Source: Limnoperna fortunei
Taxonomy: Eukaryota; Mollusca; Bivalvia; Mytilida; Modiolidae
DNA: 64,000 nucleotides
Assembly (NCBI GenBank): GCA_944474755.1
Contig: OX104118.1
Coordinates: forward strand, 75,657,865 to 75,721,864
Reading direction: 5' to 3'
Under the pieces are notes generated by a model. It searched no databases. It saw only the letters and a list, made by a program, of their open reading frames with translations, and was not told the DNA's origin. Position 1 is the stretch's first letter, and the number at the start of each line of letters is the position of its first letter. Positions 1 to 64,000 of the stretch are shown here, piece after piece. The position numbers and the translations under genes are program-made.

Positions 1-148
1 AATCTGTAAAATTAATCCAAACTAAACATCAGATGCTAAAACAGTAAAGTAAGATAACTGCCGTTTTAACCTACAAGTACATGTTGCAAAAAAGGATAAG
101 AACTAAATAACAAATGTTATTAATTGAAGCTTGGCTATACATTATTGA

Positions 149-1839
149 TTAATTAATTAAGTTTCCCAAAAGTCGTTGTGCTCGTTCATATACTTCAGGC
201 GTGTGCAGCTTGTCTGAAAAATAAGCAATACTTTTATGTGTAGATGGTTCTGGAAATATTCTATTGGGAAAATCTGCTGTCGCTCTACCTCCCATTAAAA
301 TGCAAACGGGTATAACTTTATAAAGGTGATCTATATACTTGGAGCACAAGTCAGGAGTAACTTTTGTTGTCCAAAATCTGTCCACTGATTCCATCAAATC
401 AGCCTTTGTTCTCGGGTTCGCAATGTCTATGTAGCATTTTAGCTGGTTCCATAACATCTCAATTGGATTTAAATCACAGCTTTCTGAAAAAGAACACGAG
501 TAATTTTTTATTATTATTTATTAAAACTTCTTTACAAGTATACTGTTGTCAATTTTTTTAAAGGCCTCGTACAAATAAGATAAGATAAATAATAATAATA
601 ACAAAAATTTACAATTTAAAAATACCAAACGAAATGTAGCAAAGCGCCATCTTTTTGAAAAACAGATTGTAAATAATTTACTTATATGTAGGTAGTTTTA
701 AAATAAACTTTATAAAATTTTGCCCGATTCTAATGTAACTCAGTATTTTTACTGAATTAATATAATATATTTGTCGGCTTATTAAGGCGGTCTTAAAAAT
801 CGTCCACCCCCCCTCCTCTCCAAACCCCATGCCTCGTTTGTTTGTAAAACTCGTCCGCGGGATTTTGAAATCATCTTAATAGAATTGTAAAAATAATGTG
901 CAGTGGCAAATTATTGGTGTTAATGTCTTAATGTTTTGCAGCAGTCGGTTTGTGTATGTAAAATAAAACATTTTAAGCTTAAGAATTTCTTTACACATAA
1001 ACAATTATCTGTTGTGTAACATACCTGCAGGCCATTTAAACCAGTTAATATTCTCATTTTGAAGGTACTCAGCTGCTAGCTTTGATGTATGTTTCGGGTC
1101 GTTGTCTTGTTGAAATCTGTGAGATGTACCCGCTGGAAATTTCTCGAATAAATGGCTTAAGAGTCTTGTCCAATACCTCTGACACGAAAAAATGTTTTTC
1201 CATTATGCCTTCAAACTGTAAAATTTGCGTGGCACCTTTTCTACTTATTCCTGCCCAAACGTGAATTTTCAGTGGATGTTTTGCTTTTGGTATCATTGGC
1301 GGAGCTGCTCCTTTCAGTCTGTAACATGTGGTCTTGTTTTGTGTTAGCTGAATAGAACATTGGTCTGAGAAAATAACGTCATCGAAAGTGTCGTTTGCCG
1401 CCAGGAGATTAGTACAAAATTCAAGTCTTTTCTGTTTATTTACATCACGTATCATTTGACAATATCTCAGCTGTGCGTGTGTAAATCCTGCCGCTTTTAT
1501 TATTTTCTTACAAGTTGTAACACAAACATCGGTCCCAAGGTCTCCTACAAGTTTTTGCACATCTTTAGTAGATTGTGTTGGATTTTGCAATAACGCCTCA
1601 CGCACCTCGTCAATAACTTTACTGCTGACGTTGTTGAAGCGAAAAGGTTGATTTGAATTTTCATTAGCAATGCAAAGTTCGCCAATTTCACCAGTTTTAC
1701 ACTTTTCAACTAAGTACTTCACTGTAGACCAAGACAGATGTGTATCCCTAGAGGAAAGAATTCTTCGAATAGCTCCAGGCCTTAAACCCTTTTTATGTAG
1801 GTCGGCGATTAACAATTTCGTACTATGTTCGACTGGCAT
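149..1839 (-). pseudogene. Tc1/mariner-like DD34E transposase with one intron, frameshifted
   Basis: Cut-and-paste transposase of the IS630-Tc1-mariner superfamily. The N-terminal half has helix-turn-helix-like sequence. The catalytic domain has FSDQ (first Asp), QQDNDPKHTS (second Asp) and, in the second exon, DLNPIE (third acidic residue). The exons lie at 1839-1025 and 483-149. The first ends at a GT donor (1024-1023), the second begins after a TTCTTTTTCAG acceptor (485-484), and the phases agree. After splicing, exactly 34 residues separate the second Asp from the Glu, the hallmark DD34E spacing. A one-base frame slip near 1140-1147 separates the long upstream frame from the QQDND frame, so this copy is probably dead unless the slip is an assembly error. 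Terminal inverted repeats were not located. The family is clear; activity is doubtful. Confidence 0.88.
484..1024 (-). other. Candidate spliceosomal intron inside the transposase gene
   Basis: This 541-bp non-coding stretch interrupts the catalytic domain of the minus-strand transposase. It begins GTATGT and ends in a pyrimidine-rich tract plus CAG. Removing it joins TGG CCT GCA G to AA AGC TGT GAT and restores both the frame and the DD34E spacing, which an unrelated insertion would hardly do. It also holds a C-rich run near 805-820; nothing else in it was recognised. Confidence 0.75.
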
Positions 1840-1859
1840 CTCGCCTATTGTGTGTCAAA

Positions 1860-2738
1860 AGTTGTTTTGCACTTTTTTTATAGCTGCGTCATACCTTACA
1901 CGAATTTATATAGTAAGCGGGATTTGTTTGAAGTTTTCGATTGGAATATCAGTGGACAGGATGTATATGTTTTAAAAATGTCATCATAATTTGAAATTCT
2001 TTGAAATTGGAATTTTAAATTAGTTTATTACCAGGTTGGGGGGGGGGGGGGGTAAGGTTTATTGCCAATTTAGCAGTAGACAGGATGCATGTATCGTAAA
2101 GACAACATTCTTATCTCTAACAGCCGTCTTTATGTTGCATGGTAAGAATATTAATTGTGCAAAATAATAAGTCAGTGGAAGTAAACAATATATATAAATT
2201 GTACAAAAGAATTTAAATTCCTAGAATTAAATATTAATTATAAAGTATTGCTTGGTCATTGGAAAGGATACCAGATTTTTTGTTTATGTTATTAAAGTGA
2301 AGTTCACATGACAAATTTGAAATTCCCGTGTCGATCTTCAGAAGCCCGTTTGTTTAAAAAGAACCCGCACAATTAGAACTAGCAGTTTTTGTTAGTTATC
2401 TTGTGTTATAATTTTTGGCTTATATCTTAATATAAAATGCGCAAATCTACATGTAGTTCTTTTATTTTTCAGGCCTAAATCCGTTGTGTTTATTGCTTTT
2501 AACATAAGGTTGTCAATTTTAATTTGCTGATTTACAAATATAAAATAACGAAATAATATGGTATAAAAGGGTAATATAAAATGTTTCCGAAATGTGTTTC
2601 TCAGTTACAGTATTTTATGACATTAATATTTAGCATACTTTGCAGACTTTAGTTGTAACATCTTCCACAATAGAGTACATATAACTTTTATTTAAACAGG
2701 ATAAGACTGTCAATAACTGCCATTTTAACCAGTGCTTA
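1860..2738. other. Non-coding AT-rich stretch
   Basis: No gene was recognised. The stretch has a poly-G run near 2037-2052. An 18-base motif at 2713-2730 (ATAACTGCCATTTTAACC) recurs with one mismatch and in the same orientation at 54-71. This could be a direct repeat flanking a mobile element, but it is too short to define one. Confidence 0.4.
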
Positions 2739-2938
2739 NNNNNNNNNNNNNNNNNNNNNNNNNNNNNNNNNNNNNNNNNNNNNNNNNNNNNNNNNNNNNN
2801 NNNNNNNNNNNNNNNNNNNNNNNNNNNNNNNNNNNNNNNNNNNNNNNNNNNNNNNNNNNNNNNNNNNNNNNNNNNNNNNNNNNNNNNNNNNNNNNNNNNN
2901 NNNNNNNNNNNNNNNNNNNNNNNNNNNNNNNNNNNNNN
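2739..2938. other. Assembly gap (200 N)
   Basis: This is a run of exactly 200 N, so its true length may be unknown. It cuts the 3' side of the minus-strand gag-like gene, which probably continued through it. Confidence 0.99.
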
Positions 2939-4515
2939 GGATCCTGTGTTTGAAGACCTTGAGTCACCATCTTTCCTGTTGTTCTGTGAGAAACCACCTG
3001 CTCTATCTTTTTGAAAAGACTTATTAGAACCATACTTAGGTTTGTTGTAATTGAAATTATTTGCACCATCTTTCTTGTATTTGTCAGAATAGTTCTTAGA
3101 AATATTCTCTGATTTGTTCCAGAATAATTTTCTCTACTATCATAATTCAACTTTCTCTTGTGTGAATTTTCTTTGTTTAATTCAGGAATTAAATCCTTAA
3201 TTTGCTCTCTTTGTTCTTTCCTTTTTTCCAATTTGTCTTCCAGCCCTTTCCCGAAGACCCCATCTCCGGTTAATAGTAATGACAAAACTTTTGCCTGAAT
3301 ATCATTCAAATTACTAATGCCAGCATCTGAAGCTGCACATTTTCGACAAATCATATGAGCATAAGCCCCGGCTCTACCTATCTGGTCAAGAGACTTTGTA
3401 GAAATAGCCAATAAATCTTTAACCATATTACAGTGTTCATCACTTACACCTTCTTCTTGTAATTTACTCAGAAATGTACCAAGCATTTGTTGTAAATAAG
3501 GAATAGAAATCAACCCCATTCTAGCAGCAACTTGCCCTTGAAAAGCCAATCTTTCAAGTTGTTTTAAAGGTTGTGTAGACAATTGTTTAAGTTTGTCCCA
3601 ATTTTTTTTATGACCATGGACTTCTCTTAACATGGGTTCTAACAAATCATCTAGACTTGGAACTGTTAAATATGGCATAGATTGTTCGTGTAAGGGAAAG
3701 CATGAACCATACTCATCCTTAAATGCAGTTAAACGGTCTGGCCGTTGAATTCTCCAAGACTGATTGAGCATTCTAATCTGAGCCTCATCTAGAATGAGAC
3801 CTGTATCTTTCGACTCATTATTGTCAGGAGGAATTTCCTCTTTAAACATTTGTGACAACTCATCTACCTTACATGTAGATTTTCCTTGCACCTTTTCAGT
3901 GTCATTGTTACACATTTCAGAGTTCGTATTGGTCGTACAAACAAAACTACTAAAACAGTTTTGTTTATTGCCATTGGTTTTATTAGATAAACTACTCACA
4001 GAAAGAGAGTCACTATTGTCTTCTTCTTGATCCGAAATCAACCCCAACACATCAGCTCTTTCTTGCCTGTTGGGTAGCAAGAATATTTCATCAGAGTCCA
4101 GAGACCCTTGAAATATGTGGACTGCCTAAATCTTTGTCCAAATTAGGCTCTAGCGGAATAAGTGGTCTACGCGCCCCGTGCGGGCCGTTATATATCCACT
4201 GCACCTTTCTCCCTCTGCGTGGCATAACCACCAGTACGAGAAGGTTCCGACTTCTTGTTTAAACGTACCTAATAAGGTCATTATTTGCTCAAAACGAGAA
4301 TCTGTCTTCTCTTCCATACCATTAATTCTCATTTCTAATTCCGCCGTCTTTGACGAGCGTTTCTTTTTAGTAGATGATTTTACTCTCGCCATTATTTCAC
4401 AAGTCTCGCTGTCGACCGCGACCTTGCCCTTGTCAAAAGCTGGCGGAAGTTTATTAATTTTACTAGGAAAATCGTGATGCGATTCATCGTCTTCTGAAAT
4501 AAGACTAGAATCCAT
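2939..4515 (-). pseudogene. Retroelement gag-like gene (DIRS/tyrosine-recombinase type suspected), frame-broken
   Basis: The frame starts at a methionine at 4515 (MDSSLISEDDE). A Lys/Arg-rich patch and a short coiled-coil-like stretch follow. The core spans about 3780-3220, with segments such as SWRIQRPDRLTAFKDEYG and VPSLDDLLEPMLREVHGHKK. The tail (about 3120-2940) is rich in Asn, Lys, Ser and Gly and looks nucleic-acid binding. The core resembles gag-like ORFs of invertebrate DIRS-type elements; this is an inference from recall of the family, with no search run. The reading is spread over several frames, with breaks near 4240, between 4200 and 4080, and near 3120. The 3' end runs into an assembly gap, and no reverse transcriptase or recombinase lies beyond it. 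It is probably a decayed or truncated insertion. Confidence 0.5.
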
Positions 4516-4637
4516 GATAGCAATAAAACTCGATAGATAAAACAATGAGAACTCAAAAATTTTCAGATTCGAGAGGTGAACGATGTTACTTCGAGCACGC
4601 AAAAAAAAGAACTGAATTGTTATTGTAAATCACATGA

Positions 4638-4684
4638 CATACAGATGATGGTTAAGTAGATGTTTGAAATAGATCATCTGTATG
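4638..4684. repeat. Short inverted repeat (12-bp arms)
   Basis: CATACAGATGAT at 4638-4649 is matched by its exact reverse complement at 4673-4684 across a 23-base loop. It lies upstream of the gag-like gene and may belong to that element's 5' end. Confidence 0.6.
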
Positions 4685-4937
4685 TTTTATTGCGAGTCGT
4701 GAACGGTACGCAAGAAAGTTAATCCTGTTAGTAACTTTGACAAGTATAAATTAATGAAATAATAATAATAATTTTTAAAAATCAAAAAAGAAAATTGTTG
4801 CTAACATGTTCATTTACATATAGTTTTTTCAAAAACAGAAGTTACATAATTCAAAATTGTTTATCCAATGTACTTGTTAAGATTTATAGATGTTTTGATT
4901 ATTTTTTTATATATAAAAAATTTATGACTGTGTATAG

Positions 4938-5124
4938 GCTGTAGAAAAGTTAAGCAGTTTTGATATGAAGATTGCCACTGATGATACAGTTCTGATGAGA
5001 TTTGGAGACTTGTTATCCAGTGTGTTAGAGAAGACTTGGGATAGAACTCAGAGAGGAAACTCTTACAAAACTTTAGAACAAGCTCTGTGTTGGGCACCAT
5101 TTCCTACTTTCATGGAAATGTATT
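4938..5124 (+). CDS. RNF213: RNF213-like exon 1 of window
   Basis: This exon has 62 codons plus one base. The acceptor is TGTATAG and the donor GTGAGT. It reads AVEKLSSFDMKIATDD and ends ALCWAPFPTFMEMY, a helical pre-AAA segment typical of the family. The acceptor is the weaker call because its pyrimidine tract is poor. Earlier exons must lie left of the window, because 1-4900 holds only minus-strand mobile DNA. Confidence 0.82.
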
Positions 5125-8100
5125 GTGAGTAGTCTTGTGATGATTCTGATTTTTAAATGGTGGCTCTAATTTTTGTAATATTTTCTATAAGTTGATTGTG
5201 TTTTGTAGTTTATGCAAGTATATATTAAGTTTTCTATGTCTGATTAAAATGATATGTATTGTAGCACTACATGAGCAGTCTCTTGGCATGACAAAATGAA
5301 TAATAGTGCATACTAAAAGATACAATTTTAATCAGATTTAAAAAGCTTAAATGCATACATGTACACTGGTGAAAACTGAAAGTAACCTTTAAATGCTGTC
5401 TACTTTTTATCAATATTGAAAACCAAGTGCATGCTAATAAATGTGACCAATGTACTGTATTGTACAGTGACTGACAAAGGTGAACTTGACTCACTACCTG
5501 CATAATAGAAAAGTTCATTGGTTATTTTGTTACATTCAGTGTGCACCAGATATATCACCATAAACCTATTGGTGACCTGGTATTGGACAGAATTCAATGA
5601 ATATATAATTTAAACCAATTGAATCAAAGCATAATTGTTAAAATGGTTATGCTTTTTCTTCAGTCAGCTGCCAATTATTTAGGATAAAATAAAAAACTTC
5701 AAAAATTTGCTCTTGCTGCACACTTACCTGAAATAACATCAAGTTAAAAATTAATATTTGTTATTGCAAAAGAGTAAAATCATAACATCATATAATTAAA
5801 GTTAGTAAATACGAAAGACAAGAAAATTAAATTTAACATAATTATACCCCCCCGCAAAATTATTGGGGGGGGGTATATAGGAATCACCCTGTCTGTCTGT
5901 CTGTCCGTCTGTCCACATCCCTTGTAAGTGCTTCTCCTCCTAAACTGCTTGACAGATTTTGATGAAACTTTACATGAAGGAAGTACATCATATGTAGATG
6001 TGCATGAAGAATTTTTGTCACTGTTGGATATTATTCAGGGGAGATAATTGGACATAGACTTTTTAAATATAGTATTCAGTGTGAGACCTCGTAAGCGCAT
6101 CTCCTCCTAAACCCTTTGACAGATTTTGATGAAACTTTACATGAAGGAAGTACATCATATGTAGATGTGCATGAAGAATTTTCGTTGCTGTCGGATATTA
6201 TTCAGGGGAGATAATTGGACTTGTTGCAAAGCAGGGGGTATCCCTTTGTGAGCGTGCTCACAGTCCACACTTGTTTGTTATAAAAATATATTTTTGTTTA
6301 ATTTTAGACAAGTTTTCAAAATTTTTGAAAAATGAGAGTTTGCAGTTATTACATGAGTCCATCATGGTTTTGGAAGAGAAACTTCACCAACTCTCTAGTG
6401 GAGAAATAATGACTAGGGATCTGAAGATCCTTCAGGACAAGAAAGATAATCTCCGAAAGATAGTGTCTGTAATGAAAGGTGTAGATGCTTCAAAAACAAT
6501 GAAAACTTTGGCAATCAGAGACTTGGAATTACAAGCTTATTTGAAAACACTTCCATCCATTCAGAAGTTCCTGTATTTTTGTTTTAGCTGCAAAGGTAAC
6601 ATTATAGACACACTATTTAGTTTGTTGCATGAAATTTATAATATTACAAAAACAAATAGTGGGGGTGCCAGTTACCTAATGGATCCTTATTTTACCTTTG
6701 TTACATCAAACCCTTTTCTTCCTTTTTTCAAATGATATAATTCCTAGCAACTCACTTTATCCTCTGCAATATTGTAATGAGACTACATTAACTTAAGTAT
6801 TCTAACATATGTTAAAAAATCTAATGTCAGCAAATATTATCAGTCTTGCTCTGTAATGTCAGTTAACTTTATCAGTCAGTCTGTGTAATGTCAGCAGTAA
6901 ACTTTATCAGTCAGTCTGTGTAATGTCAGCAGCAAACTTTATCAGTCAGTCTGTGTAATGTCAGCAGCGAACTTTATCAGTCAGTCTCTGTAATGTCAGT
7001 AAACTTTATCAGTCAGTCTGTGTAATGTCAGTTAACTTTATCAGTCAGTTTGTGCAATGTCAGCAGTAAACTTTATCAGTCAGTCTTGTAATGTCAGCAG
7101 CAAACTTTATCAGTCAGTCTGTGTAATGTCAGTAAACTTTATCAGTCAGTCTGTGTAATATCAGTAAACTTAATCAGTCAGTCTGTGTAATGTCAGTAAA
7201 CTTTATCAGTCAGTCTGTGTAATGTCAGTAAACTTTATCAGTCAGTCTGTCTAATATCAGTAAACTCAATCAGTCAGTCTGTGTAATGTCAGTAAACTTT
7301 ATCAGTCAGTCTGTGTAATGTCAGTAAACTATATCAGTCAGTCTGTGTAATGTCAGCAGTAAACTTTATCAGTCAGTCTGTGTAATGTCAGTAAACTTTA
7401 TCAGTCAGTCTGTGTCATATCAGTAAACTTTATCAGTCAGTCTGTGTCATGCCAGTTAACTTTATCAGTCAGTCTGTGTAATGTCAGTAAACTTTATCAG
7501 TCTGGCTTTATGGTTCAATAATTGTAAACTTTGTCACTCAGACTTTTTAGAGTCAGTAAACTATAAAATTTGTCAGTCATGCTTTGTTACAGTAAACTTC
7601 ATGAATCAGAATCTGAACCCTTAATGGCACTATCTCATTTATGCGAGAAAATTTTATCAGTTAAGCTTTAAAATGTCAGTAAACTATTAGTCTCTCTCTA
7701 AAATGCGAGTAAATGTTTTACATGAATCTGCAAAGTCAGGTCTTCTTCAGTAATTTATATTTTTTTATCCTTCATCATGTTTAGATATGTATAGATGTGT
7801 GAAAATTGATTCCACTCGTTTTTGACTTTAAAACTTGTAGCAGTAATACTATAAAATTAACATGACAGCATATAAATATTGAAATAAAATTGTTGTTTAC
7901 TTGTAATTAAATGTTGACTTCAATTATGACAATATGATGGTACTATTTTCCTGTATGTGAAGTATCCTTTTATTTCACTTTAGCTGACACAAGACACTTG
8001 GAAGATAAGATCAGGAGATTAGAAAAACATTTGGATACAATTCCTCTAAATCATCTGGTAGAAACAGTTTCAGCTGAAGATTTGGAGAATTTCAAAAAAT

Positions 8101-11100
8101 ATAAACCCTTGGTTATTATATTTGAATTGAAGCAGAAAGAGCTTGACATCTTATCTGGGATTATTGAATGCAGTCAAAGTATGTTGTTTAAAAAGTTTTC
8201 TGAAGACAGAGGAATTGAACTCAAAAGAGAGAAAAATCGGAGACTGACAATTCAAGAAGTCTTGGAAGAAGTTTGGACACATGCATTAGCTAATTGGAAA
8301 GACATCTGTCAGAAGTTGAGAAAAGGTAGTTTACTATTTACAGAATTTGACTTTTATTTTGGAAAAATTGAAACAAGTAATCTCAGAGATGAACTGAATA
8401 TACTGGCAAAGGGTAGAAAAACAGACTGGGTGAATGAAAGGATGTACCAAATTGAAAAATACAGAGACATTAAGGATTGTATGTTTGGAGCAGAGGCAAT
8501 AATGACGGTGGTTGAGACATTTGAGTTGAAAGGAAACTTTAAACAAGTCAAAGACATCCATAGATTAGTAAGTAAAAAGTATTTTTTGGATAAAAAAATT
8601 CTAATGTTGGCTTTGTGAATTTTTTGTTAGACATGCAGACTTACCACTGACTGTGCATGAAGTTCATACTTATGATTTTTTGGCCGAGTTGCATGGCAAA
8701 CCCGGGTTATGGTATAGTGAAGTCCCGCTAGGAGGAGGGTGTGGAAAATAGGGTATCTTTTTAGTGTAATCAGTTCCTCATGCAGTTTTCAACCCAGATC
8801 TCTGAAACTTCACATAAAGGTTGCACATGTACTGAAGTTGTCCATCTTCAGTTATGAAATTATTATTCAAGGAATTTTTTCCTAATTTTCTAAACTTGGG
8901 AACAGTCATTTTTCAGAACATTTGCTGTTTTGTAAAATCAACTACTCCTACCTTTTTTGACACAATCCCAAAACTTCTTCCAACAAAATGTAAACCATTC
9001 TCCATTTATTAAGGCACTTGCTTTGCAACCCGGCCATTTCAGACTTTATATATTGTTGCGTTTTTTATTTCATTAAACGGGTTATACTTACTAGTTCTCA
9101 TCAGTTAATCCATTGATTCTTCCCTTTATTTACAATAAAAATTTTTGTGACATACATTTTTATTTGTTTTTACACAACACACCAAATATATTTCAGACAA
9201 TGGGTGATGACGTGAGCATGAACAAACTTGACAAGTCTTTACTAAAAACCTGCTCAATATTGAGACAAGTAACAAAAGAACGAGCTGAATGTTTGAAAAC
9301 TTTCATAAAATGTAAACCTTTAGTAGATTGGCTAAGAGAATCCATGCCTTGTGAGTATTGAACATTGGTTGATTGTTTTCCCTTTCAAATGTCTGTAGTA
9401 AAAATATTTTCTTATTAATATCGGAAGCAGCTGTTCTGAATGTGTGTTTCCAATCATTTACTACATAAAATGTAATGATAAGATATCAACAATAAAAATC
9501 AAAGCAAAAATGAAAATGTTTTTTGTTTAGGGGGGGTACAAGTAAAAAAAAGGTAAATTGTCAATTAGAAAATCATGATTAAATTTAAAGAAACATTTTA
9601 TTTAATGGTCATAGAAATAATTTACATTTTGTAATTTTCCATAGCTGGGCTAAAAGAACTGAAGGTGTTTGTTGATCTGGCCAGTATATCTGCTGGAGAA
9701 GGTGACATGGAGATAGATAAAGTCAACTGTTTACACTCTGCAACTACTGGTTATGCTCCACTGATTTTTAACCTGGAAAAGGACTGTGATACCAAAATGT
9801 TCTTGGATAAATGCCAGGAAGTTTGGAAAGAACTAGCAGCTAATCCACATCTTCCTGATAAATTGGTAACTCATAAAAGAGCTGCTACTGTACAGTATCA
9901 ACCCAAAAAAGTTATCTTTAACTAGGCCGCAGAACGTTTTTTAATGATACTTTTTTGTCTCGCATGAGACGATAATTGCTGGAGGCGAGACGTATATATG
10001 GGAATCAGGCAGCAGTGGCGTAAACACTTGACATTTTGCTTTACATCTTTATAAGCTTAAGCCCTACATCCATCTAATTTGGTCCAGTGGTAGCTTATGA
10101 TGAGTACTTGCCAGTCAGTCACCCGTCATCTGACGGTAGTTCCTCTGTAACCATACTTGGTAGGATGACAAAATTTGGTATATAGGTTGCTGATGAACAG
10201 TACATGACTGTCTGGTAAGTGTCACCTGACGATGACCTCAATTTCATGGTCCAGTGACTACGTTGAAGTTTTTTTATTAGGGCAGTTCCTCTGTAACCAT
10301 GCATGGTAGGATTACAATATTTGGTATATAGGTTGTTGTTGAATAGTTCATGACTGTCTAGTAGGTTTCACCTGATCTTGACCTCAATTTCACAGTCCAG
10401 TGACTATTTTAAAGTTTTTGGATTAGGGAAGTTTTTCTGTTACCATGCATTGTCTATTTTTTTTTATAATAACAAATTGTGTTACGTAATGCTCACGGCA
10501 TAATTTTTTTGGTTACTGATGCAGAATGCAGGAGAGACATTTTTCTGTGTTCACACTTGTATTATTCGAAACATAAATCAGCAGTTGTTTTATTATAAAA
10601 CATTGCAGTAATTTTTTTATTGTGTTATTTTCAATAAAATATTAATGACATTGAAAGGGGTATTCAATCCCAATTTATTGTAATTACGTACTTTCAAGAA
10701 AATAAGTTGCTGCATTTTGCCCTTTAAAGTTAACCCATGGCTTTTAAATTGGTGAATCTTATCTATGTCATTTTTCCATGCCGTTGCCAATTTCCTAGTT
10801 TCTAGTTAAAAAAAACTGTCTTTGCTATGTTGGGATACTTATATTCTCATATGTTTTCTTTTCTGTAAAAATATGTGTTTAGAAACTAGTTTTGTGTTTA
10901 TTTCCCTGACGTTTTCAATAATACATTGCAGTCAATAACCAATATTAGGTAGACAAATAGTTCATAGCTTCCAGTTCAGGTGTATATCTTGCGTAACTTG
11001 ACTATTGGAGTAAAAATCCTATATTGAAACATTCCTAAAGTATTAATTATTAAAGATTAGTAGTTTTACTTAAAAAAAAAGTTTTAGTTCTTAGATTAAT

Positions 11101-14100
11101 GTAACTGTAAACGTACCTATATACACTTTGTACTTTGTACTATTTTCGTGATCTAATCAAATACACAAAAGTGCACCAATCATATTATACCCTAAGGGAT
11201 CCAGATTAAAACCATGAAAATAAGTACCCATGATTGGTCGACATCGCATAATCCATGTAAATAAGGAACTGCAAAAATAATATGTTAACAGTATGTAAAA
11301 GATCTTTATGATTAATTGCTTGTCAATTTCTTTGCAGATAAGCACAAATGAACAGCTGACATGGCTACAAACTGTACAGAAATCTCATGGGTCAGTGGAG
11401 GTTAGCTCCCTTGCTCAAGCAGAAGCTATAAATAGCAAGGGTATCTATCAGGTTGGAAATTTGTCTAAAAGTAGAATGATTGGAAGAACAGTAAGTACAA
11501 AACATTTAGCAATGGTTAAAGGAGAAGATAAAATAAAGCCCATTGTTGCCAGACCTCCCTTTTTTGACCACATAACAAGAATATTACTATAACCACAAAA
11601 CTAAAAAAATTTCCTGTTTAATGTCTTTTTTGGCAATTCATTTTACACTTTTAGTACAGTTTTGTTGCACAGCGATGCCCACTCTCTACCTCAAACAGTT
11701 GTTGTCCGATATTCATGAAACTGGGTGAAATTGTTTATGGGCATAATATCTCGGCCAAGTTTGATAACTAGTCAAATCGCTTCAGCCACTTCAGAGTTAT
11801 GGGCCTTTATAAACAAAATGGCAAATTCGCCTTGTCCACTCTCTATCTCAAACAGTTGTTGTCCAATCTTCATGAAACTTGGAGGGGCCTTGGTTGTCCG
11901 ATAGTTAAGGTAGTTCGTCCAAAAATGATCACGTGGTCTGTCAACACTGAGGTTGCGGGTTCGAGTCTCACTGCGGGCAGGGTGTACTCAACTCCAATCT
12001 TAATTGACAAGGATTGCCAGTTTTCCTACCGAAGGTCCGGGGTTCACTTGGATGATCTTTGACCTTAACCCTCTAGGTTAAATTGCTATTTTTAATTTTG
12101 TTTTTTTACCCAGGCCTAATTAAGACATTTGATCTGTAAGTGGGTCCTCATAGATCAGTGTGTTGCATACCAGCTTGATCTTGGATGACCTTAACCTTCA
12201 AAGTCGAATTTTCTTTTTTAACCAAGTTTTTAAAGAAAATTCTGGTTATTAGATTGGGGTATGGCAGGTGGGCGTTTTAATGGTCGGCGGATGGACTTGT
12301 GGCATCAAACAGAGGTTTTCTGGTCCAGTTTGGATAAACCAATCTTGCTGAAACATTTGATATAGTAAGCTTTCATGAAACCCTCCTTGGGATTGGATTT
12401 GGGGCCAGTCTGGTCAAGGTCAAGGTCATTGTTACTAAAAATTGAAATTCCTGTCAATAACTTAAGTTTGTATAAACCAATCCTGCTAAAACTTTGCATA
12501 TAGCAAGTTTGCATGAAGACCTAGATTTTGATTGGATTTAGGGCCAGTTGGATCAAGGTTACTAAAATAGAAAAACAGCTCATGGTCAATTACTTAAGTT
12601 CAGATCTAATCCTTGCTAACCTGAAACTTTGGATATAGCATTTTGCTGAAATTTTGTTTGAAGGTGCAAAATTGGATTGGATTAGGGGCCAGTCAGGTAA
12701 AGGTCAAGGTCACTGTGACTAAAAATAGAAATGCAGTTTCAGTTACAGCCATATAACTTCTTCCTTTTTAGTTTATTACTAAAGTTAATTGTTAAATCAT
12801 TGAAAATCTGGTTAAATAGCATGGCTATTATTCTTTTTTACAGATATTTGATATGTAGGTAGATCATCATAGGACAGTACATGTAAATCTGTTTATTCAT
12901 TTAAATAATTTAATTGAAACTTTGTATAGAGTTTGTGATTACTTTAAAAATATATACCCATCTCCTATTAAGGGCATTCATGAACATTTCTGTACAATTT
13001 TTTTATTCATTTTTCCTATGTTAAGTGTGCAGGTTGTATTATGGTTACCTATTTTGTATAATCCTAATACCTAAATGCTGGATAATATTAATTGTCCCCA
13101 ATGTGTACTAAAACCAGTGTCACACCACTTGGACCCTGTCTAGTTTTTATGTAATAGCAAACACCTCTGTTATGTTGTTATTAAAAAATATTTATGTTAG
13201 GAGTTAAATGGATTCAGGAGTTTGAAATTCTGTGTATTCTGGTAAATCAATTTTCCAGGAAATGAGTTTGAAGTAAAATGGACAGTTTTGCATATAAAAT
13301 AATGATATAGGTGTATGCCAATGCAATTTATCATATTGCTTATTTGTGTTAATTTCTACCAAGAAAATATTAAATATAAATGTAATTAATTTTTATGCCT
13401 GTCCCACTGTTTCTTGAGAATGCTTTCACTGATTTTCTTCAAACTGTACTTAGTTGTTAGCCTGATGGTCTGTATACGTTTGGTAAACTTTTTATTTTTT
13501 ACTATGGGTTTATGGGACTTTGTTTCTGAAAAAACAATTTTCCTGAAAGCTTTGGGCATTTGTTTGTTTTGGTAAGTGTGAGCATCCTATTGTTTTTGGT
13601 AAAAACCGAGTTATGTGACTTTGTTTATTAAAAAAAAGGGGGGGGGGGGTGAGTTTTCAGACTCTGACAAGAAAGACTTCACCAGTTTTCTTGAAATTTT
13701 GAGCATTGTTGATATTAATAGATGTGACAATGGGGTATTAGTGAAGATAGAATATGTATCATGAAGTGTATAGCTCTTGTCCTTGTATCATGAAGTGTAT
13801 AGCTCTTGTCCTTATATCTTTGGACTGGTATCATGAGCTTGTGGCATAGCTGTTTATTATGTATTCAATTATATACATGATTATGTGCAAAAAATATGTT
13901 AGAACTTTGTGACAAGCATTTTGTTTGTTAAATTCTGTAGCTTTCTGATTTATATGACTAATTTTGCCAGACTTTGCCAGAAGTTTTGGAGTTGCGTGTA
14001 GCCGAAGAAGAAGGAAAGGTTGCTCAGAGAAACTACTACAAATATGAACAGTTACACGACCTTCAGTCAAGGTTAATGTTAGTGGCAGGGAAAGCAGAAA

Positions 14101-17100
14101 AAGGCAAAGATGATGTTGACAGATTTATGCTTGTAAGCAAATTAAAAATATATTTAAGTATGCGTATGCCATCTTGCAAAGATAACTCCAAATTATTAAC
14201 AATATACTATTTATTGACACTCAGATTGTCAATAATACTGAATATATATACGATTACTTGGACTTTAATTAATACATCTTATATCATTTTGGTCCTAATG
14301 TAAAATTGCTTCACTTCAAAAGAACTATAGACTTCAAACATTACAAGAACTATAGACTTCAAACATTACATAGTTTGTTAACATTTTTCTTTTAAGTTTT
14401 CTTTATAGATAACAATTCAGAGTGTTTTCAGACAAATTTGACTTAGGTAACTGGTCTTAGGTGATAGATAGTTATAAGTAGACCAAACACATTTCTAATG
14501 TGATTCAGTTTTATTTCACAGATTTTAGATGCTGTGGTAAGACTTGGCAATATTTATACCAAACTACTGGAAGAAGGTTGTGTTTTGTTTTCACAATGGC
14601 ACGTGAAATTCCTGTGTGACAAAAACAGACGAGCTTGTGCAGTTATCACCTTTGGCCATGGAGAGGAACGACAGACACTAAAAGGAAGAATTGATGGGGA
14701 AAACGAAGATGTAAGTTATATCATTCCTAAAATTGCCAAATTTCTGGAGCAATGTCATGAAAAGTGGTTGGATTATATCAACAAAAAACGTGAGGAATAT
14801 TACTGTCTGAATTTCTTTACCATTGATCAGATGGTAATACTGCAACAAGAACTAGTAAAGCTGGGATCCAGTCAGGAGCCATCAGAAGTCATCTACCCAC
14901 TGTTGTCGTCAGTGAAAAAAGATTGTACTAAAGAAGATCTTGTACGAGCGATGTCTGCAGCTAAATCAGATGTAACAATGCTTGACACACAGAGACAGAT
15001 AGAAGCTGATGCTAAAAGTGCAGAGGAGGAAGTAATCCTTATTGAAAGAGCAGATGAAGAAAAGATAGGTAGATTTTTAAAGGAGATGGCCACAGCAGGT
15101 TATCCTGAAGGGCTTGCCATGGAAGCACTCAAATATATAGAACCAAATGATATTGATGGAGGTAAATAAGTTGGTAATAAATGTCATGGCTTTATTTTAT
15201 TTATTTTAAATATCATATTATATTTATATAAAACGCTGTCCAAAATAAAAAGGGAAATTCTACTGATTCCCTTTTCCTGGCGAAAGTGAAAAGTGCATCC
15301 CTTATAAGAGTGAATTTTTATAATTCTACATATAAACCATGAAAGAAATCACAAAATTTGATCTTTTGTCGTAAATTTGTATATAAAATGTATGACAGGA
15401 TGAGAAAAACATGGGAGAAATTTCTCCAATCGGTTTGATTTTAACTGTTTAGTATTAAAATCGTGGGAGAAATTTCTTCCATCGTTCTGATGTTAACTCT
15501 TTAGAAACACAACCATGGGAGAAATTTCTCCCATCTGTTTGATTGTAAAAAGTATGTGAGAAATTTCTCCCATTGGTTTGATATTGCAATCATGGGAGAA
15601 ATTTCTCCCATCGGTTTGATTTTCATTTTTAATATTGCAATCATGGGAGAAATTTCCCCCATCGGTTTGATTTTAGCTATTCAGCATTACAATCATGGGA
15701 GAAATTTCTCCCATAGGATTGATTGTAATTTTTCTTATATCAATCATAGAAGAAATTTCTCAATTAGGTTCCTTCAAGATTTTACACTGTATACTCCATG
15801 TTGTTTATTTTCTGAAAAATAAAAGAGATACAATGTTTTTAAAATGTTTGATAAAATTTCAGTATTGTATCATTTATCTTTGCCGAGAAAAATGTGACCG
15901 TGAAAATGCATTAGTTATATGGACGGCTAAAAGTTGACGAAGTCGGTTAACAAGAAGGAGTCTGAAAGGTCTGAAAATAAATTAATACCATAAAATGGCA
16001 TGATGATACAAGGATACTGACAAAATTTAAGTATTGCATCATTTATTATTTGTGAGAAAAATGTGATGGAAAATGAATTGTTGATATGGTCGGCTGAAAA
16101 TTGACGAAGTTGGTAACAGGAAATCTGAATGGTAGAGGTCTGAAAATGGACCTCACAATATGTCATGATCATAAAAAGCTAATTACAAATTTCAGTATTC
16201 TATCATTGATCATTGCTGAGAAAAATGTGACGGAAAATAGTTACGGACGGCTGAAATTTGACTAAGTCGTTTAAGAGGTAGTAAAATTCGGAAAAGTCTG
16301 AAAATAAATCCCATAATATGGCATGATCATACGAGGCCACTGACAAAATTTCATTATCGTATCACTTACCATTGTTGAGAAAATGTGACTGAAAATGCTC
16401 ACCGTAACACTGACACAGACCGAAAACTATACCCTTATCCCCTTCAAGGGATGTAGAGTGTTCAAACAAATTTTAACTATTGGATTAAAAATAAGTATTA
16501 GCATAAGCTGTTAAACTGATTGCATACATTAACAAATTCTCAATTAGGTAGGAACACTAATAACTAATATATATAAGTTGTAACTTGACTCACCAAAATT
16601 ATGATGCGTTTTCCTTGTACTTCGCTAGACCAAACATTTGACAGCGAGATGATTCTGCTTCTGTCTGTTAGTGTCACCCGTGTTTTGCAATTACAATCTG
16701 TAGGTAAATATAGCAATACAGATTTAGATGTTATCAACATTTTCCTACATTAAATTTCAAAACTCGTGTTACGCTCAAATGAAAATCCCAAACTGGAAAA
16801 ATGTAATTCCGTTAAGATTTCTCACTATTTTGATTTAAAAGGTACGTACGTATATTCAATAAAATAACGAGAATATATGTTTATGTCAATTTTATTTGCT
16901 GTAACATTCTGTTTTGGGATATATCTTATTGAAAGCGTCCTCTTAGAGCCGCTTCGAAATTTTAAAACAATTGTTAGACATATTAGAATGGAAATAGATT
17001 ATTGCAATTGGGCACTATGCGAATTAGAACATGGTCAGACCTTATAATATTTGTCCTCATTTAACACTTTCCCACGAGGTCAGTAGACTATAGTATTAAA

Positions 17101-20100
17101 GTTTTATTACCGCTTTGATGATGATTTTTATTTAATGTTCATAGTTCAATGCTATAGGGTCATCGTGGCGATGACGTTTTCTGTGCGAAGTTTAATGCCT
17201 TGAAATTTAGTATACTACAACAGCAGTAATGATAATACGAATATTTCGTTCATGAATCGAATGAATATTAATGTTCGAAATGACCAGAACAAGTAATAGA
17301 CAACCATATAAATTAATTAGCAGTAAAACTTTCTTTGTCTAGGATTGAAACGCTTACAAATATTGTTTCCTAAACTATTTAGAGCTGTTATGTTCCTTTT
17401 TTGTAAAAAAAAGATGCATATGGTATCATTTAAGAGCCTTGAGCATATACATTTATTTCATTGAACTTTGTATTGAATATTTAGGTTGGACAATCGACAA
17501 TAATAGAGAATTCATCGTCTACCAGTTAATGTGTACAAAAGCAATATTTAAAAAAACCCCAAAAACTTCAATAGTGTTTACATTTCGAATGAAAAGAAAC
17601 GTTCCTGGGACATTTGAATGTTACATGAACTTCACTTACGATAAAATTGGAACGATGGCCTTTTCAAATACGATTCTGTATTATATTTTATTTCATAATG
17701 ATGTAACAATCTATTCCATTGGATGAATTGCAGTCAGTATTGTAAGCTACAGTTGCAGTTACAGCTGTAACAGTGATACAGCCTGATCAAAAAGATTATT
17801 CGAGTTTCCATGTAACACAAAACATGCATGTACATGTATAGAAAAGTTCACCTTGTGAACTATTAAACTTATTTGTTTTCTAATGTGTTCAATGAAATAA
17901 AAAGTAAAACTAACTTGCGTGTATGACCGTATCGTATGATATATCATAAATCAAACTGTACATATACATGCGTATGCGTCAAAACAGATACCTTCGATAT
18001 TCATCTGTAAAGTACGACAATTTGGTTTCCGTTGTCTGCCAAGTCATCAGAAATTGTCCGGATGAAATGTTGCTTTGTCTCTCGTTTTGAAAAAAAAACA
18101 GCTCTCGTTGACGGACTGGACAAATTAGGTCAGGCGCTTTTATAGCATTCACATAGAATTCCTGGATTAAATAACTAGCATTTGACAAATGTGATCGTTC
18201 ACTTCCTCCTGTATTGTGCATTATTTTGAAAATGTTTTATGTTTCCTGGTTCCATCTTAAACTCGGTGCACATATTACGTTTAAAAAGAACCTTTATATA
18301 AAGAGATGAATCAAACACAAATCTTTTCATTTAAATCAACGTTTAAAGACAGCACATTGAAATGAAATGCACAGAAAAAACACAACAAGAGTGTATCTTT
18401 ATAAATTATAGATTTTATATTTACAGCCATGATGCACATACACATTCTTTTGCAGGAAATTTGTGGTAATCTTTATGTCACGGGGTAGCTACTGGTTTTT
18501 AATTTCATCAACACTAATGTTCCTATATGCATATTTATTATATAAATATTTCCAATATAATAATTATTAATACACGTCCATTCACTTTCATTCTATTTTC
18601 ATATCGAGGTACCTCAACTTGCAAACACATAAAATTAAGGCATGACATTATTTATTTTTGACTGCGGCAGAAAGATGACCAGGTGGTAGACAAAAACCAA
18701 ATATTCTCATGATGTTTCTGACACGCCACGGGTCATTTAAACTTTAATTGATAGATACTGTCCATTATTCTTATCAACCAATTACTAACTATTGGGTTCA
18801 TGACTTTTGTAATACATTATGAACAATTAAAATTATGTGATTTAATGTTTGCATTGCCAGCTATTAGTTTTTCTAAATAATATTGACTATTGTGTGTCGT
18901 GGACTTAAATATAGTTAATCATATCCGATTTAAAATATCATGTTTACGTGATTCTAAAGGGGGGGGGGGGTGTAAGCAGAAAAAACTGTACTTCTGTACG
19001 GCAGTAACGTGTATTACATACTTCTAAATAACACTCATCTTATTTTCGCATATGAATTTTAGGATTATAATTAACATTACAGATTCAATGATTCAATATT
19101 TGGGAATAAATAGGCAATATGTGTTTTTAATATCAAGACTTTGTCTGGCTGACAAATTTACTGTGCCGCATTTTATACATATTTCTAGAATAAATAAAAT
19201 ATTTCAACTAATATAACTCAATATTTAAAGAAAAATTTAATCCTATACATTTAAAAAAAACTAATTTAATTTTTAATGTACTTCAGTTCAAGAATATCAT
19301 ATGCGGTCTTTTGTCAATTTTGATTTCATTTTGTGAAGATGGAACTTTAACTTGTATTTTAAGTTTTTAAAGCCAAAGATGTTAAATATTTAATGAACGA
19401 ATCAATATCTTGTGCCTTCTTTATTGTAAAGAAATGTATTTTTTAATTTTTATTTCTTTTTGTAATTTTTTCTTTAAATTTAACTTCATGAAGATATGCA
19501 CTACTCTATATATCGAGTGTGTAAAATGAAACAAAAACTCAAATTATAAAACTAGCCTTGCCAATATTTTAAACATAAAACAAAAAATGTATTTAATCAG
19601 AAAAGAAATATTTTTCGATGGTTTAAGATAGCAAATAAATAAAAAATGGATATGCATGTAATGAATGTATTTTTAAATGTCTTAAAGGCAGTTCTCCTAT
19701 GTCCATCTGCGATTTATAACGCTTCTTTTGCAACCTGATGACAAATCTGTTAAATGTTGACCCCTAGTTCGTACCCGCTAAGGGATAATAAAAACGATCA
19801 TACTAGTTTTAATTAGCTTGCACAAAATCACAAAAATTACTTGTGATACTCTATATGATGGTTTTATTTACGTAATAAAATAAGCAACCTCAAGCATGTT
19901 AAGAAATATATTATTATATTATTCGATAGTATACTAACGCAATATTTTTTTTGATTTTAAAGGCGATTATTTAACGCCTACATATCAAATCGGGGGAGCA
20001 AGTAAAAAACTTAATTTTAGTTAGATTGAAAGAATTTTATTTATTTTTTTCATTTCTGATTAAATTGCCAAAAAGTGGTCCAAAACCAAATTGTGTTTCC

Positions 20101-23100
20101 ATGAAGTAAGGATACTATATCCAGATTTTTTGGGGGGTGGGGATGGGGAGGGGGTAGGTGGGACTGCGCCGTGTGTGTCCACAACCAATTAACTATAGCT
20201 AGTAGTGGATTTATAGTTCTTTGAGGGATGCTATTCAACTATTGTATAAATGGCAAACAGCTAATTAAATGTTGTACGGGACAGGCGCATACATTCCGAT
20301 TGTCTAGCTCATCCTATACATGTTTGATTTGGTTAAAAAGACAATAGAAAAGAGTCATTTAGTTTAAATTGAAGTGTGCAACCACTGTAATTGGGTTGTC
20401 GACGTCGTGATGCAAGGTGCGGGTAATGGAACGGACGTCGTGGTACCACCTTGAACTCCACAAACGATTTCTGATCGTGCATGTAGATTATTTGAGGGAA
20501 CATGAAAAAAAACTAAATATCTCTGGCTGTTTCCGTGGCTGTCTGAAATCGGCTACAGCGATAGACAAAATGCATGAGGCAATCTTGATGTCGTGATGTA
20601 ACGCGCTGAAATATGCTCCTGAAACGATCAGCTACTTTACCTGTAGCTCTAAGATGGCCGAGCAAGCGATCAACCGTTGACTTATGAACTCCATATTGCT
20701 GTGCGATGAGAATTTGCTATTGACCCTTAAAACTCAGACGCACGACATAAAACGCGGAAAAATTATTCATTAAACAACGAAAGGAATCAATAAGGGTATA
20801 ACATGAAAAAAAAGTATTTCCCAGTCAAAGAAATTCTGTCCAACTTTATAAAGCGATCATTAGAAGCGCGAACATGAGGTTCATATTGATCAGACTATTG
20901 CCTTTTGATAAATATTAATGCTTAATTCATTTATAATTTTCTAATATATGTTTTGTTTATGTATGAATATTTTCTTGTGTATGTGCTGCTAAATCCAGGT
21001 TTTTTATATGCAATAAATATTATTATTATTGTATAAAACCCCGAATGCATGTCAATCACATCCAGATATTCTCCATAAAGAGTTTAGTGGCTTTTTGTAC
21101 CCCGTCGCTGTTTTTTTGCCGTTTTAAACTTTTTGGGGAAATCAAATGAAATAAACATGTTAAAGAGTTAAATCGATGAAATCACATGTAGATGCACACT
21201 ATATATAATTTATCAAAACTGAATTCATCTATAATCCCATTTTTAAGGTCACACAGGTTCCGGGAGCCCTGTGTCTGAAGGGTTCCAAATATCATTAAAC
21301 AGCATCTATGCAATACAGAACGTAATGTAAGGTTTTGGAAAATTGTAAAAAGAAAAGAAATCCCCTTATCATATAGCATGAAATACAAATACAGAACTAT
21401 GTGTATGAACAACATGTGTTTTCCTTCCAAATATCATTACAATACGTATTCCAGTTTGAAACTTCAATACACGGGCTAGAGAGTTTGTTTTAGTTATATG
21501 ATTGATATAAATGTATGTTGAGGTCAACGCTTGAAAAGCGAATACAAAAAACTAGTAATACTATGTTGGAATGCCAGCACAAATTCGCCCAAAATCCCAA
21601 AATCTCATGTAATGTATTTAATTGAAATCGGTATGCCATGGAAAAAAATCGTTGAAATCGGACAAAGTTGGCTGGTAAATGACAGCGTTTACAAAATGGC
21701 TGCTTTTGCATCAATGGTTTTACTCCAAAATGTTCAGGATTGTCAACCGTATCAGTATACCAATTTCTACCATTTTTTATTGAAATCGCTTACAGAGATT
21801 TGAGAAATGTCATTCTATTTTTAGCGACGACTTTTTTTTAAATGGCGACCCTTTTTACAAATTGTTTCAGTTCATTGCACAACTTCAGGTCAGCACCAAC
21901 ATACTCACAAAGCTTCTTGTTTGTTGATCAGACATTACATCTGTAAGAAAAAGGTGTGGACAAGATTGATGTGTAAAGAAAAAATAAAGAGTAAGAACCA
22001 GTGCTGATTGTGATTGCAAGCAAGACACAAAAATTCCCCTCCCGTCTACAAACATAGTCTGTCATATGACAATCTTAGTTTGTGCATTTAAATCTACCTA
22101 CATATAAAACATTTCGTTGAAATTGACAAAGCTGACATTAGGAGGGTTGGGGACGATTTTTATTTACAAAATAGCGGTGTTTGCGTCCAATTTTTTTCGG
22201 CGAAAATGCTCTGGATAATCAACTGTATCAATTTACCAATTTCTATTGATTGATTGATTGATTGGATGTTTGCTTTACGTCCAGCGAGCAGTATTTGAGT
22301 TATATTCAGGACGGGAACAAGTAAACAAACAATAAATCAATGGACAAAGAGGTGGGATGGGACACCTGGAACAAAGTTTTGACTGCCACTGGAAAAGTAT
22401 GGAGTATTGGGTAGGGTCGGAGAATTTAGCCTTTGGTAGCGGCTACAACGAGCCTACTCTTTTTCGAATTCTACAAAAGGGGTCTTTTTCGTGCAAGGAG
22501 CATGGCACTCTCCAATCACGTTACCCACTATGGTCCGCGGCCAGGCTTTCCGTATTATGACCTGACAACCCCCCAACGAGAAGGTCTCCACTATCCGCCA
22601 CCCTGGTACGCGCTGGGCTGCTCTGTGGGTCGAGCACTGGGAACCATCCCAGTATGGTCCCAGCCAATTTCTATTGAAATCACTTCAGCCATTCCCGAGA
22701 TCTGACAAACTGCTCTTTTCTCAACTGCGGCCATTTTGAAAAATCTAAAACCGATGTGCACAACTAGACAGATCTCTCGACTTGTTCTGCAAAAATCCCG
22801 GCCAAACTCAATTACCAGAAAGATGAAAAAAACAATTTATGATCTCATGGATCGTGAGTGGCTCCCAAAAGACCCCTGTGGACCCTCCAGTTCAAACATC
22901 CATTCGCTGCATCTTTATCTACTTGGAAACCGAGTTTCGGGCAAATTGCATGCAGCATGTTTCAATATAGGTGGCCATCTTTTATACAAAATGGCGACAA
23001 TAGAAATTCAATATGCATGTAATTAAGTGTTCTGCAAATCATATTCTACTCATATACCAATTTTAATTGAAAATTCATATAAATTTTTTATATCATATAT

Positions 23101-26100
23101 TTTTTTTCATTTTCAAAATTGCCGTCATATCAAATTCTCATTTTCAAACGGCCGCCATAATTTAATTATTATTTTTATGACCATTCGAGTCAGCATAAGC
23201 TACCTGAAAAACCAAGTTTCGTGCAAATCGGGTCACTTTGGATATTTTGGCGACTATCTTGGATTCAAAATCACCGCCAAAGAAATTCAACACGTGCCTC
23301 ATATGGTGCGGTATAACATACTCCACTTATATACCAACTTTTATTAAAATCCATACTCTTTTGGATATTTTTCATTTTCAAAATGAAGCGGCCACTTGAG
23401 ATGGTAGCCATCATCGAATTTAAACTTTTATGACTAACATCATTCGCAACAGGGGCATGCAGTGCCGAGTGGTTAAGGTTAGTTCGTCTACTATTGATCA
23501 CATGGTCTGTCAATACTGAGATTGCGGGTTCAAGTCTCACTGCACTCCAATCTTAATTGACAAGGAATGCCAGTTTTCCTACCGCAGGTCGGGAGTTTTC
23601 TCCGGGTACTCTGGGTTCCACCCTAAAAAAATCTGGACGCCATGATATAGCTGAAAAATTGCTGAAACTGGTGTTAAACATCATTCATTCAAACAAACAA
23701 ACAAAAAACAAATCATTCGCAACATATCATTTTTGATAAAAACCGTTCGTGCAAAATCCATTGACTTTTGGATTTTTAAGGAATTTTTTTCATTATCAAA
23801 ATTTTTAAATTAGCATGCGTTATTCAAGTTGGTGAAGTTTCATATCGATCCAATGTACTGTCTCTTAGGAAATGGACGGACAAAATATGTGGAAGAAAAA
23901 AAAATAATATGAAAACCAAACAACGCAAAAACAATATGTCTCCGCAAACTTAGTTTTGGAGTGATAATAATACGAAACTGGGTAAAAACAATAACTCCTC
24001 CGACAATTCGTGGTCGGTGACTTAATAAAGATAAGAAACCAGACAAAAACAATAAATCGCCGAAAACTGTGTTTTGGGCGACTTAATTACCATTCAAGAG
24101 ATGGGGCAATAATATTCGTCATATTAAGACAATGTATACAGATTGCATCAGTAGTTTATCCGTACTTTCGTTTTAATATGTAATAACCTACTACGATTGC
24201 TGCAATTTATTATTCTCAACCTTTGACATTCAGAAATTTGTTATATTACATGTATTTAAATTTCATTTGTAAAACGTTGTACGAAATGATGTATCATGAA
24301 TTGTTTGTTTGTTTGTTTATTGTCATACGTTTACTTTCAGCAATTTTTCAGCATATATAATGGCGTCCAGTTTTTATTGGGGGAGGAAGCCGGAGAAAAC
24401 CAACGACCTTCTGTAGGAAAACTCTATTGTACGCTAATAAAAACGGAAAGCGTTGCGATATGCAATATAATAAACGATAAACCATACAATGCATGCAGGA
24501 GAAAACAATACTAAAGTGTTGTTACTAACAGGCTTAATCTGTATTGGCCATGTATTGATTTGAGGTGGCTGTATTTGTCCCGAGACCCGTAGGGTCGAGT
24601 TTCAATACAGCCGACATTGAGTCAATACAAGGCAAATACAGAATTAGCCAGTTCGTAACATGTGTATTTAATTCTAATATGACGTGCTTTAAAGGCTTTG
24701 AGACCACAACTGTGGTAAAAAAATGATTTATCTATGAGCAACACGCGCTCAGAAGGGCGTGTTTTAAATGGCTGTTCCGATTACAAAACTATAACTCCCA
24801 GCCGGAAAGCTATTGCATATGACATATAAATCTTATAAATAGCGACACGGGCTATAATTATCCGTTGCAATATATTGTGTGTTGCATTGACGGAACAGCC
24901 AGTTTATGGCGGAAATGATGTTTTCTATAGGTACGAAACTATTATAAATGTATTCTAATTGTCTTATTAGAATAGAAATAATTCACGGAGGCTATGATTT
25001 ATCATTGTTTTACCACGGGATGACCATTTATGTCGTTATTTAATCACTCGCTATCGCTCGGGATAAAATAATACAACATAAATGGTCACCCCGTGGTAAA
25101 ACAATAATAAACCACAGCCTCCGTTAATTATTTCTTAATTAACCAAACAGTCTGTATAGCTGGATTGTATGAGCAGAATTATTAGCCAGTCAAACAGGAG
25201 CACACAACAATACACTACAACACCACCAATTACGACAAATCATCAATATACCAAATATCAACACACTCACATTTTAAATAGCAAAGAAAAATGCGAGAAA
25301 ATAATGTAACATTAGCAAAACAATATCCCCCATGACATTTGTGTCACATAGGAAAAAAATTAAGAAAGTTCGGTATCTGGCAAACAGTGCCTGGATAGCC
25401 GCAACTGTCAATAATATATTCTGTTATAAATACTATTTATCGTTCCTGCTTCATATTCACTCTAGTCCGTCTTCTGTAAGTTCAACCAGAACTTTGCCAA
25501 TAAACTATCAATTTCACTACACGAAACGTCATGACAGTCCTTCTCGTAACCAAGAACTAACTTACTGATCCGGAAGACGGGAGGTGAGATCGTAACCAGG
25601 CAATATGACTTTCCGTATTGCCCTGCTGGCCGAACGAATAAAGTTATTACCCTTGTTAAAAAAATTTAGTTATCAAGATATTAATCATTTCGATTTTAAT
25701 TTATTAGGGCCGAATTTTACGTATTATTTAATAATATACGTTATACGCTACAAAACGATTTCCCTTACGGAATTGCCTTGCACCAAGTATACTTAAAGTA
25801 TAAGGCAAGTATACTTCAAGTATACTTTAAGTATATCTGTTATACTTGAAACCTGAAGTATACTTAAAGTATTAGCCAAGTATACTTGGAGTATTTGCTA
25901 GTTATACTTGTGTTATACTTTGCATCCTTGTAATAGCAAAGTATAACTCAAGTATACTTGAAGTATACAAGAAGTATACTTCAAATGGATATTATCAAAC
26001 ATTTTATGTAAAAGTTATACTTGAAGAATTTATTTGGACTTAGACTTTTTCAGGAGTTTGACAGAGGAATGCATCTTACACAAAATTTATAAGTCCAAAT

Positions 26101-29100
26101 AAATTAAAATTCAATGTTTTTTTAATTAAAATAATGTTTTTTGCAGTTTTTTGCCAACATAACATTAACAAATGATATTATCCAACATTATTATACATAT
26201 CAGTGTAACCCATCCCTAGAGTTTCCATGATAATAGGTTTTTCCATGTTGAAATGAATAATTTTCCATGGAAAGTAATTAAACCAAAGAAAATTTTTTAT
26301 TCAATTCCATGGAAAAGGAAAATGATATGGCATGGAAATGGACTTTTAACTCATTGAAACTATCATGGAATGTAGAACTTTAATCAAATTAAACATGGAA
26401 CATCATGGAATCTTTGAACTTATTTTTTTTCATTTATGTATGCGGTAATTTCCGGATATTTGATGTCTTTCCGGTGACAACTTTGTTTTATCCACACGAC
26501 TTCCATTTCCGCTACGTCACAGAATTCAAAATTTGTTTCCTGGCTTTGGAGCGGCAATTTAAAGAATTTCATCAAATATGACGGTAAGTAATGATTAGCG
26601 AAGTAGTTCATACATCTTTTCATGCGTTCATCTTTTACTTAACTGCTTATCTTGCAATTTAATTTTAGAACCGATGGCGATAGTTATAACATGTGTGTCT
26701 ATTTTTTAATGTTATATTTGAGTTTTATAATAGAGAAAGCTAGGGTACCACGAATAACAGAAAACAACCGAAAACAAGAGGAATTACCGAAAACAATAAA
26801 ACAATGACCGAAAAACGCATTAAAATTAATGTGTTTTATTCAAAACTGTATGTTTAACGTAATAGAAACGCTATGCAAAAAGTTTTATGCAAAAATATTA
26901 ATGTATGACAAAGTTATAGCACTTTTTCCTTCATGCCATACAAATACGATAATATACGTTTATTCAATATGGCGACTGAATATCACGTGATTCGATCAAA
27001 GTACTGCAAATGCTGTAATTGACGACTTTCCAATTTAAAAAACGCCACCTAGTGTCAATTTCCGGTACTAAAAACTGCGGCTATAGCCTGTCCTGTTGAA
27101 ACCTTTTGAAATGGACAATTGTCTTTGATAAATTTTCACGCTTCAGTTGAATGACAGGTGTCAATATCTGAGTGAGGAAGGTTATTAAAACCGCCTGCTG
27201 TGTAAACATGATCGTTAATTAATTAATCTATGTTAATTATCCTATTAACCTGATGTTAATTGGAGGTAGAACCCCAGCTGTTTTATAGCTTAAATAAACA
27301 AGGTTATCAGTGACATCGGTGTTGTATTCAAACTCACCTGTTGCCTATGGCTATAGTAACATCTACTTATAAGGTTAATTAGATGAAAAATTTAATTGAC
27401 ATAGACAAATAATGTTAAAACAATCCAAAATCTTTATTTCAATATCATAGTCTTTTAGTAATGATAGCCGTAGTTTTTTTAACAGGAAGTAAAAGGGGAG
27501 ATAAATCATGTAAAACTGGAAATGGGTCAATTAGGCGTGAAATATTGGCTGCATGGTGATAATTGATAATTATGACTTTAAATTTTACATTATGACTATT
27601 GACTTGATTGCAGATATCAGTATTTTCTCTGTACCAATGTAACTTTGGCTTTATGAGAATAAAGATATAAAAAGTAAAAAAATAAATTATGTATCAAACA
27701 TATATTTTGTTTTATTTTGTCCATTTACTTTTGTTCCTTAATTAAACATACATGTTAAGGTACATTCATACAACGTATATAAATCAGGATGGCATTACAG
27801 ATGGACAGCATAACAATACATGCATTTTAGAGAAAAAGTGTCATTTCCAGTACTTTGATCGAATCACGTGATATTCAGTCGCCATATTGATTATATGTAT
27901 ATTATCGGACATTGTATGGCATAAAGAAAAAAGTGATATAACTTTGTCATACATTAATATTTTTTCATAAAACTTTTTGAATAGCGTTTCAATTACGTTA
28001 AACATACAGTTTTGAACAAAAAACATTAACTTTAATGCGTTTTTCGGTCATTTTTTTATTGTTTTCGGTTATTCCTCTTGTTTTCAGTTGTTTTCTGTTA
28101 TTCGAGCTACCGAGAAAGCTATGATTTTGTGTAAAAAAGAAGGTTACGATTTATTCGAAAATGATACTTTGTGGTCAATTAATATTTTACAGATAAGTCA
28201 TCTTACGATATCCTTTTAATTTAATGGGAATGCAGTGTTGTGGAGTGACTGTACAAAAGCCGTAAACAATGTTGTGAAGATTGCATTTCAACATGCACGA
28301 ACTGATTTCTGCCAGCATAAATGGGAACATAAAACAAGTGGTAGGTACATGGTTCTAAGATAATTACAGGAAATCAATTGTACATAAATTTATATTAACT
28401 TTATCACTATAGTCAATGTCCGGAAGCTACAATAACCACAGGGGCTTGTAAAAATAGATTTATTTGCACTTTCGAATTTGTTATTGTGTGCGAGAAGGGA
28501 AAAACAGAGTCTATACCCACAAACTTTAAAAAAAAAATATTACTTTACCCATATCTACACGGGTTTGTAATTATTTCTGTTCAGAATTTAATAATCTACA
28601 TGAAAAACCCTACCTTTATGTTTCTAATGCCATTTAACTCTCAAATTTTAATAATCTACCAGTTTGAAACGAAACGGACAAGAACCAACACACACACAAA
28701 AACCAATCTTAATTAAAATTAAATCTTTCACAAGCTCCCCCTTTTTGTTATTGTCGTTTTGAAGATCTAACAACATCCCATTACAGGTCATCTCAGGTTG
28801 AACTTCTGTATTGACCAATCAATTTTTATTGCCATTTTTGCTTAGGCACCATTAAGCTTGAAACCTATGCCCTGTTCACTTAAGGTAAAATAAAATTAAA
28901 AATAAAAATAAATGCAATATGGCGACTGAATATCACGTGATTCGATCAAAGTACTGCAAATGCTGTAATTGACGACTTTCCAATTTAAAAAACGCCACCT
29001 AGTGTCAATTTCCGGTACTAAAAACTGCGGCTATAGCCTGTCCTGTTGAAACCTTTTGAAATGGACAATTGTCTTTGATAAATTTTCACGCTTCAGTTGA

Positions 29101-32100
29101 ATGACAGGTGTCAATATCTGAGTGAGGAAGGTTATTAAAACCGCCTGCTGTGTAAACATGATCGTTAATTAATTAATCTATGTTAATTATCCTATTAACC
29201 TGATGTTAATTGGAGGTAGAACCCCAGCTGTTTTATAGCTTAAATAAACAAGGTTATCAGTGACATCGGTGTTGTATTCAAACTCACCTGTTGCCTATGG
29301 CTATAGTAACATCTACTTATAAGGTTAATTAGATGAAAAATTTAATTGACATAGACAAATAATGTTAAAACAATCCAAAATCTTTATTTCAATATCATAG
29401 TCTTTTAGTAATGATAGCCGTAGTTTTTTTAACAGGAAGTAGGGAGATAAATCATGTAAAACTGGAAATGGGTCAATTAGGCGTGAAATATTGGCTGCAT
29501 GGTGATAATTGATAATTATGACTTTAAATTTTACATTATGACTATTGACTTGATTGCAGATATCAGTATTTTCTCTGTACCAATGTAACTTTGGCTTTAT
29601 GAGAATAAAGATATAAAAAGTAAAAAAATAAATTATGTATCAAACATATATTTTGTTTTATTTTGTCCATTTACTTTTGTTCCTTAATTAAACATGCATG
29701 TTAAGGTACATTCATACAACGTATATAAATCAGGATGGCATTACAGATGGACAGCATAACAATACATGCATTTTAGAGAAAAAGTGTCATTTCCAGTACT
29801 TTGATCGAATCACGTGATATTCAGTCGCCATATTGATTATATGTATATTATCTGACATTGTATGGCATAAAGAAAAAAGTGATATAACTTTGTCATACAT
29901 TAATATTTTTTCATAAAACTTTTTGAATAGCGTTTCAATTACGTTAAACATACAGTTTTGAACAAAAAACATTAACTTTAATGCGTTTTTCGGTCATTTT
30001 TTTATTGTTTTCGGTTATTCCTCTTGTTTTCAGTTGTTTTCTGTTATTCGAGCTACCGAGAAAGCTATGATTTTGTGTAAAAAAGAAGGTTACGATTTAT
30101 TCGAAAATGATACTTTGTGGTCAATTAATATTTTACAGATAAGTCATCTTACGATATCCTTTTAATTTAATGGGAATGCAGTGTTGTGGAGTGACTGTAC
30201 AAAAGCCGTAAACAATGTTGTGAAGATTGCATTTCAACATGCACGAACTGATTTCTGCCAGCATAAATGGGAACATAAAACAAGTGGTAGGTACATGGTT
30301 CTAAGATAATTACAGGAAATCAATTGTACATAAATTTATATTAACTTTATCACTATAGTCAATGTCCGGAAGCTACAATAACCACAGGGGCTTGTAAAAA
30401 TAGATTTATTTGCACTTTCGAATTTGTTATTGTGTGCGAGAAGGGAAAAACAGAGTCTATACCCACAAACTTTAAAAAAAAAATATTACTTTACCCATAT
30501 CTACACGGGTTTGTAATTATTTCTGTTCAGAATTTAATAATCTACATGAAAAACCCTACCTTTATGTTTCTAATGCCATTTAACTCTCAAATTTTAATAA
30601 TCTACCAGTTTGAAACGAAACGGACAAGAACCAACACACACACAAAAACCAATCTTAATTAAAATTAAATCTTTCACAAGCTCCCCCTTTTTGTTATTGT
30701 CGTTTTGAAGATCTAACAACATCCCATTACAGGTCATCTCAGGTTGAACTTCTGTATTGACCAATCAATTTTTATTGCCATTTTTGCTTAGGCACCATTA
30801 AGCTTGAAACCTATGCCCTGTTCACTTAAGGTAAAATAAAATTAAAAATAAAAATAAATGCCTACCTACCTACCCTATTTTTTTCCAAACATGTAACAGG
30901 AAACACACATACCTTTTTATTTGTCCTTATAAATATAAAGGGACATTGTAGGCAAAAAACAAGCTTTAATTTTTCAAATATTTTCTTTTTTATTTCAGAA
31001 TATTGCCTTTTATTGTATCCCAATACTACAGAAATAATGTTTGTTAAGCCATTAATGGGAAGTGCAGCGATTTGAGATTAACAATTAAACTGTCATCAAT
31101 GCCAAAAAGTAGCAGGTAAGACATTAGTCTTTGCATGATTTTTATGTTGCTTGCAACATGTTGCAAAGAGACATAAGTGTCACTTTAGCTATATGCTTTG
31201 TCCTGTGGCATCACAATAACTTTCGTCACAGTTTTCTGGGCAACTTCATGCCGCAGCCTCTTGATATTTGGCATGTAGCTTTGTCCTATAAAAGTTTATG
31301 CTGCCACTAGAAAGTAATACCTATGTCTCGTCTTTAATGACTTTTCGTCTCTGGCGAGACAAAATGAAAGTACAAATTACAATGTATTTATACACGGTAA
31401 CTAGACCTGTTTTCATTGCTAGTGACACAAGTAAATCAAGAAATCTGTGAGTCAATGCTAATTAATGTACCACTGTTTTCGATAAAATCTATATACATGT
31501 ACTATATGTGTTCAGTATCTACTTCCTGTTTGATGTAGAGTTATGGACTTATAAATGAGTTATATTTGGAAACAAATGTAATCCCAGATGAAGGGAACCA
31601 CAATGATAAAAATTATACAGGGGATATAAAAAAAATTGAACAATGTGTCCATGGGACACGGATGCTAAAGGAAGTCCCAAACAGGATGTAGTTGTCCAAC
31701 AGGTCTGAAAGTCGCTTAGGATGTACAACTTGTGATACTTAACCACCCTGCCAAATTTCAAATTACTAATGTACGGTTTCTGAGAAAAGCTTGAGGGAAA
31801 GTTTCACTCATGTTAACACATTTTCATTTCGGCCCAGTGGCAAACGGGAAGTAGTTGTCCGGCAGGTCTGAAAGTCGCTTAGGACGTACAAATTGTGATC
31901 CTGAACCACCCTGCCAAATTTCCAATTGTTCAGATGTACATTTTCTGAGAAAAGCTTGACAGAAATTTTCATACTCATGTTAACACATTTTCATATCGAC
32001 CCAGTCGCAAACAGGAAGTAGTTGTCCGACAGGTCTGACAATTCGTAAGGACATGAGTAAAACTAAATGCCCCCCCCCCCCCCCGACATGTCGCGGGGGC

Positions 32101-35100
32101 ATACAAAAATTGAAATAAATACTACTAGTACCAGATAGCTTGGGGTTTTCACTCTTCAACGCCTCTGTTAAGTCTTTTTTGGGGTTGTAGTCTACTAAAG
32201 GCCTAGATAGACTGTGAATGAGTTTCACAGTGGTGGTAACAGGTGAGACATACTTGTAGAGGCCACATTTGTTTATTAATCAGTCGCATGCACACCTTTT
32301 ATTTTTCTTTCCAGCACATTGGCAAAGAACATAAAGAAAACAGAGAAAAAAATGAACTCCTTAATCATGTCAGTGTTTTGTTGGAGTTTTAAGACATTTT
32401 TGTATTTAATGTTATTTGAATAAATATTTAGTTAATTTTTAGTGTTTTAGGCCAGAAAATACCACAGTGATGGACCAATCAGTCAACTAATACAGTTAAG
32501 TCAGGTACCTGAACATAATACTTCAAGTATACTTCAAGTATACTTTAAGTATACTTCAAGTATACTTTAAGTATACTTCAAGTATACTGTAAGTATAAAA
32601 CCTAAGTATATTTCAAGTATAACTAAAGTATACTTCAAGTATACTGCAAGTATAAAACCTTAGTATTCTCTAAGTATACTTAAAGTATAACTAAAGTATA
32701 CTTCAAGTATAAAGGTCTAAGTATTAGCCGAGTATACTTGGTTGAAGTATACTTGGCTAACTAATTTGCATATAAAATCAAAATACTTGAAGTATACTTA
32801 AAGTATACTTCTGAGTTATACTTTAGTTATACTTGCAAGTATACTTGAAGTATACTTGAAGTACTAATAATTTCCGTAAACCATATATACGAACAGTATA
32901 CGCATAATGTACGAATGTCGTACAAGCAATAAAAACACGATATACGAACGATAATATTGTTAATTTATGCGTTCCAGGGACTCTAGCGCGCAGTTTGAAA
33001 ATCGAACTAACAAATTATAATCGTACCACGCTTGTAAAAAAGTGCAAAGGAGGCGTTTATAAACATGATGAAGTTTAAAAGTGTATTGCCCAAAACTTTC
33101 TGTTTTCTCTGTACGAAGACACCAAAACTGCCAAGCAGAGTAATATTTCTGCTCTGGAGAAATAGAATTATTTTCAGTTTAGTAGCCAAATAAATGTTAA
33201 CTTTGTACTATTAAGTTTCATGCGATGAAGTGTGTTTGTTACTTGTTCAAGATCAGCGGATCGTTCTGGGGCACTTTGCCTTTCCCAAGTTCTCTATTGC
33301 TTGTTCATGTAGACAATTAGAAATATACACATTACACATTTATAATTAATTGTTTGTCTGTAGAAAGTTCCACAGCTACGGGAGGGGGTGGTAGAACATC
33401 CATACAATCCACAATTGTTAATTTAGAATATATACGAAAGTGTCTCTTTTTACCTTTCAAAAATATAGACCTCGCCATAAGTTAAGCAACACCTACAATT
33501 TTTTTTATAATTTCACAAATCTGAATGAATATTAACTTTGTGTTACTTATGTACTAAAGCCATCATTCGAGCACGGGAAAGTTACTTTAATTAACTCCTC
33601 AGATAAATCTTTAAATAGCAAAACCAGTTTGTCCTAGGGTAGTCGAGCACGCCTAAAAGCTTGTTTTCCTTAACGATTTAGTGTTCATCTCCTGGTCTTT
33701 TTCGACTTTTTCTTTACATTTTTACAATGCCTAGACGGTGATTAAGTGAAGTTGAGAAGTGGCAGATCGTTGGAATGCGTAATAGTGGACAGAGCTTGCG
33801 TCCGATAGCATAACACTTTGGCATTCACTTCAGCATTGTATCCCGGCAACTGAAGCGTCATCAAGATGATGGAACTAGCCAGGAACGTCCTAGGTCAGGG
33901 CGATCACCAAAAAACATCTGAAAGGGAGGATAAAGCACTCGTTTGTGTAGCCAAACGCCAACTGTTTGCCACTGCATTATATCTTTGTGACGATTGGAAT
34001 ATTGCAACCAGAGTCGCTGTTCGAACAGTTAACAGGCGCCTAAACAAGGTTGAGATATCGTCGTCCCTTGAAACGTCCACTGTTGACACAGAGACATCGC
34101 CAAGCATGTTCAGAGTGGGCACGATATCACCGCCATTGGAATATTCGAAGCTGGCGACCAGTACACAGGACCGACGAAGTAGATACCTTCTCCATCATAT
34201 TGATGGGCGCATGTGCGTTTGAAGACAACGAGGCACTGCTTACAATCAGAACAACATCCTAGGCACTACAGCGTTTGGAATGGTGTTACAGTGTGACGAG
34301 GCTTTTCATACGACTGTAAACTGAATCTGTATGTGGTTGATGGGACAATGGCAGGAAATGACGCCATTAACGCTATTATTGTGGTATATTCTGACAATCA
34401 TGCACATGGTAACAAACCCATCTTTATGTATGACAACGCAAGACCTCACCGAGCTGCAATTGTACCTGATGTTATCGAAAGGGAAGCTATTGAGCATCTT
34501 CCATGGCCATCCATATCACCCGATATGAATCCGATTGAACATTTGTGGGATATAATTGGCCGTAAAAGCAATAATAGAGCACCTGCTTGTCAAAATGTCC
34601 AGGAACTACGTGTTGCCATTTACCACATGCTACACTTGTACCGGAAGCGTGGTGGTTACACGACTTACTGAGTATTTTTGCGTTTAACGCATTTCAAAGT
34701 GACGATTCTTTCCCTGAGCGTTGAATTGTGATGATGTGTTTACTTTAAGTTCGTGAAATTGAAGTATGCAATCAAACTTATTTTTTGACTAATGAAAGTT
34801 ATATTTGCACTTTTTTTTAATATCTTTGTTTTGTTTCATCAAACAATAATTTAAGCGACTTCAAACATGTTGTTTGTATGTATAATTTGTCATTAAATAA
34901 ATTGTCATTTGTAAAAACATGAATCTCTGGGTAATAATAGGGTGTTGCTTAACTTATGGAAAAGTGTATATATAAAAAGATAGCTCTTTTCATTGAACAA
35001 TATATCATTGGGTAGCTGAGGTAAACCACAGCGACGTGCTCCATTAACATCACTAGATCAAACGAAATGCCTATATGTTGTTAAATAAACCAATAAAACA

Positions 35101-38100
35101 GGCGTCTTGCAACAGTGATAATAAATTGTAATGAATGTGTTGGTAGGAATGCCCAAAAAATGTTAGTATAAGGTGCGATTCTGTCATTGTGCCAGCAAGA
35201 GAGGAAATAAACAGGAAGAGTTCTAGAAGACAAGAAAACAAATTCATTGTATGTTCTAAGATGTCGCTTAAATTTTCTGTAGTTTTTTTTCATAAACATT
35301 ATGGTAGTAAATGGGCTGTTTTGTCTAGGTGGACGTACAATCATAAAATATTTGAATAAGTCTGGTTTAAAAATTAAAATATATAATTCCTATATTATAA
35401 CGTGCGAAAATATATGAATAGGGTCGGGTTTCAATTCTCCGTCCGTAGACGTGCACATAAAAGTACTCTTAGTCCCCCCCCCACGTATGTCGGGCAATGT
35501 TTAATACACATGTACTTTGATCAATGAGGCGGGATTACTTAAAAGCCTTTAGCGTCCCATGTACAATTTTATTATTTACACTGAATATTTTAAACAACAG
35601 TAGATGGAGATAAGAGCACAAACATGGCTTTATTTAAGAATTATAATTAAAATAGCTGAAAATAATTATGATACAAATTTTAAAGTTTAATTCATATAGT
35701 AGTGTATAGAAATATTGACAGTTGTCAATATACTTAAATTGGCATCGATCAACTAATGATGAATCCCAGTATTTCAATGTTTATATCACTTGCATTTATC
35801 TGAATATAGAGTTATTCTGGTTCATTCGAGAAAACTACAAGCATCTTATTAGGCTTATCCACATCTACATTTGGATTATTGATTTTATTTATTCCGGCTG
35901 TGTGTGTTTAATGAGCTACATGACACTGGTGCCTTAGTCGTGGAAGTATATTAAGAATTCGGTTACCTTGGCCAAAATACTCTTGGGACTTGCATCATAC
36001 ATCTTTAATTCTTTCGTTAAAAAGAAAAATGGTTGAACAGTTCTGTTTAAGCTGTTAAAGTTTGAGGTATTTACATCATGCCAGATGGGGTAAACAATTA
36101 CTTAAATATTCCGGGCATAACCCAGTTTGCATGTTGTAAAAACGTCATTTTACGATATTTCCGTCTGTAAGGTATCACATCACGTTTCAAAGCATAAGGC
36201 TGGACTATTTGCAAACTTTGGGAAGACCTGTGACTATGCTAGCATGTTCGAGTTGAATTTATCTATTAGAATATTGTTCAAGACATCCATCCCAAACTTC
36301 ACATGCGTATTCGAGTACAGGTCTGATAAATGTCAGATAAATGTTTGATAATGTATGCTTTGAAAACATAAACTTCAGTTTTCGGAGGGCATTTACCGAT
36401 TTAGCACCCTGCCCGTAGTAAGACTCGAACACAAAACCTCAGTGTTGACAGGCACGTGATCAACAGGATATCATTAATACAAACTTAATTTGGAAAAGCA
36501 ATATGGATATCTTTAGTCACAGTTTTGGCATGTATACCATGTATAAGTTCCTTCTGTATCTAAATGTTTTGTTAACTCCAAAGAAGGATTATGATCTTGA
36601 TAATTTAACCTTGCTAGGTATTTTAAGGTTTGAATGGTGAGTGCAGCTCAGCATTTTTATGAAAGTGCAGGAAAAGAGCCAATAACAAAATAACCACATA
36701 ATTTAGTCCAGGACATTTAATGACGAAACCACAGCATATTTTAAAATATCCACAACAAACAATTATTGAATAACACAAGTAATCATAGCATATAATAATG
36801 GAACCACAACATATAATGTCGAAATTGCAGTATATGACAATACAACCGCAGTATAGAATGATTAAAAATCATCATATATATATAGAATGATGAAATCCAA
36901 CAAAGAAAGATGTAACCACGGCATATAATGACGACACCACATCAAAATATGACAGAACCACTAGCATATAACTAAATATCCACAGAATATAATGATGGAA
37001 TGACAACATAAATTATTTCAGATAATGAAAAAGTATATCATCACATAATGAAGAAGTATCATCACATAATGACAAATAATGACAAAGTATCATCACATAA
37101 TAACAAAGTATCATCACATAATAACAGAGTATCATCACATAATAACAAAGTATCATCACATAATGACAAAGTATCATCACATAATAACAGAGTATCATCA
37201 CATAATAACAAAGTATCATCACATAATGACAAAGTATCATCACATAATAACAAAGTATCATCACATAATGACAAAGTATCATCACATAATGACAAAGTAT
37301 CATCACATAATAACAAAGAATCATCACATATTTAAAAAGTATCATCACATACTGAAAGAGTATCATCATATAATAAAAACGTCTTCATAAGGCAGCTATG
37401 GCGTTCCATAATATGATAGACCGATAGCATATAATAATTGGTCCAATTGAACCAGAGAAGATAATGATGGAACATGAGCATATTCTGGTGTAACCAGGGC
37501 TTATAATGCTGGAACTACAGCATGGGAGGATTGAACCATATAATATAGTGATAGAACCATAGCATATAATGACTGAACCACATCACTATAATGATGGAAC
37601 CATATCATGTAATGACGGGACCAGAGCATATAAATGGTTACAACAAACCAATTATTTGTTTACATTACACCGGGAAATTTTTGAACCCAAGATAGTAACA
37701 TTTCAACTTACACAAGCGACTGCTTTCGGGTGTTTAATTTGAGAGGATTTTTACACGTAAAATCTTAATTGCAGGTACCCCATATGGAAGATGCATTGTT
37801 AAATAGTTGGTTTATTGTAACCTAATGATGAAAACACATCATATTTAATGACGTGACCAGAGCATGTAATGTTGAAAGCCTAAGTTTTTGGTGAAAATCC
37901 GAAATCCAAGATGGTCATGACATTGGAACACACTTTAATCGAAAAACGCCAGAAAAATAAGAGACAAATAAAATTGCACAGAAATGCTGCCAAGGTGGTT
38001 CTCTGCCATTTTAGGAGCTGATTGGAATCATATTCTATACGAAATTAAAGTAATAGTTTTAATTTAAGTTCATGTGGCACGCGGCAGCAGACACACAAAA

Positions 38101-41048
38101 TGGAAGAATTTCACAATGACATCACTTAATCCTGAGATATTATATTGAACTTTGGCCGATTCGTTTACTTGTGTCTATATTTTGGTACTCAGTCAAGATT
38201 TTACCCGTTCGATATTTTATTCTCTTCGTATTGGGCTCTCTTAGATGCCTCATTCATTTTGCTATTGTGCTCGACTCCAATCTATTGACAAGGAGTGCCA
38301 ATTTTCCTACAGAAGGTCGAAAGTCCGGTTTTCTCCGTGTACTCCAGCTTCCTCCCCTAAAAAAAAACTGGGCGTCATGATATAATTGAAAAAAAACATG
38401 CTGAAAGTGTCGTTAAAAACATTCAAACAAACAAACAAACAATGATTTTGCTAGTATCTATAACAATATAATACATGCTGTCATGCTAAGTTTCATTAAG
38501 ATACAAAGGTGATTAAAGGCTCGTCTTGATTTCTTTACGCTCTAAGTTAGATGATTTGTTACCAGTTCGATATTTAAATGTTTGCATTTTGTGCTCGCTT
38601 ACAAAAGAAAACCTGTTCATCTGCCTCTTATACCTTTTGACAGTATTTATAGCAATTAAATACAACTTGCCCGACCAAGTTTCACGAAGACTAGAAGAAG
38701 ATGAAATATCCGTCGTACATTTGGCGTTTGCGGGCATTTAGTTTTACCAGTTCGATATTAAAATTTGTACCCCTCAGTTTTATCAAATTCTTGGTATTAT
38801 CTTTTTGTCTCTTTTAAATAAAGAAAAATTGCAGTTATTTTACAAAAGCTATTTGAACAAATTGATTGATTGATCGAATGTTTGCTGAACGTCCGCGAGC
38901 AATATTTCCACTATATTAAGGGCGAATAAAAGTTTACAAAACACAGGTCAACGGAGAAATGAATAGACCAATGGGAACACAATTTAGACTACAACTGAAA
39001 ACTTTGGAGCTTTAGGTAAGGACGTAGAATTTAGCACTATTTATAAATCTACAAAATGGGTCTTAATCTTGCAAATAGGTCGCCACTCTGGAACACGTCA
39101 GCCAATACGGTTCGCTGCCAATCTTTTCGTTTTATGACATGACAGCCACGGTTCCCCCAACAAGAAGGCTTCCCCTATACGCCACCTGGGGATGCTCTTG
39201 GCAGCTCTGTGGGTCAAGCAATGCATGGGAACACATCCTCTTAGTATGGTTCAGTATACCGAATAGAACATTTCATTAAATATTTTTTAATACGGCATTA
39301 ACTGATTGGATGGAGAAGTTTTGTTTAAAACCTACAGTTGAATATGATATGCTTTTCTCCCCCCCCCCCCCCCACCCCCGCAACCTATAAAATGAAAAAA
39401 GTTTAAAATAAGACATCAATACAAAAAATCCTTTGATTTTTTCCTTGTATCTGTATAAAAATAAATAAATTGTATGAAAATAGTGACTTTTGATAGGCTG
39501 GAAAATATTTTCAATCAGAGGGTGGAAAAATCATAGTCATGGAGACACGCTCTCTTTGACGTCATATATTATTCCGCTGGACATTTGTATTGATCTTTTT
39601 TTTCAAAAATATAAATTTAAAAACATAAATTGTTAAGCTAATTCTCACGTTTGAATTTATAATAATTAACTACGAAAAATATAACCGCGTATACAATGTG
39701 CAAAACGGAAATTTTGTTATCCATCGATGGAGAAACAAATTTATGTAGTTAATCATCCTCACAAGTCAGGGTTTCTGTGTCCAGACATGTGGACACAGAA
39801 ACCCTGACTTGTGAGGATGGTAGCTAATCCGTAATTAAATGGTTTATCCGCTGGAAATCAGATAAGATTGAATTAAAACAGGGTTAAGTGGTATAGTTCA
39901 CACAGAATATATTTGATCAAATTCCAGAATGCATCATCCTCACAAGTAAGTGTTTCTGTGTCAAATGAACCTTTTCATATGCATGCTTCTTTATAGCTTT
40001 TTACTTTTTTGAATTTAAGAGTGAAAAATGAGTAAAACTAGCTGAAAAGTATGCCCCCGCAGCTGCGAATTAAATGTTGATAAATTATCGGGAATGTTTT
40101 TTGGAAAGTAAAGTGTGTTCTACATAAATGATGCGGGGCCCGCCTGACCAGCGAAAAGACGGGTGTGAAATTTCAATGAAAATCAAAATCTTTTGGTCCT
40201 TTACACTATCATTATGTGTTCAAACATCTTACTTAATATGAATGCTGTAGCTTCAAGGATGAGAGGGCGGACAGGGTAGTGGGAGACAGGAAGAGAGGGG
40301 GAGAAAGGAGCAGTAGGGAGGGAGAAAGGAGCAGAGGGGAGGGAGAAAGGATCAGTAGAAAGGAAGGAGCTGAGGGGAGGAAGAAATGAGAAAGGTCCAC
40401 CCCTCAAATATGAAGGAGAAAATAGCCGGCCAAAACATGTAAACTATCTGAGTTCACTGGTCTGCAATCTAAGACCAACTATCTGTAGTCAACAATATTT
40501 CACAACAATTAAAATCATTTGGCCCTGCATACCTCCATTAGATGGTTATAAGTATAAATACCAAATATAAATGTTGTAGCTACAAAGTTACGTGAAGATA
40601 GCCAGACGAAACATGCACCTCTCTATGGCATGCAACCTTTAAAGTCCAACTTTCTCTGATTTGATTAAAATTAAATGAAAATCACAATCTTTTGGCCCTG
40701 CACACCTTCATTATGTATACCAACATTCTGCAAAATTTAATTGTTGTAGCCATAAAACTGACGAAGTTAGCAGGTCACACTAATCCGATGGACGGACCAG
40801 TGTAAATTAATATGCCCCTCACTTTTCGTCATTGGGGTATAAAAATGACAGAAACGTTTCTATGCTTTTAGCGTTTTAGTATTCCATGAAGAAAACTATG
40901 AATAAATCTGAATCAAATGTGTGGAAGCATTAAGTGGAAGAGCCAAACATTATCTGTTTCAAATACGAGTTGTACATCTATGTATTCTTTCGATTTAAGA
41001 GAACAGTTGGAGCACAGAACATCCCAGTGTCAACTCAGATATAAGAAC

Positions 41049-41080
<32 letters not shown>

Positions 41081-41115
41081 TAGCTTGATAGAATGAACTG
41101 ATTGATTGATGATTA

Positions 41116-41157
<42 letters not shown>

Positions 41158-42895
41158 GTTCAACGAGCAGGATGTCAGCTGTATATTCAGGAAGAAAACA
41201 CATTAACAAACAATAATAACATCAATTCGTACAACGGATAGACAAAATAGAGAAAACTGTGACTGCCAATGGAAAAAGTTTAAAGTATTTTCGAAAATCT
41301 GTATCACTATAGGAAGAATTCTTAATTGGAAGCTGCTCAAAGAATCAATTACTTCATCTTTTGACACACTATTGAAATCATTTAGTGCCGCTCCAACACA
41401 CTCTCGATCTACTATTGGCAAATAGCCCAAAAATGAACTTATCATTTCATCTTCCGTTGGCGATGTCTTGTAAATACATTGCTCTAAAAACATTTTGGAT
41501 ATTTGTAGGCAGGTATTTTTCTTGTTTATAACACATAACAACTGTCTTCCCAACAGCCACACATTCTATTAATTTCATAATATGCACAGGATTAATCGCG
41601 ATAGTTTTGCGTTTAATCGCAATACTTATTGCGTATTATCGCAATAATTTTTGCGTAAAATCGCAATAATTTTTGCGTTTAATCGCAATCAGTTTTGCGT
41701 TATTCGCAATCGTTTGCGTTTAAACGAAATTATTGTGTTTATTCTCGAAGATTGCGTTTAAATGCAATACGTTTTGCGTTAAATCGCAATAATTATTGCG
41801 TTTAATCGCAATGTTTTGCGTTTAAACGCAATAAAAAAAAAATTTCCAACAAAGTAGCCCGAATAAGCTTCCGTATGTTTTAACATAACAGTATTTATTT
41901 TTATTAATAACTATCTTCGCTAGCGAAGATGACTAATAACTGACAGGAATATTATATTTTTCTTAGCAATTTTTCTTTATACTAATATTTATTTTGCTGC
42001 TGGCATGCATCCCTTCCTTTTTAGCCTCTATATCTCTTCGTTCTTTTAACGATGTTTATTTTCTAATCCTTCTAGTTATGGATATTCATACCACGTTAGC
42101 TATATAAAACTTTGATTAAAACGTTGTATATTTCGATTCATTTTCAGTTCTCTACATCTCGTTCAATCTTTGTTTCTTGGGAGTAGAAATTCATGACTTT
42201 ATTAGTGTACTTGTTTATGTTATGTGACCCTTTATGTATTTACTTTTAGTTGAACATTGAGAAACGCTGCTTGAATACACTGTCATAGTCAAGAAATAAC
42301 AGGTGCCAGGTTTGATGAACTCAAATAAATATCAAATTACAACCTTTCTCCTGATTACATTTCTATTTATCGCATTTGTTTAATGACGCAGGACAGCGAA
42401 CATACGTGTAAAATGGCATCTGACCTGACCCGACCTGAACTTAAATTAAACGACGACATTCACGTCTTAGTTTACGATGGCTACTGCACTTTGGACAATT
42501 TTCCAAAACGAGATTGTTTTTGAAAAATGAAAAGAAAATAACCAAGTAAGAAGACGACGCAGAGCAATGTTTTAAAAAGGTATGTTATAATACATGTAAT
42601 AACAGCTATTATAACTAACACAGACAAACAGACGACATTTATTTGTTCGTTCGTTCATTCATTCATTCTTGGTTCATCGAACAGATGGTTTTTGAGTTTA
42701 TATTCTGTTGTACTAAGAATTAATGAAGTTGTGCAATCGACAATGAAATCTTTTTCATAAAAGAAAAATTCGGTATGTTTTAATAACCATTCATCTTTTT
42801 GCATTTTTCACAGACAAATTGACTATCAGGAGTTACTAATTAAAAGTAACTTTGTTGTTGGTTACTTTTTCGAAAACTCAATTGCTGATTGATTA

Positions 42896-42937
<42 letters not shown>

Positions 42938-45900
42938 TGTTTGTTTGTTTGTTTGTTTGTTTGTTTGTTTGTTTGTTTGTTTGATTGATTGATTGTTTGA
43001 TTGATTTGTTGCAAGTAGTATTTCAGCTGCTGTATATTTAGGACGAGAAAAACAACTCAAACATTGATTGATTGATTGATTGATTGATTTGATTGATTGA
43101 TTTGTTGCAAGCAGTATTTGAGCTGCTGTATATTTAGGACGAGAAAAACAACTCAAACATTTTAACAAGAACTGCACGTAAATCAGTCGGGGAAATGGTT
43201 TGGGTGTGGAGACTTAATTTGGACTTGCACTGTCTGACTGTGACAAAAAGCTACCTAAGCACTGGTTATAACGACCATATAGTTCTTATATATATATTTT
43301 ATTTATTTATAATACAATCTCTATATTTACATAAAGAAACGATTTACGAAGTCATCGAATAAAATCACATCCATACATTATTACGTTCACTGCACGCCAT
43401 AATTTACATTTCCACTCTCTCATACCATGGGGCTCCAGACATGACAATAAATGAACTTTGGTAAACATAAAATTCAACGGTATATCAAAAGGATGGTAGA
43501 ACTAAAACACAGCTGAGGTCATAAATAATTTTGTCAATCGGCCATACACTCTGATACACATCAGCAAGATAATGATTATAGATATTTGAAGTAGGGACGG
43601 AAAAGTTGTTCTTTTGTAGCGGTTACTGTGCACTTACTTGTTTAAAAAAATCTACCAAATCCATCTTTATCGCGCAAGGATCGTGGCACCACTAAAGACA
43701 CGTTCTCAACTATTCTTCGCGTCCCGCTTTTCTTATTTTATTCAGATAATACCCAGCAACGAGAACCTGAACGAGTTGGGCAGCTCTGCAAGTTGGGCAA
43801 AAGAAACTGTCACCTGTAGCAATGTTACTTGCTATGATCGGAAATGCGAACCTTATGTTACCGCAGGGCTTTGTTTTACATAGGACCAGTGGGAAAATAT
43901 TTAAAACGGCATCTTCTGAAGCAACTGAATGAATATCATTCATGACATGCTACATATAATTATTTATTGGGTGGCGCTCTATGTTCAGATCTGAGATGGC
44001 TGCCACTGGCCACATAACACATTTTAACAAAGAACTAAATGGGAAACATGTTTAAATAGGCTCATGGTCTAAAACCAGATAAAACCAAAAAATACCAGGA
44101 ATATTATTATGGTAAAATTGTCCTCAAGGTCCATCTAAATATGCGTGAAGACGCCTTAGTTACAATGAATATTGTTGCTTGCTCATGTCTGGTAAAAATG
44201 AGTGCTTATTTTCTAAAACTAATACACATGTATAATAAAACGAATCATTTAACATAGATAAGAAATATAATAAGTTTCACGTGGGTAGTTCATAAGTTTA
44301 AAAAATGAGGATAAAGAATAACATCAACTTTCAATTCAATTTGTGTTAAGTAAAATTCTCTGGAATTAATTCTTTAAAAACACGAGACAAATGTTAAAAG
44401 TTAACCACACTTAAGACACTTAATAATGATTAGATTTTATTATTTTAATATGGAGTAGGCATTGCCAAAATGCGAGCACAGACAGTATAGTCCTTTATTA
44501 TTTATGCGCTTTCATAATTGACGTTACTTCCGAATACCCTAAAAGTGCCTCAACTACATTCCAGTGATCATGTGACGTCTTTCTTTGTAATGGTGACGTC
44601 ACATGAAATGTCTTATGATTGTCAGTTTTTAAGGATCGATTTAGAGAATGCAAAAAAATAGTATGAAATTTGTGTTGTTATTTTTAAATATAACATTTAG
44701 CTTTTATTTTAAGTCATTCTTGAAATTAATTTTAGCCCTTCTTCATTCACTTTGTTACAGTTTTTTGACGGTATCAACTTCCGGACGAAAAAAAATCAAT
44801 ATCAGCATTAAGCAGATTTTGAACACGTGATTTCATTTTCACCAGGTGACACGTAATTGCCGTAGAGCTCACCGCTCTTCGCGGACAGCTTCGCTGCCCG
44901 TTGCGAGCTGTGCTCGCTATTATATTAGAGGGAGCAATTATTTGGGCATTGGACGTTACACAAATTATACACCCGCTTCAATAGGGGATATGTTGCATGC
45001 TGTTTTTGATCTGTGTGTGTTTAGTTTTGTGTGTCAGATCATGTCATATTGTGGGATTTGTTTTCAGACTTCTTCGACTCCTACTTCCTGTTTACTGACA
45101 GTCAATTTTCAGCCGTCCGTAATCATTTTCCGTCACATTTTTCTCAATAATTATAAATGATACACTACTGAAATTTTGTCAGTAGCTTTGTATGATCATG
45201 CCATATTATGGAATTAATTCTCTTTCGGACCACTACGACTCCTACTTCCTGTTTAACGACTTTACTGTGGGATTTATTTTCAGAGCTCTCCGACGTCTAA
45301 TGCCCGTTGAACGACTTTGTCAGTTTTTAGCCGTCAGTACCATATTTCATATTTTTGATAATTCTTCTCAGCAATGGTAAGTGAAACAATGCTAAAATTT
45401 TGTCAATTGCTTTGTATGATCATGCCATATTGAAGGATTTTTTTTTCAGATTCATACTTCCTGTTTTACGACTATATCAATTTTTAGCCGTCTGTAACAA
45501 TTTTCAGTTCCCATTTTCTCAGCAATGATAAATGATAAAAGGCTGAAATTTTGTTAGTGGCTTTGTATGATCATGAAATAATCTGGGATTCATTTTCTGA
45601 CATTTCCGACCTCTACTTCCTGTTTACTGACCGTCAATTTTTTACCTTTTGAACAGGGTATTGTAATTTTCTGTCACATTTTGCTCAGCAAATTTGTGTA
45701 AAAGCTTTATAGGATCATGACATACTGTAGGATTTATTATAACCCCGCTCCCAATAAAGGATAGCATTAGCTCACAAAAAATACATGTTACAGTGCTGTA
45801 TTCCCTATGTGTGCTTCATTTATACTCAATTTATGCAATAATTTTGTTTTACTTACAAAATCTAAACATTGCCTCTTAATTCAGACAAATTTTATTTTTT

Positions 45901-48900
45901 TCCAACTTTGAAGTTAAACTCGGAAAAATTTTATTATCCATAAAACAAAAAATGTTCACCTTTTAATTTTATCCAAACATTTTTAAGACATCATTTCTCT
46001 TTTATTTTCAGAAAAGACACAACATGGAGTATACAGTGAAAAATCTTGAAGAAGAATAATAAAAATTACAATCAAACCGATGGGAGAAATTTCTCCCATC
46101 CTGAATAGCTAAATTCTAATTGATGGGATTTCTCCCATAATTCTAATACTGAATATCTAAAATCAAACTGATGGGAGAAATTTCTCCCATGATAGCAATA
46201 TTAAAAATTAAAATCAAACTGATGGGAGAAATTTCTCCGATGATTGCAATATTAAAAACTAAAATCAAACCAATGGGAGAAATTTCTCCCACGCTTTTAA
46301 TACTTAGAGTTAGAATCAAACCGATGGGAGAAATTTCTCCCATGATTGTGATTCTAAAGATTTAACATCAGACCGATGGAAGAAATTTCTCCCACGATTT
46401 TAATACTAAACAGTTAAAATCAAACGATTGGAGAAATTTATCCCACGTTTTTATCATCCTGGTGATACAATTTATATACAAATATACGCCAAAGGTCAAA
46501 TTTTGTGATTTCTGTCATGGTTTATATGTAGAATTATTAAAATCCACTCTCATAAGGGATGCACTTTTCACTTTCGCCTGGAAAAGGGAATCAGTAGAAT
46601 TTCCCTTTTTATTTTGGACAGCGTTATAAGATCTGTTGAAATTTGAAGTATTTTTAAAATTTAAAAGTTAATAAAACATGTGAACATATGTGATTGGCAG
46701 TTATTTGATTTAATATATTAATGTAATAATTATGTCAGTGAATTTATAGTAACTACTGGTTGATCCTATTCCATCTGGAAGTAATTATACTAAATGCCAA
46801 ACCCCCTTGGAAAAAATTGTATTCTTGCATTTTTTATTATTCCATATTTTACCTTTTTATAATGAAAATCCAGTAGAAAAAATTTAGATATGATAACCTA
46901 TCCATGTTTTATATTATACTTCTGTTGTTTAATTGTAACAAATCGCCCTTGACTTTTGCTATGGGAATTTAACATAATAAGTAAGCCATTTCTGTTTCTA
47001 AAGGGACCTAGCAGTCTGCTTTCGTGACATTCAATGGTATTCAGACAAACCGCGACACTTTTCCCGTCCTTAACTGCAGACGTCATCACCCGAAGGATAT
47101 CAAATAGATAACACTCGATTGTTCCTAAAGTAAAATTCTGTTCTAATTAAGGTCAAATTTTAGTATGGAAAATAGCTGTCAAAATTTAAAAACTGACATA
47201 TTTCAAAACTCTGAATATCTCGAGGAACTAATTGTTGATTTCAAAAAGTACTCTTCTTGATCTACAAAGGAGCATAAGCTGAACCATGCACGGTAAGCAG
47301 TTTTCATTTGTTATGCATAAAACCCTCTCAAAATTACAATCACTTGTAGTATAGTTTGGTATAATCCTGTTAACAGCAATATCGGGGATTTTCCTATACC
47401 TTTTTTCAAACTGGGAAAATTAAGACTTTAACTCTACAATTGGGAAAAATTCTAAAATTCTGAATAAAGTAAAAGCATTGCTTTTTAACATCTTGTATTA
47501 TAGTGAAAATTTTTCTTTGTCTGTTAATCAACTAATTGATTAAGTTGTATTTCACATTGTGCAATTCAATTTTGAATATTACTGTGGAGTCAGGCTGCCG
47601 CTTCATTCCAAATGTTTTCCTCAGACTTATTCTTTTCTCAACAACATTATTAAAACCCAAAACGTGCCCATAATACTGGTAATAGACATTGTGAATATAT
47701 AAGTAGTAAATTGCAAGATACAATTACTTTTTAATATTCGTGTAGGTGTAGAAAATTCTGCGACTTAAAACATTAAAGTTTCTTACATCCTACCAGAATA
47801 CATGTATTAGCATAACACATGCAAGCTCTAATTTTAACTGGTCACTGTAAAGATTGAAATAGATACCAGAGACAGTAATTACAACCAAAGTTTACATATG
47901 TGACAGTAACATTCAAAATTGAATTTGCACAACGTGAAATTCTACTGAAGTGGAAAGATGGTGCATTATACTAAAATCCAGCATATTTTGGTATTAAAAA
48001 ATTAAATGTTGACCCATATAGCCGTGCAGCCATATTCTCAAAAATCGTAAACTTACTCTTACGTGTAAAGATAAGATAGTCGTAACTTTACGTTTACGTC
48101 TACGATTGTTCGTATTCTCGAAAGTAATCACAGTTTTACATGTAAAATAGCAATCGTAAATCTTACGTTTTGCACGTAGCATTATCACGCATGCTCAGTT
48201 ACTTCTTTCACTTTGGAAAAAAACGTATTGAAAGAGAAATAATTACCTCAAAGTACTTAAATTATTACAGTTTTTTTAATTGCACAACCTCACAAACAAA
48301 TAAATAAATAAATAAATAAATAAACAAACAAACAAACAAACAAACAAACAAACAAACAAATAAATAAATAAATAAATAAAATCATGATATTAATTGGTGT
48401 GTTGCATAATTTTGAATATGTGTGTTTTAAAAAGTAATCTGTCAATTTACCATAACGTGCAACAAGACCTTTTTTAAGGTTACATTTCTTCAGTGTAGAA
48501 ATTTATGAGTAGTTTCGTGTTATAATAAAGCAATAAATAACCTAATCCCATTTTAACATAAATAAAACAGCATGATGTAAAATCGCAAATCATATAGGAA
48601 ACGTTTAATTTCCGGAACGTTTTTTCATAAATTCGGTTGTTGTTTCTTTCTTTTAAAATTATACATTTTTGTAAGAGTTATTCCCCATGAGTAACACATT
48701 TTTCAAAATATTTGCAAATTTTGAATGTTTTTTTCGTTGTTCTATGTCACGTGCAACAAAATCAATGATGCTAAGTAGTGAATGGCTTGAAAAACGATTT
48801 CTCTTTTCAAAATTATGAGGGACGCTAGGACTTACGAGCGCTCTGGAGCAGACGTAAGTTTACGAGCAATTTTACACGTAACTTACAACTACGAATTTTT

Positions 48901-51900
48901 GAGAATATTAAAACAGACGTAATCTTACGCTACGTTTAAAATTACGTCTACGATTCTTTGAGAATATGGCTGCTGATGAATAGAAAATCATGAGTCTTTT
49001 TGCATCCCTAGACCCATCCATTATTGGCATTTAGCGGAACCTTCCTACCGACCCTTTCCAATTAGCATACTTGAACCAGAGCAATGTACAGTTCTAGAGT
49101 TTAGTATTTCTAATATTAATATATATATATATTAATTCTAATCAAATTGCTTAGTAATTCAGCAGAAAACGAGAGTGAGAGTGAAAGTAAATGATATTGG
49201 ACAAGAACCTATTACTTACTAATATCTTTCCACACACAACATAAATAAAAACGTGAGCAATCTGTTCCCACACAACCTTGAAAATGGTTTTGAAAAGTCC
49301 AGGAATTTCATAACAATTGTGAAAATCCTGAAAAAAAAAATAAGTACATTTTGTACATTAAAAAGTTATCCAGATTGAATGTTTAACCTACCTATTCCTA
49401 TCCTATTGCAAAGTTTTGCTGTCTCATTGTTATTTTTTAAAGACAACTGAAGATAATTGCTTCTAAGCTTTGAATCAGGATACACCTATTAGGACTGGTG
49501 AAATCACTTGACCACTTTAAGTGACAGGTTTTCTAAATAATATTTCATTTTGGTGTATTTGAACATACCATGCCATTCAAAAGACCTTTAAAATGATTTA
49601 AAAGGTTTAAAAAGAAAGTCCTTGAAATTGAAATCTTTGTGGGACGCTGGATACATATAATATATCAAATGTCTTCAGGAATAGTATGGTGTATGGACAA
49701 TGAAGATGAATACAAACCTATAGTAGAGAATGTACCAGTCAACAACACATCAGCAAAAGTACCAAAGATGACAGGTGATGAGGAATCTGTAGTGTTTGAA
49801 GGCTGGACACAGACAAATCAGTCCTTGTCTTCTGTCACAGGACATCTTGTGGATCAGCTGAGTGTAGGCAATAGGTTGGTTTGTTTCGACTATATATATT
49901 TACAGCGTATATAAAATTTATGTGCAAAGTTGACAACAATAATCAGTTTTGGTTTTTAGATATAATATAAAGTTTTATAAAAAGAATAAAAACAGCCTTC
50001 AGTTGCTATGTTTAATTATGACACTATTGTAGCTTATCAATTTTGAGATACAAGTTATATTAAATAAAAAAAGGTGCACTAGACTTGTTACCTGCAATGA
50101 TTAACTTTCCCCAGATACCATCTTTTCAAGGTCAATCAATATATAATGACAATGAATTTAATTTTGTAGTGATAACACTGTGAAAAAGCTAATAAAAGCA
50201 TTAGAAGATCTATGGGAGACATTTTTGACCTCCATATCATCCAGTGTGTCAGACTATCTCAGTGTAGAACATCTGGGGATGATTTTGAACAGACTTAATG
50301 AACAAGGTAAATGTTCTATACTTGATTTGTTTAAGAAAAATAGCAAAGAAAACTGACCGAACAACAAGAGCCAAAAGTCAAGGGACAGTTATAAATTCTG
50401 ATATAGACAAACATACACAGACAAAAATATGTGGCAATAAAAATATAAAATAAGAACTAGCGATTTAAAAAAAACCATTAACAAATATCATAGAAAACTA
50501 AACTGGGGTTGTACATGGAAGCTTAGGAACTGTTCGCTGTTTCTGCTCTACCAGATGCTTTTTAATTTTATAGAATGGGAGTTGAAAATGAAACTGCATG
50601 TATAAAAGATAAATTAAATACTTATAGCTACATTCTTTATATTTTAATAATTTTATAATACAACTGTATTGAAATATTTATTTGCATGATGAATTTGTGT
50701 TGGTGTGGCTGTACAAAAAACTTCAGCCAATAATGCTTTTGGATCTACTCCTGTTACTCTGTAAATACAGTCAAATTATGGTAGCTTAAAAGTCCCTATT
50801 ATTAATAAAAATAACCATTAATAACTTGAACTTAAAATATAAGCATGTGTTATAGACAATTAACTTCCTTGTACAAAGGCAATAATAAGGAAGCCATTGC
50901 AGTTATTGATAGGTAGGTCAATTCAACAAAATAAAAGGCAATAGTTATGTCATGACAGTTGATAAGTATTTACTGGTAAATAGACATAAATTGATTTTCT
51001 AATTAAAGAATATTAACTGTACCAAAAAAATTTTTAAATCAACATGAAAACATACCAGTTAGAAATCCATGACTTTTATTTAAGATGCAGTTTAATTAAT
51101 ATTAAAAGACAATTGTACAAGCTAATAATGATTTTAAGAACATGTGTTGGCCCTTAAACCAGTAGAATAAAACTGGTTTTCTAGCTGTTTAGTGAATAAC
51201 AACTGGTGTACAAAATATACGTATATCTAATACACACTATTTCAATCTGTAAAACAATTTTATTGATAACAAAATTCACGAGATAAACATCTACGACCAT
51301 GCAGAGAAAGTCCCCAAAACGGCGTATAGAAAATTAACGAGTCCATCCAAAAGCAAATTAAAATTGTAACAATACAGAACAAGTAAATTACGAGAACTTG
51401 TCCAACTTCAGTGGCTCGAACTACCAATAGCTCAAACTGTTACTACCACTTCGATTTATTTTATCAAAGTTCTACTGTAGCAATAATTGATCGTAACACA
51501 AACATGTGTTACTATAACTTTAAAGGGATCTGGTTGACTTTATTAACTTATTTTAATCAGTAAGGTTTTTTCTGAACCATTATTGGACTATCAGTTGTAT
51601 TCACTTTGTTCTTACATCATTGATGAATTAAATATTATATCATATTTTATTAGTAGCAATTAGTTTAGTTTGACCTTGTTTTGTGGAAGTTTGTAATCAG
51701 ATTCATGTGAATTTTTTCAGAAACATTTGAAGTGAACAGAACATTTTTGCCTTGCTTCAAACTGGGAGAGCCAAATTTAATTATTTGCCCACAGAGTAAG
51801 TCAGTATAGTATTTATATCCAGACTACATTAAACATCTCAACATTATGTTTTGTTTGTTTGTTTGAATGTTTGTTTTAGAGAAAACCCTCGACCTTGGTA

Positions 51901-54900
51901 GGAAAACTGGCAATCCTTGGCAATCCAATTAAGATTGAAGTCGAGTGCACTCTGCCTGCAGTGAGACTTGAACTCCCAACCTCAGTGTTGACAGACCACG
52001 TGATAAATAGTAGATGAACTACCTTAACCAGTCGGCCACGAAGGCCCCCTCAACATAATGCAATTTGTACATTCGTTGCATGCAGTCAAGCTTGTGTTAA
52101 GAGGCTACTCAAGGCAGAGCAAAAAAGTGGTCTTATAGGTTTGTTTGTTTGAATGGTGTTTAATGCCACTTTCAGCAATTTTTCAGCTATATCATGGCAT
52201 CCAGTTTTTATTGTGGGAGGAAGCCGGAGTACCAGGAGAAAACCCCTGACCTTCGGTTCGAAAACTAGCAATCCTTGTCAATTAAGATTGGAGTCAAGTG
52301 CACTTTGCCACAGTGAGACTTGAACTTGCAACCCCAGTGTTGACAGACCATGTGATCAATAGTAGATGAACTACCTTAACAGCTTGGCCACTGAGGTCCC
52401 TTGGTCTTATAAGACAGGTCTTTTAAAACATGAAATTCACTATAGAGGGGCCTAAGAAAAATGGTCTTAATTTCAAGTGTTTGTTCAGAAGGATTTTTTA
52501 TACATGTGTATTGCATATGCATTTTTTTCATATTCTTATAATAACTTATTTTTATGATGTTTTTCTGAGGTTTAGCAGGCATAATTATAATATTTTATAT
52601 AAGTATAAACAGTATATTTACTTTATACTTTTTCAATTTTTGACTTGGGCCAATTAAAATGTTTTTTGGTGTCAACATTTTGCAGTTTCCAAATGATAAC
52701 TTGAAATCTTGTCAACAGATTTTGTTTAAACTGTGAAGTACTATAAAATGATCTTAAATTTAATTTTCAGCACAATCCTATGTGTTACATTTTTTAGGAA
52801 GGACAATTTAAAAAAAATGTCAAAATTGGCAGTTTATTTAAAGATTACTTGAATAACAGATTTTGTTAAAATTTTGCACAGCTGTTAAGAACTATAAAAT
52901 GAAGATCATGTTAAATTTTCAACACAATCACATTTGTAGTTTTTGAGTTTTGCTGATTTTAAATTATTTTTATAGGTCTGAGGTCAAGGTAAAAATTGTC
53001 TTCTTTAATGAACTGTTATCATGCTCAGCTCTTCCTATAGGCTGATGTGTAATTCAGTAAAATGTATTTGTGCATATTAAAAACAATGCAACATGGCTAG
53101 TATTATTTAATATCCCATTAGATGCCGTATTTTAAACAAATGTGCCCAGTACACTTAATTTGATACTAGAATGTTTAAATCAATTAAGGAAAATAACTAG
53201 TGTTTTTGACCCATAAATTTTGTAATGTTTAAAACATTTTCTTTATTGACATGTCTTCTTTGTTCTTATGAGCAATAATTTTATAATTTTTACAGGTGAA
53301 ATATACAACACTTTGTTATCAGTATACAGCCATGAGGATGATACACCACTACCCCAGTCAGATGAAGTTTTACTCTGTACACCACAGACAACACTGGACA
53401 TGGTAAATAATTAATGGTTTAAATATTACAATAATTATACACTGTCAGTGTACAGCCATGAGTATACAGCCATACACCACTGCCACAGTCAGATGTAAAA
53501 GTACCTTGTGATGTCACAAGGCACACATCTTGTGGTATAAATCATCATAATGCCAAATGAAATTTTACCCCTGTAAACACACTCTATAAACTAAGCCATT
53601 GAAAATATTTAGAACATTTAAACTTTTCACATTTCAATCTTCTTCTCCAAAACCCGTTGGCCAATTAGAACCAAACTTGGCAGGAATGTTTATTGGGTGG
53701 TTCTTTACAAAGTTTGAGTTTTTGGTGCTGATCAAATGTTAAACATGGCTGCCAGAGCCATTAATGCGTTCTGATTGGCTGAATTTTAAAAATCTTCTTC
53801 TCATAAACTGCTTGGCAGATTGATTTGAAATTTTGCAGAAATGTACCTTAGATGGTCCTCTACAAAGTTTGAGTTTTTTGTGCCGATCCAAAATCCAAGA
53901 TGGCCGCCATCGCAGGACATAGTTTAACATAGGACCCTATGGGAAAAACATACAAACAACTTCTTCTCTGAAACTGTTCCACACAATGAACCAAATTATG
54001 AAGAAATGATTAATGGATATTTATCTTATTATTTTGAGTTTTTTCAGCCAATTGCAAATTGAACATGGCTTCCAGGGCCACTAATGGGTTCTGATTGGCT
54101 GAAATTTAAAAAATCTTCTTTTTACAAACCGCTTAGTAGATTGATTTGAAATATTGCACAAATGTACCTTAGATGGTCCTCTACAAAATTTGAGTTTTTT
54201 GTGGCGATCCAAATTCCAAGATGGCCGCCACGGTGGAACACAGCTTAACATAGGTCTCTATGGGAAAACCATACAAACAGCTTTTTCTCTTGAAACTTAG
54301 TTTCACACAATTTAACCAAATAATGCAGAAGTGAATCTTTGATAGTAATCTTATTATTTTAAGTATGTTTCGACCCGATAGGAAATTCAACATTGCTGCC
54401 AGAGCTGCAAATGCGTTCTGACTGGCTGAGCAGATTTTAGGATATGTGATATTGTATGGTCCTCTAACAATTTTGAGTTTTTTGTTTCGATCCAAAATAC
54501 AAGATTGCTGCCACCATGGAACATCACTGAACATACTAACCTATGAAAAAACATAAAAACTGCTTCTTCTCAGAAACTCTCCTATTGCTGATTGTAAATT
54601 CAACATGGCAACATTCATAGAAACAGCATCTTCACATAAACTCTTTAGCATTTAATATCAAAATCTGCAAGAAAAGTATTGTCTTAAACAGTTTTTTTGT
54701 AAGTCAGGTGAGCGATACAGGCTCATAAGAGCCTCTAGTTTGAAGAGCAACATATCAAATATTAATTTTTTGGTGAAGTTTCCCCATGAAGACAGGTTTG
54801 ACTGCAATATATATAGTCAGTATTTTCAATACATGGGTTTAAATTTGAACCTGATTTGGGGCAAGGCTTTACTCCAACCTTAATTATAGTTAAAATCCAA

Positions 54901-57900
54901 TGACCTGTATTTTCTACCTTTTGGTGAATCAATTCTAAATACAGATAACAGCTGTTTATAAAACTGCTGCAGTCTGTATTATTTAAGCTCTTTGTCACTA
55001 ATAACTGGACATTTTAATTGCTGCTACTCATGTGTGACTCAGTTAAATTTAGACTTCTTACTTGGCAGATTGTCACAGAGTGTACTGCAGGTGAATCATG
55101 TTGGTTCGTTTGTGAAGCATACTCTGTTTAGTGGCTGATAAAAAAATTTATTGTTACAGCTTGAGATTTTCTGGAGACGAGCTCTGTATACAGACAACCT
55201 AAAAATCCATTGTTTGGTCAATGCAGATCTCCTGGATTATGATGTCAGTGACAAGGGAGAGAAATCACTGGAAATACATATAAAGAATGCTGAGTCTAAA
55301 GGTATAAACTGTTTTATTAATCTATTTTGTTTATCGGTAAGTTTTAGTCTTTACAAGTATTTAGGCAAGTTTTCTTTACATATCTTATTGTGTAAGAATT
55401 TTTTCATAAATACTTATGTTAATTTACAATTTGGTGAGATGTTCAAAGTTTTTTTCTCAGTTTCTAAGTTGATGGTCTTTGTTATACCCCTGCTTCGAAT
55501 AAGAGGGAGGTATACTGGTTTACCCCCGTCTGTCCGTCCGTCCTTCCATCGGCAACATAACTTTCCTAACAGTTTTCTCAGCAGCTATCTATCACAACCA
55601 CTTTTATATTTAAAAATTTTAAATTTTATATGTGACATTACCATGTCGTCCTATATTGCGAGTACCAATTTCAGGTCTGTCGCATATCTACTTCCTGTTT
55701 ACCAACTTAATCAATTCAACGATGTAAATAGCGGGGTATACTGAGTGAGCAGTAGCTCACAGATAACTAGTTTAATGATGTTTTACTCCACTTTCAGCAA
55801 TTTTTCAGCTATATCATGGTGACCTGTGGAGGAAGGAGTACCCATTGAGAACCTCTAACTTTTGGCAGGAAAACTGGCAATCCTTGTCAATTAAAGTTGG
55901 AATCCAACACAGCCCCAGTTAGTGTTGCAATTAACTTGCAGTAATATGAAACAATTATGGAGTCTTAACTTTTTCTTTTTCTTTAGGTAAGGCATACAGC
56001 CTGGTTGTTATTTGTAGCAGTGAAAATGAATTCAAGTCTAGAATTGTGGCTGCCCTTGACAAATACCACAGACCACAGTTGACTACTGATGTTGCAACTG
56101 TTAGGAAGTACTTGTTGACAAAGCTGACAGTTGATAAGTTAGTTGCTGGCACAATACCTGCTTCAAAAGTGGACTTTGAAAGGTAAGTTATTTGTTGTCA
56201 TGGTTCTGAAACATTAGTTATTTTGTTTTTATGGTTCTTTAAATATACAGCAAAATTTTTAGTAAAGTTGTGACCAATTTGACCTCATCTGTTGGGTCTG
56301 ATGAAAGATGGGTATGTGTCCAGGTGGTCTGAATCATCTTTTGGTTTCCAGACTGTTGACTTGAAATTTTCAATCAAGCTTATGACAAATAAAATCTAGG
56401 TTAAGTTTGAACTTGTGATATCCACTTATCTTTTCTTAGTTATATGACTCTTTATGAATTGGAAAATGATATGTTTATTAGTTTCCAAGCGTTTGTGCAA
56501 TGTCTTAACATAAGATTGACTTGAAATATTATTACTAGTTTAAATTGATGAAATACAGTTAAAGTTAAATTTTATATATCAAACATGCATGGTTTCCATA
56601 TTATGCCATAGGTGCAAAATGATGTTTTATTATCTCCATTTAAAACTTTAAGTTAAAATTTTAAAACTAGACAAACAGATGAATTGAATAAAAGCTTAAA
56701 AGTTGTCTTCAACTACTTCCTTAATATATAAAAAAAAATACTAGCAATACTATTACCTTTAGTAGGTTGCAGATATAAAGCAGAAACTGCCTTTAACTCA
56801 AAGCATCCCACTTTCCCTTTAAGTTGGTTCCCACTTTTTAGTTGGGTTCATGTTTTACATCTTTTGCACTATGTGTTTGTTCTGGTTATTTTCTTTCTTC
56901 TTTTTTCAATTTGTGGCCACATGTTTATCTGTTCAAATGTTGACTTTCAAACAAATATTTTAGGAGCAGTGTACGAGTTGTCAAGTCCTGGAGAGCAGGG
57001 GTGGGAAAGTCTTTGTATAAGAGAAGAATGGTGGCTGAGTTGCACAAATTGGTTCAAAATCCTACAAGAAGACAATCTACTAATATCACAATTCCTCTAC
57101 ATGAGAAGACTCTTAATATTGATAGTATCATGGAAGTATTGTTACAACAGATAATGCCTCCAAGGTGTAATGAACCCAGAATCTTCCATATTGACATCTC
57201 ACACGAGGTTAGTAGATAAGTTTATAATGCCTCCAAGGTGTCATGAACCCAGAATCTTCCATATTGACATCTCACACGAGGTTAGTAGATAAGTTTATAA
57301 TGCCTCCAAGGTGTCATGAACCCAGAATCTTCCATATTGACATCTCACACGAGGTTATAGTAGATAAGTTTTGTCCATAAACATTTACTAATTAAAAAGT
57401 TTTGACATCTTTGATGAGACACATTTGATTCCAACAAATGGTTGTGTGTGATAGGTTCAACACAATTTTTATCAGTTCTTTAGCTTTATCATGGCATCCA
57501 ATTTTCATAAGGGGAACATGCCATGGTATCTTGTAAGAATTAGTGACCTTTGGATGGAAATATGGTAACATTGTGTGTTGAATTCAATATTTTAATTGTT
57601 TAGTTATTTAGGGTCATCAATAATTGTCAACATTTTTCACAAGTTTGCCAAGAGCACTCTTTTTGTAAATGCCATCCCCACTCCAAAAGAGTACATCAGA
57701 AATTTTCCACGTTTCGGGATTTTACAATTTGGTAGTATAAAACAAAATACTGGTAATTGAGGTTTTAAGCGCCAATTGCCAATGTTACCAGTATGTCACG
57801 CTCTTCAATTTGAATCAGTTTTGTTCTGTGATCATCTTATAGTTCTTAGAAACTAGACTGATCAACATTAAGCTTAATTTGAATGTTGCACAATGCATGC

Positions 57901-60900
57901 TTTTTGTCATTAATTTAAAAAGTATTTTGCTTTTTCTTTAGTTTGTTGTCTCTTTGACCAACCACTTTACTATTTCTTTAATTCAACTTAAGAATATATA
58001 ATAGCAGAACAGTGTTCATATCAAACATCCTAAAAGCAACAACAAAAGCGGGAAAGTATTAACAACAAAACTAGAAAGAATTTGTTGTAAGATTTTGATT
58101 ATTGTCTCAAATAAAAACATAAAAATGTTAAATTTGGTTTAACATTTGTATACAAAAACAAAATTAACTACTGAAAAAATTTAACCAGACATGATTTAAT
58201 TTTAGGTTCAAGAAGGAGTAGATGCTTTACTGTTTCAACTGTTGATATTAGGATGCCTAACTCACAGCTCCGGTCAGGTCTGGAGGAGGTCTGAACTAGA
58301 CTATTATATAATAGAATCTATGCCGTTACTGATCAGGGACTCTGATACTCAGGTATTAGACTACATTAAAATAAAATCTATGCCATAACTGGTCAGTGAT
58401 ACAGATACCCAGGTAATAGACTACTGTATCATAGAATCTATGCCATTACTGGTCAGTGATACAGATACCCAGGTAATAGACTACTGTATCATAGAATCTA
58501 TGCCATTACTGATCAGAGATACAGATACCTATGTAATAGACTACTGTATCATAGAATCTATGCCATTACTGGTCAGAAATACAGATACTCAGGTAATAGA
58601 CTACTGTATCATAGAATCTATGCCATTACTGGTCAGAAATACAGATACCCAGGTAATGGACTACTGTATCATAGAATCTATGCCATTATTGGTCAGAAAT
58701 ACAGCTACTTAGGTAATAGACTACTGTATCATAGAATCTATGCCATTACCAGTCAGAAATACAGATACCCAGGTAATGGACTACTGTATCATAGAATCTA
58801 TGCCATTACTGGTCAGAAATACAGATACCCAGGTAATAGACTACTGTATCATAGAATCTATGCCATTACTGGTCAGAGATACAGATACTTATGTAATAGA
58901 CTACTGTATCATAGAATCTATGCCATTACTGGTCAGAGATACAGATACTCAGGTAATATAATACTATATCATAGAATCTATGCCATTACTGGTCAGAGAT
59001 ACAGATACCCAGGTAATAGACTACTGTATCATAGAATCTATGCCATTACTGGTCAGAAATACAGATACCCAGGTAATAGACTACTGTATCATAGAATCTA
59101 TGCCATTACTGGTCAGATATACAGATACCCAGGTAATATAATACTATATCATAGAATCTATGCCATTACTGGTCAGAGATACAGATACCCAGGTAATAGA
59201 CTATTGTATCATAGAATCTATGCCATTACTGGTCAGAGATACAGATACCCAGGTAATAGACTACTGTATCATAGAATCTATGACATTACTGGTCAGAGAT
59301 ACAGATACCCAAGTAATAGACTACTGTATCATAGAATCTCTGCCATTACTGGTCAGGTATACAGATACCCAGGTAATAGACTACTGTATCATAAAATCTA
59401 TGCCATTACTGGTCAGGGATACAGATACTCAGGTAATAGACTACTGTGTCATAGAATCTATGCCATTACTGGTCAGAGATACAGATACTCAGGTAATAGA
59501 CTAATGTATCATATAGTCTATGCCATTATTGGTCAGAAATACAGATACCCAGGTAATAGACTACTGTATCATAAAATCTATGCTATTACTGGTCAGGGAT
59601 AGAGATATCCAGGTAATAGACTACTGTATCATAGAATCTATGCCATTACTGGTCAGAGATACAGATACCCAGGTAATGGACAACTGTATCATAAAATCTA
59701 TGCCATTACTGGTCAGAGATACAGATACCCAGGTAATAGACAACTGTATCATAAAATCTATGCCATTACTGGTCAGTGATACAGATACCCAGGTAATAGA
59801 CTACTGTATCATAGAATCTATGCTATGACTGGTCATAGATACAGATACCCAGGTAATAGACTACTGTATCATAAAATCTATGCCATTACTGATCAGAGAT
59901 ACAGATACTCAGGTAATAGACTACTGTTTCATAAAATCTATGCCAATACTGGTCAGTGATACAGATACCCAGGTAATAGACTACTGTATCATAAAATCTA
60001 TGTCATTACTAGCACTTAAAAATTAGTTGTCAAGTAATCAAGGTGATATTATAGCCTAGTTGGAAAATAATGATATGACAGAAACTCAGTGAGTTGTCCA
60101 AAGAGGTGTCAAACTTTTCTGTCAGGTTTTTTTCAAAAAGGGTTTCAGAAGAGTTCGAAAAAAGTACACTTAATTAGAATTTGAGTATGTTGTATTTCGC
60201 AGCTTGTCAAGTAGAAGGAGCTTTACTGAAGTCAATATCCGTTACTTCCTAAAAGTATGGTGTATTTATATTCAGTGTAATATTACGCACACTGCCTGCA
60301 CTTAAAGGTGGTAAAAAGTCACCACACTCAGAAAAGATACTGCTCTTGACTTTGTCTGTAGGTATTTTGCCTTCTTTGGTAATGTAGTATACCACCTCAA
60401 CTTTAGACAGTATGTGTATATTAACACATAATATATGTCATTACATGCTAGGGATACAGATACCCAGGTAAAAATCAAGTGAATAGTTTTGAAGCCTTTA
60501 AAATTCTATTTACAATGTTCCCTCTTCACTTGATAACAAATCTAATTCCTGCTTTACAAGTAAGTAAAACTGATGTACATACCACTATATTATTAAAGTT
60601 TTAAAAATAAAACAAGATATGTGTCATTTATATGATACAATGTCAATGTTTTGTCATTTATTTTTCAAATTAAAGCATGGTGACACAATGTTTACTCCAC
60701 CTTCCTCGTCCAATAAGAATTGGACACCATGATTTAGCTGAAAAATGCTGAAAGTGGCATTAAACCTTATTCAAACAAAAAAATTAGGCTTATTTATGAT
60801 TATATACATGTTTAATTTTATCTGAAACCCCTGATCCATAGGAACCAAATGTGGCCTATATATCCTATGGGTGTGGTCTATTGTCCCAATTTTCTAACAA

Positions 60901-63900
60901 ACAGAAAACCTTTGCTATGAAAATGACATGATCTGTTCAGATTTCAACTGTCACTGAATCATATAGTGCTGTTCAACTTAAAATCATGTTTTTTGCTGTA
61001 TTTACAAAATAGGTTAATTTTAACCAAAAAAAATCTTTTGAAAATTTCTTGGTTAACATGGTTTTAAGAAGGGTTTACCCTATCTTGTTAAATGATTTTT
61101 CTTTTTTTACTTGTATTATGAAATAATAATTTAAATTTCCTTTTAGGCTGGAAAGCTGAGATGTCTTCACCATTGTCTAGACATATTACCTCATGTTACA
61201 TGTAGATCACCACAGGAAAGTTTAGACATTTTATGTGGTATCAGGAGACCTCCAGATTATACAGACCATGACAGGCTGTTTGACAATATAGAGTTTAAGA
61301 GTGCTACTTTCCAGAGGCCTTATTGGTATCTGAAGAGCCTGACTGCAGTAAATCCTAACATCCCAGAAGGAGAACAAAAATGTCTTGTTATTTTACTCGG
61401 GTAGATCATAACTTATCATTTGTCCTGTCTTTATCCAGTATTGTAACCTTACATCGATATATATTGTCACATAATGAGAGGATGATCATATTGATTGTGA
61501 GGTCACTACATCTAATGTTAGGGTCAAAATTACCAATTATATACAGAAAAGGTTTCTGAATAATAATTTAGTAAACATGTATGAACATATTGTCAAATAT
61601 ACTAGTGGATAAATACTAAAAATAGACAGAAATTATTGTAATTTACAGATAATAACTTCTAAACCTTACATGCAATTAGAATTATTATTGCTTTACTTGG
61701 TGATAGAAGCTACTTTGATATATGGTTACATAAGCTGTAAAGTGTGTGGGGTGCTGTGAATTTGCTCACAAAGTTATTTTTAGACTTATTACACTGGGTA
61801 TTTGTGGATATCCTTTGTTTATGCTTATGGTATATTTACCCTTAATCTAGTTAAACTTAATCTCAATCAACTTAAATGTTGTTGGTACTCTGTGGTTTAT
61901 GCATGGGTTTGTCAGTTCACAGTGTTATCTCACACAGTGTTTCTGCACATGGTTGTTGGTTATCTCTATTGTTTATAACCAAGGTTATTTGTCCCCAAGT
62001 GTCCATGCCAAGCATTGATTCTCTCTGTATTTATAATCAAGATTGTTCGTTCTTCATGTGTTTATGCCCAGGTATGTTATTACTCTCCAGTTTATGTCCA
62101 GGGTTATTAATACTCACTGGTTTGTGTCTTGGTTGTTGGCTCTCTGTGTGTTTATACCAAGGGTTGTCTGACTTTACTTTTAAGGTTGTTAGCGTCTTAA
62201 TGTACAAGATGGTTGGTTCCCATTGTGTTTATGCCATGGCTCTGTGTTTATGTGCATGGTTGTTGTTTCCTCTGTTCTTATGCCCAGGGTTGTTGGTCCC
62301 CAATGTGTTTATGCCTAGGGTTGTTTTTTCCCTCTTTTGTTATGCCTGGGTTGTGGATATCCCTCTGTTTTTATGCAAGGGTTGTGGGTATATATCCACT
62401 TTTAGCCGAGTTGTATGGTGCAGTTAGCGGGCAGATGAGCAGGGAAAATAGGGTATATATTGTTTAATCAACTCCTCCTACAGTTTTCTGAAACGCAACA
62501 GAAAGATTGCACATGTATTGAAGTTGTGCACTGGCAATATGGAATTGATCGAGGATTTTTTCTCTTTTTTTCCAGATGTGAGTCATTCAAACTTTTGTGA
62601 TTTTTTTTTGTTGGTTCTGTCTGTGTTTGTTCCCAGGGTTGTAGACACTATTTGGGTTTATGTTTTGGGTTGCTTGTTCTGTCAAATAATTATCTGATAA
62701 AACTGATTGCCTCATTATAGCTAAAAGGTGACTTGTTGCAAGATAAATAAGCGCTTTGTGTATAAGGTGAATAATTACAAATAATGCATGAAAGTATTTA
62801 GATTTAATATAGTTTAAAAGGGTGTAGCCACATGAATACTAAAATTTAATTTGGCATTTGCTTTAGATTTTGTGGAATTAGAGATCCATCTTGGTCAGAG
62901 TTACATCATTTTGTCAGCTTCCTCAACAAACAGCTACAAGATTTTGAAGTGTCAGCTTTCTGTGGCCCAGCAGCAAGAGAAGACCTACCAGGATTTGATG
63001 TGTTTGTTCTTATATGTCTCATTCAGATGTCCAGAGTATGTTTCAATCTTAAGTACTGTTGTATGTAGTATCTATGTAGTAAAACATTTTTTATTGCTCA
63101 TTATAAAAAAACATTGGTAAGTTCTTTGTCCTTTGAAGTTCTGTTCCCAAAGAAATAGTTATCTCAATTCATTCAATATAGAAATGTTAGTTATTACTGA
63201 AAGAATCTACTTGGTGAAAAAACTGTTTTATAAATATTGGAATGGTACCCTGTATCACTGCTGGGGTAATTCAATCATTTGTGTAACGTTTACTAAAGTG
63301 CTGCACCTAGATATAATTGGCATTTCATTCAGAGAATCTTTGAGTTTAAAAAAAAGGAGTAAATTTACTAGAAGAATCATCAGTTTTTATCTCTCCTGCT
63401 TTATATCTTTCTATGCTTAAGCCCTAGGACCATCAGATTTGGTCCACTGGTAGCTAATGATGAGTACATGCCAGTCAGTCACCCTTCACCTGACCTTGAC
63501 CTCAAATTCACAGTCCAGTGTCTATGTTTTTGGATTTGGTCAATTCCTCAGTAACCATGCATGTTAGGATGACAATATTTGGTATATAGGTTGGCGATGA
63601 ATATTACATGACTGTCTGGTAGGTGTCACCTGATCTTGACCGCAATTTCACAGTCCAGCGACTATGTTCAAGTTTTTGGAGTATAGTTTTATTTCTCTGT
63701 GACCATGCATTGTATATTTTAAATTTTAACAATTTAATGCTTTTTATGTCATCCTCATGACATAATTTTTTTCGTTTCTGATGCAGGCAAGTGTCCACAC
63801 ATGTGATTTACCAGTACTATTATACAATTTCAAATGATTTTCATACTGATATGTAAAACTTAAAACAATAAGAAAACTAGAAAAAGTAAATAAAATTACT

Positions 63901-64000
63901 TTGATTTTATACTGTTAATATATATCAACAGGATTTTGCCACAAGGTCACTTATAATGAGTGAAGAGTCGCCGATACAGATGTTACAGAGACAAGTAATA
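4938..64000 (+). CDS. RNF213: RNF213 (mysterin)-like giant AAA ATPase / E3 ubiquitin ligase gene, partial at both ends
   Basis: RNF213 is a very large cytosolic protein combining a dynein-like AAA core with a ubiquitin ligase module. Vertebrate RNF213 acts on lipid droplets and coats intracellular pathogens. Nineteen exons were placed (4938-5124, 6308-6595, 7984-8567, 9197-9350, 9645-9865, 11338-11490, 13971-14132, 14522-15161, 49679-49874, 50170-50306, 51721-51795, 53296-53402, 55160-55301, 55987-56182, 56964-57207, 58206-58352, 61147-61400, 62867-63035, 63932-64000). All have GT-AG borders and compatible phases, and join to 1375 stop-free codons. Family signatures include VFVDLASISAGEGD, SHGSVEVSSLAQAEAIN, GEPNLIICP, SDEVLLCT, the Walker A RAGVGKSL, and CGIRDPSWSELHHFVSFLN. 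The segment before AAA3 normally contains the AAA1/AAA2 region, so the Walker A is probably AAA2. N-terminal exons and the later AAA and RING parts lie outside. Bivalves often carry several such genes, so orthology to a particular copy is unknown. Confidence 0.92.
5843..6263 (+). mobile_element. Pearl-like non-autonomous element in intron 1
   Basis: The element opens with a C-run/G-run hairpin (TATACCCCCCC to GGGGGGGTATA, 5843-5878), followed by a GTCTGTCTGTCCGTCTGTCC microsatellite. Two tandem core units of about 165 bp (about 5922-6088 and 6088-6250) share the stretch GACAGATTTTGATGAAACTT. It ends with a small hairpin, TGTGAGCGTGCTCACA. Hairpin, ACGG/ACAG-type microsatellite and tandem core match the Pearl elements described in bivalves, which are probably Helentron-related. 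No protein is encoded. Confidence 0.6.
6308..6595 (+). CDS. RNF213: RNF213-like exon 2
   Basis: The acceptor is TTTAATTTTAG and the donor GGTAAC (phase 1). About 95 codons, strongly helical and charged: KFLKNESLQLLHESIMVLEE, then LQAYLKTLPSIQKFLYFCF. The first two bases complete the codon begun in exon 1. The open frame runs past the donor to 6735, but the next exon only joins from 6595. Confidence 0.85.
6820..7505. repeat. 32-bp minisatellite in intron 2
   Basis: About 20 copies of a unit near GTAATGTCAGTAAACTTTAT followed by CAGTCAGTCTGT. Length variants carry an extra CAG or CAGCA before TAAACTTTATCAG. Degenerate copies trail on to about 7740. Confidence 0.95.
7984..8567 (+). CDS. RNF213: RNF213-like exon 3
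   Basis: The acceptor is TTTCACTTTAG and the donor GTAAGT (phase 0). About 195 codons begin ADTRHLEDKIRRLEKHLD. They contain VWTHALANWKDICQKLRKGS, matching the family's pattern of a Trp followed by a helical repeat and a short acidic loop, and end FELKGNFKQVKDIHRL. This is a long alpha-helical arm or stalk segment without enzymatic motifs. Confidence 0.9.
8679..9050. repeat. Dispersed repeat family A, copy 1 (intron 3)
   Basis: It begins at GGCCGAGTTGCATGG and contains GTTGCACATGTACTGAAGTT. A diverged same-orientation copy lies at about 62400-62600 (GCCGAGTTGTATGG, GATTGCACATGTATTGAAGT). There is no coding capacity. Confidence 0.7.
9197..9350 (+). CDS. RNF213: RNF213-like exon 4
   Basis: The acceptor is ATATATTTCAG and the donor GTGAGT (phase 1). 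It contains FIKCKPLVDWLRESMP, the conserved stretch just before the VFVDLASISAGE block. There are 51 codons plus one base. Confidence 0.9.
9645..9865 (+). CDS. RNF213: RNF213-like exon 5 (VFVDLASISAGE block)
   Basis: The acceptor is TTTTCCATAG and the donor GTAACT (phase 0). It encodes GLKELKVFVDLASISAGEGD, one of the most recognisable RNF213 family signatures, and ends with CQEVWKELAANPHLPDKL. With exon 4 it secures the gene assignment. Confidence 0.95.
9953..10570. repeat. Dispersed repeat family B, copy 1 (intron 5)
   Basis: It starts with a GTCTCGCATGAGAC dyad and a GAGGCGAGACG motif. Two sub-units of about 170 bp follow, containing GTAACCATGCATGGTAGGAT and TTTGGTATATAGGTTG. A second copy in the same orientation lies at 63405-63800. 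No protein is encoded. Confidence 0.7.
10571..11337. other. Intron 5 remainder
   Basis: AT-rich intronic sequence in which no gene, RNA or clear repeat was recognised. Confidence 0.5.
11338..11490 (+). CDS. RNF213: RNF213-like exon 6 (SHGSVEVSS block)
   Basis: The acceptor is TTTCTTTGCAG and the donor GTAAGT; both phases are 0. It encodes WLQTVQKSHGSVEVSSLAQA followed by EAINSKGIYQVG, a hallmark segment of RNF213 proteins. Confidence 0.95.
11650..12760. repeat. Degenerate tandem repeats and a SINE fragment in intron 6
   Basis: At 11650-11890 there are two diverged units containing CAAACAGTTGTTGTCC. At about 11905-12060 lies a plus-strand SINE fragment with a box-B-like GGTTCGAGTCTCACT and the downstream AATCTTAATTGACAAGG. 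At 12300-12740 there are three units of about 150 bp carrying GGGGCCAGTCTGGTCAAGG-type sequence. All are non-coding. Confidence 0.7.
12761..13970. other. Intron 6 remainder
   Basis: No gene was recognised. There is an A-run/G-run junction near 13629-13651, and a 31-bp sequence (ATCATGAAGTGTATAGCTCT) is present twice in tandem at about 13758-13820. Confidence 0.5.
13971..14132 (+). CDS. RNF213: RNF213-like exon 7
   Basis: The acceptor is ATTTTGCCAG and the donor GTAAGC; both phases are 0. It encodes YYKYEQLHDLQSRLMLVAGK, then AEKGKDDVDRFML, the conserved helical segment after the SHGSVE block. Confidence 0.93.
14522..15161 (+). CDS. RNF213: RNF213-like exon 8 (largest exon)
   Basis: The acceptor is TTTATTTCACAG and the donor GTAAAT (phase 1). 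Its 213 codons begin ILDAVVRLGNIYTKLLEEGC. They include WLDYINKKREEYYCLNFFTI and DQMVILQQELVKLG, both characteristic. A stretch near the end, MATAGYPEGLAMEALKYIE, is UBA-like. A stop follows eight bases past the donor, but exon 9 restores the frame in phase 1 (G|GA). The next intron is unusually long (34.5 kb). Confidence 0.94.
15232..16450 (+). repeat. Left inverted arm of the 31.4-kb structure
   Basis: A terminal block (15232-15400) is followed by eight units of about 50-60 bp centred on GGGAGAAATTTCTCCC (about 15410-15770). Three to four diverged units of about 180 bp follow (about 15840-16430), with motifs such as AAAATGTGACGGAAAAT and GGCATGATCATAC. Compared with the right arm it lacks roughly 200 bp just inside the palindromic array. 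Apparent reading frames here (MGEISPIGLI repeats) come from the minisatellite. Confidence 0.9.
16451..20130. other. AT-rich intron sequence without recognised genes
   Basis: Nothing recognisable as a gene or RNA. A G-run sits at about 18959-18970. A short open frame on the minus strand at 17979-18221 has no recognised similarity and no supporting context. Confidence 0.5.
20131..20161 (+). other. Potential G-quadruplex tract
   Basis: Five runs of three or more G (GGGGGGTGGGGATGGGGAGG continuing GGG, then GGTGGG) lie within about 30 bases with loops of one to two bases. This satisfies the usual G4 pattern on the + strand, which is also the transcript strand of the host gene. Confidence 0.7.
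20360..20720 (-). pseudogene. Decayed Tc1-like transposase fragment
   Basis: Read on the minus strand, the fragment shows a helix-turn-helix segment (QQYGVHKSTVDRLLGHLRA), then TGKVADRFRS and a pattern ending ATETA. After frame changes comes RRPFHYPHLASRRRQ, which echoes the RRPxxxPxLTxRHRQ segment of Tc1 transposases. Frames are broken, and no catalytic DDE region was found. Confidence 0.6.
21460..23400. repeat. Diverged tandem/dispersed repeat zone with a (TTGA)-headed repeat
   Basis: Degenerate units of roughly 200-300 bp share phrases like CCAATTTCTATTGAAATC and ACAAAATGGC. Inside, about 22240-22680 holds a dispersed repeat that starts with a TTGA microsatellite and GTTTGCTTTACGTCCAGCGA. 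Relatives lie at about 38866-39250, 41101-41300, 42890-43260 and 43560-43890. No real gene was found; open frames here follow the repeats. Confidence 0.6.
23455..23710 (+). mobile_element. tRNA-derived SINE, full length
   Basis: The head carries an A-box-like TGCCGAGTGGTTAAGG (23463-23478) and a B-box-like GGTTCAAGTCTCAC (23527-23540), as in a Ser/Leu-type tRNA. The body contains AATCTTAATTGACAAGGAAT and CGCCATGATATAGCTG, and the tail is AAACAAACAAACAAA. Other copies or fragments lie at 11905-12060, 24297-24420, 36395-36470, 38255-38445, 51855-52050, 52138-52402, 55765-55935 and 60690-60785. Confidence 0.85.
24297..24420 (-). mobile_element. SINE fragment (3' part)
   Basis: The reverse strand carries the tail (TTTGTTTGTTTG seen on +), CAGCAATTTTTCAGC and GAGGAAGCCGGAG. 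The tRNA-like head is missing. Confidence 0.7.
24521..24659. repeat. MITE-like imperfect hairpin
   Basis: Arms beginning GTTACTAACAGGCTTAATCT on the left and ending GAATTAGCCAGTTCGTAAC on the right pair along most of 139 bp. The centre is CGAGACCCGTAGGGTCG. Confidence 0.7.
24974..25135. repeat. MITE-like long hairpin
   Basis: A palindromic element of about 160 bp. The left arm (AGAAATAATTCACGGAGGCT, then TTTTACCACGGGATGACCAT) is mirrored by the right (ATGGTCACCCCGTGGTAAAA, then AGCCTCCGTTAATTATTTCT). A central CACTCGCTATCGCTCGGGAT segment forms the loop. Non-coding. Confidence 0.8.
25783..25990. repeat. AAGTATACTT palindromic minisatellite, left array
   Basis: Irregularly spaced copies of the self-complementary decamer AAGTATACTT and derivatives such as CAAGTATACTTGAAGTATAC. 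Because the unit is palindromic, both strands look alike. Confidence 0.9.
26743..28111. mobile_element. Mutator-like (MULE) non-autonomous element, 1.37 kb
   Basis: Terminal inverted repeats of about 270 bp: the left starts GGGTACCACGAATAACAG and the right, read in reverse, GGTAGCTCGAATAACAG. They remain alignable to the ATATGGCGACTGAATATCAC segment. The 10-bp sequence GAGAAAGCTA flanks it on both sides (26733-26742 and 28112-28121), a target duplication of the 9-11 bp size typical of Mutator-like elements. No transposase is encoded. A short open frame at 27841-28026 (-) is terminal-repeat sequence. Confidence 0.72.
26965..30861. repeat. Near-identical 1.95-kb tandem duplication
   Basis: Copy 1 is 26965-28914 and copy 2 is 28915-30861. 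The repeat begins within the left terminal repeat of the Mutator-like element (CAATATGGCGACTGAATATC) and ends at AAAAATAAATGC. Differences noticed are one 4-bp indel near 27490/29440 and a few substitutions, so the duplication is recent or an assembly artefact. Confidence 0.95.
30862..31650. other. Intron sequence with minor repeats
   Basis: No gene was recognised. There is a CCTACCTACCTACC run at 30860-30875 and a TCTCTGGCGAGAC motif near 31340 resembling the start of dispersed family B. Confidence 0.45.
31650..32105 (-). repeat. Tandem repeat of about 170 bp ending in a C-run hairpin
   Basis: Two and a half units share GCAGGTCTGAAAGTCGCTTA and CACCCTGCCAAATTTC. The block ends in a C-run, CGACATGTCG and GGGGGCATA, that is, the hairpin end of a Pearl-like element read on the minus strand. 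Confidence 0.7.
32517..32862. repeat. AAGTATACTT palindromic minisatellite, right array
   Basis: A longer and more regular array than the left one, with units such as ACTTCAAGTATACTTTAAGT and inserts CTAAGTATAAAACC. It lies just inside the right end (AATTTCCGTAA) of the 7.1-kb segment. Confidence 0.92.
33468..34966 (+). mobile_element. Tc1/mariner element, 1.5 kb, inactive
   Basis: Inverted ends share CCATAAGTTAAGCAACACC (left about 33475-33493, right about 34942-34960 in reverse). Both outer ends abut TA dinucleotides (33466-33467 and 34967-34968), the expected Tc1/mariner target site. The internal transposase gene is broken. Confidence 0.85.
33727..34671 (+). pseudogene. Tc1-like transposase pseudogene
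   Basis: It starts near 33727 but meets a stop after four codons and further stops and frame changes. Recognisable pieces are RRPLKRPLLTQRHRQACSEW (about 34056-34120) and, in another frame from 34333, FMYDNARPHRAAI and SPDMNPIEHLWD. The second Asp and the final Glu are separated by 34 residues (DD34E). The first catalytic Asp region is degraded. It is a dead copy inside the 1.5-kb element. Confidence 0.85.
34967..36690. other. Intron sequence, mostly unrecognised
   Basis: No gene was recognised. A minus-strand SINE head fragment lies near 36395-36470 (GTAAGACTCGAACACAAAACC and GTGTTGACAGGCACGTGATC). Confidence 0.45.
36690..37640. repeat. 21-bp minisatellite zone (ATAATGACAAAGTATCATCAC)
   Basis: The regular core at about 37023-37380 consists of ATCATCACATAATGACAAAG-type 21-bp units. 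On both sides, degenerate relatives (CATATAATGATGGAACCA) extend over almost 1 kb. The length is seven codons without stops, so several frames on both strands stay open by chance. Confidence 0.93.
38255..38445 (+). mobile_element. SINE fragment (head truncated)
   Basis: It carries ATTGACAAGGAGTGCCAATT, TTTTCCTACAGAAGGTCG, GGCGTCATGATATAATTG and the AAACAAACAAACAAAC tail. The tRNA-like head is missing. Confidence 0.75.
38866..39250 (+). repeat. (TTGA)-headed dispersed repeat copy
   Basis: It begins TTGATTGATTGATCGAATGT, contains GAACGTCCGCGAGCAATATT and ends with GGCAGCTCTGTGGGTCAAGC, parallel to the copy at 22240-22680. Confidence 0.7.
39754..39819. repeat. Perfect hairpin with 30-bp arms
   Basis: Positions 39754-39783 and 39790-39819 are exact reverse complements with a six-base loop (GACATG). 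A third, single-arm copy with two differences follows at about 39934-39961 (CATCCTCACAAGTAAGTGTT). Confidence 0.95.
40258..40400 (+). repeat. Purine-only tract with GGGAGGGAGAAAGGAGCAG repeats
   Basis: About 140 bp that is almost all A and G on the + strand, with three imperfect units of about 25 bp. Such tracts can form triplex or G-quadruplex structures. Sequence on either side (about 40120-40800) belongs to diverged dispersed repeats with TTTTGGCCCTGCA phrases. Confidence 0.8.
41043..41155. repeat. Compound microsatellite
   Basis: AAAG, then GA, then TTGA repeats in succession. The TTGA run is the head of a further copy of the (TTGA)-headed dispersed repeat, which extends to about 41300. 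Confidence 0.9.
41203..41562 (-). other. Unrecognised 119-codon open frame
   Basis: The stretch FLEQCIYKTSPTEDEMISSF followed by LGYLPIVDRECVGAALNDF has protein-like composition, and its last 30 or so codons overlap a repeat. No family was recognised, and there is no start context, intron signal or neighbour to support it. It could be a fragment captured by a mobile element. Confidence 0.25.
41591..41832. repeat. Palindromic minisatellite TTGCGTTTAATCGCAATAAT
   Basis: About eleven units of roughly 20-25 bp alternate TTTTGCGTTTAA and TCGCAATAAT, each a small dyad (ATTGCG/CGCAAT). This is the third palindromic array type within the 31-kb structure. Confidence 0.9.
42890..43300. repeat. TTGA/TTTG microsatellites with two (TTGA)-headed repeat starts
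   Basis: A (TTGA)n tract passes into (TTTG)n and back to (TTGA)n (about 42890-43010), then again at 43064-43103. Each is followed by the same repeat body TTTGTTGCAAGYAGTATTT and ATATTTAGGACGAGAAAAAC. Confidence 0.92.
44570..44609. repeat. Inverted repeat containing CRE-like TGACGTCA
   Basis: TCATGTGACGTC and GACGTCACATGA form 12-bp arms around a short spacer. The right arm contains the palindrome TGACGTCA, a CREB/ATF site consensus. Whether it regulates anything is unknown; no promoter was recognised nearby. Confidence 0.55.
44930..46625 (-). repeat. Right inverted arm of the 31.4-kb structure
   Basis: From outside in: a terminal block (46480-46625); eight palindromic GGGAGAAATTTCTCCC units (46072-46450) in the same order as on the left; a linker of about 230 bp partly absent on the left; and about four units of about 180 bp (44970-45720) with TGTATGATCATGCCATATT and CTACTTCCTGTTT. 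The inner repeats resemble Pearl-like cores. Confidence 0.9.
46626..48026. other. Intron sequence right of the large structure
   Basis: AT-rich, with no gene or clear repeat recognised. Confidence 0.45.
48027..48972. mobile_element. 0.95-kb non-autonomous DNA transposon with inverted ends
   Basis: Both ends begin CAGCCATATTCTCAAA followed by AATCGTA-type sequence in inverse orientation. Sub-terminal TTACGT/ACGTAA motifs repeat through both arms. No transposase is present, and no convincing target duplication was found. The AAAT/AAAC microsatellite at 48296-48379 lies inside. Confidence 0.75.
48296..48379. repeat. AAAT/AAAC compound microsatellite
   Basis: (AAAT)n, then (AAAC)n, then (AAAT)n, a symmetric compound array within the 0.95-kb element. 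Confidence 0.95.
49679..49874 (+). CDS. RNF213: RNF213-like exon 9
   Basis: The acceptor is AAATGTCTTCAG and the donor GTTGGT (phase 2, a weak donor). It encodes GIVWCMDNEDEYKPIVENVP, then VVFEGWTQTNQSLSSVTGHL. The first bases complete the Gly codon begun in exon 8 across the 34.5-kb intron. Confidence 0.85.
50170..50306 (+). CDS. RNF213: RNF213-like exon 10
   Basis: The acceptor is AATTTTGTAG and the donor GTAAAT (phase 1). It encodes KKLIKALEDLWETFLTSISS, then SVSDYLSVEHLGMILNRLNE. The join AG|T with exon 9 gives a Ser codon. Confidence 0.88.
50307..51720. other. Intron 10, no recognised feature
   Basis: AT-rich intron; nothing recognised. Confidence 0.5.
51721..51795 (+). CDS. RNF213: RNF213-like exon 11 (GEPNLIICP)
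   Basis: A 75-bp exon with acceptor AATTTTTTCAG and donor GTAAGT (phase 1). It encodes ETFEVNRTFLPCFKLGEPNL and IICPQ, matching the family pattern of Gly-x-Pro-Asn-Leu-Ile followed by Cys-Pro. Confidence 0.92.
51855..52050 (-). mobile_element. SINE copy, minus strand, internally deleted
   Basis: It reads from the tail (GTTTGTTTGTTTGAATG on +) to the head. The B-box complement is GTGAGACTTGAACTCCCAA, and the A-box region is near 52019-52045 (CCTTAACCAGTCGGCCACGA). The middle is shortened. Confidence 0.8.
52138..52402 (-). mobile_element. tRNA-derived SINE, minus strand, near full length
   Basis: B-box complement GTGAGACTTGAACTT at about 52313-52327 and A-box complement CCTTAACAGCTTGGCCACTG at about 52375-52394. 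The tail complement is TTTGTTTGTTTGAATGGTGT at its low-coordinate end. It lies in tandem with the copy at 51855-52050. Confidence 0.85.
52403..53295. other. Intron 11 remainder with a diverged tandem pair
   Basis: No gene. Two diverged units of about 150 bp near 52680-52960 share AGATTTTGTT and ACTATAAAATGA phrases. Confidence 0.45.
53296..53402 (+). CDS. RNF213: RNF213-like exon 12 (SDEVLLCT)
   Basis: The acceptor is AATTTTTACAG and the donor GTAAAT (phase 0). It encodes SEIYNTLLSVYSHEDDTPLP, then QSDEVLLCTPQTTLDM, a conserved RNF213 segment. Confidence 0.95.
53630..54720. repeat. Tandem repeat, about 300-330 bp unit, intron 12
   Basis: Three diverged units share TGGTCCTCTACAAAGTTTGA, TTCTGATTGGCTGAATTTTA and CCAAGATGGCCGCCA. 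Minus-strand open frames here are by-products. It is related in style to the zone at 21460-23400. Confidence 0.8.
55160..55301 (+). CDS. RNF213: RNF213-like exon 13
   Basis: The acceptor is TATTGTTACAG and the donor GTATAA (phase 1). It encodes LEIFWRRALYTDNLKIHCLV, then NADLLDYDVSDKGEKSLE. In the family this follows the LCTPxTT segment directly. Confidence 0.94.
55483..55760 (+). mobile_element. Pearl-like element, single core (intron 13)
   Basis: It has the same plan as the element at 5843-6263: an opening hairpin (TATACCCCTG to GAGGGAGGTATA), a GTCTGTCCGTCCGTCC microsatellite, a core with CTACTTCCTGTTT, then GGGGTATACTGAGTGAGC with a terminal hairpin (GTGAGCAGTAGCTCAC). The core is present once and resembles the 180-bp units of the large arms. 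Confidence 0.62.
55765..55935 (-). mobile_element. SINE fragment
   Basis: The minus-strand copy is recognised by CAGCAATTTTTCAGCTATAT and AGGAAAACTGGCAATCCTTG on the + strand. The head is incomplete. Confidence 0.7.
55987..56182 (+). CDS. RNF213: RNF213-like exon 14
   Basis: The acceptor is CTTTTTCTTTAG and the donor GTAAGT (phase 2). It encodes GKAYSLVVICSSENEFKSRI followed by VAALDKYHRPQL. The VVICSxEN motif is a strong family match, a beta-strand just before the ATPase P-loop. Confidence 0.95.
56183..56963. other. Intron 14, no recognised feature
   Basis: AT-rich intron; nothing recognised. Confidence 0.5.
56964..57207 (+). CDS. RNF213: RNF213-like exon 15 (Walker A, probable AAA2)
   Basis: The acceptor is AAATATTTTAG and the donor GTTAGT (phase 0). 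It encodes VRVVKSWRAGVGKSLYKRRM, whose RAGVGKS is a P-loop with the Lys at 57007-57009. The exon ends RIFHIDISHE, a hydrophobic strand with an Asp that may be the Walker B equivalent, although the usual second acidic residue is Ser. In vertebrate RNF213 the P-loop upstream of the MSRDFAT region belongs to AAA2, which binds ATP structurally. Assignment to AAA2 is by position only. The exon's last 57 bases and its donor are copied twice downstream. Confidence 0.94.
57151..57372 (+). repeat. 73-bp tandem triplication of exon 15 end plus splice donor
   Basis: Units start at 57151, 57224 and 57297. Each contains the last 57 bases of the exon, the donor GTTAGTAGATAAG and a few intron bases. Copies 2 and 3 differ from copy 1 at one exonic base (GTGTCATG for GTGTAATG), and copy 3 has three extra bases at its donor (GTTATAGTAG). 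Reading past the first donor meets TAA at once, so downstream donors would truncate the protein. Confidence 0.95.
57440..58205. other. Intron 15 remainder
   Basis: A badly diverged SINE relic may lie at 57440-57560 (TTTAGCTTTATCATGGCATC). Nothing else was recognised. Confidence 0.4.
58206..58352 (+). CDS. RNF213: RNF213-like exon 16
   Basis: The acceptor is TTAATTTTAG and the donor CAG|GTATTA (phase 0). It encodes VQEGVDALLFQLLILGCLTH, then SSGQVWRRSELDYYIIESMP, matching the family pattern after the P-loop exon. Its final 56 bases (from 58297) are the founding unit of a large tandem array. Reading through the donor hits TAA at 58386-58388 in the second unit, so this donor is taken as the true one. 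Confidence 0.92.
58297..60011 (+). repeat. 60-bp exon-derived minisatellite, 28 units in perfect register
   Basis: Twenty-eight consecutive 60-bp units lie between 58321 and 60000 with no length change. Consensus parts are GACTACTGTATCATAGAATC, TATGCCATTACTGGTCAG and ATACAGATACCCAGGTAATA. Each unit contains the 3' coding end of exon 16 (DYCIIESMPLLVRDTDTQ in the exon's frame) followed by a potential donor, CAG|GTAATA. The unit is 20 codons long, so long stretches remain open, which explains several apparent ORFs. It is not CRISPR, because units have no spacers. Confidence 0.97.
60434..60470 (+). repeat. Detached partial unit of the 60-bp array
   Basis: TATGTCATTAC, GGGATACAGATACCCAGGTA and the surrounding bases match the array unit about 420 bp beyond its end. 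The array's last partial unit at 59999-60009 shares the same TATGTCATTAC variant. Confidence 0.8.
60690..60785 (+). mobile_element. SINE 3' fragment
   Basis: CACCATGATTTAGCTGAAAA, GCTGAAAGTGGCATTAAACC and an ATTCAAACAAAAAAA tail; the head is missing. Confidence 0.7.
61147..61400 (+). CDS. RNF213: RNF213-like exon 17
   Basis: The acceptor is AATTTCCTTTTAG and the donor GTAGAT (phase 2). It encodes CLHHCLDILPHVTCRSPQES, then FKSATFQRPYWYLKSL, and ends EQKCLVILLG, matching the family segment that leads into the CGxxDPSW motif. The donor is not optimal, but the phase matches exon 18 (GG|A). Confidence 0.92.
61870..62400 (+). repeat. Degenerate minisatellite of about 35 bp, intron 17
   Basis: Diverged units around GTTGTTGGTYCTCTGTGTTT and ATGCCCAGGGTT, with stragglers to about 62680. 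They create long cysteine- and leucine-rich open frames that are not genes. Confidence 0.75.
62400..62600 (+). repeat. Dispersed repeat family A, copy 2
   Basis: TTTTAGCCGAGTTGTATGG, GGGAAAATAGGGTATAT and AGATTGCACATGTATTGAAG align with the copy at 8679-9050. Confidence 0.7.
62867..63035 (+). CDS. RNF213: RNF213-like exon 18 (CGxxDPSW)
   Basis: The acceptor is TTGCTTTAG and the donor GTATGT (phase 0). It encodes FCGIRDPSWSELHHFVSFLN, then KQLQDFEVSAFCGPA, and ends FDVFVLICLIQMSR. This is among the best conserved stretches of RNF213 proteins. Confidence 0.96.
63036..63404. other. Start of intron 18
   Basis: AT-rich; no feature recognised. Confidence 0.45.
63405..63800 (+). repeat. Dispersed repeat family B, copy 2
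   Basis: CTTAAGCCCTAGGACCATCA, GCCAGTCAGTCACCCTTCAC and TTTGGTATATAGGTTGGCGA parallel the copy at 9953-10570 in the same orientation. Confidence 0.75.
63932..64000 (+). CDS. RNF213: RNF213-like exon 19, cut by window edge
   Basis: The acceptor is TATATCAACAG. It encodes DFATRSLIMSEESPIQMLQR, continuing MSR from exon 18 to give the family's MSRDFATxSL motif. A possible donor (CAA|GTAATA) lies at the very end, so the exon may stop at 63994 or run on. Confidence 0.88.

Follow-up and report, generated by a model that had tools for sequence, protein, structure and literature searches.

A 60-bp tandem array spanning an exon end and its splice donor in a bivalve RNF213-like gene, probably a large mirage-type minisatellite

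When the end of an exon has been multiplied in tandem together with its splice donor, which of the copies still belongs to the gene, and what becomes of the others? This question is posed by an array at 58297-60010 of the 64,000-nucleotide stretch of DNA analysed here (the window), where a 60-bp unit takes in the last part of an exon of an RNF213-like gene. We propose that the array is, in all likelihood, a mirage-type minisatellite that is carried in the intron as a passenger. Below, we describe the gene and the array, ask which donor keeps the reading frame, and weigh the possibility that the copies do something for the gene.

Using tblastn and inspection, 19 homologous exons were placed in the window, and all of them (19/19) match the homologue P0002 in order. 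The gene extends past the window edge. The array exon is number 16 in window order, so the label "exon 16" used in the sequence-only reading of this DNA fits as a count within the window. Exon 15 (56964-57207, plus strand) was located by tblastn of Mytilus homologues and by its match to a solved RNF213; its start was placed by hand at an AG and its end at the donor, and it closes in phase 0 with ...HIDISHE. Exon 16 (58206-58352, plus strand) comprises 147 nt, has phase 0 at both ends, finishes with ...YYIIESMPLLIRDSDTQ and is followed by GTAT. It joins exon 17 (61147-61400, plus strand) in phase 0. Joined through the first donor of the array, exons 16 and 17 match the solved RNF213 6tay, which we take to be the mouse protein, at 4.1e-14; a longer gene model from the window does so at 4.8e-68.

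A protein search with exons 15-17, in which 189 candidates with lengths of 0.55-1.75 times 2466 residues were scored, yielded 35 homologues: 32 from named bivalves (13 of these from Mytilus), one from a frog and two without a name. The best are Mytilus proteins with 71-73% identity across the whole region, while P0014 reaches 76% over 60% of the region; the window is thus from a mytilid-like bivalve. No Pfam family was matched by exons 15-17. In the homologue P0009, the exon 15-17 block occupies residues 1031-1227, followed by AAA at 1461-1587 and the RZ finger at 3576-3619, and the catalytic AAA modules, the RZ finger and the RING of the gene would fall beyond the window end. P0001 (M. coruscus) contains the exon 15-16 block twice (residues 305-510 and 773-941), which suggests that part of the gene was duplicated in tandem or that gene models were merged. 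In symbiotic bivalves, RNF213 is reported to have expanded (PMC9993606).

TRF describes the repeat at 58297-60010 with a period of 60, 28.6 copies, 92% matches and 0% indels. A 22-base pattern of the donor region, allowed up to 3 mismatches, has 27 hits across the window; the expectation from 100 shuffles is 0.00. We count 28 whole units (58297-59976), 26 of which are distinct and each of which is exactly 60 bp long. A unit combines 56 exonic nucleotides with GTAT or GTAA and thus spans the exon-intron boundary including the splice signal. Both the origin of the unit from the last 56 nt of exon 16 (58297-58352) plus its donor and the strict 60-bp length of all 28 units had been put forward by the sequence-only reading, and both are borne out, the former by the exon homology with GTAT directly after it, the latter by the count and the TRF result. 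Its copy number of 28 is correct for whole units and leaves out a split 29th, the two parts of which, 33 nt at 59977-60009 and 27 nt at 60445-60471 (both plus strand), add up to exactly 60 nt. The second part carries a donor-like CAG|GTAAAAATC and probably represents the start of the intron as it was before the array arose.

Unit 1 (58297-58356, plus strand) consists of 56 exonic nucleotides and GTAT; its donor, CAG|GTATTA with the GT at 58353, would be the only productive one. The following units 2-28 (58357-59976, plus strand), all of which have GT in the donor position, are presumably intronic. The description of the array as about 28 CAG|GTAATA donors in a row holds for much of it: among the 29 donors the motif is exact in 20 and reads CAG|GTAATG in three, while donor 1 (CAG|GTATTA) and donor 29 (CAG|GTAAAA) differ and four donors (units 4, 7, 10 and 17) carry changes in their exonic bases.

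Which of these donors keeps the protein open? Use of any of donors 2-29 retains unit 2 and brings in a TAA at 58386, so that the protein stops 11 residues beyond exon 16. AAA and the RZ finger would be missing from it, as both come later in P0009. The in-frame stop in unit 2 is thus present as had been claimed, and the accompanying statement that only the first donor leaves the frame open stands as well, since all later donors run into this TAA and the homologues are co-linear through donor 1. The exon 16-17 join via donor 1 is supported by the solved RNF213 and by the bivalve homologues, and we infer that transcripts actually use it. The junction is reached by 33 of the 35 homologues, none of which contains a unit-sized (20-residue) insertion, the largest being 11 residues; M. 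coruscus P0005, for example, reads DSDTQAGKLKCMHHCLDILP across it. P0008 (M. edulis) is without the residues directly after exon 16, probably through a fault in the gene model. For M. galloprovincialis, the predicted protein P0014 apparently continues past exon 16 into VVVSSWVSRSQYRKCLETIRT, unlike the 60-bp unit, and in this one gene model the tail may be read-through into an intron without the array.

Unit 1 and the remaining units differ in the changes they have accumulated. In its exonic part, unit 1 departs from the array consensus 10 times. These differences are only partly polarised; 7 of them are synonymous, where 24% would be expected (p 0.003). Units 2-28 hold 38 distinct variants (8 synonymous, 25 missense and 5 stop), spread over codon positions 1, 2 and 3 as 15, 11 and 12. 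Here, the synonymous share (8/38) fits neutrality (p 0.85), and there are more stops than expected (p 0.013); synonymous expectations were in all cases derived with a simple transition weight of 2. The synonymous contrast between unit 1 and the array is significant (Fisher p 0.006). Column 4 of the peptide encoded by the unit (LDYY) is Tyr in unit 1 and in all 34 of 34 aligned homologues, and Cys in the array consensus. Judging from these patterns, unit 1 looks to behave like an exon and the remaining units like an intron.

A second, smaller array straddles the donor of the preceding exon. It lies at 57151-57371 (plus strand) and consists of three copies of a 73-bp unit formed by the last 57 nt of exon 15 and GTTAGTAGATAAGTTT, with the donor GAG|GTTAGT and donor GTs at 57208, 57281 and 57354. 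Copies 1 and 2 are one base apart, and a 2-bp insertion in copy 3 makes its donor GTTATA. An in-frame TAA stands directly after donor 1 and is met by the later donors. Since 73 bp, the unit of this sister array, is not divisible by three, no coding reason need be sought for the 60-bp unit of the exon 16 array, whose own divisibility by three carries little weight. The idea that arrays prefer donors was rejected, as two donor-straddling arrays compare with 1.76 expected under random placement of the 27 arrays in the window. Acceptor-straddling arrays number 0 of 27 in the window, against 1.79 expected under random placement (P 0.13). For both comparisons, the 27 arrays were obtained by merging 43 TRF rows by hand, and exon limits were partly set by hand.

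The window contains further repeats. In TRF, indels amount to 3% in a 32-bp array, 0% in a 63-bp array and 0% in the 60-bp array across its 28 units. Beside the 32-bp array this absence of indels stands out, which speaks against a plain passenger, though the 63-bp array matches it. A 32-bp minisatellite of 21 copies at 6822-7502 lies downstream of an RNF213 exon, within the intron, and matched no mapped exon edge. At 26962-30861, inside a 34-kb intron, a 1.95-kb direct tandem duplication (26962-28915 and 28912-30861) is 99.6% identical between its copies; it either arose very recently or is a product of the assembly. Towards each end of the long intron there are palindromic ATGGGAGAAATTTCTCCCAT repeats (15405-15761 and 46128-46445), and the segments 15232-15858 and 46625-45965 are 84% identical in inverted orientation. 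By eye, pieces of open reading frames on the minus strand at 152-1854 resemble a Tc1/mariner-type transposase. No Rfam family reached its gathering score within 56000-64000, and an exact 29-base pattern of the unit core had 0 matches in viral and prokaryotic contig collections, which has little bearing on animal DNA.

The two parts of unit 29 are separated by 435 bp (60010-60444, plus strand), bounded by a 10-bp direct repeat ATGTCATTAC at 60000-60009 and 60435-60444. This stretch is probably an insertion, and a clean insertion would be the simplest account. The bases before the second 10-bp repeat resemble the 60-bp unit (85% over 20 nt), which makes an eroded separate unit an alternative to a clean insertion. 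A known element was considered and rejected, as the stretch is without inverted termini and without a second copy in the window, where matches beyond it are limited to chance matches of 13-16 nt.

The array carries marks of exchange among its units. The mean difference within the core is 7.6%, compared with 14% between unit 2 and the core and 20% between unit 1 and the core, and unit 29 has 7 differences from the consensus; inner units are thus homogenised and edge units most divergent, as in a mirage. Units that lie three places apart are the most alike (a value as low arose in 1 of 1000 shuffles; 8 distances were tested), and in line with this units 12 and 15 share a trio of variants. A tandem duplication probably took in the final 56 nt of the RNF213 exon together with the 4 nt that open the intron, and then expanded to about 29 units. 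As the first copy would have kept the exon complete and its donor functional, all further copies would fall in the intron, and use of donor 1 would remove them and leave the protein unchanged. Inner units would then have spread, kept alike by unequal exchange or slippage, and drifted as sequence that codes for nothing. Copy number probably differs among individuals, and the array is probably harmless and without a particular function, although the stronger, unproductive donors may cost the gene some mis-splicing and nonsense-mediated decay.

Tandem repeats that span exon-intron boundaries have been described as "mirages" in the amphioxus genes for Adh3, the globins BflGb6 and BflGb9, PGBD5 and troponin C (PMC3087553, PMC3902484). 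They are reported to show edge exclusion, homogenised interiors and allelic differences in length (PMC3087553), and in PGBD5 a 60-bp array has 2 or 7 copies and a 108-bp array 3 or 6 copies depending on the assembly (PMC3087553, PMC3902484). With these cases, as they are described, the bivalve array shares a repeat that crosses the boundary together with its splice site, a gene that is co-linear via the authentic site, and a homogenised interior with excluded edges; the PGBD5 array is also alike in its 60-bp unit, which abuts a 5' splice site. It differs in having about 29 units in RNF213 of a protostome, compared with the 2-7 units given for the globin and PGBD5 cases, and in being known from DNA alone, whereas RNA is reported to back the Adh3 and globin mirages. 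Among the matches listed in our literature search, no mollusc array of this type was reported. The bivalve array thus appears to be a sizeable case of a repeat type already known from amphioxus. It also resembles accounts of intron birth by tandem duplication, where a duplication across an exon-intron boundary is likewise said to copy splice signals; there, however, a new intron results, whereas the bivalve copies would only lengthen an existing one.

Before adopting the passenger reading, several other explanations have to be weighed. The units might be translated now, or have been until recently, as a 20-residue repeat extension of RNF213 (VIDYCIIESMPLL), an idea encouraged by a unit of 20 codons and by 22 of the 28 units being free of stops in the exon frame. 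This is extremely improbable: besides the TAA of unit 2 there are six further stops, giving seven in six of the 28 units (2, 7, 12, 15, 21 twice, and 26), and it was rejected on these stops, together with the neutral variant spectrum and the 0 of 33 homologues with a unit-sized insertion. A protein search with the repeat peptide, which covered lengths near 120 aa only, gave no candidate sharing three words. That the assembler expanded or misplaced the array is very improbable as well. Assembly faults are possible in a window that holds 200 N and the nearly identical 1.95-kb duplication, but most units of the array are distinct, with private variants scattered among them, the unique flanks are sharp and unit 1 is continuous with a conserved exon; the copy number could still be wrong.

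More is at stake in the suggestion that the array is a splicing switch, in which stronger downstream donors compete with donor 1 and array length sets the ratio of intact to truncated or NMD-targeted RNF213. Scored with an assumed donor matrix and U1 5' end, donor 1 reaches 4.35, the 23 core donors (CAG|GTAATA/G) 7.33-7.72 and donor 29 7.56. Donor 1 is therefore weaker than 25 of the 28 others, only those of units 4, 10 and 17 scoring lower, and in a local folding model, which is weak evidence, it is predicted to be fully paired and is the most paired of all 29. Together, its lower score and its pairing mean that exclusive use of donor 1 is not predicted from site strength alone. Yet it is not weaker than two other donors of the gene (4.31 and 4.15) and ranks 11th of 13 scored. 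For the gene's other donors (13 of 18 exon ends were covered), the GT with the highest score up to 12 nt from where homology ends was taken, a choice that flatters them. Donor upkeep gives a mixed picture. Half of the unit varies across units 2-28 (30 of 60 sites), but no change touches GTAAT, the intronic half of the donor. No invariant run is longer, and of the 60 circular 5-nt windows this one alone is free of changes (0/5 sites variable, p 0.026 for five given sites, chosen post hoc). The whole 9-nt donor, however, is not significantly more conserved than the rest of the unit (3/9 variable sites vs 27/51, Fisher p 0.47), and the four exon-side changes degrade donors. A switch would have a ready outcome, as any later donor meets the early stop and the protein would be cut off ahead of its AAA and RZ-finger domains. 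A possible precedent is the human ABCA7 intronic VNTR, which is alike in being an intronic tandem repeat that could influence splicing of its host gene; its length is reported to correlate with exon skipping, a measured effect that sets it apart from the bivalve array, and the abstract is silent on an exon-end origin of its unit (PMC5954066). The amphioxus data point the other way, since the Adh3 and globin results suggest that regular splicing is undisturbed, although use of cryptic copies is named as possible (PMC3087553, PMC3902484). On balance, we consider a switch unlikely. The sequence-only reading, which had suggested that the array could act as a donor decoy array or length-variable switch, is therefore followed in the exon-end origin and intron-like behaviour of the array and less so in its function, given neutral-looking coding changes and mixed evidence for donor upkeep.

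A bolder form of this thought, which is decidedly unlikely, is a copy-number-dependent brake on RNF213, with about 23 near-identical strong donors placed behind one weaker productive donor. If it were true, a longer array would lead to more transcripts ending at unit 2 and being destroyed, and the level of an immune ATPase would vary in a heritable or somatic manner. The unchanged GTAAT of units 2-28 would then be a mark of upkeep, and the smaller donor array at exon 15 would add another brake, in series with the first.

Taken together, we favour the passenger reading, in which a mirage-type repeat, found for amphioxus only among the literature matches listed, is now seen in a bivalve and with more copies than the globin and PGBD5 mirages. 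The locus offers a natural experiment on 5' splice-site choice, as 25 better-scoring copies lie downstream of the only productive and weaker first one. Junction counts would separate rules based on the first site transcribed, the strongest site and exon length. If donor 1 wins, order or position, or exon definition and length, would outweigh strength. If it does not, the gene would pay in truncated transcripts, and array length should matter for RNF213 output.
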